Shown here: positions 1 to 64,000 of the stretch, one piece after another
How positions within the stretch are numbered: position 1 is the stretch's first letter
Layout: each line of letters begins with the position of its first letter
NCBI RefSeq assembly: GCF_023074835.1
Contig: NZ_JALLGW010000001.1
Coordinates: forward strand, 2,914,001 to 2,978,000
From: Halomarina salina
Lineage (GTDB): Archaea > Halobacteriota > Halobacteria > Halobacteriales > Haloarculaceae
Direction of reading: 5' to 3'
Length of the DNA: 64,000 nucleotides
Notes under the pieces: model-generated
Databases searched by the model: none
Seen by the model: the letters and a program-made list of their open reading frames with translations, nothing else
Told to the model about the DNA's origin: nothing
Position numbers and translations under genes: made by a program

Positions 1-1
1 C

Positions 2-106
2 TTCCGCATCGTCGACGGGGCCGACGAGGTCCACAAGCGCGTCATCGCCCGCGACGCCTTCGAGGAGGCCGACGACCCGGCAATCGAGAACACGGTCACG
101 TTCTAG
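2..106 (+). CDS. acyl-CoA dehydrogenase, C-terminal fragment (gene enters from the left)
   Basis: Only the last 34 codons lie in the window, ending in TAG at 104-106. The peptide starts FRIVDGADEVHKRVIAR, which matches the end of acyl-CoA dehydrogenases, where an R-I-x-x-G-x-x-E-x segment near the C-terminus is conserved. The complete paralogue at 7622-8860 ends in the comparable RIVEGADEIQLNTVAKQM. The family oxidises acyl-CoA to enoyl-CoA with FAD and passes electrons to ETF. The assignment rests on this short tail alone, so the substrate cannot be judged. It fits the other acyl-CoA genes further right. Confidence 0.75.
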   Translation, partial: FRIVDGADEVHKRVIARDAFEEADDPAIENTVTF

Positions 107-446
107 CACCACCTTTTGCTGCACTCGCGTGCTGGCGGCCTCCGGCCGCCAGCGGCTCGCTGGCAAAAGCTCTCCCAGTAAGCGCGCGGGACTCCGTCCC
201 GCTGGCAACCGGCGGCTTCGCCGCCGGTGACGTTCACGAGAGCGAAGCTCTCGTGTGCCAGCCGAAACCAACGGTTTCGGCGACGAAGCTTCTGGGAGCC
301 TGTGAGACGCGAAGCGTCACACAATGGGACCAAAAGCGCTACGCGCTCCCTCCGGTCGCGCTTGCGTTCGCTCGCGGCACAGCAGAAGAGCCAACCGCTA
401 AAGCACAGCACCGATCCGCAATCGCACGGCACCGCGACCGCCCTGC
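107..446. repeat. gene-free spacer with an array of seven triloop hairpins
   Basis: This 340-base gap lies between two convergent genes. Perfect or near-perfect hairpins follow one another, each with a 3-nt loop: 131-153 (10-bp stem), overlapping 148-164 (7 bp), 186-202 (7 bp), 208-228 (9 bp), 235-255 (9 bp), 261-281 (9 bp), 301-323 (5+4 bp around an A-A mismatch) and 335-347 (5 bp). The stem sequences differ while the geometry is kept. Longer-range pairings also exist: 114-119 with 163-168 and 172-178 with 291-297. It could act as a two-way terminator or mRNA 3'-end structure. No protein-like frame is visible. Confidence 0.75.
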
Positions 447-1301
447 TCACTCGACTGCTTTGAGTGGCGTCGAGTCGCTCCGGTACGCCTCGAACGTCCG
501 TTCCGCCCACTCGCGGGCGGTGCGGTCGTCGGAGTCGACGAACACCCGGAGGGTGCCGGTGTCCTCGTCGTAGCCGCCGATGCCGACGCAGTCGTCCAGA
601 ATCAGGAGCCCGTACGGGAACGCCTCGCGGGAGTAGAGCGTCAACTGTCCGGACTCGCGCAGGTCCTCGACGCGGTCCGGGTACGCCGCGGTCAGCGAGT
701 CGATGGACGAGGGGAGACCGATGAGTTCGACGTCCATCGCGCCGAAGAGGCGGTCGTAGAACGCGGTGACGCCGGGCGGGACCATCGCCGTCGCGTTGAA
801 CCCCCGGAGCGTCGTCGAGTCGCCGACGAGGTCGAGGATGCGCCGCAGCGGCCGGAACGGGTCGTCCGGGTCGGCGACGGTGACGGTGGCCTCCGCGAAC
901 GGTTCGACGACGAACTCCTGGTGGTCCTCGCAGATGCTGTCGAGCAACGGTGCGAGGCGGCGGGCCGCGACGACGTTGTACTCCAGTCGGAGCACCTCCT
1001 CGGCGGCCACCTGTCCGGGGCCGGTGAGTTCGTAGCCCCCCGCGACCCGACGGGCGTACCCCTCGTCGTCCAGCCAGCGGGTGAACCGGTGGCTGGTCGC
1101 CCGCGAGACGCCGAGGTGCGCTTCGATGTCGCGGTGGTCGAGCGGCGCGTGGACGAACAGCGCTTCGAGCACCGGCCCGTGGCGCACCACCTCGACCAGG
1201 TCGTCGGTCGACAGTCGGTCGCCGCGCTCGGCCAACCGCTGGCCGATGGCCCGTCGGGCCACCACCTCCTCGAAGAACTCGTCGAACAGTTGTGATGTCA
1301 T
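447..1301 (-). CDS. helix-turn-helix transcriptional regulator, FilR1/methanogenesis-regulator-like
   Basis: The protein has 284 residues. The N-terminal 90 residues carry a winged helix (residues about 35-75, with LGVSRATSHRFTRWLDDEG as recognition helix and wing). The remaining 190 residues resemble the C-terminal domain of predicted archaeal regulators of the COG4742 type (FilR1 domain), thought to sense a small molecule. The ATG at 1301 is preferred because the sequence becomes protein-like there; an upstream ATG at 1364 would add 21 arginine-rich residues. A TATA-like element (GTTATGCG, bottom strand) near 1361-1368 and a perfect palindrome at 1372-1386 lie upstream, suggesting autoregulation. 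It is divergent from the methyltransferase-MFS operon, a likely target. Confidence 0.8.
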   Translation of the reverse strand: MTSQLFDEFFEEVVARRAIGQRLAERGDRLSTDDLVEVVRHGPVLEALFVHAPLDHRDIEAHLGVSRATSHRFTRWLDDEGYARRVAGGYELTGPGQVAAEEVLRLEYNVVAARRLAPLLDSICEDHQEFVVEPFAEATVTVADPDDPFRPLRRILDLVGDSTTLRGFNATAMVPPGVTAFYDRLFGAMDVELIGLPSSIDSLTAAYPDRVEDLRESGQLTLYSREAFPYGLLILDDCVGIGGYDEDTGTLRVFVDSDDRTAREWAERTFEAYRSDSTPLKAVE

Positions 1302-1360
1302 CAGTGTCGCGGACCCGCCGGTCGGGCCGCGCCTCCGAGTGAGTGGTACGGTAGCGACGC

Positions 1361-1386
1361 GCATAACGCTATCTCACGCCGTGAGA
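1361..1386. promoter_or_regulatory. TATA-like element plus perfect TCTCACG-C-CGTGAGA palindrome
   Basis: Positions 1372-1386 form a perfect 7-1-7 inverted repeat with core TCACGCCGTGA (1374-1384). It directly abuts a TATA-like element of the leftward regulator gene and lies about 110 bases before the rightward methyltransferase start. The same 11-bp core recurs at 33654-33664. Placement suggests an operator for the divergent pair; the binding protein is not known. Confidence 0.6.
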
Positions 1387-1491
1387 CGGGTCTTATCCGG
1401 TGGGAACTGTCTCCGACGGCGGACGCACGGAACCGCCCCGAGCGCCCGCACGGTAGATGACTACAACCGGAGCAGTCGCCTACGAGCGGCC

Positions 1492-2631
1492 ATGGCAATC
1501 GACTCACAGGCCACGGCCGAAGCGTTCGCGGAACGACTGTTCGAGGCGGCGGTCGGCACGCTCGACCTCTACGGGGTGTACCTCGGAGACGAACTCGGCT
1601 ACTACCGGGCGCTCGCCGACGGCGCGCTGACCACCGGCGAACTCGCCGAGCGAACGGGCACCGACCAGCGCTACACCCACGAGTGGTGCGAACAGCAGGT
1701 GACGACGGGCATCCTGCGCGTGGACGACCCGAGTGCGCCCCCCGAGGAGCGTCGCTACGAACTCCCGCCGGCACACGTCGAACCGCTGGTCGACGACGAG
1801 AGCCTGAACTTCGTCGCCCCGTTCGGTCAGCTCGTCGTCGGGTCGATGGCCCCACGCGAGGCGATTCTCGAGGCGTACCGAACCGGGCAGGGCGTCCCCT
1901 ACGAGTCCTACGGGCGCGTGTTCCGCGAAGGTCAGTCGCGGATGAACCGCCCGGCGTTCCTCTCCTCGCTCGGCGAGGAGTGGCTGCCCGCGATTCCGGA
2001 CGTCGACGACCGCCTGCGCTCGGAGTCGCCGTCGCCCGCCCGCGTCGCCGACATCGGCTGTGGCGGCGGCTGGTCGTGTATCGGCATCGCCCGGTCGTAT
2101 CCGTCGGTCCACGTCGACGGCTACGACCTCGACGAGGCGTCGGTCGAGATGGCGCGCGAGAACGTCCGCGAGGCCGGACTCGACGACCGCATCACCGTCC
2201 ATCACGCCGACGCGAGCGAGGCCATCGACGGCCGGTACGACCTCGTAGTGGCGTTCGAGTGCGTCCACGACATGTCCGACCCGGTCGGCGCGCTGGAGAC
2301 GATGGCCGACCTCGCGCGCCCGGACGGGACCGTCCTCGTCGTGGACGAACGCGTCGGCGAGCAGTTCGGCCACCCGACCGACGTCGAGCCGATGATGTAC
2401 GGCTGGTCCATCGTCCACTGCCTCCCGGTCGGCCTCGTCGACGACCCCTCGGCGGCGACGGGCACGGTGATGCGCGCCGACACGTTCCGCGAGTACGCCG
2501 CGGCGGCGGGCGTCGAGGACGTCGACGTGCTACCCATCGAGAACGACTTCTTCCAGTTCTACCGGTTCACGCCCGGTGAGGCGGACGCGTCGACGCGGGA
2601 GCGAGCCACCGAGGTGGAGTACGGACGATGA
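1492..2631 (+). CDS. class I SAM-dependent methyltransferase with N-terminal winged helix
   Basis: This 379-residue protein has a winged-helix-like front part (residues about 15-75, ALTTGELAERTGTDQRYTHEW) of the type used for dimerisation in small-molecule methyltransferases. The Rossmann methyltransferase domain follows, with the glycine-rich SAM motif DIGCGGGWSCIGIA near residue 187 and the acidic ribose ligand in VDGYDLDEASVEMA. It probably methylates a small metabolite; the substrate is unknown. The ATG at 1492 is chosen because upstream in-frame sequence lies antisense to the neighbouring regulator. The last bases overlap the MFS gene by 4 nt (ATGA), so the two are translationally coupled. 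Confidence 0.85.
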   Translation: MAIDSQATAEAFAERLFEAAVGTLDLYGVYLGDELGYYRALADGALTTGELAERTGTDQRYTHEWCEQQVTTGILRVDDPSAPPEERRYELPPAHVEPLVDDESLNFVAPFGQLVVGSMAPREAILEAYRTGQGVPYESYGRVFREGQSRMNRPAFLSSLGEEWLPAIPDVDDRLRSESPSPARVADIGCGGGWSCIGIARSYPSVHVDGYDLDEASVEMARENVREAGLDDRITVHHADASEAIDGRYDLVVAFECVHDMSDPVGALETMADLARPDGTVLVVDERVGEQFGHPTDVEPMMYGWSIVHCLPVGLVDDPSAATGTVMRADTFREYAAAAGVEDVDVLPIENDFFQFYRFTPGEADASTRERATEVEYGR

Positions 2632-3863
2632 GCACGCGACTCGCCGAGCGGACTGCCAGGATTCCGTGGGACTCCCCGACGGTCAGGGTCGTGCTCGCGA
2701 GCACGTTCCTCGCGCCGCTGGGCGTCCCGCTGATAAGCCCCGCGTTGCCGGTCGTCCGGGACGCGTTCGGCGTCGGTGACGCGCAGGCCAGTCTGCTCGT
2801 CTCCGCGTACTTCCTGACGGGCATCCTGCTCTCGCCGTTCATCGGCGCGCTCACCGACCGCATCGGGCGGCAGCGCGTCCTCGTCGGGAGCCTGCTCGTG
2901 TTCGGCCTGACCGGCGGCGCGATAGCGGCCGCACCATCCTTCGAGTGGGTCGTCGGCCTCCGCGTCGTCCAGGGCACCGCCGCGGCGGGCATCTTCGTGA
3001 CGACGGTGACGCTCATCGCCGACGCCTACGAGGGCGCACAGCGCAACGCGGTCCTCGGCGCGAACATCGCCGTCCTGTCCGGTGGGGCCGCACTCTTCCC
3101 CGTCGTCGGGGGAGCGCTCGTCGCCATCTCGTGGAACACGCCGTTCCTGCTCTACCTCGTGGCGCTCCCGATGGCGCTCGTCGCGTGGACGACGCTCGAC
3201 GAGTCGGTCGGCGTCAACGACCGCCGCGGGTTCGCGTACGTCCGTGGTGCGCTGTCGTCGCTGCCCGCCGTCGACGCGGTGGCGCTGTACGGTGCGGCGT
3301 TCGGCCTCGAACTGCTGCTGTTCGGCTCCATCGTCACGGGCGTGCCGTTCCTGCTGGCCGCCGAGGGCGTGCTTCCAGTGATTATCGGGTTGGTGTTACT
3401 CTCGGTGGAGCTCGCCGCGATACCCGTCTCGATGCTCAACGGGCGGTTCGCCGAGCGGTTCACGAACGAGCACCTCATCGCGGCCGGGTTCGCCTGCTTC
3501 GGCGTGGGGCTGTCCGTGATGTGGGTTGCGCCCTCCGTCGCCGTCGTCGCCGCGGGTGCGTTCGTCTTCGGCGCGGGCCTCGGACTGTCGATGCCCGCCA
3601 TCGACGCCGCCGTGAGCGGCCTCGTGACCGCCGAGCACCGCGCGGGCGCGCTCAGCCTGCGCAACAGCGCGACGTTCCTCGGCCGGGCGACCGGTCCCGT
3701 CCTGTTCGCGGGCATCGCCGCGACGACCGGCTACGGCCCGCTGCTCCTGACCGGAGCGGCGATAGCGGTGCTGTCGGGTGGACTGGCGCTCCTCGTCGGA
3801 CGTGTGGTCCGCCGTCGACGGGTGCCCGTCGAGGAGGTCGACCGCCCCGCCCGCGGGGTCTGA
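2628..3863 (+). CDS. MFS transporter, drug-efflux type
   Basis: The 411-residue polytopic membrane protein shows about 12 hydrophobic segments. The major-facilitator loop signature after the second helix reads GALTDRIGRQRVLVGS (residues about 78-93). Such proteins use the proton or ion gradient to move small molecules across the cytoplasmic membrane. The ATGA overlap with the upstream methyltransferase indicates one operon, so the transporter may export the methylated product or its precursor; that link is inference. The divergent HTH regulator at 447-1301 is a plausible controller. Confidence 0.85.
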   Translation: MSTRLAERTARIPWDSPTVRVVLASTFLAPLGVPLISPALPVVRDAFGVGDAQASLLVSAYFLTGILLSPFIGALTDRIGRQRVLVGSLLVFGLTGGAIAAAPSFEWVVGLRVVQGTAAAGIFVTTVTLIADAYEGAQRNAVLGANIAVLSGGAALFPVVGGALVAISWNTPFLLYLVALPMALVAWTTLDESVGVNDRRGFAYVRGALSSLPAVDAVALYGAAFGLELLLFGSIVTGVPFLLAAEGVLPVIIGLVLLSVELAAIPVSMLNGRFAERFTNEHLIAAGFACFGVGLSVMWVAPSVAVVAAGAFVFGAGLGLSMPAIDAAVSGLVTAEHRAGALSLRNSATFLGRATGPVLFAGIAATTGYGPLLLTGAAIAVLSGGLALLVGRVVRRRRVPVEEVDRPARGV

Positions 3864-3943
3864 GCCTCGACCGTGGATAGGTGGCCGACGGGGTCATCCC
3901 CCCGGCCGATAGCGTTTTTCCGTCTCGTGACCTTCCCGGTGGC

Positions 3944-4159
3944 ATGGCATCCGGCACCGGCGAGACGGTCGAGGAGGCGGTCCAGCAGTGGGCGTCCCAG
4001 CGCTTCGCGGAACGACACTCGGTCGGCGGCATCGACCCCGGCGGCCCGAACGAGGGCGACCACGAGGTGTCGGTCAAACTCGTCAGGACCGGCGAGACCG
4101 AGCAGTTCACCCTCACCGTCACGGAGTCGGCGGGCAACTGGGTCGCGCGGGACGCGTAG
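3944..4159 (+). CDS. small conserved-type haloarchaeal protein of unknown function
   Basis: This 71-residue acidic protein begins MASGTGETVEEAVQQWASQR. It has a predicted helix followed by strands (HEVSVKLVRTGE, QFTLTVTES, NWVARDA). No catalytic motif or membrane segment is present. The ATG at 3944 sits 27 nt behind a T-rich promoter element (GCGTTTTTCC, about 3912-3921), as expected for a leaderless haloarchaeal gene, which supports this start over the upstream one at 3881. I do not recognise the family. Confidence 0.6.
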   Translation: MASGTGETVEEAVQQWASQRFAERHSVGGIDPGGPNEGDHEVSVKLVRTGETEQFTLTVTESAGNWVARDA

Positions 4160-4214
4160 TCCGACTCCGTCGACGCTCAGTCGGGCTTTTCTACCGGGGG
4201 GTCGAACGCCGCCC

Positions 4215-4964
4215 ATGACCGACGACGCAGTCGACTCGCTCGCCAGCGAGATACGCGACGCCGAGGCCGTCGTCGCGTTCACCGGCGCGGGCGTCTCGAC
4301 GGCCTCCGGCATCCCCGACTTCCGCGGCGAGGACGGTCTCTGGAACCGCTACGACGTGGACGACTTCCACGTCCGGCGACTCCGGGCGGACCCGGCCGGA
4401 TTCTGGGCAGACCGCCTCGACCTCGCCGAGGAACTGTACGCCGACGCCGGCCCGAACGCCGCCCACGAGGCGCTCGCCCGACTCGAAGAGGCGGGCCACG
4501 TCGAGGCCGTCGTCACGCAGAACGTCGACGGCCTCCACCACGCGGCGGGCAGCGAGTCGGTGATCGAACTACACGGCAACGGGTCGCGCGTCGCCTGTCT
4601 CGACTGCGGGGAGCGGTTCGACGCCGAGAGCGTTCGGGAACGAGTCCGCGGGGGTGAGCGACCGCCGACCTGCGACTGCGGCGGCCTGCTGAAACCCGAC
4701 GTGGTGCTGTTCGGCGAGCAGTTGCCCGAGGCGGCGATGCTCCGGGCGCAGTCGCTCGCCGAGGGCGCGGACGTGTTCCTCGCCGTCGGGTCGTCGCTGT
4801 CGGTCGAACCGGCAGCGGGTCTCCCGCGGGCCGCCGAGCGACGCGGCGCGACGCTCGCCGTCGTCAACCTCGACGAGACCCCGCTGTCCGACCGGGCGGC
4901 TTACGACCTCCGGGCGGACGTGACCGACGTCCTGCCGCGACTGGCCGACGCCGTGCTCGATTAG
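4215..4964 (+). CDS. Sir2-family NAD-dependent protein deacylase (sirtuin)
   Basis: At 249 residues it matches prokaryotic sirtuin length. The NAD-binding motif GAGVSTASGIPDFRG (residues about 24-38), TQNVDGLH (101-108), the catalytic histidine in IELHGN (His120) and four zinc cysteines (C128, C131, C153, C155) are all present, so it should be active. It removes acyl groups from lysines, forming nicotinamide and O-acyl-ADP-ribose; in archaea Alba and acyl-CoA synthetases are considered substrates. An AMP-forming acyl-CoA ligase is encoded at 9334-10953. A TATA-like GCTTTTCTA lies about 22-30 nt before the ATG. Confidence 0.93.
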   Translation: MTDDAVDSLASEIRDAEAVVAFTGAGVSTASGIPDFRGEDGLWNRYDVDDFHVRRLRADPAGFWADRLDLAEELYADAGPNAAHEALARLEEAGHVEAVVTQNVDGLHHAAGSESVIELHGNGSRVACLDCGERFDAESVRERVRGGERPPTCDCGGLLKPDVVLFGEQLPEAAMLRAQSLAEGADVFLAVGSSLSVEPAAGLPRAAERRGATLAVVNLDETPLSDRAAYDLRADVTDVLPRLADAVLD

Positions 4965-5060
4965 GTGAGCTGCGGACTGGCCGACCGAGCTGTCGACCGA
5001 CCTGTCGGGCGGAGCGTCACCTCGACCAAGCTATTTGAGTGGTGCGCGTGGACGAATCGC

Positions 5061-5462
5061 ATGGACTACGCAATCGTCCACACCGACGACGTCGACGTGG
5101 TCGACCTCTCGGCAGTCGAGGAGATACCGCCGGACCACGACATCCGCCCCATCGACGACGCCCTGGGCGCGGAGAACGCGGCCGTGAAACTCTGGTACAT
5201 CGACCCCGGCGAGGAGATCAGCTACCACGCCCACAGCGAACAGGAGGAACTGTTCTACGTGCTGGAGGGGACGTTCTCGGTGAAGATCGGCAAGTCGGGC
5301 GACGAGGAGTTCCGGGAGATCGGGCCGGGAACGTTCTACCGGGCCGGTCCTGGCATCGGCCACGGCCACCGGAACGTGGGTGACGAACAGGGAGTGGTGC
5401 TCGCAATCGGTGCCCCCGCCGTCGACGACCCGGGTCAGGACCCACACTCCCTCGACGAGTAG
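5061..5462 (+). CDS. cupin-domain protein
   Basis: The 133-residue single-domain cupin has motif 1 (YHAHSEQEELFYVLEG, residues about 54-69) with the usual histidine/glutamate metal ligands. Motif 2 follows later (GTFYRAGPGIGHGHRN), also with histidines. It is probably a metal-binding barrel, either a small isomerase/dioxygenase or a sensor; the substrate is unknown. The start is supported by a TATA element (GCTATTTGAG, about 5029-5038) 26-32 nt upstream. It stands alone, downstream of the sirtuin and convergent with the small zinc protein gene. Confidence 0.85.
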   Translation: MDYAIVHTDDVDVVDLSAVEEIPPDHDIRPIDDALGAENAAVKLWYIDPGEEISYHAHSEQEELFYVLEGTFSVKIGKSGDEEFREIGPGTFYRAGPGIGHGHRNVGDEQGVVLAIGAPAVDDPGQDPHSLDE

Positions 5463-5518
5463 GCGCGCCTCGGGGCGTGGGCCTTTGTCAGGAACCGCGA
5501 GAGGGGAGCTACCGACGT

Positions 5519-5677
5519 TCAGTTGCCGCGCGAGGAGCGCGCTTCACGTATCTCTGCACCGTCTCGGAGTTTGTCTTCACAGTTCGGACAGACCCGGACG
5601 GTCTCCATCCCGTCCGGCGCGAACACCCGAACGTACGCCTCCGTGACGAAGGAACTACAGTTCTGGCAGGTAGCCAT
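5519..5677 (-). CDS. small CxxC zinc-binding protein (52 residues)
   Basis: A short reverse-strand frame starts MATCQNCSSFVTEAYVRVF and continues to a second knuckle (VRVCPNCEDKLR). The two CxxC pairs, about 26 residues apart, form a four-cysteine zinc site, as in tiny zinc-ribbon proteins widespread in haloarchaea. The start is supported by a palindromic TATA element GTATATAC at 5701-5708, 24-31 nt upstream, typical of a leaderless mRNA. The function is unknown; a role in nucleic-acid or protein binding is a guess. It is convergent with the cupin gene and followed upstream by the glutaredoxin gene on the same strand. Confidence 0.82.
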   Translation of the reverse strand: MATCQNCSSFVTEAYVRVFAPDGMETVRVCPNCEDKLRDGAEIREARSSRGN

Positions 5678-5818
5678 GCTCGACCGTTGCCAACACGGAC
5701 GTATATACCTGTGTCACTCGGACTGAAATGACACGCCCGACTCCCCCATACAACCGGCAAGAATCGCTTCTGATGGCTCGGACGCCCCTCGACAGGACCC
5801 CCAGACTCGGTGAAGGCT

Positions 5819-6061
5819 TCAGTTCGCGTAGGACGTGTCGAGGTACTCGACGATGCGTTCGGACTCGGCCATCGTCAGCCCCCGCGAGTCGTCGACGAGG
5901 ACCGGGACGCCGCGCTGCCCCGAGACGCGTTTCACCTCGTCGCGCTTGGAGTGGAGGCCCTCGACCCAGACGCTCTCGAACTCCTGGTCGAGTTCCTCCA
6001 GTCGGTCGACGACGAGTTCGCAGTACGGACAGCCCTCCAGCCGGTACAGCGTGAGGCTCAT
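5819..6061 (-). CDS. glutaredoxin family protein
   Basis: The 80-residue thioredoxin-fold protein has the redox motif EGCPYCELVVDRL (CPYC at residues about 9-12) and the cis-proline segment RGVPVLVDDSRG. These are enough to call a dithiol glutaredoxin-like protein. It probably exchanges electrons with low-molecular thiols (gamma-glutamylcysteine in haloarchaea) or handles Fe-S clusters. The start MSLTLYRLEG at 6061 is chosen over an ORF start nine codons upstream because the fold begins there. It is divergent from the redoxin gene at 6137, with only 75 bases between the two starts, so the promoters are very close. Confidence 0.88.
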   Translation of the reverse strand: MSLTLYRLEGCPYCELVVDRLEELDQEFESVWVEGLHSKRDEVKRVSGQRGVPVLVDDSRGLTMAESERIVEYLDTSYAN

Positions 6062-6136
6062 GTCGGCGACGACGGGCTGCGGGGGCAAAAACCCACGCGC
6101 ACCGGGTTTTTTGCTCCGACCGGCCGACGGGGAGCC

Positions 6137-6643
6137 ATGCCACCCGAGGTGGGCGACACCGCCCCCGACTTCGAGACGCTACTGTGTGACGGCGAGACGT
6201 TCCGGGCCACGCCGTTCTCCGAGGTCTGTTCGGCGACCGACGACGAGCGCGAGGAGCGGCCCGCGGGCGCGGTGCTCGTGTTCTCCGCGTTCGCCTTCTC
6301 CGCCATCGCGGAGAACTGGTGGAAGCAGTACGACCGGCAGGGGTGGGACGAGTTCGCCGTCCCCGTCGTCGGCGTCAGTCGAGACGGCCCGTACGCTCAG
6401 AACGCGTTCCTCCGGTATCTCGACAGTCCGTTCCGACTCTACGCCGACACCGACGCCGTCGCCGGCGAGGCGTACGATCTTCTGACCGAGCGCCACGGGA
6501 TGGACGGGGTCACGACCCCGATGCGGGCCACCTTCGTCGTCGGCGAGCGTCGAGAAGTCGTGTATCGGTGGGTCGCCGACGACTGGATCTCCCCAGCGCC
6601 GCGCGACGAGGTCGCCGATGCCGTCGCGTCGCTGGGGGAGTAG
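6137..6643 (+). CDS. redoxin/peroxiredoxin-fold protein lacking the peroxidatic cysteine
   Basis: The 168-residue protein starts MPPEVGDTAPDFETLLCDGE, the AhpC/TSA family opening (G-x-x-A-P-D-F). The strand after it reads VLVFSAFAFSAIAENWWKQY, where active peroxiredoxins have P-x-x-x-T-x-x-C. No cysteine is present there; only two cysteines occur near the N-terminus (about residues 17 and 31). It is therefore unlikely to be a classical peroxidase; a redox sensor or inactive relative is possible. The leaderless start is supported by GGTTTTTTGC about 25-32 nt upstream. It is divergent from glutaredoxin. Confidence 0.8.
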   Translation: MPPEVGDTAPDFETLLCDGETFRATPFSEVCSATDDEREERPAGAVLVFSAFAFSAIAENWWKQYDRQGWDEFAVPVVGVSRDGPYAQNAFLRYLDSPFRLYADTDAVAGEAYDLLTERHGMDGVTTPMRATFVVGERREVVYRWVADDWISPAPRDEVADAVASLGE

Positions 6644-6736
6644 ACGGACGGGCGAATTCGATACGGGGTGAACGTGGACGGAACGGCGAGCGTTCGAAGC
6701 CCGCGAAAACGGAGTGGATCGGGCGATTCGGCGAAC

Positions 6737-7501
6737 TCAGATGCCGCCGGTCGCGCCGCTGCCGGGCGTCTGCGGGTCGGCGGCGGGCGCTTCGGGCGAC
6801 TCCTCGTCGTCGGTGGCGCGCAGCGTGTTGTAGGCGGTGGCGAGCACCGCGAGGCCGAAGACCGTCGAGATGGCGCTGGCGGCCTGCCCGAGCACCAGGG
6901 CGATGGTGCCGCCGACGAAGCCGACGATGCCGAACGCGATGCCGATACCGATGCCGACGACGAACATCAGGAGGCCGAGCACGAACAGGCTCAGGCGGTT
7001 ACCGCGGGTGAGCGCCCAGCTGCTGCGCATCCCGGCGACGAAGCTCTGGTCCTCCACCGCGACGAACACGGTCCAGAACGCGAGCGCCACCAGCAGGAAG
7101 AACCCGGGGACGATTAGCGCGACGAACCCGAACGCGACGAGGATTGCGAACACGATGGTCCCGACGAAGACGTTGAGCCACGCCCAGCCCATCCGGTGGG
7201 TGAACGCCTCGCGGGGCAGGGTCTCGGTCTCGTCGCTCACGAGGATGCGCGTCGCACCGATGACGACGACCATGCCGAGCACGCTGAGTGCGAGCGACAG
7301 CAGGCTAGCGCCCAGTGTCGGTGCGACGAACTCGACGGCTGCCGGGTCGGCGGGGTCAAAGACGACGAGTCGGTCGAGCCCGAGGTCGACCAGCGCCGTC
7401 GCCAGCCCGATGACGAACAGGACGGCCATCAGTACGAGGCCGTTGCGGGTCACCGCGCGGCGGATGCCGCGCTCTGCAGTGTCGAGTACTTGAATAGACA
7501 T
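6737..7501 (-). CDS. polytopic membrane protein (haloarchaeal, unknown function)
   Basis: The 254 residues form about five to six hydrophobic helices rich in G, V, A and L, with a short acidic tail (DDEESPEAPAADPQT). The arrangement resembles the haloarchaeal DUF7847-type or glycerophosphodiesterase-membrane-domain family, including an amphipathic segment before a transmembrane helix (GMRSSWALTRGNRLSLFVLG). No enzymatic motif is visible. The start MSIQVLDTAERG at 7501 fits a TATA element (GATATACTC on the bottom strand, about 7523-7532). It is transcribed alone or with the gene to its right. Confidence 0.75.
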   Translation of the reverse strand: MSIQVLDTAERGIRRAVTRNGLVLMAVLFVIGLATALVDLGLDRLVVFDPADPAAVEFVAPTLGASLLSLALSVLGMVVVIGATRILVSDETETLPREAFTHRMGWAWLNVFVGTIVFAILVAFGFVALIVPGFFLLVALAFWTVFVAVEDQSFVAGMRSSWALTRGNRLSLFVLGLLMFVVGIGIGIAFGIVGFVGGTIALVLGQAASAISTVFGLAVLATAYNTLRATDDEESPEAPAADPQTPGSGATGGI

Positions 7502-7621
7502 TACAGTCGTATATGGGCCGTTCGAGTATATCTCCCTGTCGGCAGTCCTCAGACACCGAGTCGGGGGATTAGCCACTCTGCACACAGAGAGAGCAGACCC
7601 GAATTCGACCGCCCGTCCCGA

Positions 7622-8860
7622 CTACTGGACGCCCATCTGCTTGGCGACGGTGTTGAGCTGAATCTCGTCGGCCCCTTCGACGATTCGGAGCAGACGCGCC
7701 AGGTGCAGGTGGTCCATGAACGGGTTCTCCTCCGAGAGGCCGTTGCCGCCGTGAACCTGCACGACGTCGTCTGCGACCTGCCAGTACGCGTTCGTCGCGA
7801 ACCACTTGAACGACGACGCCTCCTGGATGGCGTCCTCCCCGCCGTCCATCTGCCAGGCGAGGCGGAGGCCCAGGGCGTCGGCCGCGTCGACGTTCGCCCG
7901 GCCACGGGCGAGTTTGTGCGAGATGCCCTGGAACGTCCCGATGGGGCGGCCGAACGCCTCGCGGTCGTTGGCGTACTCCGTTCCGAGTTCGAGCAGGTGG
8001 TTCGCGTGACCGACGGCCTCCGCCCCGAGTTCCAGCCGCCCGAGCGAGAGGAACCCCATCGCCTCGTAGAACGCGTCGTCCACCTCACCGAGGACGCGGT
8101 CCTCGCCGACTCGCACGTCGTCGAGGTGGACTTCTGCCTGAAGGCCAACAGAGCCGACGGCGTTGTTGAGCGTGCCGACGTCGTACTCGTCGTCCTCAAC
8201 GAGGAAGCAGGTGATGCCGCCGTAGCGGCCCGCCTCCTCCTGTGGCGTCGTCCGCGCGAACACCTGCAGGAAGTCGGCGTAGGGAGCGTTCGTTATCCAC
8301 TGCTTCGTGCCGTTGAGCACCCACTCGTCGCCGTCTGCGTGCCCGCTGGCACGTTCCGCCCGGGTCTGCATGTTCGGCGAGTCGGAACCAGCGCCCGGTT
8401 CGGTCTGGGCGAACCCGGTGGACTTCTCGGCGCGAACGACGGGTTTCAGGTACTCCTCGACCTGGTCGCCCTCGGCGTTGGCGAGCAGCGGTTTCGGTCC
8501 CTCCGGGCCGGCGAGGACGTGCGACGCGAGGCCCGTCCCGTGGCTGGCGACGTGACGCTTCGCCCGATACCAGGTGACGTTCGAGACGTCCTCGCCGCCG
8601 TACTCCTGGGGCAAGTTCATCGCGTAGAACCCCGCCGCCGCGCTCTTGCGACGGACCGTCTCGATGGCCTCCAGCGCCTCGTCGACGTACCGCCCGTCGG
8701 CGTCGTGGCGGACGCGAGGGTTCGACCACGACTCGCCGAGGTCGTCTTCGAGCGGGCGGACCTCGCGCTCGACGAACTCGTCGAGCGACGAGCGGACGAG
8801 TCGCCACTCCTCTGGCTCCGCGAAGGAGACGCCGTCGGTGGCCGTGTCCTGTGTTGCCAT
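7622..8860 (-). CDS. acyl-CoA dehydrogenase
   Basis: At 412 residues it has family length. It has the FAD/substrate motif FAQTEPGAGSDSPNM (residues about 150-164), the strand segment GTKQWITNAPYADF, the FAD-contacting REAFGRPIGTFQGISHKLA, and the C-terminal HGGNGLSEENPFMDHLHLAR. It oxidises the C2-C3 bond of an acyl-CoA and passes electrons to ETF. The N-terminal helix domain is somewhat unusual (EEWRLVRSSLDEFVEREVRPLEDDL). The gene is upstream of the membrane protein on the same strand. Together with the acyl-CoA ligase at 9334-10953 it suggests a beta-oxidation-like step on an unknown acid. Confidence 0.93.
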   Translation of the reverse strand: MATQDTATDGVSFAEPEEWRLVRSSLDEFVEREVRPLEDDLGESWSNPRVRHDADGRYVDEALEAIETVRRKSAAAGFYAMNLPQEYGGEDVSNVTWYRAKRHVASHGTGLASHVLAGPEGPKPLLANAEGDQVEEYLKPVVRAEKSTGFAQTEPGAGSDSPNMQTRAERASGHADGDEWVLNGTKQWITNAPYADFLQVFARTTPQEEAGRYGGITCFLVEDDEYDVGTLNNAVGSVGLQAEVHLDDVRVGEDRVLGEVDDAFYEAMGFLSLGRLELGAEAVGHANHLLELGTEYANDREAFGRPIGTFQGISHKLARGRANVDAADALGLRLAWQMDGGEDAIQEASSFKWFATNAYWQVADDVVQVHGGNGLSEENPFMDHLHLARLLRIVEGADEIQLNTVAKQMGVQ

Positions 8861-8920
8861 GACGGACGGAGGATACGAGGTGGCTTAATCGCTGGGCCGA
8901 CCGGTGGGTGTCTGTCGTCC

Positions 8921-9277
8921 TCAGTCCAGCAGCTCCCGATACCGCCGCAGGAGCGTCGCGTACTGGTCGGTCGTGGTGTCGGCCATCGCAGCCTCTCGGG
9001 TCACGGCGACGTCCCTGTACATCGGTGGCTGGTCGAACTGCTCGTCGGTCAGGTCGTGTCGCTCGCCGTCGATGCGGTTGTAGAAGTGCGCCTCGCCGTC
9101 GACGATGGTCTGCTCGATGGAGCCACCGTGAATCAACTGGGCGACGAGTGCGGTCGCACCGCACTGCCCTCGAGCTGGCGTCGCCGCGGAGTACCGCGTG
9201 CTGGTCTCTTCCGACCAGGCCGTCCGAAAGCGGTCCCGTGCGACGTCGGGGTCGAACGTCTCGAACCTCGATGACAT
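8921..9277 (-). CDS. YunG-like small protein
   Basis: The 118-residue soluble protein contains the block PARGQCGATALVAQLIHGG followed by HFYNRIDGERHDLTDEQF. It resembles the small YunG-type family found in bacteria and haloarchaea (a GQC-x-x-TALV motif, then HY/F-N and DLT-x-EQF). A conserved cysteine followed by histidine and aspartate might form a papain/transglutaminase-like triad, but no function is established. The start at 9277 (MSSRFETFDP) is the first ATG before the conserved part. It lies between two acyl-CoA metabolism genes on the same strand, perhaps by chance. Confidence 0.68.
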   Translation of the reverse strand: MSSRFETFDPDVARDRFRTAWSEETSTRYSAATPARGQCGATALVAQLIHGGSIEQTIVDGEAHFYNRIDGERHDLTDEQFDQPPMYRDVAVTREAAMADTTTDQYATLLRRYRELLD

Positions 9278-9333
9278 ACGACAGTCGACACGGGGAGATG
9301 GGTCCTCCCTTGGGCTTGCCTGGGCGTGGTCGG

Positions 9334-10953
<1,620 letters not shown>

Positions 10954-11127
10954 GGTCGATGGCTACACATCGCACACCAGCCCCGAAAGGTGTTCGGGCG
11001 GCCGGTCGAGTGGAGGGCCGGAGTCGTCTGCCCAGTCCGGTGCCGTCGGTGTGACGAGCCACCCCTTCCCACGACCATTTGCTGGCAAGCCGGAGCCCGA
11101 AACGAGTCGCGGTCGGACCGTCGGAGT

Positions 11128-12090
11128 ATGTTCGAAGACGCGAACCCTGCGGCCTCTCTGCAGCGGCGACTCTATCGGTGGCTCCTCGTCGGCGGCAGTC
11201 GGCGGCTGCTCTCCGGGACGTTCGTCCTCGGTTCGATGGTGCTGCTCGCGGCGGCAATCCACACCGGCGTCGTAACGGTCGGGTACAGTAGCTCCATCAG
11301 GTCGTGGCTCTCCAGCGGCGTCACCTCCGGACTGCTGACGCTCGTGACGGTGTCGCTCTCCATCAACCAGCTCGTCCTCTCTCGGGTGTTCGCCCCGGTC
11401 GACGAACTCGACGACCGGTTCGACGGGATGCTCTCGCTGAAACGGCGGCTCGAAACGCACGCCGACGCCGCCGTCGCCCCCAACGACCCGTCGGCACTGC
11501 TGTCGATGGTCGGGCGGACGCTCGGCGACCGGGCCGAGGCGCTCCCCGAGGACGGCGACGTCGGTGACCTCCGGGAACGGGTCCGCTCGTACGGCGACGA
11601 CAGCGCCAGCATCGAGGAGGGGGCGAGCACGACTGCGGTCCTCGAATCCGTACTCGGCGACGACTACGCGTCGAACTACACCCGGACCCGCGAACTCCGG
11701 CGGACGGACGACCACCCGCCCGACACCGAGGAGCGACTGGAGGGGGTCCAGGAACTGCTCCGAGTCGTCGCGCTGGTCCGCCAGTACCTGAAGACCATCG
11801 CCATCCAGCAGCAGCTCGCACGCCTGTCGCGACTGGTCGCGTACACCGGATTCCTCGCGCTGCTGACGACGGCGTTGCTGACGTTCGTCTACGAGTCGTC
11901 CTCCGGTGCGGTCGTCCCCGAACCCTGGCTCCCGTGGCTGGTGACGCTCGGGTTCGGCGTCCTCCTCTCGCCGCTGGCGCTGCTCGTCAGCTACGTGGTC
12001 AGGGCGGCGACCATCGCGCGGTACACCGTCGCGGTCGGGCCGCTCGTCCCACCCGAGGAGACCGTCGGGAGCGGGTCGACGAGTCACTGA
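11128..12090 (+). CDS. membrane protein with four transmembrane helices and a central soluble domain
   Basis: The 320 residues contain two hydrophobic segments near the N-terminus (about 30-55 and 70-95), an acidic soluble middle (about 105-235) and two more helices at the C-terminus (about 240-262 and 270-295). The pattern is that of haloarchaeal membrane proteins of unknown function; no catalytic motif is visible. The ATG at 11128 is preferred to far-upstream in-frame starts, which lie antisense to the acyl-CoA ligase. It is divergent from that ligase across a 174-bp spacer. Confidence 0.7.
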   Translation: MFEDANPAASLQRRLYRWLLVGGSRRLLSGTFVLGSMVLLAAAIHTGVVTVGYSSSIRSWLSSGVTSGLLTLVTVSLSINQLVLSRVFAPVDELDDRFDGMLSLKRRLETHADAAVAPNDPSALLSMVGRTLGDRAEALPEDGDVGDLRERVRSYGDDSASIEEGASTTAVLESVLGDDYASNYTRTRELRRTDDHPPDTEERLEGVQELLRVVALVRQYLKTIAIQQQLARLSRLVAYTGFLALLTTALLTFVYESSSGAVVPEPWLPWLVTLGFGVLLSPLALLVSYVVRAATIARYTVAVGPLVPPEETVGSGSTSH

Positions 12091-12169
12091 CGACGAGCGC
12101 TCCTCGCTGTGACTGCGGCGGACGGACGCCGTCACGGACGTTTATGCACGTCCCCCGAGACGCGGCCGT

Positions 12170-13393
12170 ATGCAACTCACCGACGTGCGGGTGCTCGACC
12201 TCACGCGCCTGTTGCCTGGACCGTACGCGACCCAGCTGCTCGCGGACCTGGGTGCGGACGTGGTGAAGGTCGAGGACACGGGCGCGGGCGACTACGCCCG
12301 TCACATGCCGCCGATGGTCGACGGCGTCGGCGCGGTGTTCGACGGCGTGAACCGGGGGAAGCGGAGCGTCGCCATCGACCTCAAGACCGACGCCGGCCGC
12401 GAAGCGTTCTACGCGCTCGTCGAGGACGCGGACGCCGTCGTGGAGTCGTTCCGGCCGGGCGTCGTCGAACGACTCGGCGTCGACTACGACACCCTCTCGG
12501 ACCACAACGACGACCTCGTCTACGTCTCGGTGACGGGCTACGGCCAGACCGGCCCCCTCGCGGACCGTGCGGGCCACGACCTGAACTACGTCGGCCGCGC
12601 CGGCCTGCTCGACATGACCCGCGAGGACGAGGAGGCCGCCCCGGCCGTCCCCGGCTACCAGATCGGCGACCTCGGCGGCGGCCTGTTCGCCGCGTTCTCG
12701 GTCGTCTCGGGACTGCTCTCCCGCGAGTTCGGAGACGGCGGGAGCTACGTCGACGTCTCGATGGCCGACGTGGTGCTGTCGTTCGGACAGGCGCACGCGG
12801 CGGAGGCGTTCCAGGCGGCGCCGAGCGGCGAGAAGGACGGAGGCGAGGCAGGCACGACGAGCAGCGAGGCGGGCGGAGAGCACGCGGGACCGCGTCCCGG
12901 CGAGACACCGCTCACGGGCGCGTACCCGTGGTACGACGTCTACGAGGCGGCCGACGGCTACGTGACGCTGGCGGCGCTGGAACCGCAGTTCTGGGAGGCG
13001 TTCTGCGAGGCCGTCGACCGGCAGGACCTCGTGGAGTACCACGGGACGGAAGACGACGCCGAACGCACCGCGCTCCGCGAGGAACTCGGCGTCATCTTCG
13101 CCGAGCGCACCCGCGATGAGTGGGCCGACCTCGGCCCGCAGACGACGGTCGAACCGGTCCAGTCCATCGCCGAGGCGGTCGACGACGACAGCTTCCGCGA
13201 ACGAGTCGTCGTCGGGGGCGGCGACGGTGACTCGGGGGCACGACCGCGACTCGGGTTCCCGGCGGTCTGCGACCGCCCCGACACAGACGAGTCCTCGCCC
13301 GGACACGGCGAGCACACCGATGCGGTGCTCGAAGCCGTGGGCTACGACACCGGGACACTCACGACCCTCCGCGAAGAAGGGGTGATTCGATGA
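12170..13393 (+). CDS. CaiB/BaiF family III CoA-transferase
   Basis: At 407 residues it matches the family, whose members (formyl-CoA transferase, alpha-methylacyl-CoA racemase, carnitine CoA-transferase) move CoA between carboxylates. It starts with the family hallmark VLDLTRLLPGPYATQLLADLGA (given here by ends, residues about 7-28). It has the CoA-binding VKVED and the catalytic aspartate in YQIGDLGGG (Asp167). The segment at about residues 225-245 (KDGGEAGTTSSEAGGEHA) is a low-complexity insert. A TATA element GTTTATGCA ends about 24 nt before the ATG. It overlaps the LLM gene by 4 nt (ATGA), so the two form one operon. Confidence 0.92.
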   Translation: MQLTDVRVLDLTRLLPGPYATQLLADLGADVVKVEDTGAGDYARHMPPMVDGVGAVFDGVNRGKRSVAIDLKTDAGREAFYALVEDADAVVESFRPGVVERLGVDYDTLSDHNDDLVYVSVTGYGQTGPLADRAGHDLNYVGRAGLLDMTREDEEAAPAVPGYQIGDLGGGLFAAFSVVSGLLSREFGDGGSYVDVSMADVVLSFGQAHAAEAFQAAPSGEKDGGEAGTTSSEAGGEHAGPRPGETPLTGAYPWYDVYEAADGYVTLAALEPQFWEAFCEAVDRQDLVEYHGTEDDAERTALREELGVIFAERTRDEWADLGPQTTVEPVQSIAEAVDDDSFRERVVVGGGDGDSGARPRLGFPAVCDRPDTDESSPGHGEHTDAVLEAVGYDTGTLTTLREEGVIR

Positions 13394-14379
13394 GCCTCGA
13401 CCGACTCGGCGTCCTCGTCTCGCCCGGCCTCGACGACCCAACGGCGTTCGCCGTCCGCGCTGAGGAACTCGGCTACGACTCCGCGTGGACGAACGAACTC
13501 TGGTTCGAGTCCGGCGTCGTCCGCGCCCAGGACATCGCCGCCCACACCGACGACATCGACCTCGGGACCGCCATCCTCAACGTGTTCTCGCGCTCGCCCG
13601 CGGTCCTGGCGATGACCGCCGCGACCATCGACCGCCTCTCGGACGGCCGGTTCACGCTCGGTCTCGGCACCTCGACGCAGAAGGCCGTCGAGGACCTCCA
13701 CGGGATGGGCTGGGACGACCCGAACCCGGTGCGCAAGGCCCACGAGACCATCGAACTCACGAAGGAGTTCCTGTCGGGCGACGGGCGCGTCGAGTACGAG
13801 GGCGAGACGGTGTCGGTCGCCGACTTCCCCGCACTCGGGCGGGACGTGCCCGTCTACCACGCGGCGCTCGGCCCGGCCAACCGCCGGGTCGTCGCCCGTC
13901 TCTGTGACGGCTGGATTCCCCACAACGTCCCGTTCCCAGACCTCGACGAGTCGTTCGACTACATCGCCGACCACGCCGAGGAGGCGGGGCGGGACCCCGA
14001 CGACATCACCGTCGCGCCGTACGTCCCCTGCTGCGTCGCGGACGACGCCGAGACGGCACGCCAGCACGTCCGCGAGCACCTCGCGTACTACGTCGGCAAC
14101 GGCGAGGGCTACCGGAAGGCGGTCGCCCAGCGGTTCCCCGACGGGGCCGACGAGGTGGCCGACAACTGGCGCGCCGGCGACCGTGGCGACGCCGCGGCGG
14201 CCGTCACCGACGAGATGGTCGCGGCGCTCGGCGTCGCCGGGACTCCCGAGGAGGCCCGCGAGCAACTGCGCGAGGTAGCCGAACTCGACGCCATCGACCG
14301 ACCGCTCGTCGTGATTCCCAACGGTGCCGAAGAGCGCGCCGAGCAGACGATGGAGGAACTGGCCCCCGACAACTTCTGA
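13390..14379 (+). CDS. LLM-class F420/flavin-dependent oxidoreductase (paralogue 1)
   Basis: The 329-residue luciferase-like TIM barrel belongs with haloarchaeal putative F420-dependent oxidoreductases (TIGR04024/NP1902A-like family, by pattern). Typical segments are AFAVRAEELGYDSAWTNE, LGTAILNVFSRSPAVLAMTA and LSDGRFTLGLGTS. It probably transfers hydride between reduced F420 or FMN and an organic substrate. Coupling to a CoA-transferase (ATGA overlap) places it in breakdown or activation of a CoA ester. A second paralogue lies at 23338-24402, coupled in the same way to an SDR. The substrate is unknown. Confidence 0.88.
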   Translation: MSLDRLGVLVSPGLDDPTAFAVRAEELGYDSAWTNELWFESGVVRAQDIAAHTDDIDLGTAILNVFSRSPAVLAMTAATIDRLSDGRFTLGLGTSTQKAVEDLHGMGWDDPNPVRKAHETIELTKEFLSGDGRVEYEGETVSVADFPALGRDVPVYHAALGPANRRVVARLCDGWIPHNVPFPDLDESFDYIADHAEEAGRDPDDITVAPYVPCCVADDAETARQHVREHLAYYVGNGEGYRKAVAQRFPDGADEVADNWRAGDRGDAAAAVTDEMVAALGVAGTPEEAREQLREVAELDAIDRPLVVIPNGAEERAEQTMEELAPDNF

Positions 14380-14414
14380 GCGGGCGCGACGACTCGCTCG
14401 CCCAGCGGTTCTCC

Positions 14415-15596
14415 TTACTCCTCGGCCCGCACCAGCGCCGAGCGGTCGAGGTCGCGGACGCTCGTCCGCCCGAGGTTCGAGAGCGTGATGTCGACGTCCG
14501 CCCGGAGGTTCGAACACACCTCGCGGACGCCATCACGGCCGTCGACCGCGAGTCCGCAGGCGAACGGCCGGCCGACCATCACGGCGTCGGCCCCGAGTGC
14601 CAGCGCCGTGAGCACGTCCGCCCCGCGTCGAATCCCGGAGTCGAAGGTGACCGGCACGCGGTCCATCGTCGCCTCGACGACGGCCGGGAGCGCGTCGAGC
14701 GCGCCGACGGAGTTGTCGACCTGCCGCCCGCCGTGGTTCGAGACCGCGATGGCCTCGGCTCCGCGGTCGATGGCCTCCTCGGCGTCCTCCGGGTGGAGGA
14801 TACCCTTCACGACCACCGGGAGGTCCGTCATCCCGACGAGGTCCTCGAGGAACTGCCAGTCCATCGACGGGTCGCCGAACACGTCGAGGAACTCCTGGGT
14901 CGCCACGTCGGGGTTCTCCTCGGGTTCGACGTCGAGGCGCTCGCGGAAGACGGGGTCAGAGAAGTAGTTCGCCATCCCCTCGCCGTCGAGCATCGGCAGG
15001 TAGCCGCCCTGCAGGTCGCGCTCTCGCCAGCCGAGGATGGGGACGTCCGCGGTGAGGACGATGGCGTCGAACCCGGCGTCCTCGGCGCGTTCGACGAAGC
15101 TCTCGGTGACCGCCTGGTCGCTGGAGGCGTACAGCTGGAACCACTTCGGCGTGTCACCGAGCACCTCGGCCACCTCCTCCAGCGTGTAGGAGGCGACCGA
15201 ACTGAGACACATCGGGACGTCGAGGTCGCTGGCGGCCGTCGCCGTCGCTCGCTCGCCCTCCTCGTGCATGATGGTCTGGATGCCGATGGGGGCGAGACAG
15301 AACGGAACGTCCCAGCGGTCGCCCAGCAGTTCGACGCTCAGTTCCCGCTCGCTCACGTCGCGCAGCATCCGCGGGAGGAGGCTCCAGTCCTCGAAGGCGT
15401 CGGTGTTCGCGCTCATCGTGCGCTCGCCGCCCGCGCCGCCGGCGAGGTAGTTCGCCGCCCGGTCGTCCATCGCGTCGAGCGCCGCGCGTTCGAGGTCCTC
15501 GTAGCGCACCGGGAGCGACGGTGGCTGGTCGGCCAGCATCCCCATCGCGTAGATGTCGCGCTGTCGGTCCTGCCCGTAGGGCTCGGATGGCTCCAT
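14415..15596 (-). CDS. FMN-dependent alpha-hydroxy-acid oxidase/dehydrogenase
   Basis: This 393-residue TIM-barrel enzyme is of the glycolate oxidase / lactate 2-monooxygenase / mandelate dehydrogenase family. Visible motifs are PFCLAPIGIQTIMH (FMN site), WFQLYASSDQAVTESFV, VVVKGILHPEDAEEAIDRG and the active-site AVSNHGGRQVDNSVGALDAL (histidine-arginine pair), followed by FDSGIRRGADVLTALALGA. It oxidises an L-2-hydroxy acid to the 2-keto acid. The start at 15596 (MEPSEPYG) is chosen over 15620 because a TATA-like CTTATGTG occupies 15619-15626. It is convergent with the CoA-transferase/LLM operon. Confidence 0.92.
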   Translation of the reverse strand: MEPSEPYGQDRQRDIYAMGMLADQPPSLPVRYEDLERAALDAMDDRAANYLAGGAGGERTMSANTDAFEDWSLLPRMLRDVSERELSVELLGDRWDVPFCLAPIGIQTIMHEEGERATATAASDLDVPMCLSSVASYTLEEVAEVLGDTPKWFQLYASSDQAVTESFVERAEDAGFDAIVLTADVPILGWRERDLQGGYLPMLDGEGMANYFSDPVFRERLDVEPEENPDVATQEFLDVFGDPSMDWQFLEDLVGMTDLPVVVKGILHPEDAEEAIDRGAEAIAVSNHGGRQVDNSVGALDALPAVVEATMDRVPVTFDSGIRRGADVLTALALGADAVMVGRPFACGLAVDGRDGVREVCSNLRADVDITLSNLGRTSVRDLDRSALVRAEE

Positions 15597-15820
15597 AGCG
15601 GGCGCTCGACCGGGCGACACATAAGCGGTGTGCGGACGCGGCTCATGCCAGACGCCTTCCCTGCGTCACCTCGCGCGAGAATCAGCACTCCGACGCACGC
15701 TCCCGGGCGTCCGAGCGGACCGCGGCGTTCCCCAGCGGTCCGGCACCGGGTGTGGCCGTGGGTGACAGGCCTATGTGAATTACCACGGGCCTTAACCACC
15801 GTACGACTCGAGAAACTCGG

Positions 15821-16567
15821 GTGCGACTCCGCCTCACCTCCATCGCCCTGCTCGCCCTGCTGGTCCTCGCGGGCTGTGCTGGAAGCCCGCCCGCACCGCC
15901 GGGGACCACGGACGGTCTGGTCGCGAACGAATCGACCGGTGACCGCGTCCCGCCGGTTCCGGACCGACCCGACCGACTGACCGCCGACGCCGTCGCAGCG
16001 TACGCGAACGCCACCGAGACGCACCGGCTCTACCGCGACGCGGTCGCCGAGGGAGCGACCGACGTCGACGTGACGTGTTCGGGGAGTCCGGTCGCCCTCG
16101 GCGACGCGGCCGGGTACGCGCTGGTCGACTGCGACGGGTCGGTGTACCGCGGTGACTCGGTCGATAGCACCCAGTTCACGGCGTTCTACCGCGTCACGAC
16201 GGACGGCGAGACCCGCATCGAACGCGTCTCGTCGCGCGACGAGGGCGGCGACGCCGACCGGCGACTCCGCGTCTACAACCTCGGCGACGAGCGACGCTCG
16301 CTCTCGGTGAGCCTCTCTCCAGCCGGTTCGACCGGAGCCGACGACTCCACAACCTACGAGTACACTCTCGACCCCGAGTCCGGTGCGACGACGACCGGCC
16401 TCCGCCTGAACGCGTCGGCCGACGGCTACGCCGTGACCGCCGCCCTGAACGGCAGTGACAGCATCTCGACGCGGTGGGAGACCGGCGCGTCCGGTGCCGG
16501 CGGGACGACGGGCGTCGTGGTCGTCGCGCCCGACGGCGACCTCGTGTGGGGGACGGCCGCCGCGTAG
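15821..16567 (+). CDS. secreted lipoprotein of unknown function
   Basis: The 248 residues start with GTG. The signal peptide RLRLTSIALLALLVLAGC ends in a lipobox (LAGC, Cys at about residue 19), so the mature protein is anchored to the outer face of the membrane through a lipid. The mature part is rich in T, S, D and G, with beta-strand character and two further cysteines (DVTCSGSP, LVDCDGS) that may form a disulfide. The GTG start is supported by a CCTTAACC element 24-31 nt upstream, giving a leaderless transcript. No enzymatic motif is seen. Confidence 0.8.
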   Translation: MRLRLTSIALLALLVLAGCAGSPPAPPGTTDGLVANESTGDRVPPVPDRPDRLTADAVAAYANATETHRLYRDAVAEGATDVDVTCSGSPVALGDAAGYALVDCDGSVYRGDSVDSTQFTAFYRVTTDGETRIERVSSRDEGGDADRRLRVYNLGDERRSLSVSLSPAGSTGADDSTTYEYTLDPESGATTTGLRLNASADGYAVTAALNGSDSISTRWETGASGAGGTTGVVVVAPDGDLVWGTAAA

Positions 16568-16606
16568 CGTCGCGAGACGGCGATGCGGTCGCCCCGATTC
16601 CCCTCC

Positions 16607-17383
16607 TCAGAAACTGAACAGGTCGATACCGCCCGTGACGCCGACGACCTGCCCGGTGACGTAGTTCGCCTGCTCGCTGGCGAGGTACGCCACCGTGTTC
16701 GCCACGTCGCGCTCGCGGCCGAGTTTCCGCATCGGCGTCGCCTTCGCGATGCGCGCGAAGTGCTCGTCGAACTGCTCCAGCTCCTCGATGCTCATGTCGG
16801 CGAACTCGTCGACGACGATGTTCGGCGCGATGATGTTGGCGGTGACGCCGCTCTGTGCGCCCTCCAGCGCGAGCGTCTTGCCGAACCCGATGAGTGCGGC
16901 TTTCGTCGCGGCGTAAGAGGCCTGCCCGAACCCGCCCTGCCAGCCGGCCATCGAGGACATGTTGATGACGCGACCCCAGCCACGGTCGCACATCGCCGGG
17001 AATATCTCGCGCGTGACGTTGTACGTCCCGGTGAGGTTGATGGCGACGTCGCGGTCCCAGATGTCGTCGTCGTAGTCCTGCATCCGGGCGCGGGCGTCGA
17101 CCATCCCCGCGTTGTTGACGAGGACGTCGACGCCGCCGGTCTCCTCGCGGATGGCCTCGACGGTCGCCCCCACGTCCTCGCGGTCCGTCAGGTCGCACTC
17201 GACGGCGAGGCCCTCGCCGCCCGCCTCCTCGACGGTCTCGATGGCGTTCTGCGCCGCGTCCAGGTCCACGTCGAGGGCGACGACCGTCGCTCCCTCCTCG
17301 CCCAGCACCTCGCAGTCCTCGCTCCCGATGCGGCCCCCGCCGCCGGTGACGAGCGCCGTCTTGTCGCTCAGTCCGAAGTCCAT
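16607..17383 (-). CDS. short-chain dehydrogenase/reductase (SDR), paralogue 1
   Basis: The 258-residue classical SDR has TGGGGRIG for NAD(P) binding (residues about 13-20), an acidic residue after strand 2 (ALDVDLDAA) that favours NAD, NNAGMVD, serine in INMSSMAG, and catalytic YAATK (about residue 155). It probably acts as a 3-hydroxyacyl-CoA dehydrogenase or 3-oxoacyl reductase. The start at 17383 (MDFGLSDKTALVTGG) is backed by a TATA element GCTATTTGTG about 23-32 nt upstream. It lies in the 2-hydroxyacid/acyl-CoA catabolic stretch and is convergent with the lipoprotein gene. Confidence 0.92.
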   Translation of the reverse strand: MDFGLSDKTALVTGGGGRIGSEDCEVLGEEGATVVALDVDLDAAQNAIETVEEAGGEGLAVECDLTDREDVGATVEAIREETGGVDVLVNNAGMVDARARMQDYDDDIWDRDVAINLTGTYNVTREIFPAMCDRGWGRVINMSSMAGWQGGFGQASYAATKAALIGFGKTLALEGAQSGVTANIIAPNIVVDEFADMSIEELEQFDEHFARIAKATPMRKLGRERDVANTVAYLASEQANYVTGQVVGVTGGIDLFSF

Positions 17384-17535
17384 GACAGCCACACATCGAA
17401 GAGGCGTCACAAATAGCTACGCGCCGCAGTGGTCGTGTCGCCCCGACTCGCCGGTCGTCGCGCCCGCCCGGACGGTCGTCGAGACGCGCTCACACTCGCG
17501 TCAGCGATTTGCCGTCCCTCGGCGTACGGCCGCAC

Positions 17536-18081
17536 ATGAGCGACGCCGACGCGGACTGGCGCGACCGACTGGACCACGACCGCGCGCAGAAGGACGAGTA
17601 CTTCGCCGACCACCCGCAGTCGCCGCTCCCGCGGACCGAGCGCGACTCGTTCGATGGACTGTCGTACTACGCTCCCGACGAGCGCTACCGGTTCGTCCTC
17701 CCGCTCCACGAGTTCGACGAGCGCGAGACGGTCAGCGTCGGGACGACCACCGAGGGTGAACGGGAGTACCTGCGCTGGGGAGCGTTCCGGTTCGACCTCG
17801 ACGGCGAGGAACGCAGCCTGACCGCCTACAGAGCCGACCCGAACGAGGACCGTCTCTGGGTACCGTTCACCGACGAGACGAACGGCGAGACGACCTACGG
17901 TGGTGGGCGCTACCTCGACCTCGACGCCGACGACCGCCGCGGGGACGGAACGTGGCTGCTCGACTTCAACGCCGCCTACAACCCGTTCTGCGTCTACTCC
18001 GACGCCTACGAGTGCGCGCTCGTCCCCTTCGAGAACCGCCTCGACGTTCGCATCGAGGCGGGCGAGCGCGTCGACTACTGA
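17536..18081 (+). CDS. DUF1684 family protein
   Basis: The 181-residue soluble protein fits DUF1684 well. It has the opening DEYFADHPQSPLP, the block GLSYYAPDERYRFVLPL, TYGGGRYLDLDADD, and the strongly conserved LLDFNAAYNPFCVYSDAYEC followed by PFENRLDVRIEAGERVDY (given by ends). The family function is not established; a role related to acyl-chain or surface metabolism has been suggested only by context. The start at 17536 (MSDADADWRD) is the ATG at which the acidic N-terminus begins; an upstream TTG would add nine residues. It is divergent from the SDR gene. Confidence 0.88.
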   Translation: MSDADADWRDRLDHDRAQKDEYFADHPQSPLPRTERDSFDGLSYYAPDERYRFVLPLHEFDERETVSVGTTTEGEREYLRWGAFRFDLDGEERSLTAYRADPNEDRLWVPFTDETNGETTYGGGRYLDLDADDRRGDGTWLLDFNAAYNPFCVYSDAYECALVPFENRLDVRIEAGERVDY

Positions 18082-18180
18082 GCGAGGTCGCTCGGGTCCG
18101 ACTGCTCGTCGTCCGAGGTGGGGGACTGGCTCGTGTCCGGGAGTGAAACCGTCGCTCTCCGTACTGGAGCCGTCCCCGAC

Positions 18181-18648
18181 TCACTCCAGCGCCTGTGCGT
18201 AGTCGACCTGCTTCGGCCGGAACCCCGCGTCACGGTAGAACCGTCGCGCGCCGTCGTTCTGCCACTCACAGGAGACCGTGAGGTGGTCACACCCCCGGTC
18301 GCGGGCTATCTCCTTCACGCGCTCGACGACCGCCGTGCCGTGACCGTGGTTCCGGTGACCGTCGTCGACGGCGAGGTCCACGATGCGGAGCGACCGTGAG
18401 TACTCTCGGGACGGGTGGTGGCCGGTTCGGAGCGTGACGTACCCGATAGTCTCGGTCTCGTGGACGACCAGGTAGACACTCACCGCATCGTCGTCGAGCA
18501 GTGCACGGAACCCGTCGTCGGAGACCTCGTCGATTCCGTCGTGACGTAGCTCGTTCAGTTCGTCGTACGTCTCCATCGCTCGCGCGAGGGAGTACCAGCG
18601 CGCGACGAGTGCGTCGAGGTCCTCGGTGGTGGCTTCGACGAGTTCCAT
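18181..18648 (-). CDS. GNAT family N-acetyltransferase
   Basis: The 155-residue GNAT fold has the acetyl-CoA binding motif A region LRIVDLAVDDGHRNHGHGTAV (ends given; the R-x-x-G-x-G pyrophosphate loop reads HRNHGHG, about residues 95-105). The C-terminal strand/helix GARRFYRDAGFRPKQVDY is typical of the family. The acceptor is unknown; such proteins acetylate amines, amino acids or antibiotics. A TATA-like TAGTTTGAA on the bottom strand at about 18674-18682 supports the ATG at 18648. It is convergent with DUF1684. The 222 bases between this gene and the next contain no other feature I can support. Confidence 0.9.
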   Translation of the reverse strand: MELVEATTEDLDALVARWYSLARAMETYDELNELRHDGIDEVSDDGFRALLDDDAVSVYLVVHETETIGYVTLRTGHHPSREYSRSLRIVDLAVDDGHRNHGHGTAVVERVKEIARDRGCDHLTVSCEWQNDGARRFYRDAGFRPKQVDYAQALE

Positions 18649-18870
18649 AGGACGACTCCCCGGTGCTCGGTGTTCAAACTACGCACGGTGTGACACAGAC
18701 TGGCATCCATCAGTGGGCCAGCAGCCTGAACCCGGAACGACCGCTCTACTCGGCGGATGGCGTCATCGTGCGTGGCCCGGACGCGCTGCCTGACCTGCAC
18801 GCAGAACTCCGGCACACGTGCTCGTGAACCGATTCGTCACTTCAGGGGTCGTCCGACCCTGCCAGGGGAC

Positions 18871-19641
18871 TCAGACGAGTCCGACGATGTCGAGCAGTTC
18901 GCGCAGGTCCGAGACGACGTAGTCGACGACGTCGTCCGGGTCCTCGGCCGCTCGCTCCGCGGCCGACCCGCCGTGGGCGACGGTGACGAGTCCGGCCCGC
19001 GACCCGCCGCGCATGTCGTGGTCGTAGCGGTCGCCGACGTACAGCGACCGCTCGGGGGCGACCGGCGCGTCGGCCAGCGCCGCCTCGAACATGGCGGGGT
19101 CGGGTTTCGTCCGGCCGACGGCCTCGCTCGTCGTGACGCGGTCGAACCGGTCGTAGATACCGAACCCGGAGAGCATGCGTTCCGCCTCCCAGGTGTCGAT
19201 GTCGGAGACGACGCCGAGGTACCGGTCGGCCTCGTCCAGCGCGCGGACCGTCTCGACCGCTCCCGGCGACGGCCGGACGGTGCGCGTGGTCGTCTCCTCG
19301 AACAGCGGTCGCCAGTCGGCGTCCGGGACGGTAGTAGGGTGGTCCTTCCGGCCGTCGAGTACCGCCTCACGGTCCAGCGACGTTGATTTCTGAAGTGCGA
19401 CGGCGGCGGCGATAGCGTGTCGATAACCGTCGAGTGCGGGCCGGAAGGTGGTGCCGTCGCGGCCCGAGAAGTACGCGCCGAGCGCCGCGCGCCAGTCGTC
19501 GACCAGTTGCTCGACGTCGTCGATCCCCTCGCGGTCGGCGAACCGTCCGAGGAACGCCTCGTGACCCGCCCGGACCGACGAGAGGTCGAGCAGGACGCCG
19601 CCGATGTCGAAGAAGACGCCCTCGTAGGCCAGGTCGTCCAT
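18871..19641 (-). CDS. HAD-superfamily hydrolase (phosphatase/dehalogenase-like)
   Basis: The 256-residue HAD subclass I protein has motif I FFDIGGVLLD (nucleophile Asp about residue 12; the usual second Asp is Gly, as in YihX-type enzymes), motif II SDIDTW, motif III lysine in GRTKPDPAMFEAAL (about residue 178), and motif IV YVGDRYDHDM. It probably hydrolyses a small phosphorylated metabolite. The stop is 66 bp from the neighbouring MBL-fold hydrolase gene on the same strand, which could be co-transcribed. The substrate cannot be read from the sequence. Confidence 0.88.
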   Translation of the reverse strand: MDDLAYEGVFFDIGGVLLDLSSVRAGHEAFLGRFADREGIDDVEQLVDDWRAALGAYFSGRDGTTFRPALDGYRHAIAAAVALQKSTSLDREAVLDGRKDHPTTVPDADWRPLFEETTTRTVRPSPGAVETVRALDEADRYLGVVSDIDTWEAERMLSGFGIYDRFDRVTTSEAVGRTKPDPAMFEAALADAPVAPERSLYVGDRYDHDMRGGSRAGLVTVAHGGSAAERAAEDPDDVVDYVVSDLRELLDIVGLV

Positions 19642-19707
19642 GCTCAGACGGTGGGCGCGTGGCGGTTGAGTCTGCTGGTCGCTCGCGGTCGAGGAGCGGC
19701 CCGGCCG

Positions 19708-20673
19708 TCAGGACGTCTCGTAGCGACGGACGCCGTCCACGACGGTCGATTCGAGGCGGCCGGTCGCGTCGAGGTGGGTGAGCGCGGCGACCACTTCGGC
19801 GACGATGTACTCGATACCCCGGTCGCGGGCTCGTCGGTCGGCGACCTCCTCCACCGTCGTCGCGCCGTCGGCGACGCTCTCGACCGTCCGGTCGAGCATC
19901 CGGTCGAGCGAGTCCCGGTCGCGGTCGACGGTCTCGGTGAACCGCTCGTGGACCGGACCGTGGCCGGGGTAGACGGTTCCGACGTCGAGCGCGTCGAGTC
20001 GGTCGAGTGCGGTCCGAAACGCGTCGATGGCGTCCTCGACCCCACGGTCGAGACCCGCGTGGAGCACCACCGGCCGGAACGGTTCGATGGCCATGTCGCC
20101 CGCGAGGAGGGCGCGCTCGTCGGGCAGGTAGAAACAGCAGTGGTCGGCCTGGTGGCCGGGCGTGTGGGCCGCTTCGACGGTCGTTCCCGCGACGTCGAAG
20201 CGGTCGCCGTCTTCGACCCAGGTGTCGACGGCCTCGACGGGGAGCAGGTCGCGACTTCGGTGGAGCGACCCGACGGCCATCTCGACGGCGTGCTCGACCG
20301 CCGCGTCGTCGAGTCCGGCGCGGGTCGCGGTGGTTCGAACGGTCGCCGCGAGGTCGTCGGGGTCGCGGTCGAACCGGTCGCGGACGCTCGCGGGCGCGTA
20401 GACGTGTGGGTCGGCGGCCTTAACGACGCGTTGAACCTGTCCGACGTGGTCGACGTGCGGGTGCGTGAGCAGGAGGTGGGTGACGTCGGAGAGGTCCTCG
20501 TCGAGTGCCCCGAACGCCTCACTGAGCGCGGTTTCACCGCCCTCGTCGGGCGTCACGGCGTCGACGAGTGCGAGCGACGCTCCGCCGGCCCCGTCGGGGT
20601 CGAGGAGGTACGCGGCGACGTGGCCCGGTGGCCAGTCGACCGATGCTTCGATGCGGTGGACGCGGCCGGTCAT
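19708..20673 (-). CDS. MBL-fold metallo-hydrolase
   Basis: The 321-residue beta-lactamase-fold protein has the metal motif LLLTHPHVDHVGQV (H-x-H-x-D-H), the second-site histidine region AHTPGHQADH, AGDMAIEP with the bridging aspartate, and the C-terminal histidine in YPGHGPVHE. It binds two zinc ions and probably hydrolyses a thioester or ester, as glyoxalase-II-like or lactonase relatives do. The tail (about residues 260-320) looks like a winged helix, which is common in the LACTB2-like subgroup. The start at 20673 (MTGRVHRIEASV) fits the fold. It is divergent from the Tat lipoprotein gene. Confidence 0.9.
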   Translation of the reverse strand: MTGRVHRIEASVDWPPGHVAAYLLDPDGAGGASLALVDAVTPDEGGETALSEAFGALDEDLSDVTHLLLTHPHVDHVGQVQRVVKAADPHVYAPASVRDRFDRDPDDLAATVRTTATRAGLDDAAVEHAVEMAVGSLHRSRDLLPVEAVDTWVEDGDRFDVAGTTVEAAHTPGHQADHCCFYLPDERALLAGDMAIEPFRPVVLHAGLDRGVEDAIDAFRTALDRLDALDVGTVYPGHGPVHERFTETVDRDRDSLDRMLDRTVESVADGATTVEEVADRRARDRGIEYIVAEVVAALTHLDATGRLESTVVDGVRRYETS

Positions 20674-20797
20674 CGAGCGAAGCGTCGGCACGGAGCGCGA
20701 AAAGGTCCCTGATGCGGGATGGGAACTGCCGGAAACCACCAACTACCCCGCTGGTTGTGTGCGACTAACTATTGACCGAAGGGAATAGATACGAGAC

Positions 20798-22390
20798 ATG
20801 CAACGGCGACGGTACCTCGCAGTGTGTGGCACCGCAGCAGCGGGTCTGCTTGCAGGCTGCAATCAGACCGGTGGCTCCTCCCCCGGAAACAACGAGACCG
20901 TAGAAGGAGAGGCGCAGTTCAACAACATCATCATCAACGCTCCACAGCAGGCACCCATCGGGAGCGAGGTGACGATGACCATCAGCGCGCGGAACTTCGG
21001 CGGCCAGACCGGGACGTACGAAGACCGGATCGTCACCTCCAACGGCGACACCGACTTCGCGCAGGACATCAGCATCACGGACGTCCAGTCCGGGCAGACC
21101 GGCGAGGTCGAGGTGAACGCGCCGGTCAACGGGGCTGGCGAGTACCGCTTCACGCTCGAAGAGGCGGAGGTGTCCGCGACGGTGAACGTCACCGCGGAGG
21201 CCGTCGAGATCGGCAAGATGGTCGACGTCGGCAACAACCTCCAGCTGACGTTCACCGACGCGTCGTTCCGCGGCGGCGTCTACTACCGGTACGTCGACAA
21301 CGTCGGCTGGACGACGGACATGTTCGCACCGGGCGAGAGCGGCCGGACGCTCGCCGTCTTCAAGGGGAAGATGAAGAACACCGGCTCGCAGGAGACGGTC
21401 ATCCGTCCCGAGCGGTTCAGCGTCACGGAAGGCACCGTGTTCAACAACCTGGACGGCAAGCCGCTCTCGACCGTCGAGAGTGTCGAGGGACAGTCCCTCA
21501 TCGGGTCGCCCATCAAGGGCGGGCAGACCGTCGAGGGGTGGGTGCTGGCGAGCGTCCCGAAGAACCAGGTCCAGCAGAACGGCGTCGGCGTCGGCTGGTC
21601 GCTGAACGCGCAGGGCGGCGGCCCCGACCGCGTCTGGTCGTTCCCACCGCGCGCGCTGCCGACGTGGCAGCAACTGGAGTTCCGCCTCTCGGACCGGCCC
21701 GACAACGGGCAGATAACCGGCGAGATAACGGTCCGGAACGCCGGACAGGTCGAGTCGACGTTCTACGGCCTCGCCGAGTTCCACTACCAGGGCGTCGGCT
21801 GGGTGCCGGCGGCCTACCCCAGCGGCACCGTCGCGCCCGGCGCGACGAAGACGTTCACCTTCGACTACGGCTGGCCGTACATCCAGCAGATGGAGTGGCG
21901 CATCCAGCCGTTCCCGGACACCCGACGGATGGTCGAGGCCGGTCCGCTCACGCTCGACTACGGGCAGGAGACCTACGGCATCGACGAGTCGACGGTGACG
22001 GTGTCGAACCCGCGGTTCATGCAGCGCTACAGCTACAGCGCGACGCAGTCCTCCGGCGGGGAGAACAACCAGGTGACGAAACAGCGCGAGGCGAGCGGCG
22101 GCAAGAAGTTCCTCTTCGTCGACGTGAAAGCGACCGTCGGCAAGGAGGGCGGGCAGGTGCCGCTGCCCGACTCGTTCGTCGTGAAGGCGGGCGAGTCGAA
22201 CATCAAGCCGTTCGTCGGACCGACGCCGACCAACCCCGACGTGTCGTTCTACTCGGGGGCGAACGGCGGGAAGCAGGGCGACACGTCCACGGGAGTGCTC
22301 GTCTTCGAGGTCCCGTCGAGCGTGTCGCGGCCTGCGGTCAACTACCACGAGGAGTTCCGGGAGCTGACGAGCGACATCACCTGGAACTGA
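20798..22390 (+). CDS. Tat-exported lipoprotein of unknown function, possible DUF4352-like C-terminus
   Basis: The 530-residue protein has a short twin-arginine signal (MQRRRYLAVCGTAAAGLLAGC), ending in lipobox LAGC with Cys21, which is typical of haloarchaeal Tat lipoproteins. The extracellular part is a chain of beta-rich domains: a CARDB-like domain (about 45-125, SEVTMTISARNFGG), a middle domain about 130-330, and a C-terminal domain (about 400-530) whose KFLFVDVKATVGKEGG segment recalls DUF4352/telokin-like domains. It has fewer acidic residues than cytosolic neighbours. It could be a cell-surface binding protein. A weak TATA-like CTATTGA is found about 27 nt upstream. Confidence 0.78.
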   Translation: MQRRRYLAVCGTAAAGLLAGCNQTGGSSPGNNETVEGEAQFNNIIINAPQQAPIGSEVTMTISARNFGGQTGTYEDRIVTSNGDTDFAQDISITDVQSGQTGEVEVNAPVNGAGEYRFTLEEAEVSATVNVTAEAVEIGKMVDVGNNLQLTFTDASFRGGVYYRYVDNVGWTTDMFAPGESGRTLAVFKGKMKNTGSQETVIRPERFSVTEGTVFNNLDGKPLSTVESVEGQSLIGSPIKGGQTVEGWVLASVPKNQVQQNGVGVGWSLNAQGGGPDRVWSFPPRALPTWQQLEFRLSDRPDNGQITGEITVRNAGQVESTFYGLAEFHYQGVGWVPAAYPSGTVAPGATKTFTFDYGWPYIQQMEWRIQPFPDTRRMVEAGPLTLDYGQETYGIDESTVTVSNPRFMQRYSYSATQSSGGENNQVTKQREASGGKKFLFVDVKATVGKEGGQVPLPDSFVVKAGESNIKPFVGPTPTNPDVSFYSGANGGKQGDTSTGVLVFEVPSSVSRPAVNYHEEFRELTSDITWN

Positions 22391-22445
22391 GTCGCCGAAC
22401 GGTCAGCGCTCGAAGGGAAGCGCGCGGGACCCCGTGAGCGAGCGA

Positions 22446-22461
22446 GTCGGCGACTGCCGAC
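22446..22461 (+). terminator. hairpin after the Tat-lipoprotein gene
   Basis: A perfect 6-bp stem (GTCGGC / GCCGAC) with a GACT loop lies about 56 bases after the stop of the lipoprotein gene and before the next promoter. No T-tract follows, so termination is only a possibility. Confidence 0.35.
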
Positions 22462-22558
22462 CCGACCACCGCGAACCTGCCGTCGCCTCGTTCCGACCGT
22501 CGGAGTAAAGGTGGTCCCGGCGGTTCGAACGGCTACGGATGAACCGGAGTGATTTTTC

Positions 22559-23341
22559 GTGAACGTCGAGCAGTTCAGCGTCGCCGACCAGACGGTCGTC
22601 ATCACGGGCTCCTCGCAGGGAATCGGCGAGGCGACAGCGCGTCGGTTCGCCGAGGACGGCGCGAACGTCGTCGTCTCCTCGCGCGACCAGGAGAAAGTCG
22701 ACGCCGTCGCGGACGCCATCAACGAGGACGACCCGGAGGGTCGGGCCATCGCCGTCGCGTGTGACGTACGCGAACGCGATGCCGTGGAGGCGCTCGTCGA
22801 GGCCACCGTCGAGGAGTTCGGCGGGCTCGACACGATGGTCAACAACGCCGGCGCGTCGTTCATGACGGGCTTCGACGACATCTCGGAGAACGGCTGGAAG
22901 ACCATCGTCGACATCAACCTCCACGGGACGTACCACTGCTGTCAGGTCGCCGGACAGCAGATGCAGGAGCAGGACGACGGCGGGTCCATCGTCAACTTCG
23001 CCAGCGTGGCGGGACTGGAGGGGTCGCCGTACATGAGCCACTACGGGTCGGCGAAGGCCGCCGTCGTCAACCTCACGAAGACGCTGGCGTTCGAGTACGC
23101 CGATCACGACATCCGCGTCAACTGCGTCGCGCCGGGGTTCGTCGCAACGCCCGGCGTCGAGTCACAGATGGGTGTCAGCGCGGAGAACGTCGAGCGCGAC
23201 ACCGTCAAGCGCCGGATGGGGCTGAGCGAGGAGATAAGCGACATCGTCCAGTTCCTCGCGACTCCCGCGTCCTCGTACATCGTCGGTGAGACCATCCGGG
23301 CCGCGGGCGTGCCCGACATCATGGAGTCACCCGAGGTATGA
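22559..23341 (+). CDS. short-chain dehydrogenase/reductase (SDR), paralogue 2
   Basis: The 260-residue classical SDR has TGSSQGIGEATARRFAEDG (cofactor loop, residues about 16-34), NNAGASFM, the catalytic serine in NFASVAG, and YGSAK (about residue 161). It probably oxidises or reduces a hydroxy/keto acyl compound. The start is GTG at 22559. The gene overlaps the following LLM gene by 4 nt (ATGA), so the two are one operon parallel to the CoA-transferase-LLM operon at 12-14 kb. A seven-codon frame ATG...TGA (22539-22562, MNRSDFS) ends across the GTG start and may be a chance or coupled leader. Confidence 0.92.
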   Translation: MNVEQFSVADQTVVITGSSQGIGEATARRFAEDGANVVVSSRDQEKVDAVADAINEDDPEGRAIAVACDVRERDAVEALVEATVEEFGGLDTMVNNAGASFMTGFDDISENGWKTIVDINLHGTYHCCQVAGQQMQEQDDGGSIVNFASVAGLEGSPYMSHYGSAKAAVVNLTKTLAFEYADHDIRVNCVAPGFVATPGVESQMGVSAENVERDTVKRRMGLSEEISDIVQFLATPASSYIVGETIRAAGVPDIMESPEV

Positions 23342-24402
23342 GCGACGACGAGAGTGACGTAGACGACGGCGGACACGCGAGCGATGCAGACCACGCGAGC
23401 GACGCCGACCGCGACGTGTTCCTCCCCGTCGCCGCCCAGCCGAGCGTCGACGCACTGGTCGAGCAAGCGGAGCGCGCCGAGTCGCTGGGGTACGACCGTG
23501 CCTGGCTCCCCGAGACGTGGGGGCGCAACGCGATGGTCGTGCTGACGAGCATCGCCGAGCGGACCGAGACCATCGGTCTCGGCACCTCCATCGCGCCCAT
23601 CTACTCGCGCTCCCCGGCGCTGACCGGGATGAGTGCGGCGACGCTTCAGGAGGTGTCGGACGGCCGGTTCCGTCTCGGACTCGGTCCGTCGGGCCCCATC
23701 GTCATCGAGAACTGGCACGGCGTCGACTTCGGCAACCCGCTCCGCCGCACCCGCGAGACCGTCGACGTCGTCAGGCAGGTGCTCTCCGGGGAGGAGGTGG
23801 AGTACGACGGCGAGTACTTCGACGTGTCGGGCTTCCGCCTGCGCTCGGCGGTGCCCGACCCTGCGCCGTCCATCGACGTGGCCGGGATGGGGCCGAAGTC
23901 GGTCGAACTCGCGGGACGCTTCGCCGACGGGTGGCACGCGCTCATGCTCACCCCCGATGGACTGGCGGACCGGATGGAGGACGTCGAACGCGGTGCCGAA
24001 CTCGGTGACCGCGACCCCGACGACGTTCGCGTGACGCTGTCGCTGACCTGCGCGGCGCTGGAGGACCGCGAACGCGCTCGCGACATCGTCCGCCAGCACA
24101 GCGCGTTCTACGTCGGCGGGATGGGGACGTTCTACCGCGACAACCTCGCCCGACAGGGGTACGAGGAGACGGCCAACACCGTCTACGACGAGTGGAACGG
24201 CGGCGACCGGCAGCAGGCCATCGACGCCATCGACGACGACCTGCTCGACGACCTCGCGGTCGCCGGAACGCCCGACGAGGCGCGCGAGCGACTCGAACGG
24301 TTCGAGTCGCTCGACGCCGTCGACGCGGTGTCGGTGTCGTTCCCGCGCGAGGCGACCATCGAGGAGATCAACGCCACCATCGACGCGCTCGCGCCGTCGT
24401 AA
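23338..24402 (+). CDS. LLM-class F420/flavin-dependent oxidoreductase (paralogue 2)
   Basis: The 354 residues form a luciferase-like barrel homologous to the protein at 13390-14379. Shared segments include RAESLGYDRAWLPETWG, GLGTSIAPIYSRSPALTGMS, VSDGRFRLGLGPSG and AGTPDEARERLERF. About 28 extra N-terminal residues form an acidic low-complexity leader with an 18-bp tandem duplication (23374-23391 and 23392-23409, giving HASDAD twice). It is translationally coupled to an SDR. It probably catalyses an F420- or FMN-linked redox step in the same type of catabolic route; the substrate is unknown. Confidence 0.88.
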   Translation: MSDDESDVDDGGHASDADHASDADRDVFLPVAAQPSVDALVEQAERAESLGYDRAWLPETWGRNAMVVLTSIAERTETIGLGTSIAPIYSRSPALTGMSAATLQEVSDGRFRLGLGPSGPIVIENWHGVDFGNPLRRTRETVDVVRQVLSGEEVEYDGEYFDVSGFRLRSAVPDPAPSIDVAGMGPKSVELAGRFADGWHALMLTPDGLADRMEDVERGAELGDRDPDDVRVTLSLTCAALEDRERARDIVRQHSAFYVGGMGTFYRDNLARQGYEETANTVYDEWNGGDRQQAIDAIDDDLLDDLAVAGTPDEARERLERFESLDAVDAVSVSFPREATIEEINATIDALAPS

Positions 24403-24457
24403 CACCCTCGTGCTGTTCTAGCACTCTCGTGCCGCCGACCCCCCACGTGCCGTGAAA

Positions 24458-24469
24458 CTCACGCGTGAG
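24458..24469. promoter_or_regulatory. CTCACGCGTGAG palindrome before the ThDP enzyme gene
   Basis: This perfect 12-bp palindrome lies about 118 bases before the ATG at 24587. Its half-site TCACG is the one seen in the TCACGCCGTGA palindromes at 1374-1384 and 33654-33664, but without the central base. It could be an operator or a chance palindrome. Two short hairpin-like repeats (GTGCT/AGCAC) just upstream, at about 24411-24432, may belong to the 3' end of the LLM transcript. Confidence 0.35.
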
Positions 24470-24586
24470 AATCGCGTCGGGGCGCGGTAGCGACCGGCTA
24501 CTCGGTTCAGAAGTGAGACTCCCGTCACCGGGTCTCGACGTGCAGGCCGCACGCAGTTATTTCACCCAGCCACCCCGACCCGTGGT

Positions 24587-26275
24587 ATGAGCGACCAGTA
24601 CACGGGCGCTGACCTGTTCGTCGACGCGCTCGAACAGTACGGCGTCACGCACCTGTTCGGCAACCCCGGAACGACCGAACTGCCCATCATGGAGGCGCTC
24701 GGCGACAGCGACCTCGAGTACGTCCTCGGCCTCCACGAGGACGTCGCCGTCGGGATGGCCGGGGGCTACGCCCAGACCCGCCGGTACCACGCTCACGACG
24801 ACGAGGACGTGATGCCCGCTGGCGTCGTGAACCTCCACGTCACCCCCGGCCTCGCACACGGCCTCGGCAACGTCTACGCGGCGAGCATGACCGGCGCGCC
24901 GCTCGTCGTCACCGCCGGCAACCACGAACTCGACTTCCGCCACGAGGAGCCCATCCTCTCGGGCGACCTGCTCGAACTCGCCGGGCAGTTCTGCAAGTTC
25001 AGCGCCGAGGTCACCAGCGTCGAGGCGCTACCGCTGCTCGTCCGCCGGGCGTTCCGTATCGCGCTCACGCCACCGATGGGGCCGGTGTTCCTCGCGCTCC
25101 CGGCGGACGTGATGATGACCGAGACCGACGCCGACCCGGAACCGCTGGGCGCGATACCGACCGCCGGGCGCGGCGACGCCGCCCAGATAGACGAGGCGGC
25201 GCGACTGCTCGCGGAGGCGGAGAACCCCGTCCTCGTCCTCGGCGACCACGTCGCCCGAGCCGACGGGTCGGAGGCGGCCGTCGCCCTCGCCGAGGCCTCG
25301 GGGGCGCGGGTCCACGGCGAGATGCTCGCCTGCGAGGTGAGCTTCCCCGGCGACCACGAGCAGTGGCTCTCGTTCATCCCGCCGCGCGAGCAGTTCGCCT
25401 CGATGCTGTTGAACGCGGACACGCTCGCGTTCGTCGGCACCTCGACGAACACCACGCTGCTCCCCCACGAGTCCGACCTCGTCCCCGAGTCGGCGACCTG
25501 CATCCACGTCGGGAGCGACCCCGACGAGGTCGGGAAGCTCTACCAGGCCGACGCCGCCGTCGTGGGTGACCCGGGAGAGGTGATGGCCGACATCGCCGAC
25601 CGCGTCGCCGACCGCGTGGACGAGGACGAACGTCGCCGCCGCATCGAACAGGTCGAGACGCTCAAGGAGTCGATGTCGGGGATGCTCGACGGCGTCGGGA
25701 TGGGCGACGCCGGCCCGGACGACCCGCGCCCGTCGAAGGCCGAACTCGTCGACGCGCTCCGGTCGGCCGCGCCGGACGCCTACGTCGTCGACGAGGGCGT
25801 CACCTCGAAGTACCCGCTCATGCTCCGCTGGCCGCTGCAGGCCGGCCAGTTCGTCTCGAACAAAGGCGGCGGCCTCGGCTACGGGCTCCCCGCGAGCGTC
25901 GGCGCGGCACTCGCGGAGGGGATGCGAGACGACCCGCGACAGGTCGTCGGCTTCGTCGGCGACGGGTCGTACCTCTACTACCCCCACAGCCTCTACTCCG
26001 CCGCCCGGTACGACCTCGACCTGACGGTGGTCGTCCCGGACAACCGCAACTACCGCATCCTGAAGGACAACACGAACGCCATCTTCGGCGGCGACGACGA
26101 GGACCACACGTTCGTCGGCATGGACTTCGACCCGCCGGTCGACATCCCCGCCAACGCGCGGTCTCACGGCGCGAGTGCGGGCCAGGCCGAGACGCCCGAC
26201 GAACTGGAGGGAGCCATCGAGGAGGCGCTCTCGACGCCCGGCCCGTACGTGCTGGACGTGCTCGTCCACGACTGA
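24587..26275 (+). CDS. thiamine-diphosphate-dependent enzyme, benzoylformate/2-ketoacid decarboxylase-like
   Basis: The 562-residue protein has the three-domain layout of the acetolactate synthase/benzoylformate decarboxylase family. The PYR domain has the ThDP-activating glutamate in GLHEDVAVGMAGGYAQ (Glu51), the middle domain spans about 185-345, and the PP domain has GDGSYLYYPHSLYSAARYDL with DNRNY as Mg-ThDP motif (about residues 463-487). It should act on a 2-keto acid (decarboxylation or carboligation). The nearby FMN and FAD 2-hydroxyacid oxidising enzymes could supply the keto acid. A TATA element GTTATTTCAC lies about 22-32 nt before the ATG. Confidence 0.9.
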   Translation: MSDQYTGADLFVDALEQYGVTHLFGNPGTTELPIMEALGDSDLEYVLGLHEDVAVGMAGGYAQTRRYHAHDDEDVMPAGVVNLHVTPGLAHGLGNVYAASMTGAPLVVTAGNHELDFRHEEPILSGDLLELAGQFCKFSAEVTSVEALPLLVRRAFRIALTPPMGPVFLALPADVMMTETDADPEPLGAIPTAGRGDAAQIDEAARLLAEAENPVLVLGDHVARADGSEAAVALAEASGARVHGEMLACEVSFPGDHEQWLSFIPPREQFASMLLNADTLAFVGTSTNTTLLPHESDLVPESATCIHVGSDPDEVGKLYQADAAVVGDPGEVMADIADRVADRVDEDERRRRIEQVETLKESMSGMLDGVGMGDAGPDDPRPSKAELVDALRSAAPDAYVVDEGVTSKYPLMLRWPLQAGQFVSNKGGGLGYGLPASVGAALAEGMRDDPRQVVGFVGDGSYLYYPHSLYSAARYDLDLTVVVPDNRNYRILKDNTNAIFGGDDEDHTFVGMDFDPPVDIPANARSHGASAGQAETPDELEGAIEEALSTPGPYVLDVLVHD

Positions 26276-26313
26276 CGCCAGACGGCCGACTCGGTGGCGA
26301 GGCTACCTACCGA

Positions 26314-26332
26314 CTCGTGAGTCGCTCACGAG
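26314..26332 (+). terminator. hairpin after the ThDP enzyme gene
   Basis: A perfect 8-bp stem (CTCGTGAG / CTCACGAG) with a TCG loop starts 39 bases after the stop codon. It is framed by a second pairing of GGCTAC (26301-26306) with GTAGCC (26348-26353). It lies between two genes of the same strand and before the promoter of the next one, so a terminator or 3'-end structure is likely. Confidence 0.5.
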
Positions 26333-26396
26333 CGCTACCACCGGCTACGTAGCCCCCATAGCAAGTATAAGAGCCTCCCCCCCGTCTCTCTAGGCA

Positions 26397-27815
26397 GTGC
26401 CAGCAACGGTCGTGGTGATAACCGTGGACTCGCTCCGGGCGGACGCACAGCACGCGATGCCGACCCTGCAACGACTCGCCGACGGCGGAACGCGATTCAC
26501 CCACGCGTACACCCACGGCAACTGGACACCGTTCTCGTTCCCGAGCGTCCTCGGGTCGGACCCGGTGTTCACCGACGGCCCTCGCGTCGGTCCCTCGGCC
26601 CGCGAAACCGTCGCCGAACGCCTCCAGCGAGCGGGCGTGGAGACGGTCGGTCTGAACGCGGCCAACGGCTTCCTCACCGAGCACTGGGGGTACGACCGCG
26701 GGTTCGACACCTTCGAGACGTTCCTGGGCGGGTCGCGCTGGCTGGCCGCCCACCCCACGGTGGGCGGCTGGCTACAGTTGGTCGCCGCGCCGGGACGCCG
26801 GGCGATGGCCCGCATCAGGGGGACCGAGGACCGCATCGCCGTCGACACCTCCCACCTGAAGGCGCTCGAAGACCACGCGACGGCGGCCGTCGAGTCCGCC
26901 GACGGACCGCTGTTCTGCTGGCTGCACTACATGGACACGCACACGCCGTACCTGCCCGCCCCGCGGCACGTCCGCGCGGTCACCGGTGGCACCGGGAGCG
27001 GGACGATGCTCCGCGCGCACGTCCGCGCTGGACTGGGTCGCGAGGTGAGCGACCAGGCGCTCGACGACCTCCGGGCGCTCTACCACGGGGCGGCCCACCA
27101 GGTCGACGCGAGCATCGCGCGGGTGCTGGCGACGCTCCGCGAGGCGGGCCGTGGCGACGCCACCGTCGTCGTCGCCGGCGACCACGGCGAGGAGTTCCAG
27201 GAGCACGGCCACCTCGCGCACTACCCGAAACTCTACCGCGAACTCGTCCACGTCCCGCTGGTGGTCGGCCGACCGGCCGACGTCGAGTCGAGCGAGAACG
27301 AGGACGCAGCCGCGGACGCGAGCGAACGCGAGGACCGCGTCGCCACCGCACCGGTCGGTCTGGACGTGATTCCGCCGACGGTCTGCGACGCGTTCGACCT
27401 GCCGACCGGCGACCTCGCCGGTCGGAGCCTGCTCCCGACGGTCCGCGACGGTCAACAGGTCGGCGGCGACCCGGTCGTCTCCGTCGCCGTCCGTGGCCCG
27501 TCGGTGACGACGCAGCCGATTCCCCGTCGCCTCGACGACGGCGAGTTGCTCGTGAGCGTGCGCGACGAGCGGTTCACCTACATCTCCCACACCGAGTCGG
27601 GCGCGGTCGAACTGTACGACCGGTCGTCGGACCCCGGCGAGCAGACCGACGTTGCAGGCGAGGCGCGCTTCTCGACGGTCGAATCGGCCTTCGAGGACGT
27701 CGCTGCGGCCCACGCCGCGTCGCTCGGCGGCGACGGGGCAGACGCTCACGGCGAGGAGGAAGGTGGGGTCCCCGAGGACGTCTCCGAGCGGTTGCGGGCG
27801 CTCGGCTATCGGTGA
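26397..27815 (+). CDS. sulfatase/alkaline-phosphatase-superfamily hydrolase
   Basis: The 472-residue protein starts at GTG, 27-34 nt behind AGTATAAG (26364-26371). It has the metal-binding opening VVVITVDSLRADAQ (residues about 4-17), WLHYMDTHTPYLPA, the metal site VVVAGDHGEEFQEHGHLAH, and a C-terminal substrate-side segment FTYISHTESGAVELYD. The nucleophile region reads GNWTPFSFPSVLG and has Thr/Ser but no Cys, so it is not a formylglycine-type sulfatase; a phosphotransferase-like or Thr/Ser hydrolase activity is more likely. There is no signal peptide, so it should act in the cytoplasm. Haloarchaeal relatives are often linked with surface glycan metabolism. Confidence 0.85.
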   Translation: MPATVVVITVDSLRADAQHAMPTLQRLADGGTRFTHAYTHGNWTPFSFPSVLGSDPVFTDGPRVGPSARETVAERLQRAGVETVGLNAANGFLTEHWGYDRGFDTFETFLGGSRWLAAHPTVGGWLQLVAAPGRRAMARIRGTEDRIAVDTSHLKALEDHATAAVESADGPLFCWLHYMDTHTPYLPAPRHVRAVTGGTGSGTMLRAHVRAGLGREVSDQALDDLRALYHGAAHQVDASIARVLATLREAGRGDATVVVAGDHGEEFQEHGHLAHYPKLYRELVHVPLVVGRPADVESSENEDAAADASEREDRVATAPVGLDVIPPTVCDAFDLPTGDLAGRSLLPTVRDGQQVGGDPVVSVAVRGPSVTTQPIPRRLDDGELLVSVRDERFTYISHTESGAVELYDRSSDPGEQTDVAGEARFSTVESAFEDVAAAHAASLGGDGADAHGEEEGGVPEDVSERLRALGYR

Positions 27816-27900
27816 GGGTCGGTCGAGAATCGCTGATACGTCGGTCGTCTCGCCCCGCGTCGTCGGGGTGGGAGTCGGTACCGGGCGCTGGCCGGTCCGG

Positions 27901-28761
27901 TTACGTGTTCTGCTTCGCGTCGTCGAGCCACGACGGCAACTCGGCGGACGCGGTTCCGACGTTCGAGAACCGGACGTCGAGCGAAACGGCCACCGGTTCG
28001 CCGTCGGTGGTTCCCTCGACCGTCAGCGAGAACTGTCTGACGACGCCGTCGTCACCTACCAGTAGCGTCGCGTTCGCGCTCTCGGTGGTCTCGACGCGGT
28101 TCATCGCGCTCTCCCCGAACGACGTCTCGTCGCGGAACTGCCGGACGCTCTCGGGGCCGGCCGCCTCGTAGCGCGTCACCTCGACGCCGTCGACCGTCGC
28201 CGTCCCAACCGCGGTCCACTCGACGCTCGCGGCCGCGTCGACGACGTCCGACCCCACGTCGTTCGCGTCGATGGGCGAGGTGTCGGTGCCCTGGCCGTCG
28301 TTCGTGCTGAACACCGTCGCGTAGTTCGTCCCCGTGAGTCGCTCGTAGGTCGTGTCGTTGCCGACGAACGTCACTCGCGAGATGTCGACGGTCGTCGTCC
28401 CGTTGGTGTCGTCGAGCGTCGTCGTCTGGACCTCCGTGGCGAGGTCGGCCCCGCGGTCGACCGTCCGGCGCTCAGCGATGCCAGCGGTTCCGTCTGGCAG
28501 GTCGACGCTGAACGAGAACCGCGACTCGTAGGACGTCGCCGCGAGCGCGTCCGCGTGGTCCGCGGCGAGCGTCTCGGCGTCGAGCGCCAAATTCTGGTCG
28601 GTCGGCACGGCCGTCGTCTCGGTCGACTCTGTCGTCGGTGGCGGCGACGGTGTACGGCCGTCGGTCGTCGACGCGTCTGTCGGAGTCGTCGGTGCGCCGC
28701 CGCACCCGGCGAGGACGGCGCAGGCGGCGAGGAGCACCGCGAGGATCCTTCTGGTCTCCAT
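27901..28761 (-). CDS. secreted lipoprotein, haloarchaeal family
   Basis: The 286-residue protein has signal METRRILAVLLAACAVLAGC with lipobox LAGC (Cys20), then a Thr/Pro/Ser-rich linker (about 24-55, likely O-glycosylated) and a beta-rich domain of about 230 residues. The domain resembles haloarchaeal DUF7537-type lipoproteins, which recall LolA/LppX-like hydrophobic carriers in their repeated strands (ATSYESRFSFSVDLPDG). The start is strongly supported by a TATA box (ATATTTAATG on the bottom strand, about 28786-28795). Function unknown. It is convergent with the sulfatase gene. Confidence 0.8.
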   Translation of the reverse strand: METRRILAVLLAACAVLAGCGGAPTTPTDASTTDGRTPSPPPTTESTETTAVPTDQNLALDAETLAADHADALAATSYESRFSFSVDLPDGTAGIAERRTVDRGADLATEVQTTTLDDTNGTTTVDISRVTFVGNDTTYERLTGTNYATVFSTNDGQGTDTSPIDANDVGSDVVDAAASVEWTAVGTATVDGVEVTRYEAAGPESVRQFRDETSFGESAMNRVETTESANATLLVGDDGVVRQFSLTVEGTTDGEPVAVSLDVRFSNVGTASAELPSWLDDAKQNT

Positions 28762-28836
28762 AGCCGACGGGCGGGCTCGACCGGCATTAAATATCTGGTT
28801 ATGTGTATTACTCGATTTGGATACTTACACGGAGAT

Positions 28837-30255
28837 TCAGTCGTCGGCCTCCTCCAGTCGGACCCGTCGCCCTTCCTCCATGGTTTCGGGGAACATCTTC
28901 CCCGGATTCAGCGTGTCGTTGGGGTCCAGCGCGCGCTTGATACGGCGCATCGCGTCGACGCTCGCCGCGCCGTGTTCGAGTTCGAGGTACTCGCGTTTCC
29001 CCAGCCCGATACCGTGTTCGCCCGTGCAGGTCCCGCCCACCTCGATGGCGCGTTCGACGACCTCCCGGTACAGCTCCTCGCCCTGCTCGCGGACCTCGGG
29101 GTCGTCGGGGACGAGGACGGAGTAGTGGAGGTTGCCGTCGCCCGCGTGGCCGAAGCAGGGAACGGGCAGCCCGTACTCGGCCTCCAGTTCCTTCGCGTAG
29201 CGGATGATGTCCGGGTACTCGCTGATGGGGACGGTGATGTCGCCGGGGTGGAGCGGTTGCTGCTCGGGGTCCCAGGCGCGGGCGGCGAACGCGAGTTCGC
29301 GGCGGGCCGCCCACAGGTCCTCCATCTCCCCCTCGTCGGCCATCTCGAAGCGTTCGACGCCGTGCTCCTCGAACACGCTCTCGCAGAACGCGATCTCCTC
29401 CTCGACGCCGTGGTTCGCGTGGAACTCCAGGAACGTCATCGGCGAGTCGGGGAGACCGGTTCCGAGGTAGTCGTTGGCCATCTCGGCGCTCAGTTCGTCG
29501 ATGAGTTCTATCTTGGCCACGTCGACGCCCGAGCGGACGACGTCGAAGACGGCCTCCGCGGCGTCGTCGAGCGTCGGGAAGATGGCCCGGCCGCCGCGAA
29601 TCTGCTGTGGCCTGCCCTGCAGCGAGAGCGTCGCGCGGGTGACGACGGCGAGCGTCCCCTCGCTGCCGACGAGCAGCGACTTCAGGTCGTAGCCGCTGGA
29701 GGTCTTGATGGCGCGACTGCCCGTCTCGACGACGCTCCCGTCCGCGAGGACGGCTTCGAGTTCGAGCACCCAGTCGCCCACCTCGCCGTACTTCACCGTC
29801 TGCATCCCGCTGGCGCTGTTCGCTATCATCCCGCCGATGGTCGAGAGGTTGCCCGAGGAGGGCAACGGCGGGAAGAACAGACCGTACTCGGCTACCGCGT
29901 CGTCGACTGCGGTGCCCATCACGCCCGGTTGTACGTCTATCTGGAAGTCGTCGGGCCGGACGTCGAGCACCTCGTTCATCCCCATCACGTCCATGCTGAT
30001 GCCGTTGAACGCGGGGACGGCGTTCCCCTCCAGGCTCGTCCCCGCGGCGTAGGGCGTCACGGGGACGCCGCGTTCGTCGGCCGCGGCGAGCACCGCCGAC
30101 ACCTCTTCGGTCGACTCGGGACGGACGACGGCGTCCGGGAGCGTCCGTTTCTCCGTCTCCTGTGTCCCCCAGTCGGCCGCGTGGTTCTCCAGGTCGTCAT
30201 TCTCGAACGAGACGGCGACGTCGAGGTCCGAGAGGAACGAACAGTCGTGTGGCAT
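28837..30255 (-). CDS. FAD-linked 2-hydroxyacid dehydrogenase (GlcD / D-lactate dehydrogenase family)
   Basis: The 472-residue flavoprotein has an N-terminal PCMH FAD-binding domain (PYAAGTSLEGNAVP, PPLPSSGNLSTIGGMIANSASGMQTVKYG by its ends, and TSSGYDLKSLLVGSEGTLAV) and the C-terminal FAD-oxidase domain with HPGDITVPISEYP, FGHAGDGNLHYSVL and GEHGIGLGKREYL. It oxidises a D-2-hydroxy acid such as D-lactate or glycolate, passing electrons to a quinone or other carrier. A TATA-like GTTAACC lies about 27-33 nt before the ATG at 30255. It complements the L-specific FMN enzyme at 14415-15596. Confidence 0.92.
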   Translation of the reverse strand: MPHDCSFLSDLDVAVSFENDDLENHAADWGTQETEKRTLPDAVVRPESTEEVSAVLAAADERGVPVTPYAAGTSLEGNAVPAFNGISMDVMGMNEVLDVRPDDFQIDVQPGVMGTAVDDAVAEYGLFFPPLPSSGNLSTIGGMIANSASGMQTVKYGEVGDWVLELEAVLADGSVVETGSRAIKTSSGYDLKSLLVGSEGTLAVVTRATLSLQGRPQQIRGGRAIFPTLDDAAEAVFDVVRSGVDVAKIELIDELSAEMANDYLGTGLPDSPMTFLEFHANHGVEEEIAFCESVFEEHGVERFEMADEGEMEDLWAARRELAFAARAWDPEQQPLHPGDITVPISEYPDIIRYAKELEAEYGLPVPCFGHAGDGNLHYSVLVPDDPEVREQGEELYREVVERAIEVGGTCTGEHGIGLGKREYLELEHGAASVDAMRRIKRALDPNDTLNPGKMFPETMEEGRRVRLEEADD

Positions 30256-30379
30256 GTGCTCACGTCTGTTCGGGGACGAGGTTAACGCTTCCCCGCACGA
30301 TGGCCGTCCACGGAAAACTCGCGACCCGTCGCCCCGAGTTCCGTCCGGCTTTATGCGCGTCGCGGCCCGACCGGCGGTC

Positions 30380-31351
30380 ATGCAGGCTATCGAGGTGACG
30401 GAGTTCGGCGACGCCGACGTGTTGCGAACGACCGAGCGCGACGCGCCCGAACCGGGCGAGGGCCAGGTCCGCATCGAGGTCCGCGCGGCGGGCATCAACT
30501 TCGCGGACATCATGCAGCGACGCGGCCACTACCAGGGCGGCCCACAGCCGACCTACGTCCCCGGAATGGAGGTGGCCGGCGTCGTCGACGCCGTCGGCGA
30601 GGGCGTCGGCCGCTCCGTCGGCGACGAGGTGGTCGGGATGGTCGGCGAGGGCGGCTACGCGGAGTACGTCCTCGGCGACGCGAACGGGCTGTTCGACGTC
30701 CCCGAGAACATGAGCTTCGAGGAGGCCGCCGGCTTCCCCGTCCAGTTCCTCACCGCGCACAACTGCCTCCACGAGTGGGGCGAACTGGAGGAGGGCGAGT
30801 CGGTCCTCATCCACGCCGCAGCGGGTGGCGTCGGGACGGCAGCCGTCCAGATAGCTCGCGAGGCTGGTGCGGAGACGTTCGGCACCGCGAGCACGCAGGA
30901 GAAACTCGACCTCGCGAGCGACCTCGGACTGGACCACCCCATCAACTACACCGAGACCGACTTCGCGGAGGAGGTGAACGACCTGACCGACGGCGACGGC
31001 GTCGACCTCGTGCTGGACGGCATCGGTAGCGACACCACCGAACGGAGCCTCGACTGCCTCACCCACTTCGGGCGGATGGTCAGCTACGGCGCGGCGAGCG
31101 GTGAACCGGGTCGTCCCGACACCGCCTCGCTGCTGTTCGCGAACCAGCGCGTCATCGGCTACCACCTCGGTCAGGCGATGTACCGCACGCCACAGAAGGT
31201 GATGAGCGCGGTGCCACCGCTGACGGAGATGCTCTCGTCTGGTACGCTGGAGGTGCAGGTCGGCGAGACGTTCGCGCTGGACGAGGCCGCCGACGCCCAC
31301 CGCTACATCGAGAACCGCGAGTCGAGCGGGAAGGTCCTGCTCGTCCCGTAG
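30380..31351 (+). CDS. quinone oxidoreductase / zeta-crystallin-like MDR protein
   Basis: The 323-residue medium-chain dehydrogenase/reductase lacks the zinc cysteines. It has the zeta-crystallin signature region (PGMEVAGVVDAVGEGVG, VLIHAAAGGVGTAAVQIA for NADPH binding, about residues 140-157). It probably reduces quinones or enones with NADPH. The start at 30380 (MQAIEVTEFGDADVL) is 25-32 nt behind a TATA element GCTTTATGC. It is divergent from the FAD hydroxyacid dehydrogenase, and a tiny membrane protein gene follows after 4 bp, probably in the same transcript. Confidence 0.92.
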   Translation: MQAIEVTEFGDADVLRTTERDAPEPGEGQVRIEVRAAGINFADIMQRRGHYQGGPQPTYVPGMEVAGVVDAVGEGVGRSVGDEVVGMVGEGGYAEYVLGDANGLFDVPENMSFEEAAGFPVQFLTAHNCLHEWGELEEGESVLIHAAAGGVGTAAVQIAREAGAETFGTASTQEKLDLASDLGLDHPINYTETDFAEEVNDLTDGDGVDLVLDGIGSDTTERSLDCLTHFGRMVSYGAASGEPGRPDTASLLFANQRVIGYHLGQAMYRTPQKVMSAVPPLTEMLSSGTLEVQVGETFALDEAADAHRYIENRESSGKVLLVP

Positions 31352-31355
31352 AGGC

Positions 31356-31553
31356 GTGGACCCCCGAACGCGGATCGCCGTCGGCTACGCCCTCCTGTTC
31401 GCGCTCCCCGTCGGGGCCGGCGTGGGCGTGGCCGTCGAGGTGATGGGGGAGAGTCGCGGAGTCGCAGCGCTCTCCGCCGTCGTCGTCGCGGTCGTCCTGT
31501 TCGCCGTGCTCGTCGGCGTGTTCGCCACGGGAGCGACCGACCGTGAGGCGTGA
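31356..31553 (+). CDS. 65-residue membrane protein
   Basis: This small frame starts with GTG four bases after the quinone oxidoreductase stop. It encodes two hydrophobic helices (about residues 8-29 and 37-59) separated by a short charged turn (EVMGESRG) and ends in TDREA. The spacing and the helical hairpin pattern make a real co-transcribed gene likely, as small two-helix proteins are common in haloarchaea. No function can be read from it. It is convergent with the pterin kinase gene. Confidence 0.6.
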   Translation: MDPRTRIAVGYALLFALPVGAGVGVAVEVMGESRGVAALSAVVVAVVLFAVLVGVFATGATDREA

Positions 31554-31583
31554 GGCGGTCGAGACACCGACCAGCGAGAACCC

Positions 31584-32276
31584 TCACTCGACCGGTAGCG
31601 CGGACGTGTCGATATCTTCCCGCCGACCGTCGAGGACGGCGAACCGCTCGCCGCGGCGGCGTTCCAGCCAGTACAGCAGGCGCTCCGCCCACGCGAGTTT
31701 CCGACGCTTCTCCGGCGAGACCTCTGGGTCGTCGAACGCCCACCCCGGAAACAGCAGTTCGTCCGCGCCGAAGTGGTCGGCGAGGAACGCTCCGCGGTCG
31801 CCGTCGGTGAACCCGCCGAGGTTCTCGACCGGGCCGACCGGTTCGGCCTGCGTCGTCGGGAGCGTCCACTCGCTCGTCGTCTGCGGGACGTACTCCTCGA
31901 CGAGCGGCCGGTTGTCGCCGTGGGCGTGGACCGCGACGGGCGTCGACTCGTGGGTCAACTCGACCGCTGTCTCCGGGTTCTTGTCGAGGTCGGTCACCAT
32001 CAGGTCGACCGCGACGCCCTCGGCGCGGCAGACGTCGGCGGCCGTCGAGGCGGCGACGACGAGGTCGGCACGCCGCGCGAGGGCGAGGTCGTCGGCGAGC
32101 GACGGAGCCGCGCCACAGACCGCGACGGTCGCGCCCGCGAACGGTGGAAGACGGTCGTGGTCGAACCGTCGGGCGAGTACGGCGAGGCGGTCGCGGACGC
32201 GTTCGTCACCGGCCCGGTCGTAGCCGAAGTCGCGGAGTATCGCCTCGTAGACGGGGTTCCAGTCGGTGTATCGCAT
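31584..32276 (-). CDS. mptE: 6-hydroxymethyl-7,8-dihydropterin pyrophosphokinase, archaeal MptE-like
   Basis: The 230-residue protein has the DUF115/MptE pattern: NPVYEAILRDFGYDRAGDE, the nucleotide-handling VAVCGAAPSLADDLALA (residues about 63-79), DLMVTDLDKNPETAVE and AVHAHGDNRPLVEEYV. In archaea this family replaces FolK, transferring pyrophosphate from ATP to hydroxymethyldihydropterin for folate or methanopterin synthesis. Its neighbour upstream on the same strand is dihydropteroate synthase, the next enzyme of the pathway. The start MRYTDWNP is used. A TATA-like TTTATTAC at about 32287-32294 is too close for a leaderless start, so the promoter may lie further up, near 32365-32376. Confidence 0.85.
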   Translation of the reverse strand: MRYTDWNPVYEAILRDFGYDRAGDERVRDRLAVLARRFDHDRLPPFAGATVAVCGAAPSLADDLALARRADLVVAASTAADVCRAEGVAVDLMVTDLDKNPETAVELTHESTPVAVHAHGDNRPLVEEYVPQTTSEWTLPTTQAEPVGPVENLGGFTDGDRGAFLADHFGADELLFPGWAFDDPEVSPEKRRKLAWAERLLYWLERRRGERFAVLDGRREDIDTSALPVE

Positions 32277-32443
32277 GCTCTCCCAGTAATAAACCGTAGG
32301 TCCCCTGGCCACCAAGTACCCCTACCCGTGTGGCCAGGCGACTCGCATCCGTCGATATTTACGGCGACGCAATAAGTTTTCTCTTACCTGTCGGCCCAGT
32401 GGACGACGCGCGTCGGACGCGCTTCCGCCTCCGGGGTGCGGAG

Positions 32444-33571
32444 TCAGTCGATTTCGCCGGCGACGTCGTCCAGCACCGCCGCCGTCTCGCTCTCCTCCGG
32501 GTCGCTCGCCGAGCAGAGTGCCGTGAGCGACCGGTGGGTGCCGACCAGCAGGTCGGCGTTCGACCCCTCGACGTATCGCGCCCCGTGTTCGGCGGCGAGC
32601 GTCGAGAGTCGGTCGGCGGTGCGGTCCTCGGCCCGGACCTCGAAGACGCGCACCACCGCGTCTCGCGAGAGGTCGACGTCGGCCTCCAGCCGCTCGGCGT
32701 GGCGTTCGGCCTCGCGCACCGTCGTCACGTCGAGTTCCTCGACGCTCGGCGTCCGGACCCGGTCGCGGGTGAACCGGTGGCCGACGAGCGCCGCGTCGCG
32801 CGTCTCGGCGACGTCGTGGGTGCGGACGACGTGCGCCCCGCGTTCGACGGCCATCGACGTGGCCGCGAGGCTGACCGGCAGGGCCGCCTCCGTCGAGCGA
32901 CCCGCGAGGTCGCGGAGGAAGTTCTTGCGGTTGATGGAGACGAGCACCGGCCGCCCGTACCCGCGGAACTCCCGGAGGCGCTCGAACGTCTCGCGGTCGT
33001 GGGCGAGCGTCTTCGCCTCCGACCACCCGCCGAACGCCGGGTCGACGATGGTCTTCTCGGTGAAGCCGTTCAGTTCGAGGGCGTCGTAGATATCATCGAC
33101 CTCCTCGACCGCGCCGGGTCGTTCGAGGTCCGGCGGCGAGGCCATCTTGACGACGGCGGCGTCTCGCTCCTCGCAGACGCGCGGCATCTCCGGGTCGGCG
33201 AACCCGCAGACGTCGTTGACCATGTCGAACCCGCGGTCCAGTGCCTCGGCGGCGACCTCGTGGTAGCGCGTCTCGATGGAGAAGACGACGTCGCCGGAGA
33301 CCGAGTGGATGGCCTCGACGGCCGTGTCGAGACGGTCGAGTTCCTGCTCGGCGGTCAGCACGTCGAGTCGCTTGTTCGCCGATTCGAGGCCCACGTCGAC
33401 GATGTCGGCCCCCTCGTCGACCAGTTCCTCGTCGACGTACGTGGCCGCCTCGCCGGGGTCGTCGAAGACGCTCGGATCGTACGGCGACTCGCTGGAGACG
33501 TTCAACACGCCCATGATGCGCGGCGGGTGGTCGTCGCCGATGGGGAGACCGGCGGCGTCGACGGTTCGCAT
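32444..33571 (-). CDS. folP: dihydropteroate synthase
   Basis: The 375-residue TIM-barrel protein opens with RIMGVLNVSSESPYDPSVFD (in place of the bacterial NVTPDSFSDGG), then EGADIVDVGLESANKR, FSIETRYHEVA, MVNDVCGFADPEM, TIVDPAFGGWSEAKTLAHD and RPVLVSINRKNFLRDLAG, ending the barrel in GAHVVRTHDVAETRDAA. It joins the pterin pyrophosphate to an aminobenzoate-type acceptor. About 95 residues extend beyond the barrel, unlike the 280-residue bacterial enzyme. The start MRTVDAAGLPIGD is used. With mptE it forms a pterin-biosynthesis pair. Confidence 0.88.
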   Translation of the reverse strand: MRTVDAAGLPIGDDHPPRIMGVLNVSSESPYDPSVFDDPGEAATYVDEELVDEGADIVDVGLESANKRLDVLTAEQELDRLDTAVEAIHSVSGDVVFSIETRYHEVAAEALDRGFDMVNDVCGFADPEMPRVCEERDAAVVKMASPPDLERPGAVEEVDDIYDALELNGFTEKTIVDPAFGGWSEAKTLAHDRETFERLREFRGYGRPVLVSINRKNFLRDLAGRSTEAALPVSLAATSMAVERGAHVVRTHDVAETRDAALVGHRFTRDRVRTPSVEELDVTTVREAERHAERLEADVDLSRDAVVRVFEVRAEDRTADRLSTLAAEHGARYVEGSNADLLVGTHRSLTALCSASDPEESETAAVLDDVAGEID

Positions 33572-33653
33572 GGACGGACCTAGCGGCGGACGGGTCAAAG
33601 CCGGTGCGGTCGCGGCACGTCGATACGGTCGCACCACGTCGTCTCGGGCGTCT

Positions 33654-33664
33654 TCACGCCGTGA
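33654..33664. promoter_or_regulatory. TCACGCCGTGA palindrome before the first M48 protease gene
   Basis: The 11-bp inverted repeat (5-1-5) is identical to the core of the palindrome at 1374-1384. It sits about 13 bases before a TATA-like GTACTTTTGG (33677-33686), which is itself 25-33 nt before the ATG at 33710. An upstream position relative to TATA would suit an activator; this is inference. Confidence 0.55.
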
Positions 33665-33709
33665 GAACGCGCCGCAGTACTTTTGGTGGGTTGGAGCCAA
33701 CGATGTGAC

Positions 33710-34720
33710 ATGAACTGGCCCCTCGACCGCGACCTCCAGCGGCGGATGGCACTGACCCTGCTCGCCCTCGGGGTGCTGACCCTCGCGTTCGGCGCGGGAC
33801 TCTCCGTCCTCGTCGGGTGGGGCCTGCAGTGGCTCGCTCCCTTCGTCGGCGTCTCGCTCACCGACGCGATGGCCGTCGGTCTCGGTGCCGTCGCGACCCT
33901 CGTCGCGGGGTGCGCCGTCCTCCACCACGCACTCCAGCAGGACGCCGCGGAGACGTTCGACGCCGAGGAAGTGTCGCCCGCCGACTATCCGAGCCTCCAC
34001 AGGGCAGTCGCGCAACTGGCGCAGGCCGCCGACCTCCCGATGCCGTCGGTCCACGTCGCCGACCGGGAGCGGCCGTTCGCGATGACGACCGGGCTCTCGA
34101 CGGACGACGCGAAGCTCGTCGTCTCGACGGGGCTGCTCGACGCCCTCGATGAGCGCCAGCTCGAAGCCGTCGTCGCGCACGAACTCGCGCACGTCAAGAA
34201 CCGCGACGCCGCCGTGATGACGCTCGTCGAGCTCCCGCTGTCGAGTGCGAGGAACCTCGCCCGCGTGCTCCAGCACAGCGGCGGCGTCCACTTCGTTCTC
34301 CTCGCCGTCGCCGCCGGGTCCTACGCGTTCTGGGGGACGGGTCGGACGCTCGTCGCGTCGCTGTCCCGGAGCCGAGAACTCGCGGCAGACCGCGGCGCGA
34401 CGGCGCTGCTGGGCGACCCCGCCCCGCTCGCCAGCGCGCTCGACACGCTCGCCGACGACGTCAGTTCGACCCCCGACACCGACGCCCGCGACACCGCGCT
34501 GGCCGCGCTGTCGGTCGTGCCGGCCCCGAGCGGTGAACCGGGACCGAAGCTCACCTACGACAAGCGTCGGCCCCTGTTCTGGAGCGTCCGCCTCCCGTTC
34601 CGTCGCGTTCGTCGTCGGCTGAACGAACGGTACTTCCACCGGGCGCTGGCGACCCACCCCGAGACCGACGAGCGCATCGAGCGGCTCCGCCGTCTCGAAC
34701 GCGAACGCACCGACGGATGA
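33710..34720 (+). CDS. M48-family (HtpX-like) membrane metalloprotease, copy 1
   Basis: The 336-residue protein has two N-terminal transmembrane helices (about 15-40 and 50-75). The zinc motif is AVVAHELAHVKNRDAAVM (HELAH at residues 157-161), then another hydrophobic stretch, and the third ligand glutamate in SRSRELAADRGATALLG. It probably cleaves misfolded membrane proteins, as HtpX does. The tail KLTYDKRRPLFWSVRLPFRR is shared in pattern with the next gene. The promoter has a TATA-like element and a TCACGCCGTGA palindrome. It is probably co-transcribed with copy 2, 34 bp downstream. Confidence 0.92.
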   Translation: MNWPLDRDLQRRMALTLLALGVLTLAFGAGLSVLVGWGLQWLAPFVGVSLTDAMAVGLGAVATLVAGCAVLHHALQQDAAETFDAEEVSPADYPSLHRAVAQLAQAADLPMPSVHVADRERPFAMTTGLSTDDAKLVVSTGLLDALDERQLEAVVAHELAHVKNRDAAVMTLVELPLSSARNLARVLQHSGGVHFVLLAVAAGSYAFWGTGRTLVASLSRSRELAADRGATALLGDPAPLASALDTLADDVSSTPDTDARDTALAALSVVPAPSGEPGPKLTYDKRRPLFWSVRLPFRRVRRRLNERYFHRALATHPETDERIERLRRLERERTDG

Positions 34721-34754
34721 GCCGAGACGGCGAGACGCCGGGTCGAGTCGACGC

Positions 34755-35930
34755 GTGAGCCGTCCCCCGGAGCGCGTCGTCCACTGGCCACGAGAGGTCG
34801 CACTGACGGCCCGGCTGGTGGTCGTGTTTCCGTTGCTGGGCCTCCTGGGGCTGGTCGTCGGCGTGTTCGGCGTCGCCGCAGCACTCCTGGTGATCGGGCT
34901 GACGGTCGGCTGTCTGGCGATGGTCGGCCCGATGCTCGGTATCCTCCTCGCACAGGAGACCGCCTCGCTCCTGACGGGTGCCGAGTCGCCCGAGTCGTGG
35001 GGCCCGCTCCCCTGGCTGCTGCTGGTGGCCTGGCACCTCCTGGTCCTGGTCGGACTGGTGAGAGTGGCCCGCGAGTGGGGCGAAACGGCGCGCACAGCAG
35101 TCGCGGAGTCCGTCCGGTCGGCGTTCGACACGACCGGGAAGCTGTTTCCGGACACGCCGACGCGACCGGCAGAGGACGACCGACTCCGCTCGACGACGGC
35201 CGCGCTCGCCCAGCAGGCGGACCTGCCGCTTCCGGACCTGCTGGTCGCCGAGACGGACGCCCCCGAGATACTCACCGTCGGCTACCGTCCCGCCACGACG
35301 ACGCTCGTCGTGACCGAGGGGTTGCTGGCGACGCTCGACGACGCGGAACTGGAGGCGGCCGTCGCCCACGAACTCGCCCACGTCAAGAACCGCGACGCCG
35401 CCGTGATGACGGCCGCCTCCTCCGTCGTCGCCGGCGCGCGCCTCGTCCGGCAGTACGCGTGGGGGATGGGGCCGAGGAGCAGCCCCCAGAGCGACGGACT
35501 CGGACTGTTCGCGATCCCCGTCTCGCTCGTCATGGTTCCGGTCACGCTCCTCGGGCGGGTCCTCGTCGCCGTCCTGTCGCGGACGCGCGAACGCGCCGCC
35601 GACCGGGGTGCCGTCGCCATCACCGGGAACCCGAGCGGGCTGGCGAGCGCACTGAAGACGCTCGACGCGACCCTCGACCGACCGCCCGTAGCGGACCTCC
35701 GCCACGAGGAGGTGGTCGCGCTCTCCATCGTGCCGCCACCGCGCGAGCCAATCGTCGCGAAGCAGTCGTGGGAGCGTCGACGGCCCATCCTCTGGAGCGT
35801 CCAGAAACCGATTCGACGCGGTATCGCGCGGCTCCGTCGCTGGATTCGCCGCGTCTACTCGACCCATCCGACGACCGACGAACGAGTCGAGCGACTCGGA
35901 GCACTCGAACGGCGGCGGGGATCACCGTAA
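34755..35930 (+). CDS. M48-family (HtpX-like) membrane metalloprotease, copy 2
   Basis: The 391-residue paralogue of the preceding gene starts with GTG. It has a longer N-terminal membrane part (three to four helices up to about residue 110), AAVAHELAHVKNRDAAVMTA (HELAH at 205-209), a membrane stretch, and the zinc glutamate in RTRERAADRGAVAITG. The C-terminal HPTTDERVERLGALERRRG mirrors HPETDERIERLRRLERERT of copy 1, so the pair arose by tandem duplication. It is likely part of membrane quality control. The 34-bp spacing suggests an operon. Confidence 0.92.
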   Translation: MSRPPERVVHWPREVALTARLVVVFPLLGLLGLVVGVFGVAAALLVIGLTVGCLAMVGPMLGILLAQETASLLTGAESPESWGPLPWLLLVAWHLLVLVGLVRVAREWGETARTAVAESVRSAFDTTGKLFPDTPTRPAEDDRLRSTTAALAQQADLPLPDLLVAETDAPEILTVGYRPATTTLVVTEGLLATLDDAELEAAVAHELAHVKNRDAAVMTAASSVVAGARLVRQYAWGMGPRSSPQSDGLGLFAIPVSLVMVPVTLLGRVLVAVLSRTRERAADRGAVAITGNPSGLASALKTLDATLDRPPVADLRHEEVVALSIVPPPREPIVAKQSWERRRPILWSVQKPIRRGIARLRRWIRRVYSTHPTTDERVERLGALERRRGSP

Positions 35931-36023
35931 TCACGGAGTCGGACCAGTTTCTCTGTCGGGACTGTCCCGACCTAACCAATTAGGGAAGATGACTAACCGC
36001 TCGGCTGGTGGATTGATGGGTAG

Positions 36024-36389
36024 ATGGCACACCCACAGCCCTCCACCGTCGCGCCCGACACCGCTGGCACCGGCCTCACGACCGTCCTCGACCTCGACGA
36101 CCTGTTCGAGGTGCTCGGGTCACGCTGGCGGCGGTGCGCGGTCCGCTATCTCGACGACCGTCCGGACGACACCACGACCGAGGCGTTCGTCGACGACCTG
36201 TACGCGATGTACGGGACGACGGCCGACGACCGGGAGCAGACGCGCACGGCGTTCCACCACGGGCACCTCCCGAAACTCGCGGCGCTCGACATCGTCGAGT
36301 ACGACCGCGAGGCGGGCACGGTCGCACCGGGTCGGACCCTCGACGAGGCGGCCGCGTGTCTCACCGCCGTCGAGTCGGCGAGAGCGTAG
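36024..36389 (+). CDS. DUF7344-type winged-helix regulator
   Basis: The 121-residue haloarchaeal transcription-factor-like protein has the pattern DLFEVLGSRWRRCAVRYL then a helix, TAFHHGHLPKLAALDIVEYD and a final helix. This winged-helix layout is the same as in the protein at 50911-51369 (FHLLSNARRRSVMRYL ... GHMPKLDNHDIVEYD). Such DUF7344 proteins are abundant in haloarchaea; targets are unknown. The ATG at 36024 follows a short TA-rich element (GACTAACC, about 35991-35998). It is convergent with the Bat-like regulator. Confidence 0.75.
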   Translation: MAHPQPSTVAPDTAGTGLTTVLDLDDLFEVLGSRWRRCAVRYLDDRPDDTTTEAFVDDLYAMYGTTADDREQTRTAFHHGHLPKLAALDIVEYDREAGTVAPGRTLDEAAACLTAVESARA

Positions 36390-36474
36390 TCGACACGCGA
36401 CCCGTGCGGGCGAGACGGCGGAGCTGGTTCTCCCGGTGCGTCTGCTGTCGGTACGATGAGACGTGAGGAGCGCG

Positions 36475-38124
36475 TCAGTCCTCGACGACCGACGCGAGCA
36501 GTTTGCGGAGGCCGACCTGGAGGTGCTGGTGGAACGTCGGCGGCGAGATGTCGAACGACTCGGCGAGGTCGGTCCCCGAGGAGTTGCGCGGCCAGTCGAA
36601 GTAGCCCGCGTGGTAGGCGGCTTCGAGGATGGAGCGCTGACGGTCGGTCAGTTGTGCGAGCGGACTCGCGTCGGACCGCGCGTCGACCTGGCGCTCGACG
36701 GTCCGTTTCGCGAGGAGTTCGGCGTCGCCGTAGCGCCCCCGGATGGTCGCGACGAACTCCCGGACGTCCGTCTCCGGGGAGACCTCCGCGACGATGCGCC
36801 CGGTCCCGTCCTCTGCCACTGCCTCCGTGACGTTCGCTCCGGCGTCGGCGAACGTCACGACGGCCGAGTTCTCGGCGACGACGGCCTCGAACACCTGCTC
36901 GCCGTCGCGTTCGGTCACCGCCGAGATGCGGTCGATAGACGGGTGTGCTTCTCCCTCGGAGAGTACCCTGTCGACGTCGCAGTCCGAGGACGCGAGGTAG
37001 AGGATGGCGCTCCCCGACGTGAGCGGGACGAACCCGTCGAGACGGATCGTACAGTCGGCCCGGGCCGAGAGGTCGACGACGGCCGACGAATCGACCGAGA
37101 GCTGCAGTTCGACGACGCTGTCGGCGTTGAGGAGGCGACGGTTCTCCATCGCGGTGATGGCGTAGCCGACCGTCTCGCCGAGCAGTCCGAGCGCCGTCCG
37201 CTCCGCCTCGCCGAACGGGTCCGGGCGCTCGGTGTGGACGACGAGCGACCCGTGGGTCGTCTCGTTGTACGCCATCGGCACGACGACGAACCCGGTGCCA
37301 CCCGCCTCGAAGACGGCCTGGGAGAGCGGGTCCTCGGCGGTCGGGCTGGCGAGTTCGTGGTGGACGCGGCGCTCGCTCGTGGCGGCCCCGATGGCGCTGT
37401 GCGCCCGCACCTCGTGGGAGAGGTCGCCCGCCGCGTCGAGGAACCCGCCGTCGTCGCCGGCGAACGCACGCGGCCGGATGCCGTCGTCGTTCACGTCACG
37501 TTCCGTCGTCCACGCGAACGAGTAGAGGTCGTCGTCGGCGACGATACCCACACAGAGGCTCTGTTCGAGCTGTTCGCGACTCTCGGCGTCGAACAGCGTC
37601 CGGGTGAGTCCCCGGATGAGTTCGCCGACCCGATTGGTCGTCTCCAGCTTCGCGTTCTGGTCTCTGGCCTGCTGCTCGGCCAGCTTCTGCTCGGTGACGT
37701 TCAGGTGCAACACGAGGACGAACCGCTCGCCCTCGTGGACGAACCCAACCGCGCGCATCGTGAACCAGCGCCGTTCGTTCGGGCTATGACACGGGTAGTC
37801 GACGGAGAACTCGTCGCGCTCGCCGTCGAGGACTGCGTCGAGTCCCGCCGCGGCCGTGTCACCGGAGTCGCCGCTGCTCGCCGCACAGACCGCGAGGTAG
37901 TTGTCCCCGATGGTGTGGGGGTCGCCCTGGATGCCGTTCGCCTCGCCGAACGCACGCCACGCCTCGTTGGTGTAGACGATGGTGCCGTCCCTGTCGAGGA
38001 TGGCGACCTGCGTCGGCAGGGTGTCGAAACTCGCACTCGCGAGCGGATGGGACCGGAACACCGAGCGCGTCGTGGGCGCGCCCTCGGTCGTCTCCGTCTC
38101 GATGTCGTCTCCGGAGTTGCTCAC
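36475..38124 (-). CDS. bacterio-opsin-activator-like (Bat) regulator: PAS, GAF, HTH-10
   Basis: The 549-residue protein starts at GTG (38124). A PAS domain covers about residues 30-150 (VAILDRDGTIVYTNEAWRAF, ending in VLVLHLNVTEQKLAEQQ), a GAF domain about 160-330, a Bat-associated domain about 335-485, and a C-terminal HTH-10 about 490-545 (LTDRQRSILEAAYHAGYFDW ... ISPPTFHQHLQVGLRKLL). The layout is that of haloarchaeal Bat regulators, which sense light or redox state. No photoreceptor is encoded in the window, so the target is open. The promoter holds a TATA-like GCATATTTCAAG and two tandem TCACGC-TGTG/CGTG half-palindromes. Confidence 0.9.
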   Translation of the reverse strand: MSNSGDDIETETTEGAPTTRSVFRSHPLASASFDTLPTQVAILDRDGTIVYTNEAWRAFGEANGIQGDPHTIGDNYLAVCAASSGDSGDTAAAGLDAVLDGERDEFSVDYPCHSPNERRWFTMRAVGFVHEGERFVLVLHLNVTEQKLAEQQARDQNAKLETTNRVGELIRGLTRTLFDAESREQLEQSLCVGIVADDDLYSFAWTTERDVNDDGIRPRAFAGDDGGFLDAAGDLSHEVRAHSAIGAATSERRVHHELASPTAEDPLSQAVFEAGGTGFVVVPMAYNETTHGSLVVHTERPDPFGEAERTALGLLGETVGYAITAMENRRLLNADSVVELQLSVDSSAVVDLSARADCTIRLDGFVPLTSGSAILYLASSDCDVDRVLSEGEAHPSIDRISAVTERDGEQVFEAVVAENSAVVTFADAGANVTEAVAEDGTGRIVAEVSPETDVREFVATIRGRYGDAELLAKRTVERQVDARSDASPLAQLTDRQRSILEAAYHAGYFDWPRNSSGTDLAESFDISPPTFHQHLQVGLRKLLASVVED

Positions 38125-38163
38125 GCTGTGGTCCTCACGCCGTGTAACCGGCTTGAAATATGC
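38121..38163 (-). promoter_or_regulatory. promoter region of the Bat-like gene with two TCACGC(C/T)GTG repeats
   Basis: TCACGCTGTGG (38121-38131) and TCACGCCGTGT (38135-38145) lie 14 bases apart, one over the GTG start codon and one between it and a TATA-like element (CTTGAAATATGC at 38152-38163 on the top strand). Both resemble the TCACGCCGTGA palindrome seen elsewhere (9/11 and 10/11 matches). Binding here would block transcription, so repression is the likelier effect. Confidence 0.4.
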
Positions 38164-38243
38164 AAGGTACTCGGGCGGAAAAGTATGCGCGTTGCACACT
38201 CCGAGAACAGACCGTTTTTCTCTCCGGCTCGGGTACCATCCGT

Positions 38244-38768
38244 ATGAGCAAGGTGAGCATCGGCCTCCGCGGGTGGCGCTTCGACGAGGAAGAGATTCTC
38301 GGCGACGACGGGTCGCTGAAACCGCTCGCGCAGATTCCGCCCGAGCCGAGGGAGCGCATCGCCCGACTGGCGACGCTCGTCGACAAGCCGTGTGACGCCT
38401 GCTGGCTGACCTACGGCGAGGAGGAGCGCCAGCGTTGCAAGCAGGCGAAGGTCGTCTACGGCGAACCGCTCGGCGAGGTGCTGCTCTGCAACGAGCACGA
38501 ACCCGACTTCCTCTACTGGTTCCGCGAGGAGGGCGGCACCGACCTCGCGGGGGACCGCCTCCTGCAGAACGCGTTCCACCAGTGGTTCGCCGACGGTGGC
38601 GAGGCCCCCGAGGGCTACGGCGGGATGGAGCACGTCGACACCGACCCCGACGACGTCGTCCAGCCAGAGCCCGACCCACAGCTCGATGACCTAGAGACCG
38701 AACTCGCGGAGATGAGCGACGAGGAACGGGAGGCGCTCGACATCGACCTCTCGGACCTCGACCTGTAG
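38244..38768 (+). CDS. haloarchaeal protein with a putative four-cysteine zinc site
   Basis: The 174-residue acidic protein has [18 protein letters not shown] and a further [10 protein letters not shown], a C-x2-C ... C ... C/H arrangement (about residues 50-90) compatible with one zinc ion. The C-terminal 40 residues are extremely acidic and helical ([20 protein letters not shown]). The start [19 protein letters not shown] is 24-31 nt behind CCGTTTTTCTC. I recognise the style of a conserved haloarchaeal protein but no family name or function. It is divergent from the Bat-like gene with 119 bp between starts, and trmJ follows 75 bp downstream. Confidence 0.75.
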
Positions 38769-38843
38769 CGCCCGCCCGGCCCGTTCTTCTCGCCGCGACC
38801 CCGGAACGCGCCGCTTTTCCCCACCGACCGGCAACCACGGCCA

Positions 38844-39572
38844 ATGAGCATCGCGGTCGCCGTCGTGGACGCGCGCACGCCCGGCAACGTCGGGACCATC
38901 GCCAGGGCGATGAAGAACTTCGGCCTCTCGGAGTTGCTGCTGGTCGACCCGCCGGACCTCGACGAGGACGGCGAGGCGTACGGCTTCGCGGGGCAAGCAC
39001 GCGAGGACATCCTCCCGAACGCTCGCCAGGTGAGCTTCGACCACGTCGTCGAGAACTACCACACCGTCGGGACGACGGCCATCACCAACGACGACGAGCG
39101 TCGCCACGTCCGGTACCCGTTCCGGACGCCGCGAGAACTCGCCGACTCGCTGGAGGGCGTCGAGGCGGACACCTGCGTCGTGTTCGGACGCGAACGCGTC
39201 GGCCTCCACAACGAGGAGCTCGAACGGATGGACGAGGTCTGTACCATCCCGGCGAGCGCGGACTACCCCGTCCTCAACCTCGGGCAGGCCGCGACAGTCG
39301 TCTGCTACGAACTGCGGACGCTGACGGTCGAGGACCACCAGCACCCGACCGAGGTGGACCGCGCGCCCCAGCAGGACGTGGTGGGACTCCACGACCAGTG
39401 GGGGTCGTTCGTCGAGGCGGCGGGCATCGTCGAGGAGCGACGGCAGCAGACCCGGCGGATGTTCCGCCGCCTCGTCGGCCGCGCCCACCCCACGACCCGC
39501 GAGGTGAGTACGCTCCGTGGAATCCTTCGACGTGCGCAGAGCCGTATCGAGAATCCGGACCGGTACGACTGA
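38844..39572 (+). CDS. trmJ: tRNA 2'-O-methyltransferase TrmJ (SpoU/SPOUT family)
   Basis: The 242-residue protein has the SPOUT signature motifs: ARTPGNVGTIARAMKNFGLS (motif 1, residues about 9-28), VVFGRERVGLHNEEL (motif 2, about 113-127) and SADYPVLNLGQAATVVCYEL (motif 3, about 137-156). These are characteristic of TrmJ, which methylates the 2'-hydroxyl of nucleotide 32 in the anticodon loop of tRNAs using SAM through a knotted fold. The C-terminal extension (about 170-242) matches TrmJ rather than TrmL. A T-rich promoter element (GCTTTTCCCC) lies about 25-32 nt before the ATG. Confidence 0.88.
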   Translation: MSIAVAVVDARTPGNVGTIARAMKNFGLSELLLVDPPDLDEDGEAYGFAGQAREDILPNARQVSFDHVVENYHTVGTTAITNDDERRHVRYPFRTPRELADSLEGVEADTCVVFGRERVGLHNEELERMDEVCTIPASADYPVLNLGQAATVVCYELRTLTVEDHQHPTEVDRAPQQDVVGLHDQWGSFVEAAGIVEERRQQTRRMFRRLVGRAHPTTREVSTLRGILRRAQSRIENPDRYD

Positions 39573-39638
39573 GCCGTTGTCCAGACGGCACGGGCGGACG
39601 AGCCGGACGGCACCGGCGACAGCACGACAGCGGACGAA

Positions 39639-39827
39639 CTACCCGAACGTGACCGGCCTGACGGCAGAGACCAGTAGCTCGTAGTCCATCCACGCGTCCG
39701 TGTCGCGACAGGCCCACGCGCCTTCGACGTCGACACCGTGTCGGTGGGCCGATTCGATGAGTTCGTTGAACTGTTCGACCAGCTCTGCTTCCGTCGTAAC
39801 GGTCGGGGGTGAGTGTGGTGCGTCCAT
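39639..39827 (-). CDS. 62-residue haloarchaeal protein of unknown function
   Basis: The small frame MDAPHSPPTVTTEAELVEQF continues as a helix (NELIESAHRHGVDVEGAWAC) and a strand pair (WMDYELLVSAVRPVTFG). Codon use is ordinary for the genome and the layout (helix, glycine turn, W-x-C, strands) recurs in small haloarchaeal proteins, but I cannot name the family. It is the first of several tiny leftward genes between trmJ and the penicillin-acylase gene. The 200 bases behind it up to the next gene show nothing I can support. Confidence 0.6.
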   Translation of the reverse strand: MDAPHSPPTVTTEAELVEQFNELIESAHRHGVDVEGAWACRDTDAWMDYELLVSAVRPVTFG

Positions 39828-40029
39828 GGATATCTCGTCGTTCGTCGTGTGACGGCGTCAGCCGACGCTCTCGACTCCGAACGGTCGCCCTCAGATGCTC
39901 GGAGACGTACCTACGACGGTCGCCGGAAAACGGTCGTCGCCTGCGAGGTCATGACCACCACTGCGCGAACGCGGCGCTCGATATCGACTCACGGTCGACG
40001 GTACTCCGTCTGTTCCGGGGACGTGTGAA

Positions 40030-40314
40030 TCAGTACTCGGCGAACGTCGTTACGAGGTGCTTGCGAAGTGCATCTCGGTGGTCCGCACAGAGCCACCCGT
40101 TGACCGGGAGTCCGGACTGCCGGTCGATGCGGTAGCGGCCGACGACGTCGTTCGGACACCCAGGTGCATCGTCCTGCGCGAGCAGTTCGTCGACGGTCGC
40201 TGGTCGCTCGCCAGCAGCGTCCGTCGAGCACGCTCGACAGAGATACGGCTCGGTGAACTCGCCCGCGAGAGAACCCCTCGCTGCACCCTCCACGGGAGAG
40301 TCGTGCGGTGTCAC
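40030..40314 (-). CDS. 94-residue cysteine-containing protein
   Basis: Four cysteines (LCRAC, GCPND, WLCADH) with nearby histidine suggest a zinc site; the rest is acidic and has the look of coding sequence (VDELLAQDDAPGCPNDVVGR). The start is GTG at 40314. A TATA-like CGTATTTAGG on the bottom strand lies about 27-36 nt upstream, fitting a leaderless transcript. The end GWLCADHRDALRKHLVTTF recalls treble-clef or HNH-like knuckles, but no nuclease motif is complete. Function unknown. Confidence 0.55.
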   Translation of the reverse strand: MTPHDSPVEGAARGSLAGEFTEPYLCRACSTDAAGERPATVDELLAQDDAPGCPNDVVGRYRIDRQSGLPVNGWLCADHRDALRKHLVTTFAEY

Positions 40315-40656
40315 GTTGTACCATCTGATAGTCCAGGTCCTAAATACGTGTGGGCTTCACCATCGAAATAGAAGTCTATGGTACGAGTAGGTGGTGACGA
40401 TGGTGCTCTCTCGACGGCGTAGCGTCGGTACTCTCGTGTCCGCGCCCTGCAGAAGCGACCTGCTCACGCTCCCTATCGTTCGGTCCTGTCCAGTCGCACT
40501 ATCGCCCGCCCACATGGGTCACGCCTCAGGAGCGCGTTCACCAGCGACCAGGGGACTGTGGGCGGGCAAGAGACGAGGAGGGGTACGCCAGAATAACTGC
40601 TCACCTCCACTATCGGAATCATTTATCTCGCGCCGTCTCTCGGGTCGCTTCAGTGT
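40315..40656. other. gene-free spacer, nothing convincing
   Basis: About 340 bases hold the promoter of the leftward gene (around 40341-40351) and an isolated ATTTATC element near 40620-40626. The only longer frames are Arg/Ser-rich and unlike haloarchaeal proteins. I see no RNA gene or repeat. Confidence 0.5.
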
Positions 40657-40863
40657 CTATCGACAGGTCAGTACGCCAGTGAACCCCCCGTCGTAACGGT
40701 GGCGACACTCGGGCCTGCTCGTGGTCGCTACCGACCCGTCGGTCCACCGACGGTCGTCGACGAGGAGAACAGCCCTCGTCAGTTCGTCGCGGCCGTCGAC
40801 GGCGAGCAGCCACACCTCTCGGTGAAGTGCCCCACTGGCCAGTGAAGGACGATTCGACCACAC
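40657..40863 (-). CDS. possible small protein (68 residues)
   Basis: The frame contains LHREVWLLAVDGRDELTRAV followed by LLVDDRRWTDGSVATTSRPEC. Third positions are GC-rich in the middle (GTG TGG CTG CTC GCC GTC GAC) and the amino-acid make-up is haloarchaeal, which argues for a real gene. The start is uncertain: GTG at 40863 has no clear TATA element. It lies in the patch of small genes at 39.6-41.3 kb. It may also be a decayed gene. Function unknown. Confidence 0.4.
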   Translation of the reverse strand: MWSNRPSLASGALHREVWLLAVDGRDELTRAVLLVDDRRWTDGSVATTSRPECRHRYDGGFTGVLTCR

Positions 40864-40967
40864 TGACGACGTTTCGCCTCACGACCCGCGGAAAGCGACA
40901 CCCGCGAGCGAGCCACTGTCTGCGTCGATGGAGGGACAGGTCCGACGAATCAACCGGTCGCGTCCCG

Positions 40968-41231
40968 TCAGTCGTCGGTATCGACGGCCTTAGCGTTGCC
41001 CCCAGCACTCGCTGTTGGGTCGGGCGACGGCGCGTTGTCGGTCGTATCGAGGGAGGGCATGTAGTCCGGGGCGTCCTCGTCGAGGTCCGCGAGGTACCGT
41101 CTCGACCAGACCTCTGCGCTGTGGTCGTTACTGTCTCTGTGCTCCCCGTAGAGTTCTAACGCGGTGTCGAGGGTCGCTACCGTACGCTGATACTCACAGT
41201 TCTGACAACCGACGACGAACGGTTGGACCAT
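40968..41231 (-). CDS. 87-residue protein with a CxxC knuckle
   Basis: The protein starts MVQPFVVGCQNCEYQRTVAT, so a C-x-x-C pair lies near the N-terminus. A helical part (ALELYGEHRDSNDHSAEVWS) and a disordered acidic C-terminus (TTDNAPSPDPTASAGGNAK) follow. The single pair could bind metal in a dimer or with the downstream histidines. A TATA-like CTATGCAC on the bottom strand at about 41254-41261 is well placed for ATG 41231. It is the rightmost of the cluster of small leftward genes. Function unknown. Confidence 0.6.
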   Translation of the reverse strand: MVQPFVVGCQNCEYQRTVATLDTALELYGEHRDSNDHSAEVWSRRYLADLDEDAPDYMPSLDTTDNAPSPDPTASAGGNAKAVDTDD

Positions 41232-41788
41232 TACTGTCGTCTACTACAGTCACGTGCATAGAGTGAGACGCTAGCCATATATCCAAATCAGCTCACGGGG
41301 CGGGTAACTACTTAGTGAGGCCGTGGTCCGCGGAGTGACGGTTCGATGTTTGCACGCTCTGTTCCCGTCGTTATCGGCACCGTACAGCGGGTTCTTCGGA
41401 ACGAGCGGCGGTTCGTCGGATGAACTCGTACCGCGTGTGTACCGTGACGGCGGCGACTCACCAGTCTCGACTGGCGAGTCGTTGCCGAACGGACTACCGG
41501 GCATCGGAGCGGAACGGCGATTACTGGACCACGGGAGGTGACGCCGCGACAGACGCAACCTCGTCGTTCGAGCACTCGCCGCTGAACGAGAGTCGGAGGT
41601 GGCCGTCTCCTCTCCCCCGCCAAATCGGAACGCCCTCGCAGGGTGCCTGCAGTCTACTCGCTCCACTCGCCAGGGAAGGAGACACCTCGGTCACGGGCCA
41701 CCGAGTCGAGAGCCTAATACGTACCAGTTCCCCCGGTGGTGCACCCGGCGCATAGCTTCTTGTCCCGCCCGCGTGTCACTCCGCCTCG
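41232..41788. other. 557-base spacer without a convincing gene
   Basis: The frames that cross this stretch are Ser/Arg-rich and look like shadows. One imperfect hairpin is visible (GACTC-A-CCAGT paired with ACTGG-C-GAGTC, about 41457-41482). A CCATATATCC element lies near 41275-41284. A short frame segment VYRDGGDSPVSTGESLPNGL (41440-41500) could be a decayed gene but has no support. The promoter of the penicillin-acylase gene must lie at the right end. Confidence 0.5.
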
Positions 41789-44308
41789 ATGACGGACGAA
41801 CCGGACGTCGAGTTGCTCACCGACGAGTACGGCGTCAGCCACGTCTACGCCGACTCGCGGTACGCACTCGGGTACGGCCAGGGGTACGCGCAGGCCCGCG
41901 ACCGACTGTTCCAGATGGACGTGCTCCGGCACGTCGGCTACGGCGACAGCGCGGGCGTCCTCGGGCCGTCGCAGGTCGCCTCCGACCGGCAGGTCAGACG
42001 CGACCTCTACACGCGCGAGGAACTCGAACGCCAGTACGAGCGGTCAACGCCGGAGGCGAAGGAACTGCTGGAGGGGTTCGCCGCTGGCGTCAACCGCCGC
42101 CGCGCGCAGGCGATGCGCGACCTCCCGGCGGAGTTCCTCACGCTCGGCCACCTCCCCGAACCGTGGGACCCGGTCGACACCGTCGCCGTCCTCGCGTACA
42201 TGATCGGCTACTTCGGCACGTTCGGCGGTCACGAGATCGGGAACGCCGCGCGGTTCGCCCGCCTCGAAGAGCGCCTGGCGGACCGCGCGGCTGCCTACGA
42301 GGCGTACGGCGACCTGAACTGGCTCCGCGTCCCCGAGGACCACACCGCCACGCTCGACGCACCCCGCGACGGCGGCGAGGACGCACTACGCTTCGACGAC
42401 GTGCCCGCGGAGCAACTCGACCTCGCGGAGGCCGCACTCGGTGCCGTCCCGTGGGGCGAACGCGAGGGGAAGGTGTTCGGCCTCCAGCGAGCGACGGGCG
42501 CGCTCGCGGGGTTCGAGTGGGGGTCGAACGCGCTCGTCGTATCGGGCGACCGAACGGAGACCGGGTCCCCGATGATGTTCGGCGGCCCCCAGATGGGGTA
42601 CTTCCGACCGCCCGTCGTCCACGAGGTGGGCCTCCACGGCGCGGGGTTCGACTGCGCCGGCATCGCCGTCGTCGGCACGCCGGGCGTCGTCATCGGCCGG
42701 ACGCCCGAGTTCGCGTGGTCGGTCACGAGCGGCTACGACGACATGCGCGACACCGTCGCCCTCCGTCTGCACCCGACGGACGACGACCGGTACTACTGGC
42801 GGGGCCGCTGGCGCGAGTTCCGCACCGAGGAGGTGACGCACTCGCCGTCCCGGCTCGGGGCGCTCGCGGACGGGCAGCGACCCGCGGGGGGCGAGACTCA
42901 GCAGTTGGCGTGGGTCGAGGAGAGCGGCGCGACGATGCCCGTCGTCGCGTGGAACCCCACCGAGCGCGTCGCGTGGGCGCAGCGCACGACGACGCGAGGA
43001 CAGGAGCTACAAGCCGCGCTCCAGTGGTCGGAACTCGGAGCGCTCGACTCACCGAAGGAGGCCGAAGAACACCTCGCGGAGTTCCCGTTCAGCTTCAACT
43101 TCCTGTTCGCGGATAGCGAGGAGGTCCGGTACGTCCACACCGGTCGCATCCCGGAGCGGCCGGACGACGTGGATCCGCGGTTCCCGGTCCCGGCCGACCG
43201 GTTCCGCTGGCACGGCACCCGCGTCGGCGCGGGCCTCGACTGTTCGGGGACCGACCCCGAGTCGGGCTACTTCGCGCAGTGGAACAACGCACCCGCGACC
43301 GGGTGGCGTGCTGGCGACGCCGAGGGTCGGTGGGGCTCCATCCACCGCGCGGACCTGCTGGAGACGGTCGTCGACGAGCACCTCGCCGACGGGCCGCTGT
43401 CGATGGACGGTGTCGAGTCCATCCTGCAGGAGGCGGCCACCCGCGACCCGGTCGCCCGCCACTCGGCACCGATACTCGCGGACGTCGCCCGAGAGAGCGA
43501 CGATTGGATACTTCGAGCGATGGCCGACGAACTCGACGCGTGGCGCGAGGCGGGCTACACGTGGGCCGAGGGCGCTGCCGACGGGGACGACCCCGAGCGC
43601 GACGGCGGGTTCGACGCCGACGGAGACGGGCGATACGACTTCGCGGCGATGGCCATCTGGGAGGAGACGCGCCGCGAGCTACAGGAGCGCGTGTTCGGCC
43701 CAGCGCTCGGTGACCTGACGCCCGAACTCGTCTTCGACCCGCCACTGGAGGTCCATCCCGAAGAGGACGAGTTCCCCCACGCCGGGGACCACGGGCGTAC
43801 CGACCGCGACGTGACGCTCGTGGATGCCCTCCGGGGCGAGACGAGCCACGACTGGTTCGATGAGGACCGAGACGCTGTCGTGGAGGACGCGCTACGCGCG
43901 GCCGCCGAGACGCTGACCGAAGAGTTCGACAGCGACGACCCGGCGGACTGGCGACGCGAGGTTCGCACGACCGGGTTCTCGCCGATGGGTGGGCTGCCCG
44001 TCTGCGAGATTCCGATGGTCAACCGCGGGTCGTGGAACCAGGTCGTCTCGCCGGTCGAGAACCGCGCTCGCGGCGTGCTCGCGCCGTCGAACGTCGGCCA
44101 CCTCGCGATGCGAGAGCTTCCGGGTGCGGTCCGCGGGTCGGTTCCCGACCAGCTGGAAGACCAGCTGGCGATGTACGAGGAGTTCGACTACAAACCGTTC
44201 CCCGTGGCGCGGCGGCGCGTCGAGGAGCGTGCGGAGCGACGAACGCTGCTCGACGCCGAGACGCTGGGTCGGTTCCCGAGACTCTTCGGATTGCTGGGTC
44301 GGGACTGA
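41789..44308 (+). CDS. penicillin-acylase-family Ntn hydrolase
   Basis: At 839 residues it is the usual size of a precursor with alpha subunit, spacer and beta subunit. The N-terminal GVSHVYADSRYALGYGQGYAQARDRLFQM is given by its ends (about 15-43). The nucleophile region is FEWGSNALVVSGDRTETGSP: autocleavage would fall between Gly245 and Ser246, making Ser246 the N-terminal nucleophile. GGPQMGYFRPPVVHEV and a Ca-type loop DADGDGRYDF support the family. It hydrolyses amide bonds of acylated compounds such as acyl-homoserine lactones or beta-lactams. No signal peptide is seen, unlike bacterial periplasmic members, so it may act in the cytoplasm. The ATG at 41789 is used. Confidence 0.9.
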   Translation: MTDEPDVELLTDEYGVSHVYADSRYALGYGQGYAQARDRLFQMDVLRHVGYGDSAGVLGPSQVASDRQVRRDLYTREELERQYERSTPEAKELLEGFAAGVNRRRAQAMRDLPAEFLTLGHLPEPWDPVDTVAVLAYMIGYFGTFGGHEIGNAARFARLEERLADRAAAYEAYGDLNWLRVPEDHTATLDAPRDGGEDALRFDDVPAEQLDLAEAALGAVPWGEREGKVFGLQRATGALAGFEWGSNALVVSGDRTETGSPMMFGGPQMGYFRPPVVHEVGLHGAGFDCAGIAVVGTPGVVIGRTPEFAWSVTSGYDDMRDTVALRLHPTDDDRYYWRGRWREFRTEEVTHSPSRLGALADGQRPAGGETQQLAWVEESGATMPVVAWNPTERVAWAQRTTTRGQELQAALQWSELGALDSPKEAEEHLAEFPFSFNFLFADSEEVRYVHTGRIPERPDDVDPRFPVPADRFRWHGTRVGAGLDCSGTDPESGYFAQWNNAPATGWRAGDAEGRWGSIHRADLLETVVDEHLADGPLSMDGVESILQEAATRDPVARHSAPILADVARESDDWILRAMADELDAWREAGYTWAEGAADGDDPERDGGFDADGDGRYDFAAMAIWEETRRELQERVFGPALGDLTPELVFDPPLEVHPEEDEFPHAGDHGRTDRDVTLVDALRGETSHDWFDEDRDAVVEDALRAAAETLTEEFDSDDPADWRREVRTTGFSPMGGLPVCEIPMVNRGSWNQVVSPVENRARGVLAPSNVGHLAMRELPGAVRGSVPDQLEDQLAMYEEFDYKPFPVARRRVEERAERRTLLDAETLGRFPRLFGLLGRD

Positions 44309-44545
44309 AGACGAGTCAGTAGTACGGGAGTCGGTCAGGGACGGTCCTGTGGTCGCCGTCGGACCTCGGCGTGCTTCTCGACGCGAGCACCGTCGTCCAG
44401 ACGAGCGCCTGGGCGCACGTCAGCGTGTTTCCCGACTCTCGCGCCGTCGGCGACGGTCGCCGTCTCGTGGACGGACGCGTGTTCACCGATTCTCATACAG
44501 AGGTGTGTGACGCGACCACTCGCAAAGAACGTAGGGGCGGCAGGC

Positions 44546-46408
44546 TCAGGCGCGTTTCTGTATCTCCTCGCGGAGCACCGAACTGACGAGTTCGCCGTCG
44601 GCCTTCCCGCGGAGTGCGCCCATCGCCTCGCCCATCAGTCCGGAGAACGCTCCCATCCCCTCCGCCTCCACCTGGTCGCCGTTCCGTTCGACGACCTCGG
44701 CGATGGTCTCGCGGACCTCGCTCTCGTCGACGCCGCCGAGTCCGGCCTCCTCGGCGGCCTCTTCCGCGGTCATCTCGGGGTGGTCGGCGAGCGTCCGCAG
44801 CACGGGGCCGACGCCCTCCTTCGCCAGGTCGCCGGACTCGACGCGGTCGAGGACGGCGAGGAAGTGGTCCTCGCGCAACCGCTCGACGGGCACGTCGTCG
44901 CGGCGGAGTTCGGTGACGGTCGATTCGAGCGTCCCGGCGGCGAGCGTCGGGTCGACGCCGTTCTCGACGGCCGTCTCGAAGACGGGCATCCGCCGGCCGA
45001 ACGCGACCTGTTCGGCGAGACCCGCGTCCAGCCCGTACTCCTCGACGTAGCGGTCGACGCGTTCGGTGAGCAGTTCGGGCGTCTCGACCGCACCGAGGTC
45101 GAGGTCCACTGGCGGGACGTCCGTCTCGGGGTACATCCGGGCCGCGCCGGGGAGCGGCCGGAGGTATCGTGATGTGCCGTCGTCGTTCGCGCCGCGCGTC
45201 TCCTCGGGGACGCCCTCGATGGCAGCTTCGGCTCGGTCGGCGACGGCCCCGATGGCGCTCTCGGCGACGCTCGTCCCCGCGGCGACGATGGCGACTGCGT
45301 CGTCACCACTCGCACCGACAGCGTCGCGCAGGGCCTCGACCTCCTCGTCGGTGACGCCGTACGCCGGCAGTTCGTCGGTGTGGAAGATGCCGCCCGCGCC
45401 CGAGCGTTTCGCGTGGTCGGAGAACTCGGTTCCGAGGCGGCGGTCGGGCTGAATCTCCCGTCCCACGAGGCCGTCGAACCCGTGGAGCGGGACGGCCATC
45501 ACCGTCGCCGCGCCCGCGATGACGCCGCTGTCGGTGTCCGCGAAGACGTCGGTCACGTCCCGTGGGTCGCCGACGCCGGCGTCTCGGTCGGCGAGTTCGT
45601 CGCGGATGTCGACCAGTTGGACCTGCCGATGGACCTCGTTGCGGACGATATCGGCGATATCGTCGAGGCTCTGGACGCCCTTCAGTTCGACGCGCGCGCC
45701 CTCGGCGATGGAGATGTTGACGTCCTGCCGGATGGTGCCCAGACCCCGCTTCACCTTCCCGGTCGACCGGAGCAGCATCCCGATCTCGCCGGCGGCCTCC
45801 TGGGCCTGCTCGGGCGAGCGGATGTCCGGTTTCGTGCCGATCTCGACCAGCGGGATGCCGAGGCGGTCGAGCGCGTAGGTGACGCCGTCGTCGCGTTCCT
45901 CGACGCGACCGGCGGACTCCTCTTCGAGCAGGAGGTCGGCGATACCGACCGGGCCGTCGTCGGTCCGAATCTCGCCGTCCGTGGCGACGAGCATCGAACG
46001 CTGGAACCCGGAGGTGTTCGAGCCGTCGACGACGAGTTTCCGCATTATCTGTCCCTGGTCGATGGTCGTCGTCTCCAGGAGGGCGGCGATTTCGAGCACC
46101 ACTTCCAGCGCCTCGTCGTCGATGCGGTGGGGTGGTTCGTCGTCCTCCTCGACGAGGCAGGTGGTGTCGAACGCGAGGTACTCGAACTCGCGGTCGACGC
46201 GGCTCTCTTCGAGGGCGGCCTCGTCTATCTCGCCCAGTTCCGAGCGCGTCGGGTGGAGGTAGCGCGTCACCGTCCGCATCGCCTCCTCGGGGTCGCGCCG
46301 GGTCGTCGGACAGCCACAGAAGAGCTTCGTCGCGGTGTCGAGTTGCTGGTGGATCTCCAGCCCCGCCACGAGGCCGAGGTCCTCGTAGTCGTAGTCCGGG
46401 GTCGTCAT
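44546..46408 (-). CDS. gatE: glutamyl-tRNA(Gln) amidotransferase subunit E
   Basis: The 620-residue archaeal GatE has the GatB-like kinase domain (GLVAGLEIHQQLDTATKLFCGCP by its ends, VDGSNTSGFQRSMLVATDG, GLGTIRQDVNISI), an inserted GAD domain (about 270-420) and the C-terminal YqeY-like tRNA-binding tail (SGLMGEAMGALRGKADGELV, about 591-610). With GatD it converts Glu-tRNA(Gln) to Gln-tRNA(Gln), an archaea-only enzyme. gatD is not in the window. The ATG at 46408 is supported by GGTTTTTTACC 24-32 nt upstream. The 237 bases between this gene and the acylase gene contain nothing I can support. Confidence 0.96.
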   Translation of the reverse strand: MTTPDYDYEDLGLVAGLEIHQQLDTATKLFCGCPTTRRDPEEAMRTVTRYLHPTRSELGEIDEAALEESRVDREFEYLAFDTTCLVEEDDEPPHRIDDEALEVVLEIAALLETTTIDQGQIMRKLVVDGSNTSGFQRSMLVATDGEIRTDDGPVGIADLLLEEESAGRVEERDDGVTYALDRLGIPLVEIGTKPDIRSPEQAQEAAGEIGMLLRSTGKVKRGLGTIRQDVNISIAEGARVELKGVQSLDDIADIVRNEVHRQVQLVDIRDELADRDAGVGDPRDVTDVFADTDSGVIAGAATVMAVPLHGFDGLVGREIQPDRRLGTEFSDHAKRSGAGGIFHTDELPAYGVTDEEVEALRDAVGASGDDAVAIVAAGTSVAESAIGAVADRAEAAIEGVPEETRGANDDGTSRYLRPLPGAARMYPETDVPPVDLDLGAVETPELLTERVDRYVEEYGLDAGLAEQVAFGRRMPVFETAVENGVDPTLAAGTLESTVTELRRDDVPVERLREDHFLAVLDRVESGDLAKEGVGPVLRTLADHPEMTAEEAAEEAGLGGVDESEVRETIAEVVERNGDQVEAEGMGAFSGLMGEAMGALRGKADGELVSSVLREEIQKRA

Positions 46409-46442
46409 GTCCGGGATTCCGCGACGGGACGGTAAAAAACCA

Positions 46443-46492
46443 GTCAGTCGCGGTCAGGCACGGTCGGTCGCGGTCGGGCGCAGTCGGGCCCG
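46443..46492. repeat. 20-bp tandem repeat, 2.5 copies, upstream of gatE
   Basis: Units at 46443-46462 and 46463-46482 share 15 of 20 bases (GTC-R-GTCGCGGTC-R-GG pattern) and a third half-unit follows. The repeat lies just upstream of the gatE TATA element and downstream of the fumC stop. It is probably slippage-derived; a regulatory role is not indicated. Confidence 0.4.
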
Positions 46493-46502
46493 AACGAGGC
46501 CG

Positions 46503-47912
46503 TCACTCCTCGTCGCCGAGGATACCCGGCTCGGTCATCGCGAGCGGTTCGAGCACCTCGTCGGCCTCCGCCTCGGAGAGGTAGCCCTCGTCGACGGCGA
46601 CCTGCTTGACGGTCTTCCCCTCGGCGAGCGCCTGCTTCGCGACCTTCGACGCCTTGTCGTAGCCGATGGCGGGGTTGAGCGCGGTGGCGAGCGCCATCGA
46701 GCGCTCGACCTGCGTCTCGCAGGTCTCGCGGTCGGCTTCGAGTTTCGCGACGAACTTCTCGCCGAACGTCTCGGCCGCGTTGGCGAGCATGTTCGTCGAT
46801 TCGAGGAAGTTGTGCGCCAGCACCGGCTTATAGAGGTTGAGGTCTATCTGGCCCTCCGCCGCACCCGCGCTGACGGCGGCGTCGTTGCCGACGACCTGCT
46901 TGTGGACCTGGTTGACCGCCTCGGCGACGACGGGGTTGATCTTCCCCGGCATGATGGACGAACCGGGCTGGTTCTCCGGCTGGTCGAGTTCTCCGAGGCC
47001 GTTCCGCGGCCCGGAGGCGAGCAGGCGGAGGTCGTTGGCTATCTTGTTCATCGAGCCAGCGACGACCCGGAGCGCGCCGTGGCCCTCGCTCATCGCGTCG
47101 TGGGCGGCCTGCGCCTCGAAGTGGTTGTCGGCCTCGCGGAACGGGAGGCCCGTCTCCTCGGCGATGTACTCCGCGGCGAGTTCGGGGAACTCGGGGTCGG
47201 TGTTGAGGCCGGTGCCGACCGCCGTCCCGCCGAGGGCGAGTTCGGCGAGGTGGTCGGTGGTGTTCTCGACGCGCTCGATGCCCTTCTCGACCTGTGCGCG
47301 GTAGCCGCCGAACTCTTGACCGAGACGGACCGGCGTGGCGTCCTGCAGGTGCGTCCGGCCCGTCTTCACGATGTCGTCGAACTCCTCTTCCTTCGCGGCG
47401 AGTTCGTCGCGCAGCGTCTCCAGTGCGGGGAGCAGGTCCTTCTCGACGGCTTCGAGCGCCGAGACGTGCATCGCGGTCGGGATGACGTCGTTCGAGGACT
47501 GGCCGAAGTTGACGTCGTCGTTGGGGTGGACCGCGCGCGAGCCGATATCTTCGCCCAGTATCTCGGCGGCGCGGTTGGCGACGACCTCGTTGGCGTTCAT
47601 GTTCGAGGAGGTCCCCGACCCGGTCTGGAACACGTCGACCGGGAACTGGTCGTCGTGGTCGCCCGCGATGACCTCGTCGGCCGCCTCGACGATGGCCTCG
47701 CCCGTCTCCTCGTCGACGTGGCCGAGGTCGACGTTCGCCCGCGCGGCCGACTTCTTCACGACGCCCAGCGCACGGACGAACCGCCGCGAGAACTCGATGC
47801 CCGAGATGGGGAAGTTCTCGACCGCCCGCTGCGTCTGTGCCCCCCAGTAGGCATCCGCCGGTACCTGCATCTCGCCGAGACTGTCGCGCTCCGTCCGGTG
47901 CTCGTCGCTCAT
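46503..47912 (-). CDS. fumC: class II fumarate hydratase
   Basis: The 469-residue member of the fumarase/aspartase superfamily has QTGSGTSSNMNANEVVANRA (residues about 97-116), HPNDDVNFGQSSNDVIPTAM, the TGRTHLQDATPVRLGQEFGG lysine/histidine region, and the signature GSSIMPGKINPVVAEAVNQV (about 318-337). Length and the GSSIMPGKINP form favour fumarase over aspartase or argininosuccinate lyase. It interconverts fumarate and malate in the citric-acid cycle. The start MSDEHRTERDSLGE at 47912 is backed by GGTTTTACG 27-34 nt upstream, whereas the upstream ATG at 47948 would overlap that element. Confidence 0.93.
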   Translation of the reverse strand: MSDEHRTERDSLGEMQVPADAYWGAQTQRAVENFPISGIEFSRRFVRALGVVKKSAARANVDLGHVDEETGEAIVEAADEVIAGDHDDQFPVDVFQTGSGTSSNMNANEVVANRAAEILGEDIGSRAVHPNDDVNFGQSSNDVIPTAMHVSALEAVEKDLLPALETLRDELAAKEEEFDDIVKTGRTHLQDATPVRLGQEFGGYRAQVEKGIERVENTTDHLAELALGGTAVGTGLNTDPEFPELAAEYIAEETGLPFREADNHFEAQAAHDAMSEGHGALRVVAGSMNKIANDLRLLASGPRNGLGELDQPENQPGSSIMPGKINPVVAEAVNQVHKQVVGNDAAVSAGAAEGQIDLNLYKPVLAHNFLESTNMLANAAETFGEKFVAKLEADRETCETQVERSMALATALNPAIGYDKASKVAKQALAEGKTVKQVAVDEGYLSEAEADEVLEPLAMTEPGILGDEE

Positions 47913-48037
47913 GTCCGGGCCGACGCCCGGCGGTGGCGTAAAACCCATCGAAACCCGGTCGAACCGTCGAACGAGTCCGGCCAGTCGTTCTTTCGAATGT
48001 GAGTAAAACTTTAGTCCTCGTGGTCTAACGTAGTCCT

Positions 48038-48364
48038 ATGAGTACGCGAGTGGGTGGCACGGATATCGAGACCGTAGCGGACGAACCGACCGTCGGCGTC
48101 GGCGTCGAACTCGTGGGCCTCTCGATGGCCCGCGCTGGCGTCGCGCGGAGCCAGATGTCGCTCCCGGAAGGGGCGACGGTCGTCGACGCGGTCGAGCGAC
48201 TCGCAGACAAGCACGGCGCGCCGGTCCGACCGGCGTTGCTCCGTGGCTCCCGTATCCGGCAGGACACCGTCGCCCGTCGGCGGTCCGGGAGCGACTGGGA
48301 ACGCATCTCGGGGAACGAGACACTCACGCACGGCGACCGCATCCGCTTCGAGGTCAGCGACTGA
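48038..48364 (+). CDS. MoaD/ThiS-like ubiquitin-fold protein without a C-terminal diglycine
   Basis: The 108 residues include a likely disordered first 18 and then a beta-grasp pattern: VGVELVGLSMARAGVARSQM, LPEGATVVDAVERLADKHGA (the helix after strand 2), PALLRGSRIRQDTVARRR, and the closing LTHGDRIRFEVSD, where MoaD/ThiS proteins have L-x-D-GD-x-V-x-x-x-P-x-x-GG. The chain ends in VSD, so it cannot be conjugated like SAMPs or carry sulfur. A scaffold or regulatory role is possible. A TATA-like ACTTTAGTC lies about 23-29 nt before the ATG. It is convergent with the HAD gene. Confidence 0.65.
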   Translation: MSTRVGGTDIETVADEPTVGVGVELVGLSMARAGVARSQMSLPEGATVVDAVERLADKHGAPVRPALLRGSRIRQDTVARRRSGSDWERISGNETLTHGDRIRFEVSD

Positions 48365-48524
48365 CCGGACCCGGTCCAGCGGAGCGCCTCGATTCGACTG
48401 GCTCGTACTCGACCCGGTCGCAGTCACCCCAGACCCACCCGCTGACGTAGTTCACCCGTCGACGGCCACGGGCTGTCGGCCCGTCTCTGAAAGTCGTACC
48501 CGATAGCAGCGCGACCGCTCCGGA

Positions 48525-49739
48525 CTACTCCAGCCCGGCCAGTCGGTCCAGCGCGTACACCATCCTGAGCATGCTGGCCGCACCGTCGCGTTCGAACACG
48601 AGTTCGTCCGTCTCCAGCACGTGGTCGAGGACGACCTCCGAGGCGTGGTTCGGGGCGGCGGCGATGCCCGCCTCCTCCTCGGCGACCCACTCCATCACCC
48701 GGAGGTCGGACTTCGAGTCGCCCATGACGAGCGAGAACGGGTCGTCGATGCCGAGCACGTCGAGTGCGGCCTCGACGCCCGCGACCTTGTCGAGTTCGTA
48801 GCTACCGAGTTCGGCGGCGTCGCCCTCGTAGTACCCGACCTCCAGTCGTTCGAGTCGCTCCTCGACGTCCTCCGGGACCTCGGCGTCCGGCACGCCCGGC
48901 CCGCGTTCGAGGACGCCGCGAATCTCGGGGTCGGTGCGGGCGTAGTACGCCCGCGTCTCTTCTGCCGTCGCTCCATCGAGGACGTCTCCGAGCAGGTCCA
49001 GCAGGTAGACGAGCGCCTCGTCGATGACCTCGACGGCTCGCTCGCTCCCGGTCTGGAAGTTCGGTTTGAGCGTCACGGTGAACTCGTTGCCCTGCAGGTG
49101 ACAGCCCCGGTTGACTCGCTCGGGGGCCTCGGGGAGGACCCGCCCGCGAATCTCGTCGAACGTCCCCCTGACGTCGGCGTCCAGGTCGTCGTACAGCAGG
49201 CGTTTGGTGTCGGGGCCGTGGCCGGGCGTGAACACGCCGTTGCCCGCCTCGTAGACGATGGAGAACCGTCCGGAGTGGACGAGTTCGTTGCCCAACCCTT
49301 GCGTGATGAATCCCTTGACGTTCTCCAGCGTCTGTCCCGTGCAGATGACGATGGGTATCCCGCCGTCGTGGAGTTTCGTCAGCAGCGACAGCGTCTCGCG
49401 GGGTATCTCGTTGTCGGTCCTGCCCGCTGAACGGAGCGTCTCGTCGACGTCGAGGACGAGCACGTTCACCGCACAGTCGTACTTGCCGAGGAGGTCGAGG
49501 GCGGTGAACGCACCCTCGCGGGAGGCGTGGGCGGCCACGTCCGCGAACGTCTCGCCGACGGGGAACGCCTCGCGGATGGCCGCCTTCCGCTCGTCGAGTT
49601 CGTCGCGGACGTCCTTCCACTGCTCCAGGGCGACGCGCGTGCCGAGCGCCGGGAACACGTCCGCGAGTTCCTGGTACGCTCGCAGCGTCTCCGCGTCGAA
49701 CTCGTCGTACAACTGGTAGAGCGCGTCGTAACGCTTCAT
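48525..49739 (-). CDS. HAD-superfamily phosphatase with N-terminal helical extension
   Basis: The 404-residue protein has about 90 residues of helix (MKRYDALYQLYDEFDAETLR onward) before a HAD-IIB type domain: motif I LVLDVDETLRSAGRTDNEIP (about residues 94-113), motif II VICTGQTLENVKGFI, a cap (about 170-310) and motif IV LVMGDSKSDLRVMEW. It should dephosphorylate a sugar phosphate or similar compound. It starts 3 bp after the trmB stop on the same strand, so the two form an operon. That ties it to carbohydrate metabolism, though the substrate is unknown. Confidence 0.85.
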   Translation of the reverse strand: MKRYDALYQLYDEFDAETLRAYQELADVFPALGTRVALEQWKDVRDELDERKAAIREAFPVGETFADVAAHASREGAFTALDLLGKYDCAVNVLVLDVDETLRSAGRTDNEIPRETLSLLTKLHDGGIPIVICTGQTLENVKGFITQGLGNELVHSGRFSIVYEAGNGVFTPGHGPDTKRLLYDDLDADVRGTFDEIRGRVLPEAPERVNRGCHLQGNEFTVTLKPNFQTGSERAVEVIDEALVYLLDLLGDVLDGATAEETRAYYARTDPEIRGVLERGPGVPDAEVPEDVEERLERLEVGYYEGDAAELGSYELDKVAGVEAALDVLGIDDPFSLVMGDSKSDLRVMEWVAEEEAGIAAAPNHASEVVLDHVLETDELVFERDGAASMLRMVYALDRLAGLE

Positions 49740-49742
49740 CGC

Positions 49743-50777
49743 TCAGGCCTCCTCGACGTGTATCTCGTGGGCTTCGACGTCCTCGTACGCGGCGACGCGC
49801 CCGCCGACCGTCACCTCGCCGTCCTCGGCCTCGACGGTGAGCGTCGCCACCTCGTCCGAGGAGGCGAGGCTGAGGTCGCTCACGCGGCCCGTCACGCGGC
49901 GGTGTTCGCCCGTCACGACGTCTCGACCGACGACGGTCACGCTGAACGCCCCGTCCGCTTCCTGGAAGTCCTTGACACATCGCCGGATGGAGGCGTAGCG
50001 TCGCGGGAACGACCCCGTCCCGCCGGAGACGACCGATTCTCCGGTCGTCCAGAGGACGGTGTTGAAGAACCCGCCGACGAGGAAGCCCAGCGCCGAGCGG
50101 TTGAAGATGACGCCGTAGCGCTCGCTCCCGTCGGTGAGTGCGTCCTGCGTCGCGTAGACGGACCGCTCGCCGTCCGCGACGGCCATCACCGGCGTCGTGA
50201 TGCCGCGTCGGGCGCGCACCTCGGTGGCGACGGCGTCGTAGTCGAACTCCTCGGGCGAGGGGGCGTCGGCCGCCGGCGTCACGAGGAGTTCGATGGCCAC
50301 GCCCCGGGAGCGAGCGTCCGCCAGCTCCGACTCGAACCGTTCGAGCAACCCCGGCGTGAGCGAACACGCCAGTTCGTACTCTGCTATCTCCAGGACGGAC
50401 TCCAGGTAGCGCAGGATGCTCGGACGGGACTTGACGAGCGACACGGCCTCCGTCTCGCGAGTAGGCGCGGTGTAGCGGGCGGAGAGGTCCGTCACCAGGT
50501 CGTCGAGCGACTCCTGCACCGACGGGAACACCTCCTCCGGGTCGAGGGCGACGACACGCATCGGGCGGGACTCCCGGACCTCGACCATCCCGCGGTCGCT
50601 CAACTTCCGGACCGTGTCGTACACCCGCGGCTGTGGGATGTCGGTGTGGTCGGCGATCTCGCTGGCGGTGAGGTCGCCGTGGTCGAGGACGGCCAGGTAC
50701 GCCTCGATCTCGTACTCCCCGAAGTCGAAGCGGTCCCCCATCCACTCCAGCGTCCGGCGAAGGTCTGTGGAACTCAT
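49743..50777 (-). CDS. trmB: TrmB-family sugar-responsive transcriptional regulator
   Basis: The 344-residue protein has the TrmB winged helix (residues about 17-75, [20 protein letters not shown] ... [20 protein letters not shown]), a linker helix and the C-terminal effector domain (about 110-340) with [21 protein letters not shown] and [12 protein letters not shown]. In Halobacterium TrmB controls gluconeogenesis, glycolysis and cofactor genes in response to glucose. Here it heads an operon with a HAD phosphatase. Its own promoter has a TATA-like CCCTTTAGAC (50800-50808) flanked by a match to the TrmB motif, so autoregulation is likely. Confidence 0.9.
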
Positions 50778-50799
50778 GGCGGGGGGTTCTCCGCCACCG

Positions 50800-50826
50800 T
50801 CTAAAGGGTTTACTCCGATTCGAGTG
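50800..50826 (-). promoter_or_regulatory. trmB promoter: TATA element and TrmB-like box TACT-N7-GAGTG
   Basis: TACTCCGATTCGAGTG (50811-50826) fits the Halobacterium TrmB consensus TACT-N7/8-GAGTA (recalled from the literature) with one mismatch at the last base. Its core is ACTC-N6-GAGT. It lies directly upstream of the TATA element (50800-50808), which is 23-31 nt before the ATG of trmB. Confidence 0.6.
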
Positions 50827-50910
50827 CAATAGTTTTCGGAATCGAATCAACACCGACGGCTCTCGGCGCGCATCGACCAGAGAACCGGACTGGAGGGCGT
50901 GTCGGTGCCG

Positions 50911-51369
50911 CTATCGACCGAGAATGGAGTTGATCGCGGACGTGAACGGTGACTCCGCGGCGTCCGAGCGCACCGGGTCGGTGTCGTCGAGCGAGAGCGG
51001 GTCCTCGTCGAGGTACGGCGCGAACGCCTGCATGATGGGCTCGGGTTCGACCGTCCCGCGAGCCTGGTCGTACTCGACGATATCGTGGTTGTCTAGTTTC
51101 GGCATGTGGCCCTGGTAGAGCGATATGTAGACACGTTTCCGGTCGTCGGACGACAGTTCGTCGGTGTCACAGTCGTTCTCCAGCGCCGCGACGTGTTCAG
51201 CGAGCGTTCCGAGTTCGGCCGGCCCCTCTACGTCGAGGAGGTACCGCATGACCGACCGCCTACGTGCGTTCGAGAGGAGGTGGAACGCGTCGTCTCGTTC
51301 GACCTCGGTGGGTTCGGCGTGCGCGGAGCTTGTTTCGGGCGGGGTGTCCGTGAGTCGCTGTGAACTCAT
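50911..51369 (-). CDS. DUF7344-type winged-helix regulator
   Basis: The 152-residue protein has FHLLSNARRRSVMRYLLDVE followed by a helix pair and YISLYQGHMPKLDNHDIVEYD (ends given) as the winged element. A C-terminal tail (about 115-152) ends SAINSILGR. It belongs to the same haloarchaeal family as the protein at 36024-36389. The start MSSQRLTDTPPE at 51369 follows a TATA element (GTTTATCCC, about 51393-51401 on the top strand as its complement), 25-32 nt upstream. Targets are unknown; it lies between trmB and the dehydratase gene. Confidence 0.75.
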   Translation of the reverse strand: MSSQRLTDTPPETSSAHAEPTEVERDDAFHLLSNARRRSVMRYLLDVEGPAELGTLAEHVAALENDCDTDELSSDDRKRVYISLYQGHMPKLDNHDIVEYDQARGTVEPEPIMQAFAPYLDEDPLSLDDTDPVRSDAAESPFTSAINSILGR

Positions 51370-51776
51370 ACACCAGCCCATGAAGGTCTTAGGGATAAAC
51401 CGATGACTCCGTTGTCAGCGGCGAAACCGTTGCGCCCAGTTGCACCGAGTTCGTTCGCACCGTTCTCCGTTCAGGACCGTTCAAAACCCGTGATATCCAG
51501 AGTTAGAGCGATTGTCTGACGGTCGACAGACGAAGCGTGACGCTCCCGAATGGTGGACGAGCGAGCGCGACTGCCGGACGAAAATTTCACGGCTCTTAGG
51601 AGGTTCCAAACCCTCGAATGGGTTCAAATATGAAACTACACCGGCGGCGTCTGTCGACTTGCGGAGCGAATTATCCTCCGCTCTCGACCGACCACCACTC
51701 CGTCTCCCCCGCCCGAACCACCTCGGCCGTCGTCCCACGACGAACGAGATGTACCTGCCAGAACAGCGATGTCGTA
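51370..51776. other. AT-richer spacer with an 11-bp inverted repeat, no supported gene
   Basis: GTCGACAGACG (51522-51532) returns inverted at 51648-51658, framing a segment of about 137 bases that is AT-richer than the surroundings (AAAATTTCACGG, GGTTCAAATATGAAAC). Open frames cross it on both strands, but their composition (Arg, Ser, Trp, Cys) is unlike the genome's proteins. It could be a relic of a mobile element or decayed gene; neither a transposase nor an integrase motif is visible. Confidence 0.4.
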
Positions 51777-51947
51777 GGCCCGACCTCGCTCCGCTCAGTC
51801 GAACTACTCAGAGCAGCGTTCAGCGAGTTCGAGTTCGCTCAGTCGAACAGCACGAGTCGGAGTATCGTGGGCTCGACGCGACTTACGCTTCGTCGAACTG
51901 CTCGAATCGGAGAATTGCGGGCTCGACGAAGCTCACGCTTCGTCGAA
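51777..51947 (-). repeat. degenerate 50-bp tandem repeats and stop-codon hairpin at the 3' end of the dehydratase gene
   Basis: Read in gene direction, units at 51898-51947 and 51848-51897 are both 50 bp and about 80% identical (each begins TTCGACGAAGCGT). A shorter third unit (51804-51847) and a partial fourth (from 51803 downward) start TTCGACTGAGCG. The first unit includes the last codons of the gene. A perfect 10-bp stem with a 4-nt loop covers 51923-51946, and the loop contains the stop codon. A strong 3'-end structure or terminator is likely. Confidence 0.6.
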
Positions 51948-53168
51948 CAGCGTCTCGCCCTCGACCATGTGCTCCTCGACGGTGTCCATGTCGAGGGTGA
52001 GTCCCAGCCCCGGCTTCTCGGGGATCTCGATGTGTCCGTCGTCGATGACCGACTCCTCGACGAGGTCTCCCCACCAGCCGAGTTCGTAGGAGTGGTACTC
52101 GACGGCCAGCGAGTTGGGGATGGCGGCCCCGACGTGTGCGCTCGCCATCGTTCCGACCGGTGAAGCGACGTTGTGCATCGCCACCGGGACGTAGTACGTG
52201 TCGGCCATGTCCGCTATCTTCCGCGTCTCGCGCATCCCGCCGACCTTCGGGAGGTCCGGCGCGATTATGTCCGCGGCCTGCTCTTCGAGGAGGCGGCGCT
52301 GCCCGTGTTTGCGGTAGACGTTCTCACCGACGGCGATGGGCGTCACCGTCGACTGGGTGACGGTCTTCTGGACGTCGTGGTTCTCCGGCGGGACCGGGTC
52401 CTCCAGCCACCAGACGTCGTACTGTTCGAGTTCGCGCGCGAGCCGCTTGGCCGACCCACCCGAGAACGTCCAGTGGCAGTCGAAGGCGACGTCGGCACGG
52501 TCGCCGACGCGCTCGGTGACGGCCTCGACGATACGCGCCTTGTGGCGAATCTCGGGGTTCCGGAGGTGGCGGTTCGCGCGGTCCTTCTCGTGGCCGGAGG
52601 GGACGTCGAGGTCGAACTTCAGCGCGTCGTAGCCCAGTTCCTCGACGACGCGTTCTGCCTCGTCCGCGCACGCGTCCGGGTCCGCCTCGTCGGCGGTGTG
52701 ACAGTCACAGTACACACGGACCTCGTCGCGGAACTTCCCGCCGAGCAACTGGTAGGCAGGGACGTCGAGCAGTTTCCCCGCGAGGTCGTGGAGGGCGATT
52801 TCGATGCCCGAAATCGCGGTGATGGTGACGCCGCCGATGGAGCCCTCACCGGACATCTTCTGGACGAGGTGTTCGAACAGTCGGTCTATGTCGAGCGGGT
52901 TCTCGCCGACCACGAACGGTGCCATCCGCTCGACGAGTTCCGGGACGCCCGCACCCCAGTAGGCCTCGCCGGTCCCGACGACGCCCGCGTCGGTGTAGAC
53001 CCGGACGAGCGTCCACGGGAAGTTCCCGTCAATCATCGTCGTCTGGACGTCCGTAATCTCGACGTCGCGTGGGCCGCGGTCGTTGCCGAGGCCCATCGAC
53101 TCCGAGGAGAGGTCCCGCATCGTGTACTCCGCGTTCGGGTCGTGCAGCGACCCGTAGTCTCTCGCCAT
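51933..53168 (-). CDS. gnaD: gluconate/aldonate dehydratase of the enolase superfamily
   Basis: The 411-residue mandelate racemase/muconate-lactonizing-type barrel has TAISGIEIALHDLAGKLLDV, the LKFDLDVPSG base region, metal ligands in VAFDCHWTFSGG, WWLEDPVPPEN and VGENVY, and the acid/base region VAMHNVASPVGTMASAH. The N-terminus (DPNAEYTMRDLSSESMGLG) is typical of haloarchaeal D-gluconate and D-xylonate/L-arabinoate dehydratases. Glucose dehydrogenase lies 1.1 kb upstream, so gluconate is the favoured substrate and the semi-phosphorylative Entner-Doudoroff pathway the likely role. A pentonate dehydratase (XacD type) is the main alternative. The promoter carries a TrmB-like repeat. Confidence 0.85.
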   Translation of the reverse strand: MARDYGSLHDPNAEYTMRDLSSESMGLGNDRGPRDVEITDVQTTMIDGNFPWTLVRVYTDAGVVGTGEAYWGAGVPELVERMAPFVVGENPLDIDRLFEHLVQKMSGEGSIGGVTITAISGIEIALHDLAGKLLDVPAYQLLGGKFRDEVRVYCDCHTADEADPDACADEAERVVEELGYDALKFDLDVPSGHEKDRANRHLRNPEIRHKARIVEAVTERVGDRADVAFDCHWTFSGGSAKRLARELEQYDVWWLEDPVPPENHDVQKTVTQSTVTPIAVGENVYRKHGQRRLLEEQAADIIAPDLPKVGGMRETRKIADMADTYYVPVAMHNVASPVGTMASAHVGAAIPNSLAVEYHSYELGWWGDLVEESVIDDGHIEIPEKPGLGLTLDMDTVEEHMVEGETLFDEA

Positions 53169-53179
53169 GGCCGAAGAGG

Positions 53180-53202
53180 TACTCGAAGCGTAGTAAAGAA
53201 TT
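53180..53202 (-). promoter_or_regulatory. dehydratase promoter: TATA-like element and TrmB-like repeat
   Basis: TACTCGAAGCGTAGTA (53180-53195) equals TACT-N7-GAGTA with one mismatch. It lies between the ATG (53168) and a TATA-like TCTTTAC (53195-53202, bottom strand), so binding would cover the start region and repress. Confidence 0.5.
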
Positions 53203-53207
53203 GTGGC

Positions 53208-53747
53208 TTACTCGCAGGCGACGGCCACTTCGCGTGTCATCTCGACTCGTTCACCGGACCCGACTGCGACGATCTCCAACACGACCGTCCGGGATTGCAT
53301 CCCGTCCCCAGGGCAAGTGGCGTCGACCGTTACCGGTTCGCTGTCACCAGGGTCGAGCGAGAACGACCAGTGAGCGCCCGACAGTTCGGGGAACGTCCCC
53401 CTCCTGTCTCCCTGGAAGTCTACGGAGACGTCGACTCCAGCGTCGAAGTTGTTCCTGACCGTGAGGAGCGTCACTTCGGAGCGCCGGAGACCAGACTCGT
53501 TGGCGTTCGTCGCGTTCGTCGCGTTGCTCTGCCCCTGGTTCTCGACGGTGGTTCCGGTGCCATCGACCTTCTCGCCTCCAGTGACTGTGACCTGCTCCGG
53601 GATGTCGACCGCCAGATACGCCTCCGAGTCGTCGACGACGGACACCGACACCCCCCGGTCGGCGGAGACCGACGAGAACGCCCCCGACCCGGCGACCAGA
53701 CAGACTGCCGCGAGTACCAGCAGTACCTGGTACGCCCGAGGTCTCAT
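53208..53747 (-). CDS. secreted protein, DUF1102-like
   Basis: The 179-residue protein has a Sec signal (MRPRAYQVLLVLAAVCLVAG, cleavage probably after SGAFSS or SVSA). The mature part is beta-rich and resembles DUF1102/TasA-like haloarchaeal surface proteins (ADRGVSVSVVDDSEAYLAVD, VRNNFDAGVDVSVDF, HWSFSLDPGDSEPVTVD). Two cysteines near the end (ATCPG, AVACE) may form a disulfide. It is coupled by a 4-nt overlap to the membrane protein gene upstream. Relatives are often processed by a dedicated signal peptidase, none of which is encoded nearby. Confidence 0.72.
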   Translation of the reverse strand: MRPRAYQVLLVLAAVCLVAGSGAFSSVSADRGVSVSVVDDSEAYLAVDIPEQVTVTGGEKVDGTGTTVENQGQSNATNATNANESGLRRSEVTLLTVRNNFDAGVDVSVDFQGDRRGTFPELSGAHWSFSLDPGDSEPVTVDATCPGDGMQSRTVVLEIVAVGSGERVEMTREVAVACE

Positions 53748-54079
53748 GGCTTCGGTTCGGTGGGCGGCGCGGCCGTCGAACCGATGCGAAGCCGTCTGTT
53801 CAGCACCGTGTGAACCGCCGCGGAGACCAGTAGCGAGGCGACGACGAACGTCAGCCACGACACCTCCGGAAGCCACGCCATCGGGGGGAGTCCGGCCAGC
53901 ACTCCCACGAGCACGGCCGTGTTCACGCACCCCAGACCGAGGTAGTACTTGCTCCATGGGATATCATGTCCGGGGACCATGTCGAGGTACACCTCCAGGT
54001 CCGTCGCGGGTTCCGAGCGTGCGACGGTGACGAGGGGTCGGCCGGCGAGTCCCGACCCGGCGACCGCTGACCAGGTCAC
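53744..54079 (-). CDS. small membrane protein coupled to the DUF1102-like gene
   Basis: Up to 111 residues from GTG at 54079, or 78 from an internal ATG at 53980 (MVPGHDIPWSKYYLGLGCVN). Two transmembrane helices are visible (GLGCVNTAVLVGVLAGLPPM and VSWLTFVVASLLVSAAVHTV), followed by a basic-to-proline-rich tail. It overlaps the next gene by 4 nt (ATGA). The first 30 residues look like the tail of a larger extracytoplasmic domain and the GTG has no clear TATA element, so the gene may be 5'-truncated or wrongly extended. Function unknown. Confidence 0.6.
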   Translation of the reverse strand: MTWSAVAGSGLAGRPLVTVARSEPATDLEVYLDMVPGHDIPWSKYYLGLGCVNTAVLVGVLAGLPPMAWLPEVSWLTFVVASLLVSAAVHTVLNRRLRIGSTAAPPTEPKP

Positions 54080-54212
54080 CGTCGCGCTCGGTGAGCGCTG
54101 ACTCGGTCAGCGGCCCCGTCCGAGGGTTGAAATCGCTCCGCGAGGCGATTTCTACGAGGTAGGTTACGCGTCGGTAGCGAATCGTGCGGGTGACGAGCGA
54201 TAACACGAACGT

Positions 54213-54232
54213 TTAACTCGCAGTCGAGTTAA
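54213..54232 (+). promoter_or_regulatory. perfect palindrome TTAACTCG-CAGT-CGAGTTAA at the gdh promoter
   Basis: The 8-4-8 inverted repeat has core ACTC-N6-GAGT, the same as in the TrmB-like box of the trmB promoter, with outer A/T pairs instead of T/A. It overlaps the probable TATA region (TTAACT, 54229-54234) about 22-26 nt before the gdh ATG. TrmB is the first candidate to bind; GfcR, encoded in the operon, is another. Confidence 0.6.
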
Positions 54233-54254
54233 CTTTTGATAGCGAGTCACTGCC

Positions 54255-55328
54255 ATGGACGCCATCGTACTACACAGAGACCACGACGGACCACGACGGA
54301 CGACGCTCCCGCGGCCGGAGCCCTCGACTGGGGAGGCGCTCGTCCGAACGCTCCGCGTCGGCATCGACGGGACGGACTACGAGGTCCTGAACGGCGGCCA
54401 CGGCGAGTTCCCCGAGGGGCAGGACCACCTCGTGCTCGGCCACGAGGCGGTCGGCGTCGTCGTCGACGCGAACGGTACCGAACTGACGGAGGGCGACGTC
54501 GTCGCGCCGACGGTCCGACGACCGACGCCGGACGGGTCGGGTCGAGAGTACTTCGAACGGGGCGAGGCCGACATGGCACCGGCGGGGACCTACCACGAAC
54601 GCGGTATCGTCGGTGCCGACGGGTTCATGGCGGAGTTCTTCACGTCGCCCGCGCGCGACCTGGTCAGAGTCCCCGACCGCCTCGCCGAGTACGGATTCCT
54701 CGTCGAACCGGCGAGTATCAGCGAGAAGGCGCTCGAACACGCGTTCGCCTCACGGTCGGCGTTCGACTGGTCGCTCGACAGCGCGCTCGTACTCGGCAAC
54801 GGTGCGCTCGGCCTGCTCACCCTCGGGATGCTCGTCGAGAGCGTCGGCGTCGAGCGAGCCTACTGTCTCGGTCGCCGCGACCGGCCCGACCCGACCATCG
54901 ACGTCGTCGAGGAGCTCGGCGCGACGTACGTCGACTCGCGGACGACGCCCGTCCCCCAGATTCCCAGGCGGTACGAGCCGATGGACCTGGTGTACGAGGC
55001 GACGGGCTACGCACGGCACGGGTTCGAGACGGTCGAGGCGCTCGCGCCGAGCGGCGTGGGAGCGCTCGTCGGCGTTCCGTCGCCCTGGGAGTTCGAGGTG
55101 GACGGCGGTGCACTCCACCGGGACCTCGTCCTCTCGAACAAGGCGCTCGTCGGAACCGTCAACTCGAACGTCTCGCACTTCCAAGGGGCAATCGAGACGC
55201 TCGACGCGCTCCCCGACTGGCTGTTCGACGCCATCGTGACGGACGTGGTTCCCGTCGACGACTTCGAACGAGCCTTCACCGAGGACGAATCGACTATCAA
55301 GACGGCAATCGAGTTCAGCGACACATGA
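54255..55328 (+). CDS. gdh: glucose 1-dehydrogenase, haloarchaeal zinc MDR enzyme
   Basis: The 357-residue protein resembles the Haloferax glucose dehydrogenase as I recall it: RTLRVGIDGTDYEVLNGGHG (residues 33-52), the metal-site region LVLGHEAVGVVVD, EYFERGEADMAPAGTYHERG, GIVGADGFMAEFFTSP, EPASISEKALEHAFASRSAF, LGNGALGLLTLGML for the cofactor fold, YCLGRRDRPDPTIDVVEELG and NKALVGTVNSNVSHF. The usual structural-zinc cysteine cluster of MDR proteins is absent, as in the haloarchaeal enzyme. It oxidises glucose to gluconolactone with NADP, the first step of the semi-phosphorylative Entner-Doudoroff pathway. It overlaps gfcR by 4 nt. Confidence 0.93.
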   Translation: MDAIVLHRDHDGPRRTTLPRPEPSTGEALVRTLRVGIDGTDYEVLNGGHGEFPEGQDHLVLGHEAVGVVVDANGTELTEGDVVAPTVRRPTPDGSGREYFERGEADMAPAGTYHERGIVGADGFMAEFFTSPARDLVRVPDRLAEYGFLVEPASISEKALEHAFASRSAFDWSLDSALVLGNGALGLLTLGMLVESVGVERAYCLGRRDRPDPTIDVVEELGATYVDSRTTPVPQIPRRYEPMDLVYEATGYARHGFETVEALAPSGVGALVGVPSPWEFEVDGGALHRDLVLSNKALVGTVNSNVSHFQGAIETLDALPDWLFDAIVTDVVPVDDFERAFTEDESTIKTAIEFSDT

Positions 55329-55951
55329 AGAACGTAGACGACCTCATCGAGAACGCGACGGCACTGGCACAGAAAGGACTCTCGAAGGGCGAGATCGCCG
55401 ACGAGTTGAACGTCTCGCGGGAGACGGCGCGGTGGCTCGTCGAGCGAGGCGACGCCTCGACGGGCGGCCCCGAGACCGAACCCGCCCCGCGGGAACCGAC
55501 CGACATCCACGTCGACTGGTCCGCGGTGGGGACCGACAGCGACCGCCTCGACTTCGTCGGGCGCGCGCTCGCAGACCTGCTCCGGGACAAGAACGGCGTC
55601 CCGGACGTCACCGTCGGCGTCGAGAAGGCGGGCGTCCCGCTCGCGACGACCGTCGCGCGCGACCTGGAGACGGACCTCGGAACCTACACCCCCCGGAAGC
55701 ACCAGTGGAACGAGGGCGACATCGAGGACCTCGGCGGGAGCTTCTCGCGGAACTTCGCGCCCGTCGAGGACCACGACTGCGTCGTCGTCGACGACACCGT
55801 CACCAGCGGGACGACGCTCACCGAGACCATCTCGGCCATCGAGGAACGCGGCGGCAACCCGACCGCCTGTGTCGTCCTCGTCGACAAGCAGGGCGTCGAC
55901 GAGGTGGAGGGCGTTCCGGTGTACTCGCTGGTGCAGGTCATCCGGGTCTGA
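55325..55951 (+). CDS. gfcR: GfcR, PRTase-like regulator of sugar catabolism
   Basis: The 208-residue protein has an N-terminal helix-turn-helix (residues about 5-45, LSKGEIADELNVSRETARWL) joined to an orotate-phosphoribosyltransferase-like domain with the PRPP loop CVVVDDTVTSGTTLTETI (about 151-168) and VTVGVEKAGVPLATTVA. This is the arrangement of haloarchaeal GfcR (formerly annotated PyrE-like), an activator of glucose and fructose breakdown genes in Haloferax. The gdh-gfcR order and ATGA overlap make one operon, so the regulator is produced with its target enzyme. Confidence 0.92.
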   Translation: MKNVDDLIENATALAQKGLSKGEIADELNVSRETARWLVERGDASTGGPETEPAPREPTDIHVDWSAVGTDSDRLDFVGRALADLLRDKNGVPDVTVGVEKAGVPLATTVARDLETDLGTYTPRKHQWNEGDIEDLGGSFSRNFAPVEDHDCVVVDDTVTSGTTLTETISAIEERGGNPTACVVLVDKQGVDEVEGVPVYSLVQVIRV

Positions 55952-56051
55952 GGCTCGCCTCGACTCGGGTCCCGAATCGGTCCACGGACGGAGAGCAGAC
56001 GAGGGTCGCCCACGTCGTCGCTCCGCGCTCGCGCTCGCGGGGTCCTGGGTC

Positions 56052-56309
56052 TCAGTTCTCCGCGTGCTCCTCGTACGCCTCGGGCGTGTACGTCTTCAGT
56101 TCGAGCGCGTGGATGTCGCGCGTCATGTGGTCGCCGAGCGCGTCGTAGACGAGCTGGTGCTGCGCCACGAGCGACTCCCCCTCGAACGCGGGCGAGACGA
56201 CGACGGCCGCGAGGTGCGTGTCGTCGTCCGGGTTCCGGGGGCGGAACACGTCGACCTCGGCGTCCTCGATACCCTCCTCGATGAGTGCCGCGACCTCCTC
56301 CGGTGTCAT
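56052..56309 (-). CDS. BolA family protein
   Basis: The 85-residue protein has the BolA fold pattern: MTPEEVAALIEEGIEDAEVD, HLAAVVVSPAFEGESLVAQH and QLVYDALGDHMTRDIHALEL (VYDALG matches the conserved VYxxLG). BolA proteins work with monothiol glutaredoxins in iron-sulfur cluster handling; a glutaredoxin is encoded at 5819-6061 but not adjacent. The start at 56309 is supported by a TATA element CTTATTCC about 24-31 nt upstream. It is convergent with gfcR. Confidence 0.9.
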   Translation of the reverse strand: MTPEEVAALIEEGIEDAEVDVFRPRNPDDDTHLAAVVVSPAFEGESLVAQHQLVYDALGDHMTRDIHALELKTYTPEAYEEHAEN

Positions 56310-56412
56310 ACCCGCGAGTCGGTGAGCCGACGGAATAAGCGGCGTGGCTCCGCGTCGGTGAGGCGAGCGGTCAGGAAAAAGGCGCGTCCGGTCGGGAACC
56401 GTTCTCGTCCGT

Positions 56413-56679
56413 TCAGGGTTTGACCTTCGACGCCCCCTTGCGGACGCGACCGGCGAGGCCACGCGACTCCTTGGTGTGGGCGTGGACCGGGAACGCGATC
56501 TTCACGGTGGTCTTGTACTGTGCTATCTCGCCGTCGATGACGTCGGCGGTCTGGTCCATAATCTCGATACCGTGGACGTCGTCGATGGTCTTGCCCGCCT
56601 CCGCGACGGCCTCGCGGGCCGCGTCCTCCCACGATTCGTCGGACGTCCCGAGCACCTGGATGATCTTCACGGCAGTCAT
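56413..56679 (-). CDS. dodecin-like protein lacking the flavin-stacking tryptophan
   Basis: The 88-residue protein has the dodecin pattern IIQVLGTSDESWEDAAREAV, ... IEIMDQTADVIDGEIAQYKT then VKIAFPVH. Halobacterium dodecin stacks riboflavin on Trp36 and contacts Gln55; by eye-alignment these positions are Gly (DVHGIEIMDQ) and Lys (QYKTTV) here, so a flavin-storage role is doubtful. The tail after the fold (about 20 residues, basic, RGLAGRVRKGASKVKP) is longer than in the 68-residue flavin dodecin. A GATAACCG promoter element lies about 25-32 nt before the ATG at 56679. Confidence 0.85.
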   Translation of the reverse strand: MTAVKIIQVLGTSDESWEDAAREAVAEAGKTIDDVHGIEIMDQTADVIDGEIAQYKTTVKIAFPVHAHTKESRGLAGRVRKGASKVKP

Positions 56680-56780
56680 AGGCACACCGCTGTAGGCACC
56701 GCACGGTTATCTCGATAGCTACGGTCGGACTCCGGGACGGTCTGGGGTGCAGGCCGATTCGGCACGAGTGGCGCCGACCG

Positions 56781-57755
56781 TCAGAGCCAGTCGTCGAGCC
56801 CCGTCTGGGTGAGCGCCTCCTCGATGCGCTCGAACCCGCGTTCGACCTCGCTCTCCGGGATCGCCCACTCCTCGCAGACGAACTCGCGGGCGGCGTCGAC
56901 GTCCGGCGAGAGGTCGGTGTCGAACGCGTAGTCGTCGGTCGTCGCGGGGTCGAGGAACAGCGCGCGGATGCGGTCGGCGTTGTCGATGTACTCCTCGCGG
57001 GCGTCGAGGACGCTCCAGAGGTCGCCGTGTTCGTGGACGAGTTTCACGGCCGTCTTCGGACCGACGCCGGAGAGACCGTCGTTGAAGTCGGTCCCCATCA
57101 GGATGCCCACGTCGACGAGTTGCTCCCACGTCAGGTCGTGTTCGTCGAGCGTCGCCTGGAAGTCCATCAGTTCCGGGTCGCCCTTGCTCGTCAACTGCCG
57201 GAGCGTCAGCGGCGCACCGAGCAGGAGCGCGTCGTAGTCCTCGCTGCCGACGTAGTCGGCGTCGCCCCGGCGGACCATGTAGCTCGCCTGCGCCTCCCCC
57301 TCGGCGGGAGCCTCGACGACTGGCACGTCGAGCAGGTCGAGCAGTTCCTTCGTCGTCTCGACGATGAGCGGTGTGAGTCGCTGGGTGCGGGATTCGAGGG
57401 TCGATATCCTGGCGGCGTCACCGCGCTCTCTGGCCTCGTCGAGTTGCTCCTCGTAGCGTTCGCGCTGTTCGCGGCGCTCCTCGACCTCCTCGGATTTCAG
57501 TTCGGTGACGCCGCCGTCGAAGACGAACACCGGGGTGAGGCCGTGCTCGACGAACTTCGGGAGGCCCTGCACGACGCCGATGAGGTTGGCGACCTCCTGT
57601 CCGTCCTTCGTGTACGCGCGGTTGTTCGTGAACCGGACGGTCGTCGTGAGATACCGGTAGAGCCAGTTGTGCGCGTCGACGGCGACGACGCCCGAGACGT
57701 CGTCGAACGACACCTCCTCGATGGCGGCGAGCTGGCGCAGGTCCGCGTTTCCCAT
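56781..57755 (-). CDS. fen: flap endonuclease 1
   Basis: The 324-residue XPG/FEN1 nuclease has an N-terminal domain with [20 protein letters not shown] and [20 protein letters not shown], and an internal domain with [20 protein letters not shown], the catalytic carboxylates in [15 protein letters not shown], and the helix-hairpin-helix region [20 protein letters not shown]. The C-terminus QTGLDDWL fits a PCNA-interacting box. It cleaves 5' flaps during Okazaki-fragment maturation and repair. The ATG at 57755 (MGNADLRQL) is the expected start, since the glycine after Met is part of the active site, and GATTGAAG lies about 25-32 nt upstream. Confidence 0.95.
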
Positions 57756-57859
57756 TGCCGGAGTGTGGTGGGTGGCGGGCTTCAATCCCCCGAGTGGCGA
57801 CGGACTCGCGTCGAACTCGGTCGAGCAACCTACATCACCCCCCGCCAGCAACGGTCGGT

Positions 57860-58303
57860 ATGGTCCCTCCACGCCGTCGGTTGCCCTCGGGTCGTCCCGA
57901 CGGGGTGTCCGAACGGTACGTCGACGTGCTGCTCGCCGTCGCCGCCGGAGTCGCCTCGATCGTCGGATACGCGACGGGCGTGTTCACTGTCTCCGGTGGC
58001 GTCGTGGTCGTCCCGGCGACGGCGACGCTCCTCGGCGTCCTCGCCGCGGGTGGGGTCGGCTACCGGCGCTCCGGGCTGCTCCTCGCGTGGCTAGCAGCGT
58101 TCACCCCCTTGTTCACCTTCGGTGCCGAGTGGGGGGTCCTCGGTCTCTCCGGACACGACCTCGGCGAGCGGCTCGCGTTCGTCTTCGACCCGGTGTCGCT
58201 CGCAGTGTACGGCGCAACCGCCGTCGTGAGCGGCGTCACGGGCTACGTCTCCGGGTCGTTCCTCCGTGGCGACGTCGACGTACTCGGTGCCGGCGAGACC
58301 TGA
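57860..58303 (+). CDS. membrane protein of unknown function (147 residues)
   Basis: The frame has about 20 basic N-terminal residues ([20 protein letters not shown]) and four hydrophobic segments (about 22-42, 45-63, 68-88 and 112-134), ending [15 protein letters not shown]. The pattern is of small haloarchaeal membrane proteins; I do not recognise the family. The ATG at 57860 is chosen since the sequence upstream lies antisense to the fen start. It is divergent from fen, convergent with the SMR gene, and only 104 bp separate the divergent starts. Confidence 0.68.
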
Positions 58304-58321
58304 AGAGCGTCCTCCACGACG

Positions 58322-58639
58322 CTACGCGGTGAGCTCCAGTCCCACGATACCGACGACGACCAGTCCGACGAACAGTCCGCGAGCGGCGGTCGCGGGTTCG
58401 TCGAACAGGAGCACCCCACCGACCGCGGCCCCCACCGCGCCGATACCGGTCCAGACGGCGTAGGCCGTGCCGATGGGCAGCGACTGGACTGCACGCGCGA
58501 GCAACAGCATGCTGACGAGGAGCGCGACGACGGTGACGGCGGCGGGGGCGGGTTTCGAGAGGCCGTCCGAGGCGGCCAGCGAGAGCGCCCACACGATCTC
58601 GAAGACGCCAGCGACGAGCAACACGAGCCACGGGTTCAT
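58322..58639 (-). CDS. SMR-family multidrug or guanidinium exporter (SugE/EmrE type)
   Basis: The 105 residues form four transmembrane helices. Helix 1 carries the essential glutamate in LVAGVFEIVWALSLAASDGL (Glu14), and IGTAYAVWTGIGAVGAAVGG is the family signature in helix 3. The W-A-L-x-L after the glutamate is the SugE/Gdx-like form, so guanidinium export is more likely than broad drug efflux. SMR proteins work as antiparallel dimers with protons. The start MNPWLVLLVAGV at 58639 has GCTTTCACGG 24-32 nt upstream. Only one SMR gene is present. Confidence 0.92.
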   Translation of the reverse strand: MNPWLVLLVAGVFEIVWALSLAASDGLSKPAPAAVTVVALLVSMLLLARAVQSLPIGTAYAVWTGIGAVGAAVGGVLLFDEPATAARGLFVGLVVVGIVGLELTA

Positions 58640-58700
58640 ACCGTCGGTCGTGGCGCGGGCCGTGAAAGCGCGCCGGTCCGCGTCCGGGGTCGTTCGCCCC

Positions 58701-59252
58701 TCAGTCACACTCCTCCGAGACGACGGTCGGCGCTCCGCGCTCGCGCTTCTCCGCGACGAACTCCAGTTCCTCGTCGGTCAGGTCGCGGTCGGCGAACAGC
58801 GCCAGTCCCTCGTCGTAGCGCGTGCGGTCGCTCGGGTGGCTCATCACCAGTTCGGCGAGGCCCGTCTCTCGGCCGGTGAATCCGAACCCCGCCTTCGACA
58901 GCGACTCGTAGGAGTACGGGTTGTTGACCGCGATGGCGACCGTCTCGTAGCCCCGGTCGTGCGCCCAGTCGGTCGTCCACGTCACGAGGCGAGTACCGAT
59001 TCCCTCGCCGCGGCGGTCCCGCCTGACCGTGACGTACCGGAGGCGGAGCGTGTCGGCGTCGGTGCGGTCCTCGGAGAACGCGACGGCCGCGAGGACGCCC
59101 GTGACGTACTCCTCGCGCGGGTCGGGGAACGAGGTGGGTGCACCGTCTTCGAGGGCGACGGCCTTCCCGCCGGGGACGACGAACTTCCCGGCGTAGGCGA
59201 ACTGCTCGTGGTCGAGGCGGAAGGCGGCGTCCTCGCGTACCACGAACTCCAT
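58701..59252 (-). CDS. GNAT family N-acetyltransferase
   Basis: The 183-residue protein has the GNAT core LRLRYVTVRRDRRGEGIGTR (R-R-G-E-G-I-G acetyl-CoA loop, residues about 77-84) and the helix AIAVNNPYSYESLSKAGFGFTG (ends given). A C-terminal helical extension (about 145-183, DEGLALFADRDLTDEELEFV) is not part of the minimal fold. Haloarchaeal relatives are numerous and uncharacterised; the acceptor is unknown. The start at 59252 has GGCTAACCG about 22-30 nt upstream. It is divergent from DUF3054 and followed by the SMR gene on the same strand, 61 bp away. Confidence 0.88.
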   Translation of the reverse strand: MEFVVREDAAFRLDHEQFAYAGKFVVPGGKAVALEDGAPTSFPDPREEYVTGVLAAVAFSEDRTDADTLRLRYVTVRRDRRGEGIGTRLVTWTTDWAHDRGYETVAIAVNNPYSYESLSKAGFGFTGRETGLAELVMSHPSDRTRYDEGLALFADRDLTDEELEFVAEKRERGAPTVVSEECD

Positions 59253-59363
59253 GGGCAGTCGAGTGGTGCCGGACGGTTAGCCGATGCGGTCGGAAGCGAC
59301 CGATACGAACACGGTCGCTCGCAGAGCGCGGGAGTGAAGTCCGGGCCGCTCCCAGGAGGCAGT

Positions 59364-59807
59364 ATGGGAACGTCCACCGCCACCGGTCTCCGTGGACGCA
59401 TCGACCCCTCACCGACGACGCTCGGGTTCGTGGTGGGCGACCTGCTGCTCATCGCCGTGTTCGTCGTCAGCGGCGAACTGAGCCACAACGTCGACCCCCT
59501 CACGCAGACGGCGACCGTCGTCGACACGGCCATCCCCTTCTACGTCGGCTGGCTCCTGCTGTTCCCGCTGGTCGGCGTGTACGCGGCCCGGACGAGACGC
59601 TCGCTCCGGTCTGCGGTCGTCCGCACGGCGGGCGCCTGGGTGGGCGCGGCCGTCGTCGGACTGGTGCTCCGGGGAACCGACCTGTTCCACGGCAACTTCG
59701 ACGTGACGTTCCTCCTCGTCGCGACACTCGTCGGTCTCGCGTTGCTGGTGCCGTTCCACCTGCTACCGTTCGTCCCCCGTGTCGTGCGACGGCTCCGCGG
59801 CGAGTAG
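59364..59807 (+). CDS. DUF3054 family membrane protein
   Basis: The 147-residue protein has four hydrophobic segments and the DUF3054 layout: TTLGFVVGDLLLIAVFVVSG ... PFYVGWLLLFPLVGVYAART, then VRTAGAWVGAAVVGLVLRGT and the final helix FLLVATLVGLALLVPFHLLP with VRRLRGE. The function of the family is not known. It has an AGGAGG Shine-Dalgarno sequence 5 nt before the ATG at 59364, unusual in this mostly leaderless genome, which also fixes the start. Convergent with the MFS gene. Confidence 0.85.
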   Translation: MGTSTATGLRGRIDPSPTTLGFVVGDLLLIAVFVVSGELSHNVDPLTQTATVVDTAIPFYVGWLLLFPLVGVYAARTRRSLRSAVVRTAGAWVGAAVVGLVLRGTDLFHGNFDVTFLLVATLVGLALLVPFHLLPFVPRVVRRLRGE

Positions 59808-59840
59808 AAGCGCTGAACGGCGCTCGTCTCAGCCACCCGG

Positions 59841-61145
59841 TCAGGCCGCAGTTCGCGCGCGACTGTAGAGTCCGAACCCGAGCAGCCCCGCGACCAGGCC
59901 GAAGACGGCGAGGACGGTGAACAGGACCGGTTGTGAGAACTCCGCGAGCGCGACCCCCGCGATGGTCGCGCCGAGCGCTCCCACGCCGAAATTGCCGAGG
60001 TAGGTGTAGCCGTAGGAGAGTCCCCGCGCCTCCGGCGGGGTGTAGTCGGCGACGGTCGCCTGGTAGAACGGCTGGACGAAGAACAGGAAGAACCCCAGCA
60101 GTGCGCTCACGACGAGCAGCGGGAGCAGTCCCACCTCGGCGAGCGGGAGGTAGGCGAGCGCGATGACTCCGAGCGCGCCGTAGCCCACGACCAGACCGAG
60201 TTCGACCGGAATGCGGTCGGTGAGCTTCCCACCGACGTACTGACCGCCGACGCCGACGGCGAGCAGGCCGGTGTAGATGTAGTTCCCCGGCGCTATCTCG
60301 CGGCCGGCGAACTCCAGGGGCTGAATGGCGGCGAACCCGCCGAACAGGTCCGGGAGGAACGTGAGCACGCCCCGGTAGTAGAGCCCCTGGAGCATCACGA
60401 CGACGAAGACGACGACGAAGCCGCCGACGAACAGGTGTCGTGACGTGGTGAGGAACTCACCCAGCGAGTCGACGCCGGGGTTGGCCTTCGACCCGTCCTC
60501 GCCGTCCGAGCCGCCGTCGGCCGCGACGGCCGCCATCTCGTCGACCGACACGCGCGTGGCGACGAGCGCACCCGCGAGCGCCGGGAGCGCGAGGACCGCG
60601 GCGACGACCTGCCACTGGTCGCTCAGCGCGAAGAGGAGGACCGTCGTCACGAACGGCCCGAGGGCAGTGCCGACGTTGCCGGCGGTGCCGTGGTAGGCGA
60701 ACGCGTCGCCGCGCTCCTGGACGCCCCGCGTGATGAGCGAGAGACCAGCCGGGTGGTAGACGCTCGCCGCGAGCCCCCAGACGACGAGGGCGACGGCGAC
60801 GACGCCGAGTTCGGGCGCGACGCCGACGACGGGGAGCGAGTCACCGCCGACGAGCCCACCGAGCGCCGGGGCGGCCCCGAGCAGGAGGAACGCGCCGCCC
60901 ATCCCGGCGAGACAGACGACGATGAGCTCCTTCGAGCCGTATCTGTCGGCGAGGATGCCCGCCGGAAGCGACCCCAGGCCGAACAGCGAGAGACCGACCG
61001 TGAGCACGACGCCGATGACCGCCTCCGTCGTCCCGAACTGGGACAGCCAGATGGGGACGAACACCGGGAACGCGAACTCGTAGGTGTGGACCATCGAGTG
61101 CGCGAGCATGACGAGCCCGGTTATCGCCCGGTCGTTGTCGTTCAC
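59841..61145 (-). CDS. MFS transporter
   Basis: The 434-residue polytopic protein has 12 predicted helices; the loop after helix 2 reads SLPAGILADRYGSKELIVVC (G-x-x-x-D-x-x-x-x-x motif), and a central acidic loop spans about 205-235 (AVAADGGSDGEDGSKANPGV). The second half repeats the fold (GGKLTDRIPVELGLVVGYGA). It may belong to the FSR or sugar/drug group; the substrate is unknown. The GTG at 61145 (VNDNDRAITGLV) is chosen over an ATG at 61214 because the intervening residues are not protein-like and GGGAGGAG lies 9 nt upstream. Confidence 0.87.
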   Translation of the reverse strand: MNDNDRAITGLVMLAHSMVHTYEFAFPVFVPIWLSQFGTTEAVIGVVLTVGLSLFGLGSLPAGILADRYGSKELIVVCLAGMGGAFLLLGAAPALGGLVGGDSLPVVGVAPELGVVAVALVVWGLAASVYHPAGLSLITRGVQERGDAFAYHGTAGNVGTALGPFVTTVLLFALSDQWQVVAAVLALPALAGALVATRVSVDEMAAVAADGGSDGEDGSKANPGVDSLGEFLTTSRHLFVGGFVVVFVVVMLQGLYYRGVLTFLPDLFGGFAAIQPLEFAGREIAPGNYIYTGLLAVGVGGQYVGGKLTDRIPVELGLVVGYGALGVIALAYLPLAEVGLLPLLVVSALLGFFLFFVQPFYQATVADYTPPEARGLSYGYTYLGNFGVGALGATIAGVALAEFSQPVLFTVLAVFGLVAGLLGFGLYSRARTAA

Positions 61146-61403
61146 GCCGTATCTCCTCCCACGAGTCGTTTCAACCCGTCGGTTCGGGCAGTACGACGAA
61201 AACGCAACGTACATATCAAGAACAGTGATTGAACAGTGTTGGTGACAGTTACTAGTATATATCCCTTGTGGCTAAAGCTACCCATAACTTATGGGAATCT
61301 ATTGAGTTAGATATTTCTTAGCGACAGATTAGGTCGGACGATGGATATCGGTCGATACGGGGGAAAGCTTTATGTTGAAGGTAACGCTACGTGATGATAG
61401 ACG
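61146..61403. promoter_or_regulatory. AT-rich divergent promoter spacer with a 15-bp palindrome
   Basis: Most of 61190-61400 is far richer in A and T than its surroundings. It holds a perfect 7-1-7 inverted repeat CCCATAACTTATGGG (61281-61295), a GTATATATCC element (61253-61262) and a TATA-like GCTTTATGTTG (61367-61377) that serves the next gene, 27-36 nt before its ATG. A near-palindrome (GTGGCTAAAGCTAC) lies beside the 15-mer. It probably controls both divergent genes. Confidence 0.55.
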
Positions 61404-61607
61404 ATGACTGGATACTATGATATCGTCCTCGGTCTCATTCCGCTCGCGTTGCTCGGGATCTCCGGAGGGCTCTACGTCGCTGGTTTCGCCGTCACGACTG
61501 CCGTCACGCTCGCTGGCCTCGTCGCCGTGACGCTCATCGGGCACGCGATGTTCGTCCAGACCCCGACGGACACCGTCCCGGACCGGTCGCCGATCAACGC
61601 GGACTGA
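61404..61607 (+). CDS. 67-residue two-helix membrane protein
   Basis: The frame begins MTGYYDIVLGLIPLALLGIS and has two hydrophobic helices (about residues 7-30 and 34-53), then QTPTDTVPDRSPINAD, a polar tail. The length, the helical hairpin and the tail resemble small conserved haloarchaeal membrane proteins. A strong TATA element (GCTTTATGTTG) precedes the ATG, so it is expressed from its own promoter. Function unknown. The 172 bases after it contain only the promoter of the next gene (GCTAAGCA, about 61749-61756). Confidence 0.7.
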   Translation: MTGYYDIVLGLIPLALLGISGGLYVAGFAVTTAVTLAGLVAVTLIGHAMFVQTPTDTVPDRSPINAD

Positions 61608-61779
61608 GGACTCTTCGAACGCACGCCACCTCCAGTCGAGTGACCACGCTCGCTCTCATCTCCCCCTTCGTTCACCCGTTCTCTCGTTCTCACCGGTCGT
61701 GGCCACGGTGGCGTGTTCCGGCCCCCCGTAGGGGCACCATGCCACCAACGCTAAGCAGTTCGCGTCGGTCGGTACTGGT

Positions 61780-62769
61780 ATGACGGACACGTTGTTTCTG
61801 CGGAGCGAGGACCTCGCCGGACTCGCGGACATGGAAGAGTACGTCGACGCCGTCCGCGAGGGGTACCGCCAGCAGGGGCCGGCCGAACCGCGCACGAAAC
61901 TCGTCAACCAGGACCCGCCGGGGATGCTCACGAGCTACGTCGCCATCCTCCCGGAGACGGGCGCGATGGGCGGCTACACCTACGCGGCCGGGTTCGGCGA
62001 GGGCGACGTCCACTTCATGACGCCCCTGTTCGACGCCGAGTCGGGCGACCCGCTGGCGATGCTCGACGGGGCGAGCATGAACCCGTTCAAGACCGGTGCG
62101 GTCGGTGGCGTCGGAGTGGACGCGCTGGCACGCGACGACGTCGAGACGCTCGCCATCGTCGGCTCCGGGGCGCAGGCCCGCGGCCAGCTCCGCGCCGCGG
62201 CGACCGTCCGCGACTTCGCGACCGTCAACGTCTACTCGCCGACGAAGGAACACCGCGAGTCGTTCGCCTCGGAGATGAACGGCGAGGTGGCGGCGAGCGT
62301 CGGTGCGGTCGCCTCCTCCGACGCCGCCGTCGAGGGCGCAGACGTGGTCGTCACCGCCACGAACGCCAGCGAACCCGTGTTCGACGGCGACCTCCTCGAA
62401 CCCGGCACGCACGTCACTGCGATGGGCCAGTACGACCCGGAGAAGCGCGAACTGGACGCCCAGACGCTCGAACGCGCGACGTACGTCCCGGACCTCCGCG
62501 CTCGGGCGACCAGCGACGCCGGCGCGTTCATCCAGGCGATGGACGAGGGGAGGGTCACCGAGGACGACATCCACGGCGACCTGGGCGAGGTGCTCGCGGG
62601 CGACGTGCCGGGGCGCCAGTCCGACGACGAGATAACGGTGTTCGACTCGGGCGGCACGGGCATCGAGACGGTCGCGTCGGCGTACATGCTCTACGAGAAG
62701 GCGTTCGGCAGCGGCCTCGGCGAGACGTTCGACATCGCGCCCGGCAGCGAGGCGCTGACCGGTCGGTAG
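61780..62769 (+). CDS. ornithine cyclodeaminase/mu-crystallin family, alanine dehydrogenase-like
   Basis: The 329-residue protein has the family N-terminal half (TKLVNQDPPGMLTSYVAILP, GGYTYAAGFGEG, ASMNPFKTGAVGGVGVDALA) and a Rossmann half with LAIVGSGAQARGQLRAAATV (NAD site, residues about 125-144) and VVVTATNASEPVFDGDLLEP. Archaeal members include the NAD-dependent alanine dehydrogenase of Archaeoglobus; others are ornithine cyclodeaminases or reductases of cyclic imines. The fold does not decide between them. It is a single gene behind its own promoter, with no amino-acid catabolic neighbour. Confidence 0.88.
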   Translation: MTDTLFLRSEDLAGLADMEEYVDAVREGYRQQGPAEPRTKLVNQDPPGMLTSYVAILPETGAMGGYTYAAGFGEGDVHFMTPLFDAESGDPLAMLDGASMNPFKTGAVGGVGVDALARDDVETLAIVGSGAQARGQLRAAATVRDFATVNVYSPTKEHRESFASEMNGEVAASVGAVASSDAAVEGADVVVTATNASEPVFDGDLLEPGTHVTAMGQYDPEKRELDAQTLERATYVPDLRARATSDAGAFIQAMDEGRVTEDDIHGDLGEVLAGDVPGRQSDDEITVFDSGGTGIETVASAYMLYEKAFGSGLGETFDIAPGSEALTGR

Positions 62770-62841
62770 GACGAGGTCCGGTCAGTAGGACGGCGTCTGG
62801 TCGGGGAGAGCGCGTTCCAGAGTCGGGTTCTCAGCGTGTTC

Positions 62842-63861
62842 TCAGAGGTACTCTGCGAGACCCAGTGCGTCGAGCAGCGGTACCCCCGCCACGAGCGCAC
62901 CGAGGAGGTAGCCGGCGATAGCGCCACCGTTGAGCAGCGGGAGGCCGGCGTGTGCCCGGCCGCGCATCACGAACCGGACGAGGACGAGGAGGCCGAGGAG
63001 CGTCCCGACCAGCGCGGTCAGCGCCGGGAGCGTGAGGACGGTGTCCTCGACGAGCGGTGCGGTGTCGAGGAAGACGCCCGCGCTCACGACGAGCACCGTC
63101 GGCATCACGGCGTCCCCCAGACCGATGTAGAACGCGTCGCGGTCCTCGGGCGCGGGGCGTTCGCGAGCGCTGGCCTCGCTCTCGGCGGCCGCACCTGTGT
63201 CGCCCGTCGTGTTCTCGCCCGCTGCGGACTTCCCGCCGTCGCCACCGTCGGCCGCCGCCTCGGCCTCGTCGAGGTAGGAGTACGACCAGGTCAGCGGGAC
63301 GACGAGCACGACGGGCACCTTGAGGTCCATCACGCCCGACGCGAGCGAGAGCATGTGCTCGGTGCCGTAGACGCTCACCGCGTCGTAGACGGCGAGCACG
63401 GTCAGCAGGATGAGCGCCGGGAGGAGGCCGAAGCTGATGCCGAACAGCGCCGCCGCGCCCATCCCCATCAGCACGCCGACGGCGTCGATGACGTACCACT
63501 CGGGGTGGACGACCAGCGCCACGGCCAGCACCAACGCGCCGAGCACCGCAGGACCGTTGTACCCCAGCAGCGTGAACGCGGCGGGGAGGACGACCGACAG
63601 TGCGTAGAACGCGAGGAACGTGCTGGAGAAGATGACGAGCGCCCGGATGAGCACGTCGGCGTCGAACTTGAACGCGGCGAGCATGAACGCGGTTGCGACC
63701 AGAATCGCGCCGACGTAGACGATGCTGTTCGTCGGGTCGGAGGGGTTCTCGACGGTCTGGTACCCGGCGTCGACGAACGGGTTGGCGAGGAGGAGCGCCC
63801 CGAGTTGGACCACGAGGAACAGCGCGAGCGTCGCACCGGCGGCGACGAGGGACCGTCTCAT
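62842..63861 (-). CDS. presenilin-like A22 membrane protease
   Basis: The 339-residue protein has about nine transmembrane helices. It carries the aspartyl-protease motif LAVYDAVSVYGTEHM (YD, about residue 157), the second aspartate in FYIGLGDAVMPTVLV (GLGD, about residue 250), and PLLNGGAIAGYLLGAL as the PAL-like motif near the end. An acidic loop (about 195-245) separates the two halves, as in archaeal presenilin homologues. It cuts helices within the membrane. It follows the partial gene on the same strand after 36 bp, so they probably share a transcript. Confidence 0.92.
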   Translation of the reverse strand: MRRSLVAAGATLALFLVVQLGALLLANPFVDAGYQTVENPSDPTNSIVYVGAILVATAFMLAAFKFDADVLIRALVIFSSTFLAFYALSVVLPAAFTLLGYNGPAVLGALVLAVALVVHPEWYVIDAVGVLMGMGAAALFGISFGLLPALILLTVLAVYDAVSVYGTEHMLSLASGVMDLKVPVVLVVPLTWSYSYLDEAEAAADGGDGGKSAAGENTTGDTGAAAESEASARERPAPEDRDAFYIGLGDAVMPTVLVVSAGVFLDTAPLVEDTVLTLPALTALVGTLLGLLVLVRFVMRGRAHAGLPLLNGGAIAGYLLGALVAGVPLLDALGLAEYL

Positions 63862-63897
63862 GGTCGGGAGTTCGCACCCGGACGCTTGGGCGTTGCG

Positions 63898-64000
63898 TTA
63901 TCGCGTCTCGGAGACGGTCACGTCACAGGCCAGCGCCGTCGAGAAGGTGCGATGCTCGGCGGTCGTCTCCCGCATCGCGACGCCAACGCTCCAGTGGTTA
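63898..64000 (-). CDS. C-terminal fragment of an unidentified protein (gene enters from the right)
   Basis: The last 33 codons before TAA (complement of 63898-63900) are in the window. The peptide reads NHWSVGVAMRETTAEHRTF then STALACDVTVSETR. It is soluble in character with one cysteine. The tail does not match a family I can name. It is the gene upstream of the presenilin-like protease; in other haloarchaea RNA-processing and SRP genes have been seen near presenilin genes, but this tail does not allow that call. Confidence 0.5.
   Translation of the reverse strand, partial: NHWSVGVAMRETTAEHRTFSTALACDVTVSETR

Follow-up and report, generated by a model that had tools for sequence, protein, structure and literature searches.

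Neighbouring gene pairs for predicted F420-type luciferase-like oxidoreductases in Halomarina salina may belong to two separable haloarchaeal modules

The importance of F420 in halophilic archaea was called 'enigmatic' in a 2021 annotation review, whose authors knew of only one F420-dependent reaction reported from these organisms (PMC8305020). The described enzymes closest to the proteins considered here belong to the luciferase-like (LLM) superfamily. They are Mer, whose catalytic glutamate is given as Glu6 of jMer (PMC11094777), and Adf, FGD, fHMAD and fPKR, which are described as F420 LLM dehydrogenases and ketoreductases (PMC8498797, PMC6279831) and whose hydride transfer on alcohols and ketones is a candidate chemistry for the haloarchaeal proteins. 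Mycobacterial Rv3520c is reported to be inactive in a Baeyer-Villiger assay (PMC9044951), and its upstream region to carry a KstR motif (PMC1995591). A further family, TIGR04024 (F420_NP1902A, LLM class F420-dependent oxidoreductase), is an NCBIfam hypothetical equivalog without a named reaction. In the open-licence literature we found no account of haloarchaeal F420-dependent luciferase-like enzymes and none of a haloarchaeal methylacyl-CoA racemase; judged by title and abstract, the further papers listed describe no such system, and the one paper retrieved for halophilic archaea with F420 and acyl-CoA concerns a methanogen.

We analysed a window of 64,000 nucleotides from Halomarina salina (contig NZ_JALLGW010000001.1), for which a sequence-only reading had described a CoA-transferase–LLM pair at 12170-14379 and an SDR–LLM pair at 22559-24402; the genes and coordinates of both are correct. 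The first pair consists of 'CoAT' (12170..13393, forward strand), a protein of the CoA_transf_3 fold (Pfam PF02515), and LLM1 (13390..14379, forward), a predicted F420-type luciferase-like oxidoreductase (PF00296, Bac_luciferase). The second consists of the short-chain oxidoreductase SDR2 (22559..23341, forward; PF00106) and LLM2 (23338..24402, forward). All four genes have clear Pfam matches and a GC3 of 0.90-0.93. The FMN 2-hydroxyacid oxidase, second SDR and ThDP enzyme that had been placed between and around the pairs are all present: an FMN-dependent 2-hydroxyacid oxidase/dehydrogenase (14415..15620, reverse; PF01070), which is an optional neighbour, the short-chain dehydrogenase SDR1 (16607..17410, reverse; PF00106) and the ThDP enzyme (24587..26275, forward). 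Before the first pair lie an acyl-CoA dehydrogenase, ACAD (7622..8860, reverse; Pfam Acyl-CoA_dh N/M/C), and an acyl-CoA synthetase, ACS (9334..10953, reverse; AMP-binding), and between the pairs are two syntenic neighbours, a HAD hydrolase (18871..19641, reverse) and an MBL-fold hydrolase (19708..20742, reverse). Both junctions are indeed the same 4-nt overlap, ATGA, across which translation may be coupled. As a mark of parallel operons, however, this overlap was rejected: a gap of -4 is the single commonest spacing, found in 132 of 1103 pairs of same-strand neighbours no more than 200 nt apart (counted over the window and every locus examined, with overlapping loci left in) and in 3 of 25 such pairs within the window, so that sharing it is uninformative on operon kinship. 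Outside the window, the overlap is kept in 24 of 35 neighbouring SDR2–LLM2 pairs, against that background, and in 4 of 15 neighbouring CoAT–LLM1 pairs, three more of which overlap by 1.

The two LLM proteins are homologous, as had been claimed (41% identity), and by sequence comparison each represents a haloarchaeal family of its own next to the F420 enzyme Mer, neither being Mer itself. In the tree, the LLM1 clade (n=61, support 0.999) and the LLM2 clade (n=66, support 0.81) both fall outside Mer. LLM2 is a member of TIGR04024, with 553.4 bits against a curated cut-off of 345.4, whereas LLM1, at 246.8 bits and in its separate clade, stays outside. Mer comes first for both proteins among solved structures, by sequence and by fold: it is the best fold match of the predicted models (pLDDT 94.5 for LLM1 and 89.4 for LLM2), and its chains fill the top eight rows of each PDB search with TM values of 0.76-0.88; Adf, FGD and fHMAD are farther away by sequence or fold, and for both proteins the model of the Rv3520c family ranks second among the family models. 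Despite the likeness in fold, LLM1 (133.5 bits) and LLM2 (148.6 bits) do not reach the curated cut-off of the Mer model TIGR03555 (348.7), and they lack the catalytic Glu6 and Asp96. Glutamate occupies the jMer Glu6 column in 9/9 Mer proteins compared and in the genome's own Mer, but in 0/61 LLM1 (1 gap) and 0/66 LLM2 (5 gaps), and the Asp96 column holds glycine in 66/66 LLM2. On the catalytic residues, together with the separate Mer in the genome, we rejected the idea that LLM1 or LLM2 is Mer or a second Mer. Of the six Mer positions compared, five also differ between LLM1 and LLM2.

As the probable cofactor of both proteins we favour F420 rather than FMN, on the strength of sequence and predicted structure, and the F420 gene cofE is present in the genome above its cut-off. 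The converse, that both are FMN-dependent monooxygenases (type II Baeyer-Villiger-like or hydroxylases) and not F420 enzymes, seems improbable to us. Both kinds of enzyme share the superfamily, bacterial luciferase (8cbb), an FMN enzyme, comes directly after Mer in both fold searches, and 12 of the 15 plasmid records among the LLM1 matches listed are named 'LLM class flavin-dependent oxidoreductase'; yet Mer leads by both measures, 16 of the 21 rows at ranks 9-29 of the LLM2 fold search are F420 enzymes, and the Mer cis-peptide site (jMer Gly61-Val62 column) holds, considering residues only, Ala-Ile in 61/61 LLM1 and Ser-Ile (62) or Ser-Val (4) in the 66 LLM2. We give hardly any credence to LLM2 being a one-carbon or pterin enzyme, whether as an additional Mer or in place of dihydrofolate reductase (DHFR). 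The closeness of Mer to LLM2 speaks for it, as do the MptE-like homologues in 38/66 LLM2 loci and the DHPS homologues in 27/66 (in the window at 31584-32276 and 32444-35275, both reverse), but these folate genes, where they neighbour LLM2, usually lie on the opposite strand, and the lost Mer residues and separate Mer described above argue against it. The idea of a DHFR replacement, which came from the folP/mptE neighbours, was rejected, as LLM2 and DHFR show no anticorrelation (both in 66 genomes, LLM2 only in 54, DHFR only in 34, neither in 21; p=0.42).

The name 'CoA-transferase' fits the first gene of the CoAT–LLM1 pair in fold but not in type, the active-site residues being those of a racemase. 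CoAT aligns with His126, Asp156 and Glu241 of the Mycobacterium tuberculosis protein MCR (1x74), which we take to be its catalytic residues, although a stretch at about residues 200 to 244 is unaligned between the two; all three residues are kept in 37 of 38 CoAT family members, the window's included. By E-value, formyl-CoA transferase and YfdE match about as well as alpha-methylacyl-CoA racemase; judged by its active-site residues, CoAT is probably of the racemase type. A pairing of an oxalate-type CoA transferase with a ThDP decarboxylase is not favoured, given these residues and the likeness of the ThDP protein to benzoylformate decarboxylase: among its matches listed (E up to 1e-30), benzoylformate decarboxylase accounts for 49/49 distinct sequences, many being variants of a single enzyme. 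The ThDP gene is paired with one for a GlcD-like, FAD-linked 2-hydroxyacid dehydrogenase (28837..30255, reverse), found within 4 genes in 15/19 places.

We counted neighbours, defined as genes within 4 of each other, around CoAT (n=36 places) and the other genes; the loci had been fetched around the LLMs and CoAT, and the counts are biased accordingly. ACAD orthologues have a CoAT orthologue as neighbour in 15 of 17 cases, while CoAT has ACS beside it in 7/36 places (loci L069, L070, L075, L080, L081, L202 and L206), SDR1 in 9/36 and the FMN 2-hydroxyacid oxidase in 8/36. Among the best 25 of 107 NCBIfam families matching ACS, only NF004837 exceeds its cut-off. SDR1 has the SDR Ser-Tyr-Lys, and its best NCBIfam matches are of the FabG/3-hydroxyacyl type, with none over cut-off among the best 25 listed. 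Of the ten solved structures listed for SDR2, a (3R)-hydroxyacyl-CoA dehydrogenase and a peroxisomal trans-2-enoyl-CoA reductase rank highest; the remainder are FabG-like or general SDRs. Members of other LLM families have CoAT, ACS or ACAD at most 3 genes away in L147, L206 and L195. In the window's genome (contigs C1 and C3), LLM genes other than LLM1, LLM2 and Mer show no significant proximity to CoAT genes (3/10 within 8 kb, p=0.05; 1/10 within 3 kb, p=0.36) or to ACAD genes. An overall proximity of LLM genes to CoAT genes within 12 kb (5/12 with the window's pair, p=0.003; 3/10 without it, p=0.14) was not used as proof.

The two LLM families do co-occur in other haloarchaea: among 175 genomes, LLM1 is found in 66, LLM2 in 120 and both in 59 (odds ratio 6.6), although Fisher values overstate the significance because the genomes are phylogenetically non-independent. 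They lie within 30 kb of each other in 11 of the 34 genomes holding both on one contig, the window's own included; these 11 span six genera and three families, and co-localisation is seen also in Halomarina halobia, two Halorarius and the MAG QS_5_70_17. Such figures, with the resemblance of SDR2 to acyl-CoA enzymes, are what speaks for the proposal of the sequence-only reading that the two operons work in a single split catabolic route, in which two F420- or FMN-dependent steps act on CoA esters. We consider that proposal unlikely. LLM2 occurs without LLM1 in 61 genomes, 48 of them with SDR2, the active-site positions of the two proteins mostly differ, and the co-localised region is a wider syntenic block, in which several genomes have retained Sir2, cupin and peroxiredoxin genes along with others that have no evident link, so that shared synteny may account for much of the co-localisation. 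The part of the proposal concerning CoA esters fares better for LLM1, as the presence of ACS, ACAD and the racemase-type protein near it supports a link to CoA-ester enzymes; 46/61 fetched LLM1 places, however, have no CoAT orthologue within 4 genes. Of 44 such loci with a called LLM gene, 17 have an amidohydrolase gene within 3 genes, 13 a NadA gene and 8 an FAD_binding_2 gene, so a tie of LLM1 to CoA esters may not exist. Loci with these neighbours are mostly from Natrialba, Natrinema and kin.

The best explanation, to which we give about an even chance, is that the region comprises two separable modules, which lie near each other in some haloarchaea: module A, with ACS, CoAT, ACAD, SDR1 and LLM1, and module B, SDR2-LLM2. 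Haloglomus loci L080 and L081, as fetched, hold ACAD-ACS-CoAT-LLM1 but neither SDR2 nor LLM2, and in L200, L202, L212 and L214 CoAT and ACAD, partly with ACS or SDR1, stand without a nearby LLM1, which lies elsewhere in those genomes. For the substrates and order of steps we infer the following. In module A, ACS would convert a 2-methyl-branched carboxylic acid into its CoA ester, the racemase-type CoAT would invert the alpha-methyl centre, ACAD would desaturate the ester, SDR1 would oxidise a 3-hydroxy group, and LLM1 would pass a hydride between F420 and one of the route's intermediates. In module B, SDR2, as an NADP-type SDR, and LLM2, as an F420-type hydride transferase, may act on one common substrate, their genes overlapping. 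The direction of hydride transfer is presumably reductive, because LLM1 and LLM2 are nearer to Mer than to Adf or FGD. A bolder version, which we hold to be a long shot, is a haloarchaeal F420-linked route for acids with methyl branches, perhaps isoprenoid ones, in which ACS, the 2-methylacyl-CoA racemase and ACAD would feed intermediates to LLM1, SDR2-LLM2 would invert or reduce a hydroxy/keto or enoyl-CoA centre, coupling NADP and F420, and the nearby 2-hydroxyacid oxidases with the ThDP decarboxylase would allow alpha-oxidation of the branched chain; if true, it would give F420 a physiological role in these archaea. Both pairs, being kept in other haloarchaea, offer a concrete handle on F420 function there, and the racemase–LLM1 pair a concrete substrate class to try. 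Module B is the more widespread of the two modules: SDR2 accompanies LLM2 in 103 of its 120 genomes (odds ratio 31), hence in 103 of the 175, and lies adjacent, within 2.5 kb, in 62, which makes SDR2-LLM2 a good first target for testing the role of F420.

The sequence-only reading had singled out two overlapping gene pairs, each ending in a luciferase-like protein (LLM), and we confirmed their genes, coordinates and 4-base overlaps. In the first pair, the gene for a CoA_transf_3-fold protein (CoAT, 12170-13393, plus strand) overlaps LLM1 (13390-14379, plus); in the second, a short-chain dehydrogenase gene, SDR2 (22559-23341, plus), overlaps LLM2 (23338-24402, plus). On the minus strand lie an acyl-CoA dehydrogenase (ACAD, 7622-8860), an acyl-CoA synthetase (ACS, 9334-10953), an FMN 2-hydroxyacid oxidase (14415-15620), a second short-chain dehydrogenase (SDR1, 16607-17410), a GlcD-like FAD enzyme (28837-30255), an MptE-like gene (31584-32276) and a dihydropteroate synthase (DHPS) gene (32444-35275); a ThDP enzyme of the benzoylformate-decarboxylase type (24587-26275) is on the plus strand, and genes for a HAD hydrolase and an MBL hydrolase lie near both pairs. 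The closest named genome is that of Halomarina rubra, whose LLM1 is 85% identical and whose recognised neighbours are 49-91% identical, over a locus that stops after SDR2; this would place the window in Halomarina or a near relative. That both pairs overlap by 4 bases is ordinary, since -4 is the commonest spacing: it accounts for 132 of the 1103 same-strand neighbours spaced by 200 nt or less and for 3 of 25 in the window, genes being called by a simple codon-usage finder. Conservation of the overlap across loci is more telling: the exact -4 spacing is kept in 24 of 35 neighbouring SDR2-LLM2 pairs versus 4 of 15 CoAT-LLM1 pairs.

Phylogenetically, LLM1 (n=61, support 0.999) and LLM2 (n=66, support 0.81) form separate clades outside the F420-dependent methylene-tetrahydromethanopterin reductase Mer in a tree of 148 proteins; because each clade spans several haloarchaeal families, the two are not a recent duplication. 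LLM2 scores above the TIGR04024 cut-off and LLM1 below it. For both, Mer is the nearest solved structure by sequence, and Mer chains are the best fold matches of the AlphaFold models (pLDDT 94.5 for LLM1, 89.4 for LLM2), with TM-scores of 0.76 to 0.88 among the top eight matches of each; an FMN luciferase, FGD, FGD2 and Adf rank behind them. Identity with Mer itself is ruled out by the absence of its catalytic glutamate, jMer Glu6 in PMC11094777. In the MAFFT columns, this Glu is present in 9/9 Mer proteins used and in the Mer of the same genome, and in none of the 61 LLM1 (one gap) or 66 LLM2 (five gaps). The Asp96 column holds Thr in all 61 LLM1 and Gly in all 66 LLM2; at the cis-peptide site every LLM1 has Ala-Ile, and the LLM2 proteins have Ser-Ile (62) or Ser-Val (4); the two families also differ in columns 178 (Asn in the Mer chain used, Gln178 in PMC11094777) and 233. 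LLM1 and LLM2 are thus unlike each other at five of the six Mer positions compared, which suggests different substrates. Mascotti et al. (PMC6279831) recognise two groups of F420-dependent LLMs, reductases that include Mer and dehydrogenases that include FGD/Adf. From their nearness to Mer, we would expect LLM1 and LLM2 to catalyse F420H2-driven reductions, and F420 use by both is likely. We found no experimental function for either protein and no description of this gene system in the titles, abstracts and open-licence papers searched. The genome's separate Mer gene (contig C1:234941-235927) lies just downstream of the F420 glutamyl ligase gene cofE on the same strand (together C1:234186-235927, outside the window), an adjacency that fits F420 use by that Mer. 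The N-terminus of LLM2 is extended by an acidic segment of about 24 residues that includes a HASDAD repeat (23338-23409); the genes called in loci L071, L075 and L077 lack it.

Judging from its active-site residues, we call the "CoA-transferase" a putative racemase-type protein. CoAT aligns with His126, Asp156 and Glu241 of MCR, the alpha-methylacyl-CoA racemase of Mycobacterium tuberculosis, while two transferases in the same alignment output lack the His; all three residues are kept in 37 of 38 family members, the window's included, and the exception (L198_6) looks transferase-like. A 2-methyl-branched acyl-CoA would fit as substrate. LLM1 is accompanied by ACAD, ACS and CoAT in Halomarina, Halorarius halobius and Haloglomus, and families related to LLM1 or LLM2 lie within three genes of ACS, CoAT or ACAD at L147, L206 and L195. 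The two structures nearest to SDR2 are a (3R)-hydroxyacyl-CoA dehydrogenase and a peroxisomal trans-2-enoyl-CoA reductase. The cofactor strand reads VVALD in SDR1 and VVVSSR in SDR2, which we take to indicate NAD and NADP, respectively. With LLM1 and LLM2 left out, the general closeness of LLM and CoAT genes in the window's own genome is not significant.

It had been proposed that the two pairs form one split catabolic route on CoA esters. In favour of it, several genera of haloarchaea have the pairs as neighbours: of the 34 genomes with LLM1 and LLM2 on one contig, 11 have them no more than 30 kb apart (six genera and three families, this genome included), and both pairs share one stretch in Halomarina halobia, MAG QS_5_70_17, Halorarius halobius and H. 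litoreus. Among 175 genomes of the order, counted without correction for phylogeny, LLM2 occurs in 120 and LLM1 in 66, and 59 hold both (Fisher odds ratio 6.6). Part of the proximity of the pairs may reflect a conserved chromosomal block, since several loci where both co-localise have also retained most of the genes for Sir2, cupin, peroxiredoxin, HAD and MBL proteins (L029-L032, L036, L070, L071, L075, L077; not L033). Against a single route, the modules look separable. SDR2 is present in 103 of the 120 LLM2 genomes (odds ratio 31), within 2.5 kb of LLM2 in 62; in 41 more, both are present and were not found that close, in some because the contig runs out. LLM1 is missing from 61 of the LLM2 genomes, and 48 of these 61 carry SDR2. 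Conversely, 46 of 61 LLM1 places have no CoAT orthologue within four genes; in 44 loci of this kind, a gene for an amidohydrolase (17), NadA (13) or FAD_binding_2 (8) protein often lies within three genes. CoAT occurs with ACAD, ACS or SDR1 at loci lacking LLM1 (L200, L202, L206, L212, L214); in one genus (L049, L050, L051, L053, L054) it lies near the FMN oxidase and SDR2-LLM2, and we found no LLM1 orthologue in those genomes. LLM1 relatives are carried on 16 plasmid records; no CoAT was found in the plasmid stretches examined (L072, L074, L076, L110), and at L076 ACS and ACAD lie close to the LLM1 relative. We give an even chance to two separable modules, a racemase/acyl-CoA module ending in LLM1 and an SDR2-LLM2 oxidoreductase pair.

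Many LLM2 loci also have MptE-like and DHPS genes nearby, usually on the opposite strand. Among the 175 haloarchaeal genomes, 54 with LLM2 and 21 without it (some incomplete) gave no PF00186 (DHFR) match at E 1e-5. Elsewhere in the genome, contig C3 holds 13 PF00441 acyl-CoA dehydrogenase matches in about 243 kb, versus 8 on the 3.1-Mb C1, which would make it a catabolic plasmid with many acyl-CoA genes. Four gene matches on C3 (261,172 bases) repeat exactly 243,092 bases further on, so the contig is probably a circular plasmid of some 243 kb, with 18 kb repeated at the end; the LLM and CoAT genes that seem duplicated there are probably an artefact of assembly. Within the window, the ThDP decarboxylase-like and GlcD-like genes (24587-30255) form a third conserved pair, seen at 15 of the 19 places with a ThDP gene, and 14 of these 19 have LLM2 within four genes of it; this pair suggests a route from a 2-hydroxyacid to an aldehyde.
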